Shown here one piece after another: positions 1-64,000 of a stretch of 64,000 nt of DNA. The notes under the pieces were generated by a model that worked only from the letters and a program-made list of their open reading frames with translations, made no database searches and was not told where the DNA came from. The stretch is taken from positions 22,950,256 to 23,014,255 of the forward strand of contig CM038910.1 of the NCBI GenBank assembly GCA_021904315.1. Reading direction: 5' to 3'. The number at the start of each line of letters is the position of its first letter. The stretch's first letter is position 1. The DNA is from Sphagnum magellanicum. Taxonomy: Eukaryota > Streptophyta > Sphagnopsida > Sphagnales > Sphagnaceae. Both the position numbers and the translations under genes were made by a program.

Positions 1-256
1 TCAGTATGTCTTCAGCATGAATGGGATGAGTAATTTTGGTTTTGGCATACAAAATGCTTTTATCAGCTACAAAATGGTCATTATGGCAACTATAATGTGG
101 TTAATCTGCAACTGTGGTGCAGCATGATGCAAGTGGTTAATGACCAGGCTAGGATCACAACTGAAAGAGTCTCAAATTTAGTTTGGAAAGAAAACTGATT
201 CTTCCCAGTTGAAGAGGTAAAATTTGTCAATGACAAGCAGAGTATTGCTCTTCCAG
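1..256 (+). other. Intron of the starch synthase gene
   Basis: No coding stretch that resembles the preceding part of an SS4 protein is visible here. The segment ends in a pyrimidine-rich acceptor (TTGCTCTTCCAG) at 245-256, right before the first recognisable exon. The earlier exons, with the N-terminal ADP-glucose-binding KTGGL-type motif, must lie upstream of the window. Confidence 0.6.
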
Positions 257-3200
257 GTCTCGCTGTATATTTCATTGAGCCATTACACCCAGCCAAATTC
301 TTTTGGCGAGGTCAATTCTATGGTGAACCTGATGACTTCAAGTGGTTCACATATTTCTGCCGAGCAGCACTTGAGTTCTTGCTGCAGTCTGGGAAGCAAC
401 CTGATGTCATTCATTGCCATGATTGGCATACTGCTGTTGTGGTAACTGACTTGGTCTTTCTGCATCTCCTAAATTACAGTGATCAAGAAAGTTGACAAAC
501 CATGACAGGAAGAAGAACTGAAATACTCCTGCTGCAGGCACCCTTGTATTGGGACATCTATGTACCACTTGGCTTGGACTCTGCAAGGCTGGCCTTCACA
601 TGCCACAACTTCGAGTACCAAGGTTCTGAGCCAGCAGGGGCCCTTTGCTTCATGTGGCTTAAATGTGCAGTTGCTGCTGCAGCCAGACCGCATGCAGGAC
701 AATTCATCTCCCAAAACAATAAACCTTCTCAAGGTTGCGTCCTGTAATTTGATTATCATTTTGTTTGGAGCTTCATGCGTGTTGGACTTGCTGTTTGGGT
801 TATGAAGAAATCTGCATTCTGCAATGTGGCAAAGGAGGTGATACTGTATCTTGGTTTGCACATTTATAGTGGATGGAGATTAGCTAAGTACATCTTCATG
901 GATTTGTCTCTGGTAACTGGTTGGCTTTGCATTTGGGGTGCATGTGCCTTTCATCAGTATATCTTTTGATCACAATGACATATGTTACAATTTCTACAAT
1001 TTCTTGGTTGGGCTGACAAGCATGTGTCAAATCAAAAATTACCTGTGTCACTGAACTTGCAGGGAGGACTTGTATTCTCAAATGTTGTGACGACAGTGTC
1101 CCCTACATATGCTCAAGAAGTACTGAGGCCAGAGGTTTGTGAAAAATCTTATCTCAATGTCAAGACTGTTTGATGAATCTAAGAGCTCCTTTTAGGAAAC
1201 TTAGTCATGAGATGAGAAGGCTTTTCTTGTGTGAAAGGGTGCCATTAATCATCTAATCACAAAACTTCTCATTTGCAGGGTGGTAAAGGCTTGCGTCAAA
1301 CCCTACGTCAGCACTCAAGAAAGTTTTTTGGAGTTCTGAATGGCATTAATGATGAGGCATGGAATCCAGTTGCTGACTCTCTCCTTGATCACCAGTACAG
1401 TGCAGATGAATTGAGGGGGAAGGAAGCGAACAAAACAATGTGGAGAGAACACTTGGGACTGGCAACTCAAGGGGATGATGCCAGAAGACCACTTGTAAGC
1501 TGCTATCCATAGTGTTGAAGGTTGTCTTGAAAGCTTGCATCCTGGTGATCAAAGCCATAAGGGTGAGTCATGAAGTATCTGTTTCTCCTTCACAAATTCG
1601 AGTGATTTTTCTGGATGATCCAATATAGGTCATGAAGTCCATGTTTGTCCCCCCACTCGTTATCTATCATTGATTGAAATGAGAGTTTTCACATATGGAC
1701 TTGTGCACACAAACCTCTGATTACAAGGAAAAATGTCCTTTCATGTTTCATTGTTTCTTTGGAGGAGATTTACTGGAGTTGGGGTCTAAGAGGGGAACTG
1801 GAAAGGTGAGGTGGCCAGGTGGGGTGTATAACAAGGCTAGTGCCACAAAAAGGTGTGTACTTGATACACCATTCCATTTACCGCACATTAGAGCGTGGTG
1901 GCCAATTTATCCTTCTAGGCTCTAGTTCAATTCCTCATATTCAGGTGTGGCTCATGCTGCATTGAGCCCATATATACATTCTTTCAAATTTTTTGACAAG
2001 GGATGGATTTAAATTTTCTATTCAAACTATGGTTGTAACTATCTTTAGACTGGTGGTCTATAGCATGAGTTTGAAGGAATTGCACGCCAATTTGATAATC
2101 ACCCTCAAATTCGACTGGTGTTGAAGTATGATGAGGCCCTCTCCCACTCTATCTATGCTGCATCGGACATCTTTGTGATCCCCTCTATATTTGAGCCTTG
2201 TGGTCTCACACAGGTCAGGTGCTCCAATTTTACTTTGACTTTTCAAGATGTTGAGCTAGCAAGGTGATCAATCTGTTTAAAAAGCAGCCTCTTTCAGCTT
2301 TCATTGTCCTTGGCCTCACTCCGCAAGGTGTAGGTCTTTTGTAGCTGATTTTAACAGTGAAGAATTAGACTAGTTCAAGAAACAATGTTCATACAAGTAC
2401 ATGATGAAGTTTGCATCCCTTTGAATATCTTGTTTTGTGTCATAAAAACATCATTTCTTAGTTTAGTTGGGTGACACTGTAATGGCCAACAGTTATTCTG
2501 TTGAATCATTTTTATAGCAGTTATTTGTAATATTTATTGGAGGGTTTTTGGGGCTAACATTCACTGCCCTAAGGCATTTTGGTGTAATGTGCAGTCATAA
2601 ATTATTGCCTTGGTTTTCATGCTGGGTAAGACCCTAAGAGTGGGGCATCCCCAAATTTTGGGCGTGAGCTTGTGTCAGCTCACAGTAGGTCCTTGTTTCA
2701 GGAATGCCCCACTACTGGGGCCTTACCCTACACTCAGTGAGGAATTCTGTACTGATATAGTGAGTGTGTGCTTGCAGATGATAGCAATGCAGTATGGCTC
2801 CATACCAGTAGTCTGTGAAACTGGAGGACTTGCAGACAGGTGAGGGCACTTCTTCACCACACTTTTCTTCTCTCTATAAGAAATCATTTGCACCTTCAGA
2901 TCTCAACAACCAGATTAATTGCCCCTGATATTATAATTGGTGCAACAATTTCTCTCAATTCAGGTTGCTTTCACATCGCAAGGTAGGTGGCATCCTGAGC
3001 AAAGAGAAGACAAAATTTTCACAAAGTTTTGTGTTTCCTGACATGACAGTGTGTTTGATGTGGATAATGAGAGCATTCCCATTGAGAAACACAATGGCTT
3101 CTCATTTCAGTCGCCTGATGAAGAGGTGAGTCAGAATGTTTAATGGCACCATGTTGTGTGTTTAAGATGTCAAAATGTCAAGGAAAGAGAGTGGGAACTG

Positions 3201-3611
3201 TGCATAACAGTTATGTGTGCATGTCAGGATTTCTAAGGGTTTATGTTTGCAAGCCCCAAGCAAATTTCCAGAACATTTTGACATGCAATGATGTCCATGA
3301 TGGTGGACTGTTTCCATATGACCATCATACCTGGATTTCCTGACAGGTTAATGATTGCAAGGTTTCCAAAAATTTCCAAGGGATTCCACACTTTTGACAT
3401 AAGTGGTTAGTCTGTGCTCTCAATGTTTCCTGTGCAGGGATTGAATTGGGCTTTGTACCGAGCAATCTCCTACTACAAGAAAAAACCAGATTGGTGGAGG
3501 AAACTGGTGAAAAAGGTGATGAAGATTGATTTCAGCTGGGACATTTCAGCTGATCAGTATGTGGATCTTTACAACCAAATTGTAACAAATGTGCACATAA
3601 CCAAGGCATGA
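257..3611 (+). CDS. SS4: Starch synthase 4-like (GT5), 3' nine exons, one frameshift
   Basis: Plastid soluble starch synthase transferring glucose from ADP-glucose to alpha-1,4-glucan; SS4 enzymes are known for starch granule initiation. Exons inferred: 257-441, 538-733, 1063-1134, 1279-1494, 1819-1944, 2064-2213, 2778-2839, 3050-3125 and 3438-3611 (TGA 3609-3611), about 419 residues of the GT-B catalytic region. All introns are GT-AG, 96-564 bp. Visible motifs: [20 protein letters not shown] and HCHDWH in the first exon; [38 protein letters not shown] with the conserved Arg and Lys; [36 protein letters not shown] with the catalytic-region Glu; [14 protein letters not shown] and the C-terminal KIDFSW are typical of SS4 rather than SS3. 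Exon 538-733 is 196 nt where 195 is needed: an extra base within CCCTTT (641-646) puts the remainder in another frame. All other exons are open and phase-consistent, so this is either a sequencing error or a recent lesion. The family's basic residues before TGGL read Cys-Glu here. Confidence 0.9.
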
Positions 3612-5930
3612 GTTCTGACACAATGCTGCACTCCCTGTCTCCAGATGGCAAACTATCTTGGTTGAGGGTCATATTCCAACTCTATGAATTTGATTTCTAG
3701 TTTGTCAACACTGTTTGCATCAGATTTTTCACTCTCCAAAGGAAATATTTCCCCTAGAGAGTCCCTCACTGGATATGACATCAGGTCTAGTCCAGATTCC
3801 AATGGGCCACTCAGATGTACAGTCCTTCCTGACACAAGGAATGAGACCCAGAATCCTAATCAATTTGAGGATTCTAATGAAGTTTGTGACAGCAAAATTC
3901 TGGCTGCTCTTTGCTGTACATGAGCACTAGTGTATGGTGAATAGCCATAGGTCCTAGAGCTGAAGAAAGAACCTAAACATGGTTCAATTGCAACTCGAAT
4001 GATAGCTAATCTCCAGTCTTTGGAAGGCATAATACATCTAGACAATTTGGAATTGCAACAACTCTTTTAGTTTGTTCAGAAAATACTTCTTCAAACACAG
4101 ATTATTCGTATCTGCTGACTTGAATAACTGAAAAACCTTTCTTGAGACTCAACTGGTTTTGGAGTGAGATAATTCATTTACTTTTGAAGGCTTTTCTGTA
4201 ATTGAGATTGCCTGTGGTTTCAGTTTGATGTCACTCATGGTGAAAAGTAGGATACAGCATAAATGCCAAGAGTATCTTATTCACAGACCTTTCACTATAT
4301 CACTTGTGAGTCAACTGCAGAGACACTGTTTATGCCCTGTTAGACCTGTCTCCACCTAACAGAATACAACCTTGCCCTGTTGAGCTCCCCATGTCCCTAG
4401 GTGGAATAGGGTTTGTTTTGGTTTCTGTCTGTTCTGACAGAAGTGATGCACATTAGTCCTAATCCCCCAGTTCTGTTTCCTTGACTTCCACTTAATGTGA
4501 GCACAAGTGATGACAACATCAAAGTATTATCTCTACATAGATAATGACCAACTCCATCATTAACACATTCATATCACCAAGATTTCTACGAGTGCTAATT
4601 AAGGTCTTCACACAACTGATGGGACATCTTTTTCTGTGTTTTTGTTTGTCACTCAGTATATTCATGTCGTTGTAAAGTTGTTGCATTTTCAGGGAATGTA
4701 AGCAGATACCAGCTGGAGCATAATATTGCTTGTGCATTGCAATGCTTTTATGCAAGGGATGCTAGAGTACTGGCATTCAAGGAGATGTGATATCAGTCTG
4801 GTATATACATATGTCAAAATCTATTTTCTTTTCAATAGCACTCTAGGGATCAAGATATGAGTAGATCAATCACCCAGAACAACAGATATCAAGTATAAAC
4901 TTCTCCAGCACTTGTAGGAATTGACTATGATCAATGGAACATTTTTTGAGACCTATAGAAAATGCTTCAGTGCTCAAAATCAACAATATATACCAAGTCA
5001 AAATTTTACAAACAAGCTATGTTACACATAGTTTGAAACTTCCTCCATCTTGCAACATGCCATTCATGTTGCCTTTACTTTAACAATAGATGCATTCTAC
5101 AACCTCCAAATGGATGGCTTATAACAGGTGCACAAAAGGAAGAAGAGAAGTATTCTATCATTGTGATTACATGAAAAAGTTAATACATGTCTAGTAGGGT
5201 CTAGGTTTTTGACTACTGCCTTAGATTCATACTGGGGACAACATCACTGTGCTCAGGTTATACAAGCATGGTAGGTCCTTTCATAGCAATGCAAAGATCT
5301 GGCTCATACTGGCCCCAAAAATGTATACCGAATGATGGAACATTCAATATCTCTTATTATACTCCATTCACATAGTGTTAGGAGGCTACTATGAAAATAG
5401 GTTAACACTTTAGTTCACATTATAAAACTAACAGGTATGATAACTTTACCATTAACCTCAATGATACGTTGCTATGGAAAGATGGTACATCACACAGTCA
5501 GTCATGCAACATTTTAACAATATTGATTCACATCTACACGTAGAGGTAGCAAGAAAAATTATCATGTCATCACTTCATAGCTTTTTGCACAACTTTGCAT
5601 CATTTTTTGCATTCACAATGTCAAGGTTTTTGCATTGTGTCAAAGCTTTTTCTAATGTTCATCTTCTTTTGTAGTGTCACTTCGCTTTCTATTGCCTCAC
5701 CATCACTCTTCCATCTTTTCATGTCTGCATTTGGTCTACTTCAATTAGCTTCACTTGCACTTTGTATCTATGTGATGTGCACCCCATTTCTACTATATTG
5801 CATCACCATTGCAATCAACTGTACTTTTTCATCACAATTGTCATGTTTCTACTACTTGAATGTGGCTTCATTATTTGCAACATTTCACAGTGAGCTTTGA
5901 CATTTTATTTTTCTTACAATTATATTATAA
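3612..5930. other. Intergenic, 3' flank of SS4
   Basis: Presumed 3' UTR and downstream DNA of the starch synthase gene. The open frames here (for example 3684-3923 and 5595-5900) lack splice context or a recognisable family, and the latter is simply T-rich. No RNA gene or repeat could be supported. Confidence 0.5.
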
Positions 5931-7150
5931 TTGGATCAAGACCTATTGTATTTCAATGTGCACATTGAATTGATGGATGCAACCAAGATTCATAAAGCTC
6001 TTGTAATTGGGTGTATAGTGTTTTTGATAAAAATCCTTCAAGAGCTTGTTATTGCCAATCTAGCTTTTTTGGTTTTGAACTTTGACACAACCCTAGAAGC
6101 AATTTCATGCAATTTTGTTCTCTTTGCAAGGCTTCATGATTTTCATATGTCAAGTGCTCTCAATTTTTTATTTGTTGAGTAATTAGTAATTAGGATACTA
6201 GGTGAAACCAAGGTCCACAACTTGGTTCATTATGTTTTTGCTCACTAAATATGATGATGAATGTTAGGTCAAAAACTATAGGATGACAAAAGTAACGTTG
6301 TTTCACATAGCCAAAAGGTTCAAAGCTCAAATCGTTCACAAAACATGAAGTACAAGTCAATTTCTATGGAAATGTGGGTGGCATGTGTCATCTACAAGTT
6401 GGCACAAAATGTATCTCTCCTAATTTGCTCTAAATTATTTGCTTTGGGAAAATCAATATTGTTATGTGTTCTTCATGAAGCCATCTATGCAATCAACAAA
6501 ATGTTCAAAAGTTTGATTTCTTGGCCAAATGAACACAAAATGCATGTGGTGATGGTGGACTTTGAGAACTAATGTGGCGTACCTTCTATACAAGGTGCCA
6601 TCAACGAAGCACACATTTCCATCACAAAACTTCAATTAATGTCCTTTGTTGAAGAGTATTACTACCACATGACCTTGGCGATCACAACATCATTGTGCAA
6701 GTTGTTGATTCAAAGAAACAATTTACTAAACTATTTGTTGGCCTTCTTGGTAGTGTCACCAATTCCAAAATATTAAGGAGATCTACACTCTACAAACATG
6801 CTCAATATCAAGGTTTATTCAATCCCCAAAAAAATATGGATGTTATTCCTCCATATTTACTTGGGGACAAAGGCTATTTTTTGATCTTTTAGATCATGAA
6901 ACCTTACAAGGAAAAAGGGCAACATAAATGTTGTTGTACAACAAGAAGCACAAGCATGGGATATTAGTTGTGGAAAACTTTGTTGGCATCTTGAAAACAA
7001 TGTTTCAAGAGCTAATCAAGAAATTTGCACATGAGACATTTTTACCAAATGCCTTCATATGTTGCTACATATTTCATAGTCTACTATGCAACCAAGGTGA
7101 TTCTTAGATTGAGATGTAGATGCACATTCGAAAAGGGGAAGGTGAAAAAT
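5931..7150 (+). mobile_element. Decayed PIF/Harbinger transposase
   Basis: Remnants of a DDE_Tnp_4 (PIF/Harbinger) transposase are spread over three frames with many stops and shifts. In order: a helix-rich segment near 6345-6570 (LISWPNEHKMHVVMVDFEN), then a piece near 6580-6650 reading SIQGAINEAHIS, which corresponds to the family's GxIDGTHI region carrying the first catalytic Asp (here Asp-Gly has become Asn-Glu). Next comes 6695-6892 with VGLLGSVTNSKILRRSTLY and LLGDKGY, which includes the second-Asp region. Last is 6940-7080 with the VENFVGILK / VATYF-type tail. The catalytic acids are partly lost, so it cannot encode an active enzyme. Terminal inverted repeats and a 3-bp target duplication were not located. 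Confidence 0.75.
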
Positions 7151-9872
7151 TGAATCTTCAATAAACAATTGATATACACAAAGGCCAAAATGCAAATGAA
7201 CCAATAGATCCTCATGTTATTGACAATTGTGAAAAGTTTAAAAAATGTTTACACAAGGAGCTAACCCACTACCATGACCAACATATAACACTTGTTCATG
7301 AATCACAAGGATATGTCAACTCTAAACCCATTTCATGCATCAAAACTTTTCATGGAATACTTCACACCCTTATCACAAAATTGAAGTTGTTTTATCACTT
7401 TCAAGTTTTGTACATCATCCAAAATAATGAAGAGATTTTGTTTCACCAATTTTTTTTGCATTTTTCTAAAGTTACATTGTTGCACATAACTTGTGTATGA
7501 AAGGCCTTGTTGAAATTTTGTGTCTTTTCCTCCTTTAAGACAATATTTGAATACATGTCATAAAATCTCATTACACAACATTTTGTTGTTGGTTGCAATA
7601 AGATCACATGTTAAAAATACAACCCCATCTTGGAATGTTGAATTCATTTCCTTGACATTATTTGCTTAGGTTGACATGGATTTTGACTTTTGCATCTATT
7701 TGTATTTATATGCTATAGATTTTGCAATGCAAGTTTTCCTTGATCTAGCCTCTCCACATATAATCACAACTTTACTTCCAAGCTTTCAATTTTCAAGCGT
7801 TTCTCTCACTTTAACTTCCATGTGTTCCTACACCACAACTTGTGGATCATGATCAAAACCCAAAGGATTAGGTGGATTATCCATTTTTTTCCCAAGTATG
7901 ATTTTGTGAACTTCTTCATCTTGGATCATTTTGGGATCTCTTTAAAAGTGTCAACTTTATTTGGATGGTGTTTAGCAATTGTTCAAGGAATGTTTCGACC
8001 TTGATCATCCATGCAAACCAACAATTGTTTCACAATTCAACATCTTATGGTTTTGTTCATCCAACAATCAATAAGTGCTTTCCAAGGGTCTCCTTAAACA
8101 CTCATTGTTAGACAATGAATAAACCCTTAATGCAACATCCCATGCATCCTTCTTGTCCTCTAGCTTGGCATGCAAATGCTCAAACTTTTGAAATGCTTTT
8201 AAAGCACAATACCACCTTTTGTGATATTGTTGTTATATAGTTGCAATTTTTGTTGTGACATCCAAAACACAACTTGCAATAACTAACTCTACCATAGCTT
8301 CTTTTCCTTTTTTCTTTATTGCAATAACATAATTAGTTATTTGCCACATAGTTTGGAAATACATCAAACAAGTTCATCTAACAAATGTCAAATGTTAATT
8401 ATGGAATATGGGAACACCTAGTTCTAGCTTTTAAAGTCATGTTTGGACTTAATGATGTACACTCAATATAGTTAAACATGGACCATAGATTTATGCAACA
8501 TTATAAAATCAATTGATTTTTCATTTTTCAAATTCTCCATCATTGTCCATGATGCAAACTCAAGTTACAATAGTTCTAACACAAGGTACAAGTTGCCATA
8601 AAAACAATCCATTTGTATAAGCATTAAACAAGCTCAAAAATATTTTCTTACTTTAGTTGTGGGACATAAATATCCATTGACATGAAAACAATACACAAAG
8701 AAAAAACTTTTCAAATTGACTTTGTAACCTTCATGAAAATAGAAAGGTAGAAACTTATTTACATTGTCAATATTAATTCAATTGTCTGAAACATTATTTC
8801 AAATACCTCATTCACTTCAAAAAGGTTGCAACCTTTTATAACATCTTAGGCAAATCTAACTTCAAAAGAAGCTACAACTCTTTCAAACTGAATGAGATAA
8901 TTGAGATAAAACATGTCCACTAAACATGTTATTATCTTAGTTTTCCTACTAAAAGTATCAATAGTACCATCTGTATTCATTCTTTGAAATACGCATAATA
9001 TTATATTTTCTATAAGGTTGTCAGACACCACATTAGGCACCCTCAAAAGTCTAAAAATGTCACAAAAAGGTTTTATACCCCCTTTTGAAATTTGAAATGT
9101 TAATGTTAATATAAAATATATATTATTTTTCTTAATTCTTATAGATCATTTGTAGAATGTAGTTCCAACCTAAACTAAATTATTTTATGGCAACACTATA
9201 CCTTTAAACTCTATTAACACAAGAAGAAATGTTGTCCTTTTTCACTTTCACACATTGCAACTATTGTTTGATTTGACTACATTTCAACTACATTTGACCA
9301 TCTTAAGTTTGTAAGTGGTTTGTTGTGGTAATTAATGATCAATATTGTTCATAATTGCTACATTAACTATGTTGCTCACTTATGAGTATAATTTGGACCC
9401 TATCTTATTCTTTTATAGTTTCAAATTGTTGATGGAAATTGAAGTAACCTTTAACTATAATGCATTACAATGGGTTAGTAATTTTTTTCACATCTCTTCA
9501 ATTATCAACATGTGTGTACATTAATTAAACCATTCATTTTTAATATGTTAAAATCACTATTCACAAGTTGCATCTTACAATTATTAAAATATATTAAAAC
9601 ACATGCAATTCAATGTTTTGCAATTATACTTGAATGGTTTAGTGAGTTTTTTTCATATTTCTTGAATTATTAACATTTTTGCATGAGTTGAATCATTCAC
9701 TTTGAGATTATTGAAACCATTATTCAAATGTTACATATTGCACTTATTAGTATATATTGAAACACACATAACAATTTAATGTTTCACATTTATACTTGAA
9801 CATGTTGGTGAATTTTTTCACATCTTTTGAATTATCAACATTTGCACATGAGTTGAATCATTTATTTTGAAC
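7151..9872. other. AT-rich DNA without a supported gene
   Basis: Mostly T-rich or A-rich sequence. On the minus strand near 8060-8210 a short coding-like stretch can be read (KLEDKKDAWDVALRVYSL) followed by stops. It may be another transposon fragment but is too short to assign. Nothing else was supported. Confidence 0.4.
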
Positions 9873-10560
9873 TAGTGGTACCCGTGACCTTCGGACACCC
9901 GTGGCTATGCCACTCCAGCCACCCCGAACGCGCAGTGGTCCCGACCGACGTTGTGCAAATATCAGAATCAGCCGTGTGTACCCTCATGTTATCAGTCTGG
10001 GTATTTACTCCCTTATTCAACATGAGAAAACCCAAAACCCCGGTTCTGACATTTTGAACTTTGGTTCCCGAAAGTTTTGGAAATTTCCGAAAACACGCTC
10101 CTTTATATAACCGTCGGTTCTTTCGGTAGTGGGGGGGGGGAAGGGAAGGTTTTTATATGCGCCTCTGGTGTGGTGGGAGAAGGATGCGATCCGACCGTCA
10201 TTCCTACCCTTTAGACGGCTGCAATGCTTTGTGGAGATAGTTTGTACACGGAAACCATGGTGGTCCAACCCCTGTCACAAACTAACACCGGTCGCCCGTT
10301 GCTTCACCGGCTTCTCCCTCCCCCACCCCCCAAAACCCCCGTCACAAATTGACTGATAGATAGACGTAATGAATTAATATATAAAATATCTGAAAATTAA
10401 CAGTGGGACCTCGTTTCCAGTTTCTCTTCGCCACCACGACCTGCACCTGGTTTTCGAGACCTCGTTTTTGTCAACTGGGGGGTTGCAGAATCGGCCTCGC
10501 AAATTAATGGGTCGGAATGGCATGTCACAAATAAACAAGAGAATTAATATATATGATGTG
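9873..10560. repeat. GC-rich island, probable unclassified repeat
   Basis: About 690 bp with clearly higher G+C than the flanks, which are about 30% G+C. It starts with two near-direct copies of ACCCGTG (gtACCCGTGacc, acACCCGTGgc) around 9880-9903. It includes a TTTATATAA TATA-like stretch near 10102-10110 and a run of ten G at 10131-10140. It closes with two related motifs, GTCACAAAT...GAATTAATATATA, at 10341-10383 and 10524-10553. The short open frames on both strands have no recognisable product. The duplicated AT-rich motif suggests the end of a transposable element, but no family could be assigned. Confidence 0.4.
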
Positions 10561-13500
10561 TTAAATCCATTATTCACAATCTGCATTTTGCATTCACCAC
10601 AATTTTTTGAAATGAATGTATAAAAGTTAGGTAGGTCTCACATTTATATTTGAATGGGTTAATGATTAGGTCAAATGTTCATGCATGCCAAGTTTAGGAT
10701 GCATGCAAACCTTTAAATTTTTTTTCATATATTAAATTTTTATACAATTATGTAAATTAAAATGCATGTTTTTCCTTAGTTTTTTTAGGCACAAGGATAA
10801 ATTTTTTATTACAAATGTTCACGGTGCCACACCAAAAACCCCCAAAAATAATCCTTAATTTTTCCCCCGTTGTTTCTCTTGTTGTATGAAAAAAATAATA
10901 CATGTTTTTTTTAAATGATTAATTATTTTTAAATTTAAAATTATAAAATTTTATGTTTTAAAATTATTATTATTATTATAAATTATCAATATTTTCTTAT
11001 TATTATTTATATTTTAAACATGATTTATCACTTTTTAGAGCTTGTTTTTGTTACAAGTTTATGTTTAAATATTTAAAGGTGAATTAAAATGTTTATTTAT
11101 TTATTTTTAAATGAAGGAATTTTTTTATCTTTTAATTTTTTCAAATGTGCAGTGTTCTTCAAGATCATCCACAAGAAAATTTAACCATGTGTTGGCTATA
11201 GACCATGTATATGGAGGTATAAATTTGTTAACATACTTCTATATTTTGGCAACAAGTCCTATAACCCATTGTAGAACTACATTTGCTTAAAGTCATTTCA
11301 AAACTTGAACCCTAGGTAGGTTACAATACAACCCCTCAATCCAATTTTTATTTAGTTAATATGTTTATTAGTGTTAGTTAAGGTTAGTTTTAGGGTTTAA
11401 GGTGGCCACATTATAATGTAGTGGTGAGGAAAGATATAACAATCTTTTATTTGTAAGAAAAAAACCCAATTCCTCTTGAGTCTATTGTGTTTATTTACAT
11501 TGTTTCTTTGTTTTCATATGTTTTTTCTTGGCTACATTTGCATTGTTGTTGCTCATATTCACCTTACTAATTGTTATCACCTTGTTGTTTGTTCTAACCT
11601 TGTTGCATGTCGTTAGTTTTGTTGCTCATCATTACCCTATTGTTGTTCATCATTGCATTATTGTTAAATGAGGTACCATCATTGATTTTGCCTATCATTG
11701 TTATTTCTCATTCTCACCTTGTCACTCATCTTACTTCCTTTTTTTGTGGTGATAATATCCTCCCCCCTCAAGCCCAACCTTCAATGTGCAAGTTGTTTGT
11801 AAGCAAGGAACATTGTGGAGGTTGCAACAACCTTTGCACTTCAAGAAGGTGAGATTTTTTTCCTTTTGGTGTTTGCTAGGCTTTGATTTTTCTTCTCATG
11901 TATGATTCTTTTGTTATTTACAAAGTTTTCTTCATATATTTTGTTTAGGTTTTGGGTTTTGGGTATATTGGGGTTGTTGAATTTTTGTTGGGATATGTTT
12001 GCGGATGATCATCTATTGCAAATCACATTCTGATTTGAAATGAATGGGAGTCATTTTGACTTGCGCTCTTTAATCCCATCTTTGTAAACAATGACTAACT
12101 TTCATTTACACTTGTGTGTGTCATAGTGGATTTCATAATTTGGGTTTTAGGGGAAAGAGACATTAAATCATATATATTTCTGGTGAAAGGCAAATAGTAG
12201 CCAAAAGTCATAAAAAAATATTTGCATGTTCTCGATAGATATGAATTTTGAAAAAATCTCGTATTAATTGGTCAAATGACTAATAAAGGAATTACAACAA
12301 TGTATGACAAAGATTTGTGCAAGATGTATTTTGGACAAGGTTAAGATAATAAACTTGTCATGGTTAGAGATAAAGAAAATTAATTGTGGACATGGTTGCC
12401 AAAAGGGACATCCCTTGCATGGTTCTTCTTTCACAATCTTAGCAATAGGATATATGATGGCAATAGACATCCTATTCCCAAGAATGTATGGAATTGTGGT
12501 TGGCCATGCACTTGTCCATGTGACCTATTTGTTTTTTTCCCATTCCATGATGATTTGGGTGGTTTCACCCATCCACTATTATGCATTTTCATGTAATTAC
12601 ACATAATCATCAACTCTCATTTTGCCTTTCTTAAGTTGACCAATAGTTCCCATGCGTTAAACATTGTGGCATGTGAATGAAAGGTGTTCTTCAAACTTTT
12701 TATCAACCAATTATCATATTCTTCTAGATATCTTTCATTACCATGATATGTGACCATCCCATCATTTGCACATGGGTCTTCACCTCCACCCACTAGGTGA
12801 ACCCTTCTTTCCACACATTAGAATATTTTGATGTTGGATTCACATGGAAATTTAGGACTTTTAGGAAATTTAAATTATTTAAGAAAATTATCATTGGTTT
12901 TTCATGATTAAATTTAGTTAGGTAAGTGTCAAATGGTTTTTTTTATTGGTCAAAACATGGTTTTCATGAAGCTCACATGGTTTTTATGATTATGTAGCCA
13001 TGTAATTATGATTATGTAATCATGTAATAAAAAAACTAGCATGTAATCCTAATCTTGTGGTCATAAACACAACTGAACTTTAGACAAAGTTGCTATGATG
13101 ATACAAATATGATTACATGATTAAAACTTAGTCATAGTTGTGTGATGGCATTAATCATGTGTGGTTAATTAAAAATCAACCATCAAAATGGAAAGAGTCA
13201 AGGATTTGGTTTGTTTTTTCAAGTTAAGATTACATCTAGATAATTTTAATTTTGAAAATAGAGCTCCTAATACTTCCCAATTATTCACAAGTCTAGTCCT
13301 AATATTCACCACATCAACTTGGTTTCTTCTTCAACCCCTATGCAAATTTATGATATTTAATTAACTATTGCATGTTATTTACAACAAGAACTTCACATCA
13401 CCATTCTAATGTATGGACTCTACATGTCTTCAACCACCCTCCTCATGCTTTGCTTTCTAGTTAACAAAATTTGGGTTACAAGGTGTAAATGCTCCAATAA

Positions 13501-15479
13501 GTACCAAAGAATGTTTAGATAGAATGTCCTCAAAACTATAACACCTTCATCGTTCCTTTACTCCCCCTCCTAGCCCCATTGTGCCCTTTTTAGTGTTTGT
13601 CCCTTTCCATAGTTCTTCCTTCTAGAAATTCCCTTGTCTTAATCATTCAAATACAACATAGAAAATTAAAAAACTATCATAGTTCTAACATTATCTTTCT
13701 ATTTGTTTATTTCTTTTGTATACTTTTCTTTTTGTTTTTTTCCAAACCTTCCTATGGAAGTTTCTCTCCTTTATGTTATCCCTTCAAAACAAACTACAAT
13801 CATCCCTTGAAACACTCCATCCACTTGCTTCCCTCTCACTCAATATATGGAATTAGCATTTTGAAAAGCTCCCCCCTTCTCAAGATCTTCCACCATATGT
13901 CCTTTTTAGGTATGTAGCCCTTACCACTACTTGGTATAGTTGGTCTAATGCCCTTAATTACTCATTGGGTTCCATTGATAGAACTATCCACTAAAAGCCA
14001 TTCAATTGTTCAAAACCCAATCATCTACATGTATTTGATTAACAATGTAATAGTCCTCCTAGTTGAATGTCAACAACTACAAGTCCATATCTCAATTCAT
14101 GATGGTCCATCCCTATTTGAAAGACTATCTCCTACAAAATTCCATCGTTCATATTTGAGTCACATATGTATACACATATGATATTGATTGTTGATATATC
14201 CGTTCCTTAATCCAAATACCCATGCTTGATATTCTAGGAAGGAATGTGTATTCATTTAGTCCATATATCACAAGCAATTGTAGTCAACTCTTGGAGAGCC
14301 CAACACAATTTGCTTTTAGATGGTGGTTGGCCATGTTACACAACAAGTCAACACACAACCTTGAGACACCAATTTATGGAGTACCACACCTTTTGTGGCT
14401 CAATAGGGTTGGTGTTGCATGATCGTACTCTACAAATAAGATCTTATATGCAAGTAGTGTTGGGGAAGGGATGGTTGAAAATTGTGGTCCACAATTCACT
14501 CCAACCTTTCATACCAAGTAGGTCCCCCCGTTTGAAATAAACCTCCTATTGGGAGGTTATGTTGCACATGATGACATAAGATTGATGATGTTGATTTTCA
14601 TATGGGTTATAAGCAATTGTGTTATTTGAATGGCATTTCTTAACCTTTTATGTAATGGGGACTTGGGATCTAGTTTTGGCCTTTTATGTCTATAAGAAAG
14701 TGGCACATAAAAGGTCACTATTCAAATTGCTAGATTTAATTTAATGACATAATTTGTAGTTCCACATGCTACACAATATGTTAAATACTACCCTCCAATA
14801 CATACAACACACTTCCACTTCAATATAATGAAACTCACATTGAAGCATCTATGATATTGAACTTCAAGAAAAATTAGGGGTCACTTTTGATCGCATTTTG
14901 GTTTGAGAATTCTCTTCCATAAACAATCACTCTTGTTAGAATTACAATTATTTTTTCCCAAATTCAAACAAAATTTGGGCTATTAATGCAAATCCCCATT
15001 AATGTGTTGTCCATTAAAAAAAAATCACATATTTGCCATGCTTTAATCAAAGAACCCATTCAACAATAAAGTTGGTGGGAAGAGAGAAATTCACCAATGT
15101 CTTAAACCAATGCTTGGGGGGAGGTGAACAAGGGGTATTAAATGTTGTTGTGGTTTACAATATATAAAATCCACAAAATGGGTTTTTTGGTTGCTACTTT
15201 TCATTTTAGATCCCCCATTCCCCATTGAAAATCATGTTGACAAGTTATATATTATACAATTTATAAATTTTGAAAATATACCAACAATTGGTTGGTTTAT
15301 AAACTTGATATTATTTGGACAAATATTTTTTTACTTTCAACTTTGTTTGTGTTGGGTTGCACTTATTTATAAATTTGATATTATTTCCCATAAGCAATTT
15401 TTTGTTTCAATTTTGTTTGTATAGGGCCAATTTTCACAATTGCCTTTATTTTCTCACAATTTTTTTTTTTTGGATTCCC
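10561..15479. other. AT-rich intergenic DNA
   Basis: Long homopolymer-rich A/T sequence. Around 12300-12600 both strands stay open and the reading has a coding-like look (NVWNCGWPCTCPCDLF), as does 14244-14540, but neither resembles a family I recognise and neither has splice or start context. No RNA gene, array or element boundary could be supported. Confidence 0.4.
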
Positions 15480-16420
15480 CCTTTCAATGTCTCTGCACTG
15501 AACATGTATGGAGTGTAGTATTTTTTTAAGGGCAAAAAATCAACATTTTTTTATGTCACCATTTTTTGCTTAAAGTGGTTCACCTCTAATGTACTTATAC
15601 CCTAGTAACATTTCCTAACTAAAGGTTTTTATGGAAGGGAAAACAACTTGAAGGCATAATTTCATTATCAAATGCCTTAACCAAATATTTTCAACAAACT
15701 CAATGGGGAGATGGTTTTTGACAGCAAGAAGACTCAACTTTTCTAAAAACTCTTCATGGTGTGCACATTATCCTTTTTATAGAGATCCATGTCCCCAAAA
15801 AAGTTAGAGATTGCACTCCCACTTATTGCATGCCTATTATTTGGAGGTTCTTTCCATTGGACTTTTCATGTTAATGTTCATTTATTCCTTAAATTTTGTG
15901 TAATTAATCCATGGTTTGCATCGACATGTTTCTTCAATATAATTATACCATTACCTTTGAAACGAAACATCAAACCTTTTATCAACCTTGTTTTTTGGTT
16001 GAAAATCACAAAAAACATTGGATTATTAGAACATATAACATAGTGCATCAAGTGTGGGATATCCACATGCATTTTTGACCCATCATTAACACAATCAAAT
16101 GCCCAACACAACATTTTTTTGCCATGAGGTTTCCAACTAATTCTTTATTCATTCAATTTTTTCATGATTCAATGTAATGTTTCATCATTATCACATTATG
16201 AACTTGCCAATGTCTTAGATCTCTTAGACCTTCCCTCCTCAATTTTCTCCTCCAATGCAATTACATTTTCATTCATGAAAATCTCTGAACACCCTTTCAC
16301 ATCTATTGATCCCATAAAATTGGTTAAGGGACCAAAATAGAGAAAACAAAACAATTTAATGGTTTTTTTTCAATTTTGATAGTTGTGATTATTTAGTTTC
16401 AATAAACCATAAACATGCAA
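15480..16420 (-). mobile_element. Decayed hAT-like (BED-finger) transposase fragment
   Basis: On the minus strand an open stretch (16114 down to 15878) reads WAFDCVNDGSKMHVDIPH, then ICSNNPMFF, then LKKHVDANHGLI. The H-x4-H following a Cys-containing loop resembles the N-terminal BED-type zinc finger of plant hAT-like transposases. Only one of the two expected cysteines is present, as if TGT had become TAT. Further downstream on the same strand, out of frame, an ISNFFGDMDLYKK-type stretch follows and then decays into AT-rich sequence. No catalytic domain remains. The assignment rests on motif resemblance only. Confidence 0.5.
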
Positions 16421-16905
16421 AGAATGAAATCAATTATAAGCATTTACGAGCTCATCATTCACTGTTATCAAAATAACAATGAATATCCATTACTGCACAC
16501 CCCCCCCCAAGCACCATGTTTAATAGGGTTCATGGTTTTGAACCAATGCTTCTTGTTTGTCATATGTTGTGAAGCTAGAAAATTGACATATTGGTTATCC
16601 CCCATATCAACATTGCATGTACAATATGCTTAACTTTCCACAACTTCTAGATTGGGTTCTATAGCATGATGAAAAAAAATTATCTTGGAAAATCATTCAA
16701 GTTTTTCAATCACTTCATGAATAATGGTAATAACATTATGTATAATGAAATTTCCTTCAAGTGTATTGTGCTTGCATTTGACCTTTTCATCAAGCTTCTT
16801 AAAACATTCCTTTGCCCAATGGCCTTTTTCATTACATTTATATCCCTTTGAGTTTTTGAGTTATGTTATGCATTGTGACTTTTCCTTATGTTGTTCTAGA
16901 ATGAC
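16421..16905 (-). mobile_element. Ty1/copia gag-protease fragment
   Basis: Minus-strand remnant of a copia polyprotein. The segment at 16840-16804 reads KCNEKGHWAKEC, a zinc knuckle of the C-x2-C-x4-H-x4-C type with its first Cys lost. About 250 bp further along the strand, 16580-16530 reads LASQHMTNKKHWFKTM, matching the segment after the protease active site (D-S-G-A-S-x-H-M), here with Asp-Ser-Gly gone. The order zinc knuckle then protease fits a copia polyprotein. What follows is the hAT-like fragment rather than integrase, so the copy is truncated or was interrupted. Confidence 0.55.
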
Positions 16906-17457
16906 CTCCTTAAATTTTATTTTTCTTATGACTTGAATTATTGTGTGAGCCATACCGACACAACCATGTGCGGTAGTCTCAATTTTTAAGAGTTACATCA
17001 GGGTTATTTGAGTGGGGTAAGGTTATTAAGGGGTTTTAGCGACTTCATAAGGAATGATGAATGTGCTTGGTGCGAAGAGGGGTTATTTTCTTTTCTGAAA
17101 TGCGTTATTGGTGAATAAGGAGTTGGATTAGTTCTTTTCTTCAGCAAAGGCTAATAGCCATAGTTTTAGAAACTATGTTGCGTAATTAGGGGTGAAAAAT
17201 CTCTAGAGGGTTGGGGGTAGAAATAGACACCAAAATTTACGGTGTTCAACACAACATTAGTCTTGTTATGGGATTTAGGGAATATCAAGGATGTTAGAAA
17301 TTCTTGAAGCAATTGAAAGGATGTTAATGAAAGATTTAATAGAAATAGAACAATCTTCAAACCGTTGAACATAAGGTTAATTCGAGGCAATTCAACAATT
17401 AAATAGATAGTATGATAATGTGCCAATGGCAATAGGAGTCTGATGATAATTGAAACA

Positions 17458-17463
17458 TTTATT
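17458..17463 (-). terminator. Candidate poly(A) signal AATAAA of the orphan ORF
   Basis: AATAAA on the minus strand, about 105 nt beyond the stop codon at 17568. It is followed by T-rich sequence, a spacing normal for a plant 3' UTR. It is a short motif in moderately AT-rich DNA, so chance occurrence is possible. Confidence 0.4.
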
Positions 17464-17567
17464 TATAATAAGGATAAGCTCAGCAAGGAGCTGCAAGTAC
17501 ATGTAAAATCCTAAGTGATAGTTCATAACTGCAGGAAATCCAGGATGCGTCGAATGGTGCGAATTAG

Positions 17568-17945
17568 TTAGTCCACTTTACTATTGGGAGGCAGTCGACG
17601 AATCGGACCGCGCAACCAACGATAGTGACCAATGCCGGGAACTGAAGACCATGCGAAGATAGAAGTATCTTCAGTTTCGTAACAACTTTCACAAACGGTC
17701 TCGGGTTTGTCACCAGAAGCGGGGTTGACTTGCAGCAAGATCACCAAGGTGCGAGAGTTCAGAGAAATACGATAGTACCAAACTCGACGAGATTCGACTT
17801 CAAAACGAGCACGCACCTCTCGAGGTTTGGGTTCTTCATCACGAGGATGCTGTGTTAGGGTAAGATCTAAAGATGACTCCGGAGGCGGTTCTTCATTCGC
17901 TTGTGCGGCTTGCAGCCCGTAAGATGTGACCATGCGCGATGCCAT
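17568..17945 (-). CDS. Orphan 125-residue protein, function unknown
   Basis: An intact open frame with near-balanced base composition inside AT-rich DNA. I do not recognise a family. The frame is open to 17990, but I chose the Met at 17945: context AAATTATGGCA, and it lies about 100 nt after a TATAAAT box at 18047-18041 with a pyrimidine-rich leader in between. The N-terminal half is acidic and Pro-rich (NEEPPPESS; HPRDEEPKPREV) and likely disordered. The C-terminal half looks folded: RRVWYYRISLNSRTLVILLQV suggests beta strands, then CESCYETED with two Cys, then GIGHYRWLRGPIRRLPP, basic and Trp-rich. AATAAA lies about 105 nt past the stop. It may be a small gene, an exon of a larger one, or an ORF of the repeat island around it. 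Its integrity amid decayed elements argues for recent arrival or selection. Confidence 0.45.
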   Translation of the reverse strand: MASRMVTSYGLQAAQANEEPPPESSLDLTLTQHPRDEEPKPREVRARFEVESRRVWYYRISLNSRTLVILLQVNPASGDKPETVCESCYETEDTSIFAWSSVPGIGHYRWLRGPIRRLPPNSKVD

Positions 17946-18040
17946 AATTTCAAGGAAAGGAAAAAAAGTCAGATTTTCAATCAAAATCAAATTGACAATG
18001 AAGGTGTGAAGGACTTGTTACGTTGAGGTGCGTAATCATA

Positions 18041-18047
18041 ATTTATA
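18041..18047 (-). promoter_or_regulatory. TATA box (TATAAAT) for the orphan ORF
   Basis: TATAAAT on the minus strand, preceded by GATC and about 96 nt before the ATG at 17945. A start site roughly 30 bp downstream would give a leader of about 65 nt that is rich in T and C, as in many plant genes. Confidence 0.45.
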
Positions 18048-18190
18048 GATCGAAGAAAAGGAAAGAAAGGCGTGAGTAACAGCTTAGGACCATGGTAAAG
18101 TAAAACCGTAAGGTCAAAGGAAAAAATTGAAGGTGTAGGTAAAGGTGGTTGGGGGAAAATGGAAGAGGTGAAAAGGTGTTTTTCCTTCAC

Positions 18191-18420
18191 CTTCCATTGG
18201 CCACCAAGCTTGGGACCTTCCAATGGCCACAAAGCTTGGGACCTTCCAATGGCCACCAAGCTTGGAACATTCCAATGGCCACCAAACATGGAACCTTCCA
18301 TTGGCCACTAAGCTTGGAACATCCCATTGGCCACCAAGCTTGGAACATTCCATTGGCCATTAAGCTTGGAACATTCCATTGGCCACCAAGCATGGAACCT
18401 TCCATTGGCCACCAAGCTTT
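18191..18420. repeat. 26-bp minisatellite, nine copies
   Basis: The GGCC of each unit lies at 18199, 18225, 18251, 18277, 18303, 18329, 18355, 18381 and 18407, an exact 26-bp period. Each unit joins TTCCATTGGCCACC to AAGCTTGGAAC, so most units contain the palindromes TGGCCA and CCAAGCTTGG, with substitutions such as CAAACATGG in some. Because 26 is not a multiple of three, several frames on both strands stay open and give false 26-residue-periodic proteins. The array lies between a minus-strand TATA box at 18047 and a plus-strand TTTAAAAG at 18451. A regulatory role (LTR U3 enhancer or bidirectional promoter) is possible. Confidence 0.9.
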
Positions 18421-18450
18421 GGATCCACCTTCACCTCCCCTCTCCTTCTC

Positions 18451-18458
18451 TTTAAAAG
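18451..18458 (+). promoter_or_regulatory. TATA-like TTTAAAAG after the 26-bp array
   Basis: CTCTTTAAAAGGCGGAC follows a C/T-rich stretch immediately after the 26-bp array and resembles a plant TATA region, possibly that of an LTR (U3 repeats, TATA box, then R). No coding frame follows. Downstream lie the roughly 190-bp repeats. Confidence 0.3.
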
Positions 18459-18900
18459 GCGGACTTGGATCATTGGGAGCTCTCTCTGAATACTTGTTTC
18501 CACAAGCTTCTTGAAGAGGCAAATAATGATTAGTCTTAATAGAGGGAAGAAGGAAGGAAAGTAGAATTAAAATCTTATAATAGTTTTGAAGGAATGGGGG
18601 TGGGTAGTGATAGTGTTGGAAGGTTGGAACTTTAAAGAAATCTCACAAACCTTCTCAGGTTTCATAGCATAACTTCTCACTAGTTTAGCTGCAGATCTTG
18701 AGATTTGGTAGCAAGTTACATCTTGTAGTTAGCTTTCTAACGAGCTAAGGCAAGCCGGATTTGAATAAGGTATGTGTTAGAAATGAGGTTTTTAGTGACT
18801 AAGGGTTTACAGCAGGCCTCATAAAATTTGGCATTCTACAAAAAAAATTTGGCATTGGCCAAAAATAAAAACTCAAAGTTGCCAAAATTAAGTGGGTATA

Positions 18901-18934
18901 AGTAGTAGTAGTAGTAGTAGTAGTAGTAATAATA
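18901..18934. repeat. (AGT)n microsatellite
   Basis: About nine AGT units followed by AAT units, inside the left part of the hAT-type element. Confidence 0.85.
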
Positions 18935-18956
18935 GGCAAATAATCTTTGGATAGTT

Positions 18957-19612
18957 GGCCTACTGAGTACTCCTTAGGAGAGGGAGGGATCTTTTTAGGT
19001 GTAGGAATCCTCACTCTCCTATGCCTAGTGACCTATGTAAGCATAGGCCTTGATAATAGGCCTACTCCTTAAGAGAGGGAGGGATTTTTAGGTGTACAAA
19101 TCCTTGCTCTCCTAGCCTAGTGACCTATGTAAGCTTAGGCTTTGAGAATAGGCCTACTCCTTAAGAGAGGGAGGAATCTTTAGGTGTACACATCCTTGCT
19201 CTCCTATGCCTAGTGACCTATGTAAGCATAGGCCTTGAGAATAGGCCTACTCCTTATGAAAGGGAGGGATTTTTAGGTGTACAAATCCTTGTTATCTTAT
19301 GCCTAGTGACCTATGTAAGCTTAGGCTTTGAGAATAGGCCTACTCCTTAAGAGAGGGAGGGATCTTTAGGTGTACACATCCTTGCTCTCCTATGCCTAGT
19401 GACTTATGTAAGCTTAGGCTTTGAGAATAGGCCTACTCCTTAAGAGAGGGAGGGACCTTTAGGTGTACACATCCTTGCTCTCCTATGCCTAGTGACCTAT
19501 GTAAGCTTAGGCTTTGAGAATAGGCCTACTCCTTAAGAGAGGGAGGGACCTTTAGGTGTACACATCCTTGCTCTCCTATGCCTAGTGACCTATGTAAGCT
19601 TAGGTCCATAAT
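18957..19612. repeat. 93-bp tandem array inside the hAT-type element
   Basis: About seven copies. GGCCTACT marks unit starts at about 18957, 19059, 19151, 19244, 19337, 19430 and 19523, so the spacing is 92-93 bp after a slightly longer first unit. Each unit contains CTCCTTAAGAGAGGGAGG, TTTAGGTGTACA, GCTCTCCTATGCCTAGTGAC and TATGTAAGCTTAGGC. The units are highly similar to one another, which implies recent amplification. No coding capacity is seen. Confidence 0.9.
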
Positions 19613-20265
19613 AGTATTTCCCTCATGGTTTATGATGCTCATGATGAAGGCCATTCCCAAAATGTCATGCCGGATTCAACCTCACCCTAGGACTTAAAGG
19701 CCCTTTTCAAACGTCAAAACACTGCAAACGATGGCGGCAACCCTTGAAATTCACTTTCTCACGTTAAAATACACTCACTGCCAATTTTGCCAAAATTACC
19801 CAAAAAAAGTTGCCAAAATTAAATTAATTTTGGCAAAGTTGGCATTTGCCACAAACTATGAGGTCTGGTTTACAGTCAAGTTGAACCGACTGCCTTCACA
19901 AAAACCCTCTCGGGTTTGGTAGTATAACTCCTTATTAGTGTAGTTGCAGATCTTAAGATTTGGTAGGTTGGTGCGCCTTGTAAATAAATTTTTAATGAGC
20001 TAAGGCAAGCAGGATTTGAATAATGTATGTGTTAGAAATGATGTTTTAAGGGATTGATGGTCTATAGCAAGGTTGAATTATCACCTTTGTAAAACCCTCT
20101 CGGGTTTTGTAGCATAACTTCTTGCTGGTTTAACTGCAGAGCTTAGGATTTGGTAGCAAGATGCACCTTGTTGTTAGCTTTCTAGAAAGCTATGGCAAGC
20201 CGGATTTGAATGACATATGTGTGAGAAACAACATTTCAAGTGACTAGTGGTCTGCAGCTACGTTG

Positions 20266-23200
20266 GACATGGTGTTGAGTCCTTAAACATTGGTTTAATT
20301 GAATGACAATTTGACATGAAGTCCTAGGATGTGTAGTGTGTGAACTTGAAAATATATATCCATCAGTTCTAATCATAAATGATGCATAGAAGGTGGGTTA
20401 CTTAATTTCAACTACAAACGTAATCTAACATTTAGAATTACACTTGTATTTTTCCTTCATTAGTAGCATTTGTGCTTTCAAGCATAATCACCTTGTAGAA
20501 CCGGGAGTAGAGGGACGGAAAGTCACCTCACATATTGCTCTAAATATATTTTGCAACAAAATATGTTGTACCTCCTTCCTCTATTCCCTTTTAATTTGAT
20601 CTTCAATGTGGGTCAAAATGAGATCAAATGAGCCAATGACATTATTTTAAACAAGGATTGCATGTCCATTTGCTTCAAAACAATTTAAATTTTATGATAC
20701 CAATGAAATTTTGAATGGATTTGAACAATGTCCCATGCAAACAACAATGGATCATAATTGCCTAATAAATTTAAGGCGAAAAGATGGTTAGGTGTCTCAA
20801 AAATGGCATTTGAGAGTCCATAATTTAATTTTTTTGCAATTTTAACAATTAGTAAACCATAAATCCTATAATTATCCCCTATGCTTTTATCATAAATATT
20901 AATATGCTAAACTATGAATATCCCTAAACATGTGATTGATAAAAAAATCCATGCAAAAGATTTAAAAAAATAATGTGAAATGGACTTTCAAGGATAAAAT
21001 TTATAACAATCATGTCATTTAAAAATTTTAAATATTAAAAATATATATATTAGGAAAGTTTCAATGCACTTCACTAATAAATTTTTCATTTGATGACTTG
21101 TAAAAAAACAAATTGACACTACTTTGACATTTTTTTGAGTCCACATTTTTCATTTTCGTTATGTGACAAATGCAATGCTATCATTTCAAAAGTCCATTAC
21201 AAGTCCATAATCTTTTTAGAATCCATCCAAAAAATTTATGATGATTCCCATTAAAGTCTATGAAAAAATGAATAATTTAAAAAATTGATAATGTTAATTT
21301 TGAATATGGCTTTAAATTTTACATTTGTATGTAATCTAGAATAATTACAAGTGTGACAATCCAAACATTCCCCCTATTCATGTTTTCACCCTTTACTCAA
21401 TCTTAATAAGTGGTTGTCATGGTCTCATTGAGATTAATGAGTTTCCTTGCCATTGCAATAGACATGCTGCAATATGTTGATACATTATCATTCCCTTTCA
21501 TGTGATATTTGTAAAACTTATTTTGAAAATGAGCAATGTTCTTTTGTACAATAAATTGGTTGTGTCATGTTGAGTGTTGGTAAATGTTAATATTCTTTTA
21601 CTTTTTTAGTTTATATTTGTGTATTAAAAAAATTTCATTAAAACCATCAAAACCTATAATAACAATATGATATAAAAAACATATAATCAAATATACAAAA
21701 ATGTTCAAAACGCCAAATTTGTACCATAATCATCTCTCTAGTAAATTGGAAACAAAGAAAAATCATATTCTTTCCCAATTCTAGTATATTATCTTCCACT
21801 AGCTCTAGTATGAACTTTTTCTCCAAAAACAACTACTACAACATCTAATGATTCAATATTAGAATTCGTCCAAAGATATTTCCTAGTTTTCTCACCATAA
21901 ACCAATTCAAATTGGCTGCCATTGTCCTAATTAATCCAACCCCATTTTGCCATATAGTGACAACACAATTATGCCCTTAACAAGTGTTAGCCACATCTAT
22001 GGTGTTGTTGTTATGTGGTTGATGAAATGTTCCATGTGTGTTTTATCATTCAATTGCAATTACTATTGTTTGTTTATCTTGCTTTTTCCATGTGATTGTG
22101 TTTAATACTATTGAATTTGGCAAGATGGTCTAAGAACCATCTATTATTGTCCAAAACTCCTTTGCTTCAAAAATGAACTACATACAAAACTTCTAAAAAT
22201 GGAAGATCACCAATAAGCTTCTCCATGGGGCACCCTTGTTGTCTCCCTATTATCTTAGTACTCATATCATTCTTAGCCTTATGATGTATGGAATGCTTAA
22301 CTTGATGGTCTTGTTGTCATGAAAAATTGCATTGTTCCTTGAAAAAAGAAAAAGAAAAAAATCAAGAAAATAGTGTATACTCTTATTGCTTAGACAAGAT
22401 GTTTTCAATTTTTTAAAAAAGAAACTACTACTACTACAAATTTATTTGCTACCATGTGTGAGATTTTTTGAACCAAAATTGGAAACAAATGAAAGTCTAC
22501 AACAACCTCTTCCTTATGCAAAAGGAATCATGAACTTCAAAGTCTCCTCCTACATTTATAATTACATGTGTAGTGCGCCCATAACCTTTTGTAAAAGACA
22601 AATGGATCTCATAGTATGAGGTTAGAGAAAATATTTTTATTATAGCCAAAGCTATACAAGGACAAAAAATCAAACAATAACAATAAAAATATGTAAATTG
22701 GGTGATCCTATGTTTACTAAAGCTTATGATCAAGTCTTGCAAAGGAATGAGGAGTTAATTGATCTTTGATTTTTGTTGGGCAATCCAATTTGTGTTAGAG
22801 CTTGTGATCCTTGCCCTATAGAGGATGTTTATCATGAGGAGTTTGACAAGTTGTGTACCACTTGAAAATTTAATCTTTTTTTTCCCTTGTGATCCAAGTA
22901 ACTTCAAACTGTGACAACCTCTAAAATGCTAGGTTCACTAAACCTTGACCACTCTTAGTAACAACAAGACTAACAAAAAATATCTCTTTTGTCCTTGAGG
23001 GCTAGTTGACTTCATAATTGAGTCAAAAAATGTTACAAATACTCTACATGTAGATTTGAATGTGATTTTTGCACTAAGCTTTGATCATATTATATTTCAC
23101 CACTTAGTTTATGTTCTTTTGATTTAATTGCAATGTTGAATCCATGGTTCTAATTAACTCATAATTGTGAAATTTTTTGTATGTTTGTTGTTGTTGGAGT

Positions 23201-24318
23201 TTGAAAAAAACACACACCAAAAAATTGTAAATGAACTTGGTTGATCAACCTTTTGTTAAGATACTTGTTTGATAAGTCAAACCATGGATATGAATTTTGA
23301 GATTAGAGCAAAATGGTTTTCAATTATACCTTGCTTGAACAATCCACAAATATGGCATGCTTTGATGTCAAAATCTGTCCATAAACATCATTTTATTTTA
23401 TTTGTGCTTGAGAAATTAATTCTTTTAGAAACTTAATAAATTGATGAAACCTTGCATACACATAACAATAAAAATAAAAAATAGAAATTAGCACACCTTC
23501 AAAAGGTGGAAAAAGAGAAGGGGATCCCCAATATCCTCTCTATTAAACTATTGGAATTCTACTTTCTAAAAAAAACCTCAAGAACAAGTGCAATGACATT
23601 ATTCTAAATATGCCTTTGGATGTTGAAAACATGGTGAGTTCAAGAATGGGAAAGGGTACAAAAAAATGGAACATTGTTGAATTCATACATGTAGGAAAAA
23701 AATTCTTCTTATTACCTCACCAATGCAATTGATTCCATCAACTTCCACATTTGGACGAGCCATGACATTCACCTTGTAGAATTACACACTAATAAGTGAT
23801 GCCATTTCATAATCATATGTGAATGGGTAAGATTAAGAAATGACATTATTGAACATCATCTGAACTAGTCATATGGTTGAAAAATTATGGGAAAAACATA
23901 TTTCATGAATCAAGAACATCATTCCCTAATGGATGATGATGTTTGGGCCATAATAGCTTAACCTTAACTAACTACCTTTTTCACCTATTTCTATGACTCC
24001 TTTACAATAATATTAGGTAATTTGTTTTTGCACAACACCAATTTTTCTCAACATGATGTTTATCAATCCTCTCTCCTTAGATCTATTGCACCAATCTCCT
24101 TTCACTCTCTCCTTGAATTTGCTACATTCATATCTTTCAATTTTGTCTAATTCTATTTTTCGCTCCCATCAAATTATGAGAGAGGATGACAACTTTTTCC
24201 TCTTGATCTATTTGTTTTGGATTGTGTGATAATTCCAAACTTGCATTTGCTATTTAGTTAAAAAATATCTTTTACACTTAACTTTTCATATACTATTTAT
24301 ATTATTGGTATTTATATT
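20266..24318. other. AT-rich intergenic DNA upstream of RSPH10B
   Basis: No supported gene, array or element boundary. The short open frames (22386-22619, 22497-22742) overlap on opposite strands and show no family resemblance. The promoter of the RSPH10B gene should lie in the last part, but no convincing single TATA box can be singled out in this AT-rich sequence. Confidence 0.4.
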
Positions 24319-27300
24319 ATGGTGTTTCCAAGGCCCACAGTGTCAGATGAAAAGCTCCAAGCACTCAAGGCAAAATTAAATGCGCGTAAGCATTATTTCC
24401 CAAACTTTTTGGTTTCAAGTTACCCACAAATTTTCAATTTTCCCCCATGCTTTTCATAATGCACCCAATTCCACTCCATTCAATATTTGTGTATGTCACA
24501 CTCTCATTCCACTCCATTCAAAAGTTTGTGCAAGTATTATGGAAAACCATTTACTAGTTTAACTTTCAGTCATCAAGATTTTAGACTTAGAAACCAACTC
24601 AAGAACACCTAATTTCAATCCATTCAAAAGGTTTCACAAGTAATTTGGAAACCCATTTGGTAGTTTAGCTTTTGGTCATCCAAATTCAAGACTTAGCAAG
24701 CAAGTAAAAACACCCAATTCGATTCCATTCAATTTTTGTGCATGTTACACACTCATTCCATCTTGTCAAAAGTTTGTGTACTTTGAAAATTCATTCCTAG
24801 TTTAGTTGTGAATCATGAATCAAGATTTAAAATTTGGCAACTAACCTAATCCCTTTTTCCTTCTTGTTCCACATTTTTTTTATCATAAACTTTGACAAAT
24901 TTTCACCATTCCATTGCTCCATTCAAAAGTTTGTGCATTTGTTCCATTGTCTCTTTAGTTATCAACAATTACAAGTACTTATTGAGAATTTAGGATGATT
25001 GTTGCTTTTTAGGTTTGTGTAGATTGGGGTAAGACTTATCATTACAATGCTTATAAAAGGGATTCAACAACATTTATTACATTATATTAACATTTGCAAT
25101 TCAATGATTTCATTCACATTTATCAATATCAACAATAGTGAAAAAAAATTTGCAAAGAAAAAGGTAGGAATCTTTTGATAGAGAAGGTTTTCTTGATATA
25201 TTTGCCTCAAATAATGAAGAGAAAAAAACATAGGTGCTATACATTAGAATAATTTTGCAAGCTTTGTAATTTATGATTGTTAATTTTGTAATGTAATCCA
25301 AATCTAAGAAAGGAAACCATATACAAATTAATGCAAGTTTCATCATGTTCATGGAATTGTATTTTATGAGATTAAAAATGTGAAAATTTTAACCCTAAAT
25401 CTCATTTCTTTTCACTCTTTTGTTCTAGTTTGTTCTAGCTTGTTGGAAGAGACTCTCTTTCTACATCATATAGGTTATATAAACTTTTTGATGTTTGTTA
25501 ACCTCTAAAATCTAGAGAAAGGTAGAAATACATTGAAAAGCGGACCAAATTGTCTACCCTGATGTTTAGGGGTTAATCCTCCTCCATCCCTTTGAGTACA
25601 TTCTAATCAATTTGAAATTTATTTGATGTACTTACAAATTCAGAATTTTATTTGACTTTGTAGTCACTAGATCTCCAGAGGAACTTGCAATTCAACAAGA
25701 AAAAATTGAAAAAGAAATCATTGAGGAGACTCTTATATATTCCTTGTTTGCTCAACATGCAAATCTCTTTGAGCTTATAAGTCAATACAAAAGGTTCTAC
25801 AACACACCAATTAGGTCCAACATGGTGAAAGCATGGTTATGGAACTCATATCAAGGCCCTCTTAATGAGGCAGACTTTCCAGAAGGAGAAGGCTATACAT
25901 ATTTAGGAATTGAAAACATTTATTATAATGGTAGCACCCTTTTCTTTGATTCCTCCCAAGACACTTTTGCTCTAGATAATCAGAAATCTAAAAATCAAGG
26001 TTTAAGATTTTTCAACCATTATGCCTCCACAACTTGCATTTCATTAAATTTTCAATGATCCAATTATTTTGCTAGACAACCTTGTTAATGATCTTGACTT
26101 TGTTTATAAGACAATATCTTATAATGTATAATCTATGAAATTTTGTACAGGATCCTTTAAAAAAGGGATGATGCATGGGAATGGGAAGTTGAGGTGGGGT
26201 CAAGGTATTGTCTATGAAGGCAATTTCATTTACAATTGCATTGCTGGTGAGGGCACATATGATTGGCCTGGAGGAGCCAAATATATTGGCAAGGTAATTA
26301 CAATGGAATTTGGACACATAACATACAATTACAAGGCGTGTATCACCTTCTTTTCTACTTTGTTGTAGACATCTTAAATTTTAATGCATTATTTTAGTAT
26401 GTATTTTGAAAATATTTGTTTCTAGTACCAATAGTATATAACAATCTTGACAAACTTACTTTTGTTGTCAACAATCTTAGTGAGAGCTACTCATGTCAAT
26501 AATATCCAACCAAGGAAGTCCGCCATCTATTGTGCATTTGTATTACCAATTTCCAATAAATTCTAGTGTTTATTACATTTCACAAGATTTGTGATTGTTG
26601 TACAAGTATGGATCAACAATATATGTATCAAAAGGATTTAAGTTCCCTCTTAATACATTTGAAATATTTTTCCATAAATGTGTACATGCAGCCCAACATT
26701 AGAACATATCAAATTTTTGTTCATTACTTTACTCACTCAGATTACCTTGGGTAGTTACTGATATGCAACGCCATTCCGTGATTTGGTGCCTATGCCTTCA
26801 TTCTAAAACAAAGGTGCAGGTGTTTGATGGGCTACCACATGGGGTTGGGGCAATGCAAAAAGGAAAACACATGCACACTTATGATGGTCTATGGGCTCAT
26901 GGTATTCGTCATGGTTTGGTATTGCCCATGTCTTTCTCTATTCCTCTCCAATACTGACATCAAATTATGCAATGCATACTTATCAATTTGGAATTCTTTG
27001 AAATCACGAACATCATAAAGTTTATGGAAAATAGATGATCTAGGCATATGTATAACTGTAGGCTTACATTTTAAAATTATATTCATAGATTGCAATGTTT
27101 CATAATTTCCAAAATGCATACCATGTTTTCCTAAACTAATGGCATAATAATATTATGAGAGCATTCCAACTTTCAGACCATTTTATTAATTTCAAATTTC
27201 AAATAATATATTATCCAAAAAATTGGGGTCCAAGCACCAAAAAAACTTTTAACATCAATATTTGTTTGGAAGTTTTTATTTCCAATTTTTTGTGGCAATT

Positions 27301-30300
27301 TGAATTAAATCTTGGTGAAATTAACATACCAGGGAACAATGGAGTATGGGAAAGGAAGGAATGTATGTTATGTGGGCGAATGGGAAGGGGACCGAAAGCA
27401 AGGGAAAGGACAATTCCTATTTCCATCTAGAAATACATATGAAGGAATGTGGTCAGAGGGAAAACCTCATGGACTAGGCACTCAAGTCCAATGTTTGTTT
27501 TGGGAGCCTGGTATCCCCCTTAATATTCTTGGGATCACTAATAAAGACCATCCCAATACAATTCTTGCAAATATCTATGAAGGTGATTGGAAAGAAGGTT
27601 TTCCAGAAGGCAGGTTCATATTCCAAATACCATATGATATATGTTCTTGTTTAGGACTTTTTCTTTTTTCATCATGAATTCACACAAAGTGGTAACATTG
27701 AAAACTTATCAATGATCATCCCTTACTAACTTAAAGTGACAATGATATTTGCATTTAACTATGTAGCATATTTATGTATGAAATCACGAGTAGAGGTTTT
27801 TGCACACATTTCACATGGATTAAACATCTCATTTGCTTGTATTTATGTGCAAGTATGAAAATAACATGCACATTTCAATTGGATGGGAAAAAATATTAAT
27901 GGGCATATGCATCATCGATATTGTTGAATCATTTTCTTTTGTGAACCTCTTGTGTGCTATAGTGGAAAGAGCTTGTGGACATGGCATGATAAAGAAGAAG
28001 AGGCTTTGTTACTACATAACATGTATGTTGGTGAGTATGCCAAGGGTCAACGATCGGGAAAAGGCACTTTCTACTATGCATCGGGTGCCATTTTTCAGGT
28101 TGATTGATTTCTGTAAATTTGATGTTGATTAGTGTCATTTTTTTCATTACCATTTTGATGAATTATGGTTTCCAAAATCCAAGGTTTGAAAAATGTGTTG
28201 GTCCAATGTCCAGAACTTGGAATCCACCTTCTTAAATTATTGACTCCCCCAACTTCAATTATAATGATTTGGAACCCATACATAGTAATTTTACACTAGA
28301 TGAATTATAAGAGATCCGTCTCTTATTGTAGGGCATGTGGAGAGGAAATGACAAAGAAGGACCTGGTGTGCTAACATATGAAAATGGAAAGGTGCATTAT
28401 GGGATTTTTTGTCGGGACCATTATGAGGCCATACGCAATGAAAGCATGATTGTTTTGGTTAAAGAGGTGAGAAACATTTGGCCTTCATCTTGACCCATAA
28501 AATAAAATCCTTGAATTTCCCAAATGTTAAGGGGTATGTGTTGGAAATCTGACCAATTAAATTTGGTACTTTTATATTTGGTGAAGTGGAACATTTAATC
28601 AATAAATTGAATTCAATCATTGTCTTAGACCAAATTCCAAGTGCAATATCCAAACCAGGGTGGAGTAATGCTAGTAGGTATATAGTTAAGTTGTATAAGG
28701 CCAATCAATTGAAATAATTGCATTTGCCCACCTTGTTTTCCATTAACTACCTATGCGGGGTTCCTAAATATTTACTTATTCTTGAGTTGAAAATTGGTAT
28801 CAACGATGTTCTTCTTGTGGATTCGTTTTTAAAGCAACTTGTTGAAGAACACATTGTTGTAATGTTGAAAGTGCATGTCAAGGAAACTTCTAGAACAAGT
28901 AACAAAAATTCAAGGATTTTGGAAATGAAGGCATTGGATAAGGTGGTTGATGAGGAGGAAGATCCACAAGCTACTAAAAAAGCTTTATCAGATGCATTAA
29001 TGAGATTCAATTCTGAGCTCAAGGATATATTTTTTACTTGGAGGTGAAAATTATTTTGCCATTGGGTGTAAGGGTCACTTGAAGTTCACCCTATTAATGA
29101 CAATAGTTGTCAAAATTTTGACATTGATTTAGTTGTAAGCATGTTTGCTTCTGTGCATTGCTTAACAAACTCATATTGGTTTAATATATTTGTCATCCTA
29201 CATGGAGAAAGACTTGTATCAATAATAGGAAGTTTGTTAAAGAAGTAAATTAATGGCATCATATCTACTAGACGTCTATATTAAAGAATGATAAAAATGG
29301 CACAATATAGTTTTCTTTGGGCTATAAATTATAAGGAGGTAAAGGGCAAAACATGTATTGTTCATTAATGTTTTAAATTGCACTTTTTGTTGGACTCAAT
29401 TACAACATATGCATGTGAACAAATAGCTAAGGCCAAAGCAAAAGCTATTAAACATCAAGCTATGAATTAGCTTTGTGTGAATAATAGACTAAAATTGACA
29501 TTCACAATGAGATGGCATTGTCCCTTTTTTGTGACAATATAATGTCATAGCCTTTCTTGGTGCAATACTGGTCTTATTGACTATCTAGTAATTTAAGGAT
29601 TATTTTTTGGGGAAGTCTGAACTTGAAGTTTTCAACAATGTGTCTTGCGAACTTTTTTTGTTTTGTATGTGTAGCATGATGGTAGAATCAAGGTCACTAT
29701 TTTCAAATCCTGTGGAAAACTACCTTGATGACACAAGTGACTATGGTACCATAACAAAAGGACATACAATGGGATTGAGTCTTCAAGGACTTCAAGAGGC
29801 ATTCAAAAATCGCAAGAAAATATTTGCAGCACGAGGAACATCTCCAAATTCAAAATTTGACGTTCAACATCAATCCCTCTCAAATGATTTGCATGTTGGC
29901 ATTGAATTAGGAAAGGATAATGAAAAAGAGATTTCCAAGGAATATCTTGGAACATTAGCCAAAAATTTGCCAATCAAAGAACTTGATGAAAATCTTTCAA
30001 AAGTTAAGAAAGTGGTAGATCAAGAGGTTCCAAGTGATGAAATTTCGCAACATGGAGATTTAAACAGTCCACTTCATTGGACAAAGGCATCACCATTTGA
30101 CACTTTAATATTGGAAGGCCAAGCTCGAGCAATGTCAGTGGAACAATTTTGGCGACTATGCTTTGATGCACATGTAAATTATTTAATGATTTCCCTTTCA
30201 AAATTGGTGTCACTCACAATCACAAGTCAAAGTTTACATTATGTACTAAAATAGGATCTTTGTTCATTGAATTCAATGCTGCCAAATATTTTATTAATTA

Positions 30301-33066
30301 GTAATGTCATGAGTTTCTTTCAGTGTTGAAGTTTCTTGTCTAGTGTATAAAGAACAAGACTTACAATTAATGCCAAAAGATTGTCATGTTTTATTATTTT
30401 GTAATTATGGAGGCTACTCATTTGAAAGCATCTTGTAAGGGAGACAACAATGTGCTATGACCATGAAGAATTTTTTCATTGTCTAAAATTTTATTAAAAA
30501 ATCATAACCAATTATATATAATTTACCCATAAATACCTTTTCTTTGGTCCTGTAAACGAACAAGATTTTGCATTCAACGATTTCAAAGGAGCCAATTTAA
30601 TACATTTTATTATATATATTGTTTCCATTATTTGCCTGATTTACTTTTTCAAAACTATTAAAAAAATCAAGGTTTTGTTTCCTAAATAAAGAAAACCTCA
30701 TAAGACTTTCCATGATGATATATTTGGAATTTTTTTTGCACATAGAAATCTATACTGTAATACCTTGGCCATTTCAACACATGTTTGTCAAATAATTAAT
30801 TAATTTTGAAATTTTCATTTCAACAAATGGAATATTCCTAAATATTCACTATTATCCTTCACAATATTTTTTGATTTGGAAGAAATAATTTTTGAAAATC
30901 TCAACATTTCTGAAAATAATATAATTAGTGTTGAATTGGCCAAGCTACTAAGGTATGTGCATCATTTTGAAATTGAAACCAAGGTCATTCACTCATCAAT
31001 TTGGCATTTTCTATAAACAATGTTTGTCATGATTATACAAAGTTTTTCCTGATCCCTAATGTTATGTTCATAAATGAGTAATCATAAGTTTCTTTGTCAT
31101 GGATATGGTATTATGATGGAATTGCAGATTCTAGAACCGGGTTTAGGATTGGCTCAAGTTGATATGATATTGAAGCCATCAGCAAATGCATGGGATGATG
31201 CATTTGATCTCTATTGTCCAGTTAAACAACCATTAAACATTGGTCCTTAACTTGTTTCATTTAAAATATCACAATATTGGGATGATTTAAAATGTAACAA
31301 AACTTTTATATTGTGTATTAATTTTATGACATACTTACATGCAATATATGCTCAATGTTAAAGATCTTAATATAGTAAAAGCTTGTTACCAAGCAACCAA
31401 ATTAAGATATTTGGAAGTTCTAATAAAGGAACTTGTATGTTTCTATGTCTAAAATGCATAATGGAAATCATATTTTCATTTTGAAAATTAAAAATATTGC
31501 AGTATCCACATAACAAATGGTTTGTGATATTTGTTTCGAAATATTGAAGTCATGTGAAAGACTATTTGAGAATTTCAAAAATAAAAAATAAAAGCATTTT
31601 TTCCCCCCCTCCCAATGCATGTAAGTGTATATGTATCATCTTTTAATGATTATTGTAAGGACTCATGCAGAGTCGACAATTAATTCAAAGGGAAGTTGAT
31701 GAAGCCTTTGTAAAGTTGGCTTTGTGCAAGTTTTATACAGATGAAATGACTATGCAAAAGAAAGTAAAAAAAAAAAACTTGTCACATTTTTTTGTTGCAT
31801 AGTTTGTTTTATGAAATTTGAAAATTAGGATTACCATTTGTAGCTTAAGCTTGGAATTGTGGAAATTCTTTTGTAGAACACATTTGATTACCCAAATTTG
31901 AACCAAAAAAGCTACATAAATTTGGTTTTGTCATCAATACACATGGCCCAAATCATAGTTATCTTAATCGACAATTCCAAACAATCTGGTTTGGGACAAT
32001 AAAATAGCATATCTAGAATCAATATAGAAGAAATATTGCATTAAATTAGAAACATTGAGTGAATGAAGCATTATTCAATATGTAGATGGCAATAATGGTG
32101 ATATAATTGTTGATATTTGTAGGTCATAAAAGTGTTGGAAGGTTGTGTTAAAGCCATTACAGCATGGTCACAAGAAGGGACAATGTACACAATCATCCAA
32201 TCATTTGAAATCCAAGGAGTATTTATTCAATCATCATCACATTTACAAAGGCTTTTTGGGGAATGCATGTTGGAGTCAAAATGTAGTAATTATTGCATTA
32301 AATTGCATTCTTTAATCAACTTTTATAAGGTATTATACATTCCTTCTTTTGGAGGAATCATGTTTTTGTTTAGTATATGTAGTTGTTTTCTTGCACTTTT
32401 TTATAGTAACCATAAGGGGTTTTGAAAATGAATTTATGATTTAAAAGGTGTACAATTTTTTTTAAATAACATTTGCACATGGTTTTTGTGAAATTCATGA
32501 TTTACATTTATGGCATTTATAGAAAATCAGACCTCAAATGGATGTTCCTCCAAATTCAATAACAACATCTACATTGCAAGCACTCTACCAATATCAACTC
32601 CAAGATAGAAATCCAAGTGTTTTTCTTGACATTGACATCAATTATAGAGAATTTGAAATCTCAATCCTTCAATTTGCCATCTTGGTATCAATTCTAATGC
32701 CTTCTTTATGACAAAATGTTTTGAGCCATAGAGCATACACATTTTACGATTACGATCCAATTTTTAACAATAATGAATGTACATAAATACGAAAAGGGAT
32801 TTGAATTTTCTTGATCAATCTCCAAAGAATTGTATTAAACCAACTAGTTCAATATTAAATGAATTTTTTTGTATTTAATTCAAACACTTAAAGGGCCTAA
32901 TAATAAATTAAAATTTGTTGGCTTGTTTAATAACAATTTTGTTAAATGCTAAAATATTCAACTTTTTATGCAGGAAGCCAAAACAAACAAAATGTTGTTG
33001 TCATCACAACCACATGAAGTTTTGAAGTTGTTTATTGACAAAGAAATTGTCAGAGAAACTAAATAA
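24319..33066 (+). CDS. RSPH10B: Radial spoke head 10 homolog B-like MORN-repeat protein
   Basis: Axonemal radial-spoke head protein of motile cilia; in plants it serves swimming sperm. Fourteen exons inferred: 24319-24385, 25664-25930, 26151-26293, 26820-26918, 27333-27613, 27963-28098, 28332-28466, 28787-29043, 29675-30173, 31128-31220, 31671-31763, 32123-32329, 32523-32684 and 32974-33066. Together they make 2532 nt (843 residues; human RSPH10B is about 870). Every junction is GT-AG and phase-consistent. About ten MORN repeats fill exons 2-7 (GMMHGNGKLRWGQGIVYEG; CYVGEWEGDRKQGKG; NTYEGMWSEGKPHGLG; NMYVGEYAKGQRSGKG; GMWRGNDKEGPGVLTYENG). The C-terminal half follows the family: KALSDALMRFNSELKDIF, EQFWRLCFDAH then LGLAQVDMIL, REVDEAFVKLALCKFY, and VFLDIDINYREFEISILQF. 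Exon 9 carries a poorly conserved, charged, probably disordered insert. The start at 24319 (MVFPRPTVSDEKL) is the first Met of exon 1; an additional upstream exon cannot be excluded. The gene lies tail-to-tail with the 1540-residue gene. Confidence 0.9.
24460..24960. repeat. Degenerate tandem repeat in RSPH10B intron 1
   Basis: Diverged copies of a roughly 110-150 bp unit recur. Each contains TTCCACTCCATTCAAAAGTT, a GTGCAAGTA-like stretch, ACTAGTTTAGCTTTTGGTCAT and AAGACTTAGCAA. Copies start near 24500, 24613, 24720 and 24757 (variant), and 24905. They lie wholly inside the 1278-bp first intron. Confidence 0.6.
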
Positions 33067-36000
33067 TTGTGATGGTATGAATTGAAGATGGTGATGACAA
33101 GATTAAATTTAAATGATTGTTATTTTATAACGATAGCATGGTTAGTTTAATTGAGTTATCATGACTAATATCCAAGGTCATTTTAATTGTGTAGTTATTT
33201 TTTACTTAGTCACATGAATTATTTCAATTTTCACTCGATAAATTGTTCAAACCAAGGTAAGGTTTTTTTTGCCTCTTCACTTTCATGTAATCAACATCAA
33301 TATAATTATGATCTATGATTGAAACATTTTTTACTATTGTATTTTTACTTAGATTTGATTTTCATATTATTCATTTTTGAACAATAAAAGACATGCATGA
33401 CATTTTATATACAATTTTTGAACATGAATTTGGTTTTATTTCTTCATCCATTTTTAAAATCATTGTAGAATATTCAACCTAACCATCTTGAACCATGAAC
33501 ATTGTTCAAAGAAATACAATATTTCATGATTTGATCATCAGATATTATTTTCTTTGGATTCATTTTCATGAAAGTTATGACATTCAGAATACTTGTACAC
33601 AATTAATGTGTCAAAATATTGATTCAATTTTGATCATCAAACTCATATGTTTTAATTGATTTTAGTTTTGTAACACATGATTGATTAATTGTAATGTGAA
33701 TCTTTCCATGTCACATATATAACATCTTTAAATTAATTTAAAATTATAAAAACCCATACCACTTGCTAAATTAAGGCTTAAAAATATATAGAAATTTATA
33801 ACAATTGAATCATTCAAACTACATTCATATTTGAGATAATTACATTGGAAAATCATTTATAAATCAAACTTGAGAATCTTTCCAACACAATATATTTGTC
33901 ACATCAACCAAATGTAATTGTGGAACAATTTAAAAATTTCATTGATGAGTATAGAAACATTGGATTCAAGTGTCCAAAGGACAAGTTTGGGAGGCCATTT
34001 GGTGAGTAATTTTACTATAAACAACCCAACCAAACAGGCCAGGGAAAAGATTTCAATTAAATGCATGTTTTTAAATAAGACGTTTTTAGACCCTTTTGAC
34101 ATATAGTTCTAAATTTAAATAAATATTAATTTCAAAGACAAAATGAACTTACAAAGTTCACAAGTTTAATCCTATATGTTTCCCAAAATTTTCAACATTT
34201 GTATTTTGTTTATGGACTTCATTGTAGTTTTCTTAATGTAAACTTCCCCAATGCTTTTGGCATGAAAATGATGTTTGTAATGATTCTAAAAGTTGGTATT
34301 TGATGTTCTTGAACTTTAATGTCCAACCTTCTATGTTCACAATTTTACTTGTTGAATACAAGGCACACAACTTACAATTCAAATTAAAGGACATTAGTTG
34401 CTTCAAACCTTTACACATCATGGACAAATTGTCGTGACAATCTTGATGTCAATTCATGATACCAAAATGTTTTGAACATTACTCATTATAATCGGGAAAA
34501 GGTGGGGCAAAAACAATTGTGTTAAATATGATGTAATTTTCTTTAAGACTATTGGGATCATGAAATATTATTTGAAGTATGGGAATCAAATGCAAAACAA
34601 AGTTTAAAGGAAACTAAGGTGACAAAATGAGTAGTTCATAAGGATTGAATAATCTCTTGACGATGAAAAAGAAGAAGATTTGTAAAATGTCTTAGCTTTG
34701 GATAGATCCAAGTTAGTCTTTGGTTATATCAAGAAAAGTTATGAAATCAATTCATGTTTTCAAGTTTCCTCAAGTAACAAAAGTATCATTGTTATTGAAA
34801 TTGCGACAAATATATTGATGATTTGTGTAGCCAAACAAGACAAAGGTACATCAAGCACCTTGGGATCATGATGAAGTGCACTACAATTGGGCAAATGTTC
34901 ACAAAGTTATATATATGATTAATACTGGTTGAAATTTTCCTCCTAGTTTGTTTCATTATTTAAATTTCTAATATTATCATTACTCAAACTACACATAAGA
35001 CTAAAATACACACTTCACATGAAAGTGATGATGTTTTTAAAGGTGAATTAGGTGAGTTCGACTGCATGATGGGCTCCATTTAAAATACTAGCTTACAAAG
35101 ATGTCCCAATGGGGACTCCTTCAATCCACTTGTAATAAAACCTCATTAATTTTTTTTGTGAACAAAAAATGTTTCCTTTCACTCTTACAAAAACTAGGTT
35201 TGATCATGTTTTAGAACATGGACGTTTTTAGTCTAACAAAAGTCAAACAATCTTCAAAAAATATTATTTGAGTTTCAAGATTTTTTTTGGATAACAATAA
35301 TTACATATTGCTCTTGGGTTAATTTGAATATGTTAAAATTAAATTTGTGCATTTAAAAATAAAAATTTCACAATTTTTTTCCAAAAAGAAAAATTCAAAA
35401 TCAAAAATTCAAAAATGAAATGATTTTAGAAGGTTTACATCATTAGATTGCTCGATTCCTATAGTTGATTTTCAATGTGTAGTAGGACAAATAAAAAGTT
35501 GATAAAAATTTGCGTATTTCATATTTGGTTTAATTAAATTTTGGCTAAATCTTCTTGTGGATAATCACCATTTTTTAACATCTTTTGTGGATGATGGCAA
35601 CTTAGACTACATTTTTAAAATATTTTTAAAAATGGTTCCCTTGGACATTTTCATTTATATATATCCACAATATGTTCTTTGGTTCCTATTGTGAATTTAA
35701 GTTGGGTAAATTGTCAAATTGTTAATCAATAAATTAATCACTTCATTGGACTTCTGCTTTTATTTTTTTAGAATCATATATATCTTGTGAATTTTATTTG
35801 CAAATCTCTTGGTTCAATGTCATAAGAGGTTGAATCAAGTTTAGATTGATAAGAAAACAACTTCAACATATAAGTCTTGGAATTAGGATTGAACCTTGGC
35901 ATTTGCTTACTTGTATATTTTATTTTGCTTCCTCAATGCTCACACAAAAACTTCTTACAACATAATCACATTAAAAATATTAAACATTGCAACAAAAAAC

Positions 36001-37308
36001 ATATCCCTTACCAAGCTTAGACCATAATGCTAGAACAACTTGTAGGAATGTACATAATAATGAACATCAATGTAATATCAAGTTGTTGAAAAATAAAAGG
36101 AATCTACTTTAGATTTAAAAATGTTATTTAATTTTGCACAGTAGCACCAATTATAGCCTTTTATGATATTAAAAAACTTTCCTTGCATTCTTCCATTACA
36201 TATTGATAGGCCTGAACATCTTGCTTTTTGAATGATTAATTTTAGACATTCATCTGTTAAGTAATGTTTAATTTGGTATTTAGGAAATGACAATCAAAGT
36301 TTGAACTACTTTATTCTTGGTTAGCCTATTTTTATTCTAATACATTGTAACATTTCTTAATAGACGTCTACTTCTCTTGTTTAGATGAAAAATTCAAAAA
36401 ATAAAATTTCATTACAATTATCATTAAAGTTTTGAAAATAACTCATTACTTACATTGAAATTGCCTTATAAATTTAATTTCAATTTCCATACATTGTTGA
36501 CAAATGATTTTAAAGCTTTCAATATGACCTATAGATATCCATGTCAAATTGACAATGTAAGATCAAAAAACATGTTCAAGGTCAACCAACAATACTTTGA
36601 GGTAGTGAACACCCTTACTTAATTTATGTTTACTAGAACATGTGAACAACCAAATTTTTTTTTTCATAATTATATGAGAACAATTTTGGCAAAATCTTTA
36701 TAAAGGTGAATTCCAAGGAATGTCAATTGCTGAACCAAAGTTAGATATGATTAGAGAATTTGATATTGAATCCATTCCATCAATTGGAATGACATCATGC
36801 AAAGGTTTAAGTGCATTGTTTTCCAATCCACTTGAACACATTAATGAAAGCCCAAAACCTTTTCAAGTGCACAACAAATTAAACATTCTTTTGTCAATTT
36901 TTCCATTATCTATTATTAATTACATATTTCCATTTGATCACTTTCCTCTAAAGCAAATGAAGTAAATTAGTCTAAACAAAATGTTACAAATCAAACCTAC
37001 ATTTCATTTTGATTAATCTTTTTAGTTTGTAATGTTGTTAATCTTACATAACTAGGTCTATTCTTGATCCTTTTCTAAATTCTATTCCACATTCTTGTCT
37101 TTTTTCAATCACAAAATAATTTCACTAATTAGCAATAAGAGGCTCCATGATCTATATCCTCACTTCCATTGTCAAGGTAATGAAATCTTCATGTTCTAGC
37201 AATGTTTCACTATTGCAAAAAGACCCATCTTTGTTGTTGTCAAACCAACAAACACCTTCATATCTTCATTGAGGAAGGTGGTCTTTCCGATGTCTAATAT
37301 ATTAGACT
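33067..37308. other. Intergenic DNA between convergent genes
   Basis: AT-rich DNA holding the 3' flanks of RSPH10B (+) and of the 1540-residue gene (-). One coding-like frame stands out at 36720-36965 (+): MSIAEPKLDMIREFDIESIP, then SCKGLSALFSNPLEH, with balanced codon use over about 55 residues before becoming A/T-biased. It has no recognised family and no clear splice partners, so it is not called as a gene. Confidence 0.4.
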
Positions 37309-40300
37309 TCACCTTTTCTCCTCTTTTAGATCTAAAGGTGTATAAAGGCATGTAGGAGGCCATGGAAGGCCAACAACTTTGTATGCCTTTTCCTTTGCTA
37401 TTTTCCTTGCTTGATGCACTTTACTAGTAATTAAACTATTGGGTTTAGTTCTAAAAATTTTCCAATTTCTTTTGAATTGTTCCCAAGTTTGATCTACTTC
37501 CCAAGGGCCTTCATATGTCTGCAATTGGGTCATATTTTCTAGATATGTGCTTGGATCCCTATGAATTGCATCCATCATAGATGGGACTTCATTTGCAATG
37601 GTTGATGAAACTTTCAAACTAAGGTCATTGGATGTTTCTTTCATTTCAATGGGCATTGTGGTTTCTACGAATATATCTCCAATCTTTCTTTCCATGGTTT
37701 CACCATTAGTACTAAAAATAATAGACTCCCTACAAATTGGCAATGTTTGCATGCCATCCTTTTGCATAAGGGTTGTGCCAATTTCAATTATTTGTTTTGG
37801 AGAATAACATACCTTTTCTTTGACCTCTTGCGTGGGGATCTCATCCAACATCATTGATTTGGATGTCTTTTCCAATGTAACTGGTTGTATCCCAGCTTCT
37901 TTTTCATCTTTTGTAATGTGCATTTGACGCTTCTCCACTTGTCCTATAATGTTCTCCATACTATTTTGAGTGGTTACTTTGAGTTGCTCAATGAGGGCCT
38001 CACCAAGTATTGTCTTTTGGCTTTTTTCTTCCAATGCATCTTTGGGTTCTTCCAATGCGGTGTTATCAAACATTGTTAATTGGAGTGTTTCTTCCATGAT
38101 TGGTTCCAACACAACCTCTTTCTCCTCTTCTATGCTAAGCATTTTAGAAATTTCAAGATTGACTTCCTCGTTAACATCTTGGATGGGGCCTTCATGAATT
38201 GCTATGGATTGAGGTCCCTTTGTCAAGATTGGTTCAACCTCAAACTCTTTTTCATCTTCATCAATGGGGTTTTGATGTTCATTTGATTTGAGAAGAATAT
38301 GTTCCTTGGTCCCATGAATATTGGACACTTTGAACTCAAAAACATCGTCAAACACAACTGTAGATTGGGGCTCCTCCAATGGTAGCTTAAGTGCAACCTT
38401 GTTCTTTTCTCGCTCCTCATCATGAATCATTGATCCAGGTTCATCAATGTCTGCTCCATCAAGAGCTATTAACTGTAGTGCCATTTGCAAGGTAGGTTCA
38501 CATTCATCCATTTTGTCAACTGATTCTTTCATCAATCCAGTCTTCAAAATAGGTTCAACTTCAACATGATTCCCCTCTTGAACACAAGGAATTGTAGTAG
38601 CTGCAAGAACCACCTCCATATCAAACTTCTTGATTTGTGGTGCTTGTTTCAAGCTTGACTCAATCCCAATGTCTTCTTCTGGAACTTCATCTCCAACGCC
38701 CAATTTAAACATGTCCAATTTTGAAACATCCTCCTTCATCTCCATGGACAACATCCCTTTAGGACATTTGGTAGGAGTTTCACCAAGCATATTGGATTGA
38801 AGTGCTCCAACATCCAACATCAAGTCATCCCCAACTTGTTTTTCTTGCTTTACAATGGTCATTTGAGCTTCCGCTACCTTTTGAACATCATCTTTGGATA
38901 AAATTCCAAAAGGGTGAAGGTTTGTTGGATCTAGTTTGGGGATCATTTTTGCATGTTCACTAAAAGCTTTATCAAGCTTTGTGGATTGAAGTCCTTCTAA
39001 GCATGGTTCCACTTGAAAATGTTTGCCCTCTTTAACAAGATGATGAACTCCAACCAATCTCATAGACACATTCCCCTCTTTTACAACACCTAATTGAATT
39101 TCCTCCTCATTAGGCAATTCCCTAGCAAGAACTTCCTTTGGTTTCTCAATGGAGACATCTACAAGGATATTGGATTGAGGTGTCACTTGCAACTTTGGTT
39201 CATACACAACATCTTTTTCTTTGTTAATTATGGGCACTTGAGCTTTTTCTAACTTTGGAAGATGCATCCCCTCAGTTTCAAGAGTGAAGGGTTCCACATG
39301 CTCATTTAGAGCCTTTTCCAACTTTGTGGACCAAGGTTCTTTTTCCATTGCAAGCTCAACCTCAACATGTCTTTCTTCTTTCAAAAGAGGAAATTTGATA
39401 GCTTTAAGAACCACCTTCTTTTCCAACTCCTCAATTGAGACCTCATGAAACTTCAAGGATTGTGGTTGCTCCTCAACACTTGATTTTGCCACAACATCAG
39501 TCTCCTCATCTCCAATGTACAATTGAAGTTCTTTTAATTTCAAAATGGTCCCTTGGCTAGAAACTAGAATGGGCGCTTCTCCAATCTCCTCAATTGGAGC
39601 CTGTTCAAGCATAGTGTGTTGATTTGCCTCATGCACCATCAATGGATCATCCTCAAGTGGATCACTAAGAGCATCATAAAACTCCATGGAAAGAGGATGC
39701 TCTTCTGGTGGCACAACTTCCATGTGCTTTTCTTTTTCAGTAAGAGGAATTTCAAAAGCCTCTTGAACCACCTTTTTCACAAGGTCTACAATTGGGGGCT
39801 CATGGGGCTTTACTGATTTTATTTTTTCCTTTGAACTTGGCTTGATCTCCACACATCTCTCTCCTTCTAAAATGTTGAATTGAGGCTCTTGTTGAAGAAC
39901 ATTTTTAATCTTCAAAGCACCCACCTCCTCTAACTTTTCAATTGGAGCCCCTTCAAGCATGATGAATCCAGATGCCTCCTTTAATGTTGGTGCATCCCCA
40001 AGCTTTTTCACTTCTTTTAGAGCACACACTTGTGTGTCTTCTGACTTTGGAACACCTTCTTCCCTAGTTTCACAAATGGAAACTTTGGGCTCATCATTTG
40101 GAGCTTCATCAAGTTCCATGGATTGAGGATCCTCTTGCAAGGCTGACTTAGCCCCAACTTCAGTTCCTCCTCCAACAATAGTAATTAATTGAAGCTCTTT
40201 TACCACTTCAACACCCTCCTTATCTGTATGAGGAGTGGGGACTTTGGACAAAACCTTGTTGGGAACTTCATGAAGCAACTGAAAATGTTGGGACTTTTCC

Positions 40301-43300
40301 AATGAAGGTTTGGAGGCAATTTTTTCCTCTTTCACAAGTTGGTCCTTGGCACTTAGGTCATGCAAGGTTGCATCGAACCCGCCCCCAAACTCTTCAAGCT
40401 CCAATGCCTTGAATGTTTTTTGAGAATTTATGACCATTAATTCTTGTTTTGATTTTTCAACTTCCAACACCTAATACACAATGCAATACGATAGATCTTC
40501 ATAAGTATTTGTAGTCCATAGTATTTGTCAAGAAATGGGATGGAAATCAAAAGGACCAAATTTATGAATATTCATTTCATAAAATCAACTTTGAATGCAA
40601 TGAGGAAAATTAATGCAAAACATATGAAATCATTAGATGAAAAGAAAATTTTGACATAATGGTTCATTAGCCATGAAACATTCCCAAAATTGAATGACAT
40701 AGGCAAATCTCTTGATGAATGCAAATCTATATTGATAATAAAAATATGTACATTGCATTCATATGCATGAACTATTACCTTGCTTTCCACTTGTGGTAGT
40801 GATGGTGGTAATGATCGATCGTTTTGTATGAGGACCGCATCCTTTGACAACATATTGGACCCAATCAACTTAGGCAACTCCTTGATTTTTGTCGCTCCCA
40901 ACAAAACATCGCCCCCAACATGTCCAATGATGGAATGCACATCAACTTCATTAATTTGGTCCTTTCTTGACAACCTCACCATGTGATCTTCTTCAAAAGG
41001 TTTATCACTTAGTAATTGTTTTGAACTTGATTCCATCATAGGAAGACCTTCCATTACAGGCTGATCCATAAGCAATGCCTTGTTGCTCATTTCCACCAAA
41101 TATAATGGCTCTTCTTGTTCATTTGTTGACAATTGAAGTTTTGCCTCCTTTTCTTCCTCATGGAACTTTGAATCCTTCAAATTGTTTGTCACCATTGAAA
41201 CATTTTTCTCTCCTACAAGATATTCATGCAAACATATATTCCATGTTAGATGAAATAATGATGTAGCACATGTTGTCAACACAAAAAATTCACATATAAA
41301 GTTCCTTAAAAAAACCAAAATGAATGCATTTTCTATAATTCCATTTACAATTAATGGATATTATGGTAATCTCAAATGAATAATTAAGGATCACTTGGCA
41401 TACATGGACATTACACTCAAGAAGACATCAATTTTCACAAAAGGTTATGAATGTTGAAAAAATATGCCACGAGTTTTTTCAATTCTTTAAAAGATAATAA
41501 AAACTCATCAAAACCTTGGTCATATTTGTTGTTAAACCAAGGTGGCACAAGAAAAAAAATTAGATTCAATAGTTTATAATTAACAAATTAATAATCCAAC
41601 TTTTTAAACAGATAGTAGTTTGAACTCCATGATATTTGAAAACATTTAATTTACATAAGTGCTCAAAGTGGATATAGCTAAATAAATCCCCTCATGTTAA
41701 TTGGAGGCTAAAACAACAATAACATGACAAACAAAAGCACATGTTCATCTAATGTATTGTCAAGGAAGAAAAATCATTTTCACAATGAATATAATGTTGA
41801 TATTCTTACCAGTTCTTATTGCACCAAATTCCGCATGTGGGTCCAGTCTAGCATTTGTCTTGGCTTTGGTTGTCATGGGCATTGTCACTAGCATTGGTGA
41901 AATGCTTCCATGTCCAAGTTGTTGTGGCATAAGATCCCAACTGTCATTCAACCTACCGCGAAAGTACTTTGACACCAATAATGCTTGTGGGTCCACAGCT
42001 TCTTTCAATTCCACCTTATGACCTTGTGGTGTTGCAGCTTCTATGACATCATTGTTTTCACTTGGTCCTTGTGGTAGTGGAGCTTGCATTAGCCTTGGAC
42101 TTGTTTGTGAATTTGTAGAAATGGGGAGCAACCTCTTTTCACCACTTGCACCAACAATTGGAATTTGTGTGGTACTTGTGGTTGAAATGTTTTTTGATTC
42201 AAAAGGAAAGGAAGGGGATAGTTTTTTTTTCTTTCGAAGTCCAGGACGCATTGTTGTTGAACTATTATCATAACCTGGGATGATAGATTCCTTGGTGGGA
42301 AACAAGTCATTATCATCTTGTAAACTAGGTGATTTGGAATCAAAAGATGATTGGGATGGGGAACCAATTTCACCTACTTGTTGATGAGGCATGCTAGCAC
42401 TAAATTTCAAGTGTTTTGGATGGCTTGTTGAAAGTTGGACATGTTGTAATTCATCAGGGGAACTAGAACTTTTTGCACTCACACCTGAGAAGGTATGGAC
42501 TCGGCTTAACATTGATGTGTTATGTGCACTTTGCAAGATGGAAGCCGATGGTCCCAATAGACCAGATTTTGACACATTTGATTGTGGCTCTTGTTGATCA
42601 AACATGACATTTGTATCTATTGTTTCATCGTCTTCCAATTGAACTTGAGAAGATTTCATTTTCTGCAACATCATCCCCCACCAAAAATTAATCACACAAC
42701 CTTTTACATTATACTATTAAAGATTGTTTATATTCATAACAAATATTTTGATTTAAACATAAAATCCATGTAAAAATTGATAAACATAAAATAATATAAC
42801 AACTTATCCAAAAGACTAACACAAACAAATAAATGAATTCAAATGTTGTTACAAAAGGCCAAACATGTAAAATTTATATTTAAAGTGACAAATAATTTAT
42901 AATGGGGTGCAAACAAGATAACACAAGCCACACTTGGTTGTTTTACAATGTCTTTTGTGATTGTTTTTTGGGAAATATTCTTAGAATATTTTTGGAATAT
43001 TTTTGAAATCTTCAAAAAAATCTTTTTAAAAAATTAAATTATTTTTCATACTATGTTAAAATTTTGGCAAAAATATGTCATTTTCAAAAAGTTTCAAATC
43101 CAGTTACAAGTCCTTTTATTGCTTAAAACAAACGTTATAATGTTTAATGAATGTTTTTGTTAATTTTTTAGTCATTGGATTAATTTCAAATTAATTATCA
43201 TGTTCTCATGATGTGTTAAAAATACAACTATATAAACAAATCTTACAATTTCAACATCAAATTAAATTATGACTTTAAAATGTAAAAAAACCAAGCAAGC

Positions 43301-43851
43301 ATTACATTTACTATGGTACATGTTATTGTGACTACACCCAATGGTCTTAAGAAACTCTAATATTTTCCAAATTAAACCCAATACTTACAATGGTCACCAA
43401 TAATCATTGATGAAGTTCGTTACAAACAAATAAGTTATTAGGGATCTTGCTATAAGCCATCTATAGAACCTAATGGAAGATAGAAAAATTAGATCATTTC
43501 CCCTTTCCCTTGCCACCTTCCTCCTCTTTCATGATACCATTGAATTTCAAAAAAAGGATGGTGGAGCAAAACAAAAACCAAACACCCAATAGTGATCAAT
43601 CCTTAAAACCCATTTTTCTATTAGTAATAAATAAGGCAACTCATGAACCTTATTTGTGAGTAGAAAACAACACATACCTTGGGAGTGAAAGGCACAAAAG
43701 TGCCAGAATCCGTGTCTACAACTCGATCTAAGTCCTTGGCCTTGGTGCTAGGTTGATGGTGAGCATGATGAGTCTTAGACTTGGGTGTCATGGACTCTAT
43801 TGAACTCCCGCAACTCTCCTTGCTTGAACATTTTCCACCTCCCTTGCCCAT
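37309..43851 (-). CDS. Large acidic repeat protein (1540 aa), unknown function
   Basis: Not recognised. Four exons on the minus strand: 43851-43678, 42662-41810, 41212-40779 and 40470-37309. They sum to 4623 nt with matching phases and GT-AG introns of 1015, 597 and 308 bp. The start is well supported: ATCACCATGGGC context, product beginning MGKGGGKCSSKES. Exons 1-2 (about 340 residues) are Ser/Pro-rich and presumably disordered, with a basic cluster RPGLRKKKKLSPS that could be a nuclear signal. Exons 3-4 are dominated by degenerate units of about 40-60 residues with the consensus EKEVEVEPxLEEPQS then LDEAPIEEPKEV; at least fourteen are recognisable, very rich in Glu, Lys, Pro and Val. The last 65 residues differ: Trp-rich and basic (WEQFKRNWKIFRTKPNS; KVVGLPWPPTCLY), probably a small folded domain. 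The long uninterrupted frame in AT-rich DNA indicates selection. A scaffold or filament-like role is conceivable but unproven. Confidence 0.8.
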
Positions 43852-46359
43852 GGTGATGATTCCTGCGCTACACCCTCCTTTTTAGAACCCTAGCTTTAGG
43901 TGTAAAATTTTCTAATTATACACAAAATTATTCCCAAGTTTGGCAATTATGAAAAATTGAATCCTATTAATTCTCTAATGTGTACACAAACTTTGTATTG
44001 TAAATACCTTGACCATACCCACAATATTATTTTTTAATGCCATTCAATGCACTTGGCTATTCACTTGAAATTGTTGTTCTTTAAATGAGAGTAATTGATT
44101 GTAATATTCATAGAGGTATGATAATTTAGGATGATTCTAACATTAAAGTAACAAATTATATCATTTTCTTGACCACAATATATGACAAAGTCTTTCATTG
44201 ATGAATATTGATCATACACACACAATAATGACCAAAATGTGTAACTTATTGAATATGAATTATTTAAAAAATTGTTGAATGTGCCACCCTAGACCTTAAT
44301 ATCATGGAATGGCCTTGCCCTACCCCTTATGTTGAATGTCTCACCTAGTTCACCCTAATGGGTTCACCTAGCACCATACTCAACATAATAGGTTAGGCTT
44401 GACCATTCCATAGTACATTAATAGACGATTCAAAAATGTAATCAACCAAATTTACCCAACCTTGTAATTAATGGATGGCAAAACATAAGGAAACACATTA
44501 TGCAGAAAAGTGTTTCTATCAATCTTTAAGATTTGCAACATAATTTCAACACAAGATTGCATCTACCGACAAGGATGAAAGATCAGTCTAATACTAGTAA
44601 CATATATCTTAGCTTGCATGACCTTGATTTTGAATTTGACATCATAAAAAACTAATAGAATTTTTTTAGCACATGTGGAGGGTACCTTACCTTCACATAA
44701 AACATTTTTGAAAAAAATGTCTTCGCATTTATAATGAGCTTAATCCCATAAACTTGCCATGGTGTGGGTTCACAAAGCATAGGAATGGGTTAATGTCCTT
44801 TTTTTTTTCAAAAGGGTTTATGCAGGGTAAGTGACCCCATCATAGGTTCAACCACTTGTTCACAATTGTTCACAAGGGCTCAAACCTATGAAGCCCCTTA
44901 GGTGGTGCCTTACACTAATTTTTTTTGCCTCAAGAGAGAGGGTGACACCATCTTTTGAGGAATCTTACAAATAAGGTGCCTCCTCTCCTCTCAAACAAAA
45001 TCACATCATAGTTGTCAATTTTACAAGCAAAATTCTATAGGTTCTTTTCATTGGGTGATGCCAACAAAGGGGCAATTCTGGGAATTCGGGTCCCGTGTTT
45101 GGCTCCCACCTTGCACCACACACTCATTACCAGAAGGGCCCCATTCTCAGTCCTGACTCCTTACTTTACACTGTAAGGACTCACCAATCCCATAGTAATG
45201 CACAGCACCAATTTGAACAAACTGAAGCACCTTATCAACTTGGTCAATCTGTTCTTAACGTGTGGAAACGAAGTAACTTGGTTTCTGACAGACTCTAACG
45301 TTGCTCCAAGATGAGTGAGAGGGAGGGAAAAAAAGTACCCAACAATCGGATTCGCTGTAGTTATTTAGATCCTACACAAATAGCAGCTAGCGGAGGTTGC
45401 TTGCAGCAGCCTGTACACAAGGACAAAACATTATCAATGTGCACTTGGAAAGTGCATCTGAGCAGATCAACTCTCGACAAACCTGTAAAAGAGAAAAGCC
45501 CTGTATATAAATTAAAAAGGCAAGGATGGGAAGTTGGAACCCATCCACGACAAGTACCAGGCAAATAAAAGCTCGAGAACACAAGTCCAAAAATAACATA
45601 ATAATCAGAACACCACAAATACCCAAAACTAAATTGTCGTCGACTGCCACAAATCAGTAAGAAATGCAAATCGTGTAAGATCTAATTTTGTGTAGGGATT
45701 ATACCTTAAAACACACTGGATTCAACCGATCCACCAAATTGTCGGAACTAGGCCAACAACACGAACAAGACTTGGACTATAGCGGATATGGTTTCTTGAC
45801 AACTTGTTTTTGAAATCTCCGAGTGAACCGGAATTGAACTTAGAGCGAATATGATTTCTTCAGGATCCGCTGTTGGACAATTCTATGAAGAAGCTGCAAG
45901 CAAAGCAAAGAAAACCGTGAGACGGAAGAGACGCATGAATTACATGTTTGTTTGATGATCATGCAATGAACTGATCTCAATTTGCAATTGTCTGTTCTGA
46001 TATTTTTCTGTTGCAGAAGTGATTAACGTACATGTAAATGGATTATGAGCCGCGTCGCGAGGATCCCCGAAAGCTGATGTTAATCGCAACTCGCATTGAA
46101 AAATAGAGCTAGCCAGCTCGCTCGCCAACCTAAATCGGGAACAGAGTGAGGAGTCCGACGCGGACGGCGGTGATGTGTGTCCAAGGTTTAAGAACCCCAA
46201 TGCCCAAAATTGACAAACAAATACTCTGAGCTTGAGAAGGAACAACACCCACTACTTGCTCGTCTTGGCACAGATGATGGCTTCTAGATCTGACACTGGG
46301 AACGATGATGATAAGAAGAATGAATCCCAAAATTTACTTGCAGCAAGTGCATGAGGCAA
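43852..46359. other. Intergenic, 5' flank of the 1540-residue gene
   Basis: The first part is the presumed promoter of the minus-strand gene; a CTAGGGTTCTAAA telo-box-like motif lies just before its start codon. From about 45060 to 46270 the base composition becomes markedly richer in G+C. Overlapping open frames appear on both strands (45311-45568 +, 45361-45669 -, 45940-46248 -), but no product is recognised and the frames compete. It could be a gene's 5' region or an old repeat. Confidence 0.4.
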
Positions 46360-46868
46360 CGATGTCTAGAACCACGAGAAAGGAGCACTAGTATGCACAG
46401 CAGCCAAACAGAGAATGGAACAAGCGCAACATAGACATGCAGCAACACAAAATGCCTAGCACCACGAGAAAAGGAGCACTAGTATGCACAGCAGCCAAAC
46501 AGAGAATGGAACAAGCGCAACATAGACATGCAGCAACACAAAATGCCTAGCACCACGAGAAAAGGAGCACTAGTATGCACAGCAGCCGGACAGAGATTGG
46601 AACAAGAGCAACACAAAATGCCTAGCACCACGAGAAAAGGAGCACTAGTATGCACAGCAGCCGGACAGAGATTGGAACAAGAGCAACACAAAATGCCTAG
46701 CACCACGAGAAAAGGAGCACTAGTATGCACAGCAGCCGGACAGAGAGTGGAACAAGAGCAACACAAAATGCCTAGCACCACGAGAAAAGGAGCACTAGTA
46801 TGCACAGCAGCCAAACAGAGAATGGAACAAGCGCAACACAGACATGCAGCAACACAAAATGCCTAGCA
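46360..46868. repeat. Tandem array of 91-bp and 75-bp units
   Basis: CACTAGTATGCACAGCAGCC recurs at 46386, 46477, 46568, 46643, 46718 and 46793. Spacing is 91, 91, 75, 75 and 75 bp. The longer units differ by a 16-bp block (ATAGACATGCAGCAAC) that is also present at the right end of the array. The 75-bp units are a multiple of three, so both strands stay open here: plus-strand HKMPSTTRKGALVCTAAGQ repeats and a hydrophobic minus-strand counterpart. I regard these as by-products of the repeat. Confidence 0.9.
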
Positions 46869-48164
46869 GCAGCAACAGCAGCGGACGCAAAGAAGAAGGG
46901 AAAGTTCAAGAGCGCAATGCAGCAAAGGCTGGGACTGGAATGTGGCGCTGGACTGGGAACTGAGGTAACGCTGCAATAAATGCAAACTGACTAGAATCGG
47001 CAATTTCTGTAACTTTTTTGCAGTAATTTCGTTGGAGCTGTTGCTTTGGGAGTTTGGGCTTTCTACTGTGAATTCAATCTAGGCACTAGGGACACTGAGA
47101 AGGACCCCTTGATTAATTTTACAGAACCGCCGGTTCTGGTTGTTTAAGGCCATGTGTGAGAACCATCTTGGGTATCAAATTTTTTCCAAGGAAAAAAAAT
47201 CTGGTTCTCAAGCTTGGCAGTTCTCAACAATTTGAAAACAACAGGTTTTCTGGACTGGTTCTCACAAGCCCAATCTCAAAAATATCAATATTTTTTTTGG
47301 AATTTTTTTTGAAATTTTTTTTTTGACAAATATAGACTTTGAATATATTTTCAGCTGTTTATAAATCCACAATTTCATCTCCTTCAAAAGCTTTTTCAAA
47401 TTGTTTCCAACTCCTCTTCTAGGTTTGCATCTATCCCAATAAGTTTTACAGGTTAGAAGGGTATTTACAACCAATTCTACAATCATTAAGCCAGTTCTTA
47501 TTCACAAAAATAAATATATATATTTTTAAATTGTAAATGACATATTCTCAATTAATGAAGATTCCAACCAAGGAAAAGATCCTTTAAATCTCTATTGGGA
47601 ACAATCCCTAAAAGTTGAAGAGCAAGAAACATGATTTTCATATTTCTCCCACCATCAAAGGGGACACTTGATCTTTTTCACATCCACCTAATAATGTTGA
47701 AAAATCAATAGTTTTCTTTTAACAAGTTCTGTTGTAGGCTTAGTATTCTCTGATGTCATTTGAAAAATATCCAAATTGTTGTCATCATCCACTCTTTGGT
47801 CAACAAAATCATTATCAAATTCTATTGATGGATGCAAGTGATAATAACATTTCATGAACATAGGATATAATGACATTGTATCAAATTACTCAAAAATTAC
47901 TACTCCTTGATCATGACCAATGAAAAAAAACACTAAAGTGAAGATTTTAAAATCTTGAGTCCAACAATAGAACTAACATAGCTCTTTTCATTATAACTAC
48001 AGCTCTCTGTTGGAAGTTTGATAAATGGTGATTATGAAACAGAGGCTACTTACGTATGTAGTTACAAGTGAACCTTCAACAATGGTTGTGGATGGAAGTA
48101 TTGAGTTGAATGTAAGGTACATTTGAAAATATTGGCAAATAGTATAAGGATGTCTATTTTTGTT
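46869..48164. other. Intergenic DNA with unclassified repeat-like sequence
   Basis: The first 300 bp are moderately GC-rich and contain several GGTTCT/AGAACC motifs (for example GAACCGCCGGTTCTGG near 47126). The remainder is AT-rich with A/T homopolymers. No gene or element is supported. Confidence 0.35.
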
Positions 48165-48835
48165 TTGATGTGTGTGATGATTATGACTAAGTCATGAGGT
48201 GCAACTCAAGACTCAAGCTGCTAATCTGTGTAGTAAGTTGGGGAAAAGCAAACAGCTGACACAGGGCATCCCCTTTGTCTTTGTCAGGCAAATCTGAAAG
48301 AAAGTTTGCTAACATAGCAATTATACAGCAGCTGACTTTGTTAATTTCCCTTACTAATTGGGTGGTCACCCGTCAAGTACCATACATTCCCCAAGTATAT
48401 ATTAAGCAAACCAAAGCCATGCAACTTAGCAACCAGGGGTGGGGTGTGAAAGAGCACCAGGTTGATGAAGTCCATTCACTCAAATATGAACAATAGATAA
48501 TAAGTTGATAGGAAATAGGGATTTGTACTTATGTTTTGGTGTGCAGTGATTTTGACTAAGTCACTACTTGATAAAAATCTGTGGGGATCAAACAATTAAC
48601 ACAAGGGAGATTATGTCATCCTTGTTGAGCAAATCAAGCACAAGAAAGAAAGTTCAGAAGCTTGGACAATTGCAGCAATTGCTTATATCAAATTCACTTT
48701 TGTGTGATGAGAGACCATATATAGCCTATGTATATTTGGTGTAACCAAACCCATGCAGCCTAGGGGGGTTTCCTGTGTAGAAGAGCACCAAGTGAATAAG
48801 TAGTTCATTCACTTGAAGATGAACCACGTCCTATA
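48165..48835. repeat. Two diverged tandem copies of a ~350-bp unit
   Basis: Copy one (about 48165-48495) and copy two (about 48530-48830) share, in order: GATTATGACTAAGTCA / GATTTTGACTAAGTCA; CAGGCAAATCTGAAAGAAAG / GAGCAAATCAAGCACAAGAAAG; AGCAATTATACAGCAGC / GCAGCAATTGCTTATA; CCAAAGCCATGCAACTTAG / CCAAACCCATGCAGCCTAG; and GAGCACCAGGTTGATGAAG / GAGCACCAAGTGAATAAG followed by TTCATTCACTTG. The copies are heavily diverged. Confidence 0.7.
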
Positions 48836-48959
48836 CTAATTTCTGCTGCAAAAAACTTGCATGTGGGTAACCATATAGACACTTCCCAATCATCTTAAAA
48901 ACATACCAGCAGTGCCACAGTACCCTCATTACTACAGAATACCAAAAGAGCCACTCCAG

Positions 48960-49180
48960 TATATGACTCCAACCTCAAGCCAAATTGTTAAAAAAAGTTT
49001 CAACCATAGGCCAAAATGCTATAAAAAAATTTAATCTTAGATCAAAGTGTCAAAAAAATTCTAACCTTAGACCATATTCTGAAAATATATTCCAACCTTG
49101 AGCCAATATGTCCCAAAAATTATTCCAATCCTAAACCAATATGCATATGCAAAATTAGTTTTGTCTTGGAATAAACCCTC
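48960..49180. repeat. Degenerate ~35-bp minisatellite, left block
   Basis: Repeated TTCAACCTTAGGCCAAAATG-like units separated by A-rich runs (for example AACCATAGGCCAAAATGCTA, AATCTTAGATCAAAGTGTCA, AACCTTAGACCATATTCTGA, AACCTTGAGCCAATATGTCC). The same consensus returns at 50120-50700. Confidence 0.65.
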
Positions 49181-49315
49181 TTGGCTTGAGGTCTAACATT
49201 AAACTAACATACATGTATTATTATTCTTTTAAATGCATATTTGCATCAAGTACACATAAATTATTGGTCCAATGGCTTGGGACTATTCCAATTTGACCTG
49301 AGGTCATTCTCTTTA

Positions 49316-49735
49316 GGGTGTAGGACATTTGTCTTGGGAGTGCATGACATATGGCTTAAGGGATCAAAACATTTGTCCTAATGTATATGTCATGTCTTAA
49401 AGGTGCAAGACATTTTTCTTAAGGGTGTAAGACTTGGCTCAAAGGATTAGGACATTTGTCCTAAACATGTAAGTACATGTCTTAAAGATGCCAGACATTT
49501 TTCTTAACGTTGTGAGACATTTGTCTTGGGAATGCATGACGTTTGGCTTAAGCTATCAGGACATTTGTCCTAAGGGTGTAGGACATTTCTTAAGGGTGCA
49601 AGACATTTGTCCAGGGGGTGCAAAACATGGTCTTTTGGGTTGTGAAACATTTGGCTTAATGTTCAAGACATTTGTCTTAGAGGCATGAGATATTTGGCTT
49701 AAGGTTGAAGACCTTTGTCTTAGGGTGGATTAAGG
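49316..49735. repeat. Degenerate array of GACATTTGTCTTAAGGGTG units
   Basis: Short units of about 20-25 bp centred on GACATTTGTC or its variants, separated by CTTAAGG and GTGCA/GTGTA spacers. A higher-order period of about 192 bp is visible: GACATTTGTCTTGGG followed by ATGCATGAC and TTGGCTTAAG occurs at 49324 and 49516. GACATTTGTC is itself near-palindromic. Confidence 0.75.
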
Positions 49736-49869
49736 TGGTTGGTTTGACCCTTAATTCCGAAGTGTTCAAAAATATGGTCTCATGTTCACAAGAGCTTTTA
49801 ATGTTGTTCTACTGACATCCTGATTTTCATGTGAGAGAGCACATGGGATGGTGGGCAGTAACAAAAATG

Positions 49870-50110
49870 TTTTTTCTTCTTCATAATCTGCCCGAAATTA
49901 TCAGGCAGAAATACCCCAAACTGCTCAATTTTTTTAAGCGTGAGGATATTTTCAAAGTGCCCAAAATTTTTGAGCATAAATGAAAATTTTCTTCAACATT
50001 TATAGGTGCCTGTTATTGTTGAGCAGAATAAAATTTTCAAAATGCCAAATTTTCCAAGCACCAGCATGTTTCCAGAGTGCCCAATTTTTTTGGGCGGAAA
50101 TAAAAAGTCG
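49870..50110. repeat. Imperfect hairpin repeats (GCCCAAAATTTTTGGGC type)
   Basis: Four to five copies of an imperfect inverted repeat: CTGCCCGAAATTATCAGGCAG, CTGCTCAATTTTTTTAAGCG, GTGCCCAAAATTTTTGAGCAT and GTGCCCAATTTTTTTGGGCGG. Each is followed by GAAATA/ATAAA, with spacers of about 40-60 bp. Confidence 0.6.
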
Positions 50111-50700
50111 ACCTTTATAGCTTTAGGCCTAAATAGATTTTAATCTTAAACAAAATAGTGTTAAAAGTCTAATTTTAAGCATTAGTGCTAATTTTTTTTA
50201 AACCATAAGCCAAAATAATTTTAATATTAGGCCTAAGTGCTAGGCCCAAGTGCTAAAAAGATTTTAACCCGGAGCCAAAGTAATTATTTTTTTAATCTCA
50301 AGCCAAAATAATACAAAGATTTTAATACTTGGGACTAAATTTCTAACCATTGAACCTAAACAAATTTGAACCTTAAGCCAAAATATTGAAAATATTTAAA
50401 CCCTAAACCAAAATAATAAGAATTTGTTTAACCCTAGGTCTAAATAGATTCTAAACCTTATGTCCAAATAGATTCTATTCTTAGGCCTAAGAGTTTAAAA
50501 TATAATAATCCTAAATCAAAATATTGATAAAAGTTTTAATCATTGGCTAAATTTTTTTTAAACATTGTAACCTCAGGTCAAATTTCAACCAAAGACCAAA
50601 GTTTTAAAAATATTTAAACTATAAACCAAAGTCATAAAGAAGATTTTAAGCCTAAGCCAAATTGCTAAAAAGATTTTAACCTTAGGCCACTCTCATTATG
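50111..50700. repeat. Degenerate ~35-bp minisatellite, right block
   Basis: Many diverged copies of AAAAAGATTTTAACCTTAGGC followed by CAAAATAAT. It is the same family as the block at 48960-49180, with the GACATTTGTC array and the hairpin repeats lying between the two blocks. Confidence 0.7.
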
Positions 50701-53700
50701 TCTTGGGGTGTACAATATTTTATCTTGGGGACACTTTTCCATTTATTTCTGTATGATGAGATGAGTACACCTTTAAACGCGCCATAAGTTTGAACCCTGA
50801 GCCAAACAAAACTATTTAAGGTCCAAATTGAAATGGCTTCCAATACGGCCCTTTTGATATTCCATACACTTGACATGATCGAACATTGGACAGATTTTTT
50901 AGTAGAATGGTTTCCCAAGTTGCTATGTGAGTAGGTATCCAAGATTATAGAATGATCCCTTTTTTTTTCATATATGATATTTAGTCAATATTGGTTAAAT
51001 TTTGTTACAGATGTTTGTCCTAATGTTGGTAGGCTCCCAATTTGAAGTGTTCAACCAAGGGGTTTCAGGTTTCAATTTTGATGACTGCAGAGCCTGAACC
51101 CGTACATTTTTGGTGAACCTGACACAAGACATGATCATGAAACTACCCTTTTGCTAGAATCAAAATCAAAACCAAACCCTTAAACAAAAATCTTGAAAAC
51201 AGGGTTTGGTTCTTTAAATAAGCAAGCTGAACTTTTTTGAATTGTTGACAAGTAGTTTGAGCTGCAAGGGTTAGAAACTTGAAGAACCAAGCTTCACCCA
51301 GAGAACCTACCAAAGAAATTTTTAATGCCAAAATTGGGACCAGAGGTTCTTGAAATGAGGAAGAACCGACCAATACTGGTCATCACGTTGGCTAAGTCAC
51401 AAAATTGAGAAATAAAACACTGGTGGTGCTGGTGCACTCTGGCCTAGAAATTTCTCCATAATTATATTATCATAACACATCCCTAGAAATTACTCAGAGT
51501 TCCAAGTTGGTATGCAAGTGATGATTTCTTCTGATTGCATGAAAATTGCGCATTATTGCTTGGAGGACAAGTCTTCCTTACAGCTGCAAAAAAATCAATT
51601 GCCATTGACAGTATCCATTTGGACTGAAGGCAATGCATACAATGGAGACTACTTTTGAGTTGAAAGGAGATGATGTTTTGGTGAGCGTGAACCAACATCT
51701 AGCAGCAGACTATGAGGGATGGATTGTGGGGTGGACAGGAAACAGTTTTCCATTGGGTGTTCCAGTTCCCTAGCTAACCACAGCTGGTTAGATCAGTTTC
51801 TAGTTTTACTAAATCCCCCCTAACATCTCACGAGCCCTTAACCTATGTAGTAAACATCTACATGCATCAACTTACCTAGTAATCACCTACTATCCTAAGG
51901 ACTTATCCTTTGTATGATAGTTGCCATGGTGAAACCTGACTTGAACTCAGTTGGGGTTCATCTATAACTAAATCATAACAAGTGTCCAATAGATGGTTCA
52001 GTGTGGTGGCTGTTGGTTCACTTGGTCAATGTTATTTGCTGGTAGGCTTTACAAGACAGGGGAGTTCTTTTTCTTTCCTTGAAACTCAGTGAGCTGAGAG
52101 AGGAGTAATCCCCCATCAAAATTCGAAACCATGTCAATTGCACCCCCCCAAGCCAAAAAGATGGTGGGCTCCTTTGATTATGGAACAACTTGCACCGTCC
52201 TGGAATGGACGGCTACAAGTAGATCCCACCACCACCAACATACAAACAACATCACAGACAATTCAATTGACAATGTCATAAGAGCTTGAAAGGCTGTGTG
52301 CAGGTGCTCAATCTCCAAGGGCAATGATGCTCTGAGCTTTGTACCATGTACATGTTGATGAATTGGGCTCTTTGAAGACTAGGTCCTTGTTTTTCTTGGA
52401 GTTCTTTGGCAAAACTGGGTCATTTCTTGACTCCTACCAGTCCAACAATCCACCTTACAGATCATGTAAGACTGACATGACAATCCCTGGTTAGACCAGG
52501 GTTGAGATGGGATTTGACTCAACTGCAGTTGAGTTATTTGCTTGTATGACCCGAACAATTGGCTTGTCAAATTTAGTGTAGAGTAAGGCTGAAGGTCGAG
52601 GGTATCACTTAACCTAAAGACTTATGGAAAATTTTCATTGAATGAGATTATCCAAAATATGGCAAAGTCAGTCACCTACAAGGCTTAAAAAGGGAAGATC
52701 CTGTGAAAGAACATGAGGATACCTCCCCTATGGGTGAAAGGGCCCTTCTTGAAAACAGAAGGCCCTGGCATTTCTCAGAGGTCAAATTCTGCTTTAGAGC
52801 ATGCCATCCAAATACACTAGTAATTTTGTTTGGCAGGTCTTCATGTTGTTTTGGTTGCCCTTTTACCAGTCATGATGATGGTCCACCAATTGCTCTTATT
52901 GGTGTTGGAGCCAAATTCTTTCATGTTTTGCAGATTTTGGTATACTTAACACATCAATGTAAATTGAATTCTCAAATGCATTCTCACCTGAATTTAGCTT
53001 CATTTCCTTGACATTTCTACATGCTTCTACTGGATTGTTGTAAATGAAAACAATGAGTTTATTGATATAACAATGTGTTATAGTTTTGATCTAACCTATC
53101 AATGTCTAATTTGATGGTCTAAATGAAGGATTTGGTTTTTACTTCATTTTATGTTGCTTATTTCAAGATATAGTTTAGAACACATGAACATGTGGTTTCT
53201 AAGGCTTTAGATAAAATCTAAGTAAACAAGGCGTCATGAACATGTGGGCCCCACCCATTTACAGATTCAAGCATGATGATGTAGATATTTAATGTTCAAC
53301 ATAAATTTGTCATTTGGTACTTAACATGCTAACAAAAATACTTATAAAAATATCTTCTATTTTGTGTTCAAACATGTGCACTCGTAGTATTACATGAATA
53401 TGATGTCATGTACAGTTTTAAAATGAGCATGTTTCTTGTATCTATTGCTTGAAACATTTTTTCAAAATGTTTTAGGCATTTCACATATATATAAAATTAA
53501 TTAATGATATATACATGATTACAAAAGCATGGTTTGTGCTTGGTTTTTTTACTAACTTAAATTTTGTGTTTAGTAACAATGGACAATGTACAAAATTGGT
53601 TACAATAAAATAAATATATGTTTTTGGACATGATTTTGACTAAATATATTAAACTGAACATGACTATTTGACATGACTTAAACGATCGGGACAATTAATT

Positions 53701-54806
53701 GACATGGAAATATTAATATTAATTTAATATATTAAACATTAAATTATTCTATTTTCCCATTAAAATAGTAATAATAATGAGTTTTTCTCAAATAAAACCA
53801 CAATATTATGTGAATTCCCTTTTTTATAAAACTTGAAATTCTAATTTAAGTTTAATTTCTGAATATGCTGCATTTTTGATAAATATTGTATGTTTATGGC
53901 AAGATGAATTGAGGAACAAAATCAAGCAATTTTAATGCAATATATATAGGTTAATGATCTATCTAGTAAACTTATGTTGATTCAACATGACATTGTTGTG
54001 TTGGTGCATTAGTCCATATATGATTTATTGGTGTATTATCAAAGGTTGTATTTTTAGATAAACAAATTTTAAATTTAAATTTATCAATGTAGTTTTATAA
54101 TGTTGTTGATTGAAGGTGTATCTATTAACATGTCTATGTTATAATCTCCTACTATATAGTTGGGCAATTTGTAGGAATTTGTTTTAATGTAGTTTTTAAA
54201 ATAGAAATGAAATAATTTGTTTACATTTGTGGTGGTTTGTAGATTGCAATGATGTATATATTTTTTGTGTGTTTTTGTTGAAAAGTGTAGTAATAAGTTT
54301 TCCACTTGTGTTAAAGGAGTAGTTACTAATGGTAATAGTTAATTAGTATGTTCCTACTTACTTAGTTATTATTTTAGGAATTATTAGTTAGATTACATAG
54401 TTTTTATCACCATTTGAATTTGAATAGAACATAGTATTGTTTTTTTTGAGGAATATATTTGGAGAAGAGGAAAAGATGGTATCATTGTAGAACTTTGAGT
54501 TTTGATGGAATATGAGAGAAGAACACTTTGATTTTTGGAAAAGCTTCACTTCCATAGCCAAAAATTGTTGTTTTGATGCTTATTATCATACTTTCATTAC
54601 TGGATTTTTATTTTGGAACTAAATATGAGTAAATCTAAAAGAGCACATTTTACTAATATTAGTTTTATGACATGTTTAAATCCATATTAGATTAGAATAT
54701 ATAGGATTATAGATTTTATGTTTACCATTTGGCGACCATCCTAAGGCATGAATATAAAGTGAATTCTAGAATGTTGTTTATGTTTTGTTGCTAAAATTTT
54801 TGTTTC
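50701..54806. other. Intergenic DNA without a supported gene
   Basis: The segment 51000-53000 has moderate G+C and may contain low-copy or old LTR sequence. A frame at 52703-53011 (+) contains FTSHDDGPPIALIGVGAKFF followed by a CAG/GT-like boundary and looks coding-like, but I cannot name a family. From 53050 onward the DNA is very AT-rich. Confidence 0.35.
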
Positions 54807-54815
54807 TATAAATAG
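54807..54815 (+). promoter_or_regulatory. TATA box, possible 5' LTR promoter of the gypsy element
   Basis: TTCTATAAATAGATAG lies about 150 bp before the first readable gag sequence of the Ty3/gypsy element, where an LTR promoter would be expected. The LTR boundaries themselves were not found. Confidence 0.35.
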
Positions 54816-54949
54816 ATAGTGAACTTTAGTTTCATTTTTTGTTTTTTTTTCAAATCTTGATCATAAGTTTTTGTTTAGGAAACAAATATAAACAGAATAA
54901 TTAATTGTGAGGATTTTGTTATAATGCAAAAATTTGTTCAAATTTGAAC

Positions 54950-57900
54950 TAGAATGTGGAGAGGTGGCAAATAAAATTGTAAATAGAAGTCTTAGGAGAC
55001 AATTAGATTAGGTTTTATTACATGAACAAGTGGTAAATGGTGTTGCCATCAACAACAATTTGAATGCAGATCAGGAGGATCAGCAATTTGTAACACTTAA
55101 AAGAGTTTTTCAATCTAAACATAAACATCTATGGATAGAAAAAAGACCTATAAGCCACAAAATGCCTCAGGTAGTATTGATTATTCCTTGTGAAGTGTAA
55201 ACTGGTGAAGCATAAAAGCACACCAATAGTTTATAGCAAAATTCTAAGAAAGAAGAATGTTAGATTGAAAATGCAAACTCATAGGATGAATTTAAACAAA
55301 GGAATCGAAAATCTAAACCTCAACAAAGAGTTATGTTAAAATCACCAAGTCTGATGCAACAACAAAACTCTGATGCTCTAATGTATGAAAAAAACAGAAA
55401 CTCAATAGGTCAAAAAGGGAAGAAATGGTACTAAAGTACAAATCTGCTTCACCTCCTTATTATCAAAAGGATCATGAAAATGAAGAGTTTGAACAAAGAG
55501 CTCAAAATTTTGAACCTCCTATTCATTATGTGGTTGAGCAAGAAGCCGCAATTCAAGATATCAAAATGTCCAGAGGAATTGAACGGGTACTTATAATTAA
55601 ACAAGAAATTGTAATCTTACCAAAAGTAGAACCAATAATAACACAAGGTGTACATGTGGTTATCATAATAAGGTATAGTGAACCGATATGTAATTAGCAG
55701 AATGGAAGCATTGTTAGAGGAGTCTCCAGGGACTAGAGCAGAGGAATTCATGGTGTGAATAGAATTTCATGACCTAACTCTCCACAATGCACATATTATC
55801 ATTAAATTGGACATCAGATCAATGAAAGTCCATTTATTGAAAATAATGTGAAGCAAATATTTGTTGAACATTTTTAGAATCTAAATCTAGAACCTGCAAA
55901 AACATTGAACCATGGATATAGTGAGTTAAAGGAACTATACCATGAAAGGGTTTTAATTCCAAATAGACTCAGAAAACAAATCTGGAAATATAACAGAATG
56001 GAAATGAGAATTCAAATTATGGCAGATGTAGTACCTATTTTTGTAGTTCTTGCACCAAGTCTGTTACATCACAACAATGTTGGAATTACTTAATTATTTA
56101 AGAACTTCTAATTTAAGAATGGAACCAATAAGATCTATACCATTATATTATGTGGCAATGCCTCGATCTATGGTTATAGTTACTAAAGCTCCATTTGTAA
56201 TAGCACCAACCCATATTGTTGTTAATATGAAGTCCAAACCCCAGACCCTAAAGGAACACACAACTTGTCAATGTGCATACAAAGATGCCTAGAGAGGTGG
56301 ACATGATTTTTGTTGGACAACCATTAGATCCAAGAGGAGGAGGCTTAGACCCACTAGGACCACCAAGACCATCAAGACCTATAGGACCTTCAAGATATTT
56401 TGGATTGCCAATGATGAATTCAGGCATACCACCATTACCACCAAACATGCCTTATCGTCAGCCACTTAATTATCATGAATACGTCAAGGATTTTGACCCA
56501 AATGCTCATGTCAAAGTTTTTAAAGTTGCCATTAAAACAGATGATGTAGAGATTATTAAATTGTTTAATTTTACCCTCAGAAATATTGTGTCTAACTAGT
56601 GTAACAATCACATGGGATATTACCCAAGTTGTACTTTTCCATAGTTGTAGTTAGTTTTTTATAAAAAGTACATGAAAGTTCAAAATGATGAACAAGTTTA
56701 CCTACAATTGAAAAACATGAAGTAGGGGAAGAATGAAAGAGTGGAAGTCTATTATGAGAAATTATTGAAATTAGCTAATAGTCTTCAACATAGGATAACA
56801 AATAATTTTTTAACTATTGTTTTTAGATTTGGATTACAACCATATCTACGTGTAGCAACAATAGGCATCAAGAGATAAACCTTGCAATAACATAAGGAAA
56901 CAACTTTGGTTTGTGAAAAAGGAGTTTCTGAAATAGAGGCTATAAGTAATCTGTTAGTACCATAGAGTAGTAAGACAATATTAGCTCAGAAACCTCAGAT
57001 AGTTATAAAGAAAACATGAATGTGCTATACCAATTATTATAAGACAAATCATAATGTTGAAACTTATAGAGTCAAAAGAAAAGAAAACCATGTTCTTGCA
57101 ATTTCTAAGGTTATTATTCAACAAATTAAAGTACAAAGACCTGTGAGGTATTCTTAGCATATATGTGGTGACACTGGACACAAGATCATAAACTATCCTA
57201 AGTATAGTGACATACAAAATATGTTTAAGAACAAAGGAATGAAGATTGCAAAAAAACCATATGTGGTGGAGCTTAAGGTTGTTAATCCTTAAGTCCATAT
57301 GGTGGATGTCAACATGGCCATTACTAGGAGCAAGGTTATTGAAGAATAGGTGTTCAAAAACAAAAAGCCAATCAAGAAAAAGTCTACTATTGACTAGGAA
57401 GAGGAGCAAAGATTATAATAATCTTTTACCAAGACTATATAAGAGAAGCAAGTAGAAAACCCACCAAATAATCTAACTCAAAAGGAGAAAGCATAATGAA
57501 GTACAAGTTAGGCAAGATTGCCAAAGGTTGAAGTGTCCACAAAACCAATTGTATCACAAAATTTATCTATTATTCCTAACAACAAAGTTATGTTTATGGA
57601 ACAGATATTCCAAGATATCAATAAACAGATGTTGGAAACTACCTATACACCCTAAGGTTAAGTCAACTATTGAAGATAACACTAGATCTTAAGAAGTATA
57701 TGTGGTAGAAACTTATGCCAAAAAAACCCAATATAATTACTAAAGTGATATCAGAGCCTAGTGTAACCACGGTGGTTGAAACACATTCTAAAATAGGCAC
57801 TACAACTACAGAGGTAGATAACTAGATGGCAATTATCCAAATGCAACTTGGGGAGAACATTGCTGAAAATGTTTTGATAGATGAAGGGGCAAGTGTAAAC

Positions 57901-60485
57901 ATCATAATAAAAAACCTCATAACAAAATTAGGTTTACCTACAACAAGACCATCTCCATACCACCTCATAATGGCAGATCAGAGTGCGACCAGACCTTTAG
58001 GAATCATAAAAAATTTGAAGAGTCACATACATGGTATACCATATGTAGCTACATGTGGTAGATTCTAACTATTCTATGTTGTTGGGAAAACCTTGGCTCA
58101 AAGATGCAAAGGTTACACATGACTAGGGGAACAATGTGATTATTGTTCAAAGCAATGGAACAATCAAAACAATATCAGTTAACAAGAAACTAGGAGCAAA
58201 AACCAAAAGGCCTCAAATACTTGTTTGTTATGACTTGTTGGAAGGGCTAACAAATGAAGAGGAAGATCTGAAATTTTGAAACAGAACCAAAGTTATTCTC
58301 AATTGGCATAACCATTATATTTTTAAAAAAAATTATTGCTGAGTACTAGAATGTTAGAGATTATAATCAAAGAAAAAGTTGAACCACAACAAGGGACATT
58401 AGATCAAGGAGCAACAAAAGTGGTGCTTCAATAACAAAAACAATATATTTTTATGTCAGACCAAAGATATCATTGGAATTAAGGTTTATCCATAAACCTA
58501 TTGCCATCATAACCAAGCTGATATTGAAGTGGATGAGACACCAACAAAAATACAAGTATAGAATTTTCAAATAGCAGGTTGGATTTTGACTAAAGAATAA
58601 TAGCTTGTTAAATTGAATCTTGGCATAGAGGCAAATCCACAATACATCAAAATTAATGCAAAATTAACAAAGGAGAAAACTAAGGAACTTCAAATGTTAT
58701 TCAAGGAGTTCAAATATGTGTTTGTTTGGATTTATAAGGATATGAAAGGCATACCTCCAAAGTTGGCTTAACACATAATTGAGTTAAACACTTCAATCCC
58801 ACCAGCACATTAAGTAAGGTACCAATTGAACCTTAATTATGCTGCAACTGTCAAATAGAATATTGACAAATTATTAGTAACAAGATTCATTCAACCAATA
58901 GAGGAGGCTACATGGTTAACACCTATAGTGGTAGTGCTTAAAAAGAATGGAAAATTGAAAATTTGTGTGGATTTCAAGAAGTTGAATAAGGCAACCAAAA
59001 AATATCCTTATCTTTTGCCATTTTTTGATGAGGTATTGAACATTGTAATAGGGTATGAAGCCTATTCATTTTTGGATGGATACTTAGGATACCATTAGAT
59101 TTCTATAGCCCCTGAGGATAGATCCAAAATAACTTTTGTAATAGATTAAGGAGCTTTTGTTTAGATGATGATGCCATTTAGTGTTAAAAATGTGCCACCA
59201 ACTTTTCAGAGAATGATTAGCAAAGCCTTCAAAAAGTATTAGTCCAATTTATGAAGATATTTTTAGATGACTTGACAATCTATAATGATATGGAGAGTCA
59301 TTTGATGAAGTTCAAACTTTGTTTTCAGAAATGTAGAGAATATAGAAGTAATCTTAACCCAAATAAATGTGCCTTTATGGTATTTTTAGGATTGATTTTA
59401 GGGTTCATAGTTTCCAAGGAAGGAAAAATACTAGACCCTAAGAAGGTTCATGCAATAGTGAATATGCCAGTACCTACAAACCCACAATAAATTCAAATCT
59501 TTAATGGTATGGTTCAATTTTATAGATGTTTCATCAAGAACTTTGTTTTTATCATGGCACAAATCATAAACTCATGAGGAAGACATAACCTTTTATTTAG
59601 ACCATAGAGTGTTAAAAGACTTAGGATCAGATCAAGCAGAAATACATGGAAGCACCAATTCTAATACCTCCAAATTGGCAATTCCAAATTGGCAATTGGA
59701 GTTTCATGTGCACACAGATACATCATTATTAGTAATAGGTGCAATGTTAGCATAGAATCCAACTAGTAAATATGACCAACCTATAATATATGCCTCTAAA
59801 CTGTTAAATAAAGCAGAGAAGAATTCTACTACTACAAAGAGAGAAGCTTGAGTAACGGTTTATGTTCTACATAAGTTCAAACATTTTTTGTTGGGAAACA
59901 AATTTGTCTTTTATGTAGACCACAAGGCTCTAATATACTTGGTCAACAAATCACAAGTGTTTGGAAGGATAGCTAGATGGTTTTTATTTTTGAAATATGA
60001 ATCTACAGTAGTTTATAAACTTAGTAAAACACATGTGGTAGCTGATGCTTTATCTAGATTACCAGATAGTTCAAAACCATTGAGAGTCCCAAATCAAATT
60101 ATAGATGCATCACTATTTTCTATAAAACCTATATGGATGTAGGAAATGAAAAGCTATTTGGAGACATGTCAAATGCCAAAAACTCTCAACCTAGCTCAAA
60201 AACAAAAATTGGCCAAAAATGCAAAACCTTTTATCGTGAAAGAATTAATGTATAGAGTGGGACAAGACAATAGAATGCATAGATGTTTGACCACTTCAAA
60301 AGCATAGATTATTCTAAAAGAATTACATGAAGGAGTGGTCAGAAGACATTTTGCTGCAAATACTACTACAAAGAAAATTCTAGATGCAGGATATTAATGG
60401 CTAACTCTATTCAAGAATATTCATAAATTTTGCAAAAGCTTTGACAACTATCAAAGAACTAGTAGACATAATTGTTCATGTTTCA
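54950..60485 (+). mobile_element. Decayed Ty3/gypsy retrotransposon (gag-pol)
   Basis: Polyprotein order is readable throughout. There is an N-terminal gag stretch near 54955-55130. A Pro-rich linker and capsid region follow at 56290-56960 (NYHEYVKDFDPNAHVKVF), then a zinc-knuckle region near 57160-57200 (GDTGHKIINYPK). The aspartic protease is at 57826-58068 (VLIDEGASVNII, with Glu where Gly is usual). Reverse transcriptase spans about 58680-59560 (KLKICVDFKKLNKAT; FLDDLTIYND replacing the usual YxDD motif, as in some plant gypsy lineages). RNase H is at 59690-60080 (FYVDHKAL; THVVADALSRLPD), and the integrase zinc finger region lies near 60310-60480. It is inactivated by many in-frame stops, mostly TAG/TAA where Gln is expected (59096, 59147, 59162), plus frameshifts. 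It appears to end within integrase; long terminal repeats were not delimited. Confidence 0.85.
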
Positions 60486-60939
60486 CCAAAATTTCAGATT
60501 GATCCAAGGTCATATGTGAATGGTGTATCTTTGCAAAAATTTTGTGATGGAAGTTTGTTTTGAGAAGACATCAAAACAATTTTTTGAAGTGGAGCAAATA
60601 CAACTCGGGAGAACTTGAAGGAAGGAGTTTGAAGATTGGGAAGCACAAATACATTATCAGGACCTTCATATAAAAGTGTGGTATGTAATCATGTACTTAA
60701 TACCATACGAAATATTATACAAGATACGTACATATACGTAAAACCTATGTATAGTATACAATTTCGTATAATACTCAAGACATACATACATATGCAAGGT
60801 TCATCTTGTTCAACCTTAACCCTAACCCTAATCCTATAAACCTAAGGAAGGAAAACCCTAATCCTAATCCTAGAAACCCAAGGAAAGAATTAAAATCATT
60901 TGTGAAACCCCAAGAAGACATTGAATATCGCCTTAAAAG
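60486..60939. other. Junction between gypsy and copia elements
   Basis: No gene. It contains ATACGTACATATACGT-type alternating sequence (60720-60740). It also contains a short telomere-like tract, CCTTAACCCTAACCCTAATCCT at 60814-60835, with further AACCCTAATCC motifs to about 60870. It is probably the leader or 5' LTR of the copia element that begins at 60940. Confidence 0.5.
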
Positions 60940-63900
60940 ATGGCGAACGGTCTTTCTCAAATTGCAATTCAGAAACTAAACAAAAACAATTTCCAAGTGT
61001 GGAAATTTAAGATTATGAATTTTTTGATGGGGAAAGGCTACTAGGAATTAATAATTGGTGATGAAAAAAAACCTCCTCTCCCAAAAAATCCCACACAACA
61101 ACAAATTCAAGCCAATAAAACTTGGCATGAAAAAGCAAGGAAAGTCTTGTATTGGCTTTCTTTGAATGTGTCTAATTCCATGATTATGCATATTCAAGAT
61201 GCAAAATCACCCAAGAAAGCTTGGGATACATTGGTGAAGATGTATAGCACCAATACACAAGCTCGCAAAATGTAGCTTAAGCAAGAGTTGCATAATTTAT
61301 AGAAAAACAAGATGAACATTAGTGACTATTCTACAAAGGTGAAAAACCTTGTAGATGTTCTTGCATCTATAGGAGCCCCTATAGATGATGAAGATTTAAT
61401 GGCCGTCACCTTAAATGGATTTGGAAAAGACTATAGCTAGTTTTGTATTTCAATTGTAGTTCGAGAAACATTTCTCAATTTCCAAGACTTAATAACACTA
61501 CTTATAAATGAAGAGATGAGAATTGTTGGTACTTCATCCAATGGAGGATCACAAGAAAGTGTTTTCAACTCAAATACTAATAGAACTAGAGGTGGTAAAA
61601 TTTCATTTTGAGGTTGACACGGAAGTTCGCATGGTGGACATCATCAACATGAAGATCAAGCTCATGGAGGTGAACGAGGAAACTTTGGAGGAAAAGGAAG
61701 TCAAGGAAGTCGTGAAGGTCGTGATGGAAGTCATCGAGGTCAACAACCAAATAGCGATTCAAATTGCTACTATTGAGGGAAACATGGGCACATGGCGAAG
61801 GACTGTTATCAAAGGGAGAATGATGCATGAAATGGAAAGCTATAACAAGGGAATCATGCATCAACTAGCAATCAAGGTGATGAGTAACTGTTTGTGATGC
61901 AACACATGGAAAATTCAATGATAGGAGGTGTATTAGATAACAATGTCTGGTATGTGGATTATGGTGCTTCAAACCACATGATTAGTCATGGAGAATGGTT
62001 TAGAGACTCAAAGGATTTGAAGACACAAGGGTTTGTGGAAACTAGTGATGACACTACACATCCCATCACACAGATTGGCAAGGTGCCATTGTCCATGTAA
62101 GATGGGCAAACAAAGTACTTGAAAGATGTACTTCATGTTCCAACCATAACAAAAAATTTGGTCTCCGTAGGCCAAATGGTGGAACAAGATTTACAGGTGA
62201 CATTCAACCCAAATGGATGTTTTGTGGGAGACATGAATAACCAAGGCAAATTGATTGCAAAAGAAGAAAGGAATGGACGAAAGTTCACCTTAGATGTGAA
62301 CATGCCTGAGGTGAATTCCATGTTATTCACACATGGAAAAGGAGCTAGAGACATTGGAATTTGGCACAAGCGGGTTGGCCATGTTAATCTCCAACGTCTT
62401 AAGCTGATGGAGAAATATAATCTTGTTGGAGGTTGCCGCACTCCCAACTCCTTAAAGGACTCAAATGTGAGTCCAAGTAGAAGACAACGGAAGAGGGAGG
62501 AGTCAGGGCACGCTCCTTAGCTCACAACACTTGGAGGGGTAGGGGGGCTTTGTCGGAGCTTCAGGATGGGACTAGGAAGAGTTGACAAACTTCACTCACT
62601 CACACGGGCCTGCACATAACCCACACAAAGTGGTTAGTGCATACTTGGAGCACCTTTGGTGCTAGGACGAACCATGGACAACACGGACACAGTAGACTCA
62701 CCATGGCCCGGACTTGGGGGAAGCCATCACCTTCCCCCTTATAGTATACTTTGTGGCTGGCCACAGAGCCTACATCCAAATGGTTTTCTCTCCTATAACT
62801 CCCAAGTGGGAATCCCGAAATCACACCAAATGGGACTCCCACGACTTTGGAACCCCATAACATTGCAAGCAAACCTTGGATCGAGATGTAATCTGAAGCA
62901 AAATTGTAGTTCTTGTCGAGAGCTTTCCAACGATATGTTGCACACCCTTTGCAGCCAAGTAAATTGGGTCGATTCCGGACTTTTTCTAATCGGGAGTCAA
63001 ATTGGCAATTTGACTCCCGACCCTTCTTTTGGCCATAACTTGTGTTTTAGATGTCCAAATGAGCAATGTGAGCCCATTTTAGACATCTAAGTTCCAAGAG
63101 CTTTCCAATGATATAAATAATGCCACAAGCCATTGAGTTTTGACCCCTGAAATTGCTCTCTTAAGTTTTGGGAGTCCATCGGGACTCCATCTCCCAAAGT
63201 GGGAGTTGCCTTGGGAGTGTGAGGGTTCATTCCTTCATACTCCCTCACATTTTCTTACACTCCCAAGAGTGTGTGATGTGACTCCCAGGCTTCTTCTTGG
63301 CTTGCACCCTTGCGGCTTCTTTGCCTTGAATCCCGGGCTCCCACTTGGCCCGCAACCTTATAACCGCTTTGCCTTGGTCGCGAGCCCAAAACTAAGGTTG
63401 CGACAGAGGTCTTCCCAAATATGGAACAGAAGAGGTGATGTCAAAAATTTGTGAAGCATGCCAATTGGGGAAGCAAACTAAACATCCATTCCCAGCACAA
63501 ACAACTCATGTAAGTTCCAAACTTTTGGAAATGATCCATTTAGATGTGTGGACCACGAAGACAAAATCCATTGGAGGGTGCAAGTAGTACATGAACTTCA
63601 TTGATGACCACACAAGGAAGGTGTGGGTCTACTTCATGAGACATAAAGGTGAAGTGTTTCAACATTTCTTGAATTTCAAAGCAATGGTGGAAAAGGAGAA
63701 GGATGTGAGCATCAAGTGCCTAAGGTCCAATGGAGGGGGAAAGTATTTTTCAAATGAATTCAGTGAGTGTTTGAAGGAGCATGGAATTCAAAGGAAGCAC
63801 TCATGTAGTTATTCCCCACAATAGAATGGAGTTGCTGAAAGGAAAAACAAGCACATTGTAGAAATAACACATGCCATGTTGAATGAGAAGAATTTACCAA

Positions 63901-64000
63901 ATTACTTTTGGGTTGAAGTGGTAGCAATTGTAGTCTATATCATGAATGGAACACCCACAGCAGCAGTTTATGGCATGACACCTGAAGAAAAATTCACATG
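60940..64000 (+). mobile_element. Ty1/copia retrotransposon, decayed, runs off the window
   Basis: A single long frame starts at ATG 60940 (MANGLSQIAIQKLNKNNFQV). Gag: WKFKIMNFLMGKGY, ITLLINEEMRI, then a CCHC knuckle near 61770-61812 whose second Cys codon is TGA. Protease near 61950: VDYGASNHM, where the active-site Asp-Ser-Gly reads Asp-Tyr-Gly. Pre-integrase zinc finger: HKRVGHVNLQRLKLMEKY and, past the insertion, CEACQLGKQTKHPF. Integrase core: LDVWTTK, NFIDDHTRKVWVYF and the SPQ-NGVAERKN region. In-frame stops: TAG at 61042, 61273, 61300 and 61438; TGA at 61609 and 61615; further ones near 62098, 63585 and 63822. Most convert Gln or Arg codons through C-to-T changes. The frame is otherwise nearly intact, so the copy is younger than the gypsy element beside it. 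Reverse transcriptase and RNase H lie beyond the window. Confidence 0.9.
62434..63405. mobile_element. LTR-like insertion (972 bp) in the copia element, 5-bp TSD
   Basis: The segment begins TGCCGCACTC and ends GGTTGCGACA, that is TG...CA with 8 of 10 terminal bases inverted-repeat matched. It is flanked by a perfect 5-bp duplication GAGGT (62429-62433 and 63406-63410). Removing it and one duplication rejoins the copia integrase frame exactly. It has no coding capacity that I recognise and no obvious pair of direct repeats inside, so a solo LTR is the simplest reading. A very short non-autonomous LTR element is the alternative. It is more GC-rich than its host element. Confidence 0.85.

Follow-up and report, generated by a model that had tools for sequence, protein, structure and literature searches.

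Within the window, a stretch of 64,000 nucleotides (contig 4:22950256-23014255), lies a real gene for a repeat protein that is unfamiliar, undescribed and probably from a moss, and this gene is one of a pair: two genes with common ends and, in each, an unlike middle of its own. The middle spans ~900 residues with 17 copies of an acidic repeat, R1, in the window protein, as against ~11,400 residues with 86 copies of a Glu/Pro-rich unit, R2, in a giant paralog on contig 17. The interest of the pair lies less in the window repeats than in this giant sibling. Our preferred reading, with a probability of roughly 0.4, is that these would be functional, fast-evolving tethers or spacers, with two conserved attachment ends and an acidic middle that is free to evolve.

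The window gene is encoded on the minus strand (43851-37309) by four exons, which join into an open CDS of 4623 nt for 1540 aa (Table 1). Its introns of 1015, 597 and 308 nt are all GT-AG, the exon 1 donor is phase 0, and the start context is ATCATCACCATGGGC. Exon 4, at 3162 nt, keeps 1053 codons open, against a longest open run of 144 codons in 300 mononucleotide shuffles. Both the four-exon model for a 1540-residue protein and the open final exon had been proposed in the first-pass annotation, and both are confirmed at these positions. Short motifs conserved with the paralog characterize exon 2, namely IDTNVMFDQQE, PDELQH, SQSSFDS, LFPxKExIIP and W-[DE]-L-x-P. The KKKK cluster singled out in the same annotation is indeed present in this exon, but it is not conserved in the alignment with the paralog.

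Table 1. Features of the window gene, its neighbour and its paralog (window numbering unless a contig is named)
Feature	Position	Strand	Description	Basis
Window gene exons	43851-43678, 42662-41810, 41212-40779, 40470-37309	-		spliced open CDS
Exon 1	43678..43851	-	58 aa, starts MGKGGGKC, basic (pI 9.1)	open, GT donor
Exon 2	41810..42662	-	284 aa, Ser/Pro-rich	short conserved motifs
Lysine cluster GLRKKKKL	42219..42242	-	within exon 2	paralog has GLRKRA here
Exon 3	40779..41212	-	145 aa	first ~100 aa common to start of paralog giant exon
Exon 4	37309..40470	-	1053 aa + stop TGA	open frame
R1 array	37789..40170	-	17 degenerate ~43-aa acidic repeats, consensus EEEKKVEVEPLLEEAPQSTMLDEALIEEPKE	HMM and held-out test
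C-terminal basic segment VDQTWEQFKRNWKIFRTKPNSLITSKVHQARKIAKEKAYKVVGLPWPP	37354..37497	-	two possible amphipathic helices	hydrophobic moment
Upstream stretch	43874..44030	-	5' UTR or promoter	weakly alignable to paralog upstream
ORF, perhaps last exon of MORN gene	36678-36965	+		ends ~350 bp from window gene
Paralog gene	contig 17, 15967982-16007598		five-exon model	homology and splice consensus
Paralog exons	contig 17, 15967982-15968164, 15968995-15969859, 15970571-16005409, 16005764-16005817, 16006196-16007598

The R1 repeats are degenerate. Sixteen units were marked by eye from a common PQS-like anchor, and a 43-column HMM built on them finds 17, at residues 588-1381. A model of units 1-8 scores 36.4 bits on residues 1016-1400 (best of 500 shuffles 7.7), and a model of units 9-16 scores 62.6 bits on residues 561-1000 (best of 500 shuffles 10.3); none of the 500 shuffles attains either score, in a held-out test that is not fully blind in that one motif was in mind when all seeds were chosen. 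Exons 2-3, taken as a negative region, give the R1 model a score of 2.0, which 39 of 500 shuffles attain. With unit spacing anywhere between 21 and 81 aa, ungapped autocorrelation stays weak, at z ~3 for lags of 43 and 95 residues. The earlier estimate of at least fourteen degenerate acidic repeats is thus borne out. The window body has a pI of 4.71 and an NCPR of -0.09, and its charge-hydropathy distance of +0.016 places it on the boundary rather than on the disordered side, an observation that speaks against the tether model.

The last 103 residues of the window protein have one other match in the genome searched (438,994,042 bases, 31 contigs), at contig 17:16007116-16007409 with 49% identity (E 3.1e-22). 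Genome searches with exon 1, exon 2 and the paralog C-terminus again recover these two loci; the search scores the best candidates only, and a two-gene count means loci found among those. Two of the four matches listed at E up to 10 for the paralog C-terminus are the two genes themselves. The other two look unrelated and were rejected as family members: on contig 19 (E 2.85) an ORF of acidic repeats whose start is S1-like, and on contig 10 (E 5.41) a Ser/Gln-rich ORF. In the five-exon model of the paralog, three elements are our choices, namely the exon 3 acceptor, for which there is a second in-frame option, the small fourth exon and the final acceptor; the giant open frame, 11,628 codons at contig 17:15970540-16005423, is independent of the chosen acceptors and of the small exon. 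Between the shared ends stands one open exon of 34.8 kb, and the predicted product has 12,447 residues and a mass of 1,391,045 Da (1.39 MDa), with a pI of 4.15, 19.8% Glu and 10.8% Pro. The first-pass annotation had missed this paralog, and its discovery changes the story, because between the two genes the repeat body is what differs most while the ends are kept.

Common to both genes are exons 1 and 2, the beginning of exon 3, a few copies of R1 and the C-terminal segment. Intron 1 and the intron 2 donor occupy identical positions, with phase conserved in both introns. Substitution was compared by the Nei-Gojobori method with our own script, window gene against paralog, with bootstrap 95% ranges; each dN/dS is a single average over one gene pair and does not tell which copy is constrained. 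Exon 1 (58 codons) is 62% identical, with the first eight residues the same, at a dN/dS of 0.31 (0.15-0.61). Exon 2 (277 codons, 52% identity) gives 0.58 (0.42-0.82), which is mild constraint only, and the start of exon 3 (96 codons, 43% identity) gives 0.50 (0.23-0.90; 298 of 300 bootstraps defined). The last exon (362 codons, 35% identity) has a dN/dS of 0.35 (0.21-0.52; 286 of 300 defined) at a dS of 1.76, near saturation. The C-terminal segment (52 codons, 65% identity) has the lowest value, 0.23 (0.09-0.48; 283 of 300 defined). Apart from the last exon as a whole, dS is 0.58-1.0 in these regions. The ends of both genes are under mild to clear constraint, and the relaxed codon substitution that the first-pass annotation had named as evidence against its reading is not seen against the sole relative found (0.23-0.58 over five regions). 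Alignment to the paralog stays at shuffle level for intron 1, intron 2 and the 500 nt downstream (148, 16 and 24 of 200 shuffles attain the score, respectively), and the 800 nt upstream reach a local score of 34, which none of 200 shuffles attains (maximum 30).

The distinct basic, Trp-rich C-terminal domain described earlier is confirmed, and it recurs in the paralog: the segment comprises 48 aa with three Trp in both proteins, at a pI of 10.5 in the window protein and 10.4 in the giant. Both contain the pattern VDQTWEQ..NWK.F...IT.KV.QA...AKEKA.KVVGLPWPP, in which Trp or Phe stand at i, i+3, i+7 and i+10 of one possible helix, beside a second, basic one. The best hydrophobic moment of the segment ranks in the top 1% of its own protein in each case. 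Going by this moment alone, the segment is probably amphipathic and helical, and it would suit binding to a membrane or an acidic surface. At the other end, the shared MGKGGGKC may be N-myristoylated or palmitoylated, with Gly-2 and Cys-8 as putative sites, although this is a guess from eight residues. Some known myristoylated proteins tolerate Lys-3, but Gly-6 is not the preferred residue in the myristoylation motif.

The giant exon is built of R2, a 135-residue unit for which an iterated HMM finds 86 tandem copies, the last one partial. Lag statistics are confined to units of exactly 135 residues, which make up 61 of the 86 (the other 25 were dropped). Among the units used, R2 alternates between two types, with 48 lag-1 pairs at an identity of 0.52 and 47 lag-2 pairs at 0.80. 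Pooled over lag-1 pairs, the coding frame gives a dN/dS of 0.46, and the two alternative frames on that strand give 0.65 and 1.42; the corresponding values are 0.60 against 0.79 and 1.06 at lag 10, and 0.70 against 0.81 and 0.96 at lag 2, where the contrast is weak. Two neighbouring R2 units searched against the genome return 48 listed matches, all in the giant exon. The array has a pI of 4.11, an NCPR of -0.20 and 11% Pro, and the charge-hydropathy plot assigns it to the disordered side (distance -0.215).

The R1 model scores 34.4 bits on the last exon of the paralog, attained by none of 500 shuffles, and finds two copies there, or three after iteration; that only two appear before iteration also speaks against the tether model. 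On the first 2.6k of the giant array the same model falls below most shuffles (450 of 500 attain its score). The R2 model likewise remains at shuffle level on the window protein, both in the exon 4 body (282 of 300) and in exon 3 (237 of 300). EVEPxLEExPQS and EVEPSFEEVPRSLELP look alike by eye, but treating R1 and R2 as one repeat was rejected as unproven: a profile comparison gives E 0.12, with a score that is equalled or bettered by 2 of 20 column-permuted controls. The R2 array does not define the two-gene family.

That no family had been recognized at the outset is borne out by profile searches. Pfam lists none above cut-off for window exons 2-4, paralog exon 2 and last exon, and 2499 residues of the giant exon, nor for window exon 1 and both C-termini. 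Candidates below the cut-offs, namely the third domain of ANKLE2 (E 0.044, C-terminus) and DUF5792 (0.084) and DUF4858 (0.19), both in exon 3, were set aside. LEA or dehydrin families do not appear up to E 1 for the scanned exons or up to E 10 for exon 1 and both C-termini. Ig, FN3 and kinase domains are absent from the sequences of the first scan, where 2499 of ~11,600 aa represent the giant exon. The PDB comparison covered exon 4 and the C-terminal pair and produced no convincing match there. Exon 4 has none up to E 1, and a profile of the C-terminal pair has seven up to E 10, led by a designed helical repeat (0.0094) and mitoribosomal bS6m (0.016 and 0.084), with none axonemal below E 1.9.

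Within the eukaryotes the comparison covers this one genome. Viral contigs yielded 87 pattern-matching stretches, none encoding a relative. Among prokaryote contigs, one of 371 pattern-selected stretches aligns at 30% identity to query residues 26-86 (E 3e-6 relative to candidates); by eye little is similar beyond the W..FKRNWKNF patch for which it was selected, and it was treated as a probable chance patch. Its protein we take to be DUF2947-like and bacterial. The NWKxFKG motif is presumably a short look-alike of CsbD-type proteins, and CsbD is not listed by Pfam for the scanned sequences. Among the papers listed by open-access full-text searches, none describes such a protein, judged by titles and the starts of abstracts. 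A survey of giant plant proteins includes S. fallax among its species, and no Sphagnum stands among the entries listed in the accessible part of its giant list (PMC6681478); the words 'moss' and 'Sphagnum' are absent from PMC11573180.

The plus-strand neighbour of the window gene encodes MORN repeats (Pfam E 8.2e-12), and its PDB relatives include MORN1, FAP207 and radial spoke head proteins. A tail-to-tail axonemal neighbour had been reported here; the MORN gene does lie on the opposite strand, but MORN repeats alone do not make it axonemal. Its ORFs of at least 30 aa have no tblastn match at E 1e-4 in contig 17:15945001-16042400, a 97-kb region that extends beyond the paralog by ~23 kb on its upstream side and 35 kb on its downstream side, and its exon at 29592-30251 has no second match genome-wide. 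The adjacency looks coincidental, as had been allowed from the start. The origin of the pair was approached through a starch-synthase exon in the window, which has one other genome match, on contig 11. Published Sphagnum chromosome groups include 4, 10, 11 and 15, and 16, 17 and 19, in the available text of PMC9946827. An in-place whole-genome duplication was rejected: the starch-synthase partner lies on contig 11 as expected, and the giant lies on contig 17, outside the group of contig 4, which gives the pair the look of a dispersed duplicate. Judged by this one gene, and with contig numbers assumed to be chromosome numbers, dispersed duplication is more likely than duplication in place. A LYR-type ORF near the giant has no second match and is uninformative either way. 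The dS of 0.58-1.0 is comparable in magnitude with the older published whole-genome-duplication peak, at 0.643, although the two were estimated by different methods.

In the tether model, the conserved ends would be attachment points. The N-terminus, possibly lipid-modified, and the Ser/Pro-rich motifs of exon 2 would bind at one end, and the C-terminal segment would bind an acidic surface, be it membrane, microtubule or protein, at the other. Between them the acidic middle would serve as a flexible spacer that repels itself, and selection would act on its length and charge more than on its sequence. On this view a single kind of link would exist in two sizes, short in one paralog and very long in the other. 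Several features appear to support this model: paralogy runs from end to end, intron places and phases match, and exons are alignable while introns have drifted. To these may be added the lack of detectable relation between the two middles, the disordered-side composition of the giant array and the basic pI of both C-terminal segments. More tentatively, mosses may make a flexible tether in the class of titin, of 1.4 MDa with 86 repeats and encoded mostly by one 34.8-kb exon, together with a short, same-ended version; within one organism the two would bridge one pair of binding sites at very different distances.

Other explanations were weighed against the same evidence. The protein might belong to the flagellar or microtubule-band apparatus of sperm cells and be co-expressed with its MORN-repeat neighbour, whose possible last exon lies ~350 bp away and whose PDB relatives are those named above; mosses have flagellated sperm, as the available text of PMC5424408 describes. 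We consider this unlikely, as the MORN-repeat neighbour is the sole support for a sperm role, MORN repeats occur outside cilia too, exon 4 has no PDB match, the best match of the C-terminal pair to an axonemal entry has E 1.9 (axonemal being inferred from an RSP1 chain), and the MORN gene has no counterpart in the 97 kb around the paralog, nor its searched exon a second match. It is equally improbable that composition is the function and the ends are minor, as in a bulk charge or hydration protein such as a LEA-like protectant, an ion or metal buffer or a nuclear acidic protein. The acidic, low-complexity body, the pI of 4.1 of the giant array and the greater divergence of the body than of the ends fit such a role, but conservation is strongest in the C-terminal segment rather than in the body, and no LEA, dehydrin or other Pfam family matches above cut-off.

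Dispensability is a further question, since the window gene could be a decaying duplicate of the giant, open by chance or after recent relaxation. After the C-terminal segment the window protein stops within 14 residues, against 74 in the giant; small gaps in the DNA alignment lie beside the window stop codon, and the dN/dS of 0.58 in exon 2 points the same way. A relic of the giant tail beyond the window stop is not significant, however, with 61 of 300 shuffles as good, so the tail may instead be a gain in the giant. The divergence is also old (dS 0.58-1.0), yet 1540 codons remain open between GT-AG introns, and we regard decay as equally unlikely. Least credible of all, and very improbable, is an artefact of annotation or assembly, especially one in which the giant array is an assembly expansion or is untranslated. 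Healey et al. (PMC9946827) used PacBio CLR reads for a 439 Mb S. divinum assembly, which the genome searched here matches in size, and the copy number of a long array is prone to miscounting; units of the same type are alike (0.80 at lag 2) with weak frame contrast. Against this, 11,628 codons are open in a single frame, adjacent units differ at about half of their residues, the lag-1 dN/dS favours the coding frame, and all 48 unit matches listed sit in one exon.

Set beside known systems, the tether model has several counterparts. We know of no giant elastic or spacer protein from plants with a tested function. Titin PEVK and other giant flexible linkers resemble the paralog in being very long, Pro/Glu-rich and probably extended chains with conserved ends, whereas the paralog is strongly negative with little Lys, lacks Ig, FN3 and kinase domains in the parts scanned and shows no sequence similarity to them. 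Neurofilament side arms and MAP projection domains likewise join an acidic repetitive brush to a putative binding segment, but here no rod or tubulin-binding domain matches in Pfam. LEA proteins and dehydrins are hydrophilic, repetitive and found in plants, and ITxKVxQAxxxAKEKAxKV is superficially like the LEA 11-mer; they differ in that the present proteins have no Pfam match to them, an acidic Pro-rich body and unlike conserved ends. Among plants, the available text of PMC6681478 reports predicted proteins of 12,581 aa (Helianthus annuus) and 11,880 aa (Pyrus bretschneideri) and seed-plant proteins annotated as titin of up to 806 kDa. If translated, the paralog would fall in the same size class and rank among the largest predicted land-plant proteins reported there, in a text whose available part makes no mention of a two-length family. 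The window gene offers a handle on this class, having the same ends in 1540 residues, small enough for tagging, expression and deletion, and comparing the short and the giant version directly tests whether linker length is the selected property. We infer that the pair belongs with the giant flexible linkers, a kind already known, as a short and a long protein with the same ends.

The contig 17 paralog of the acidic-repeat gene contains a single open exon of 34.8 kb (15970571-16005409), in which a 135-aa unit is repeated 86 times, with copies alternating. An exon of this length carrying such an array merits separate study. Several stretches near the paralog locus are similar to window positions 62101-63451, and retroelement-like ORFs, which we take to be RNase H-like and gag-pre-integrase-like, were observed at window positions 59852-63454. 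A further segment, window 16990-18017, has a copy on contig 17 (16035576-16036485). Because the similarity between these two copies extends over several frames of both strands, the segment is unlikely to be a gene and more probably represents a repetitive or mobile element.

The window also contains tandem arrays and sequences of other genes, as listed in the table. The 91/75-bp repeats hold 127-aa open frames on both strands, and the starch synthase exon has one other match in the genome, on contig 11, with 86% identity.

Additional features in the window
Feature	Position	Strand	Details
Starch synthase catalytic-domain exon	199-495	+	Pfam E 5.5e-17
26-bp tandem array	18189-18419		9 copies
93-bp tandem array	18968-19604		7 copies
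MORN-repeat gene	25627-36965	+	Apparently tail to tail with the acidic-repeat gene
91/75-bp tandem repeats	46362-46840		95-97% matches

A separate long acidic repeat ORF, which begins with S1-like sequence and spans 1081 aa or more, lies on contig 19 at 13731948-13732202 and its surroundings; it may encode a plastid EF-Ts/S1 polyprotein whose acidic repeat region has expanded. Judging by its motifs, we regard the MORN-repeat gene as a possible, unproven RSPH10B-like radial spoke protein.
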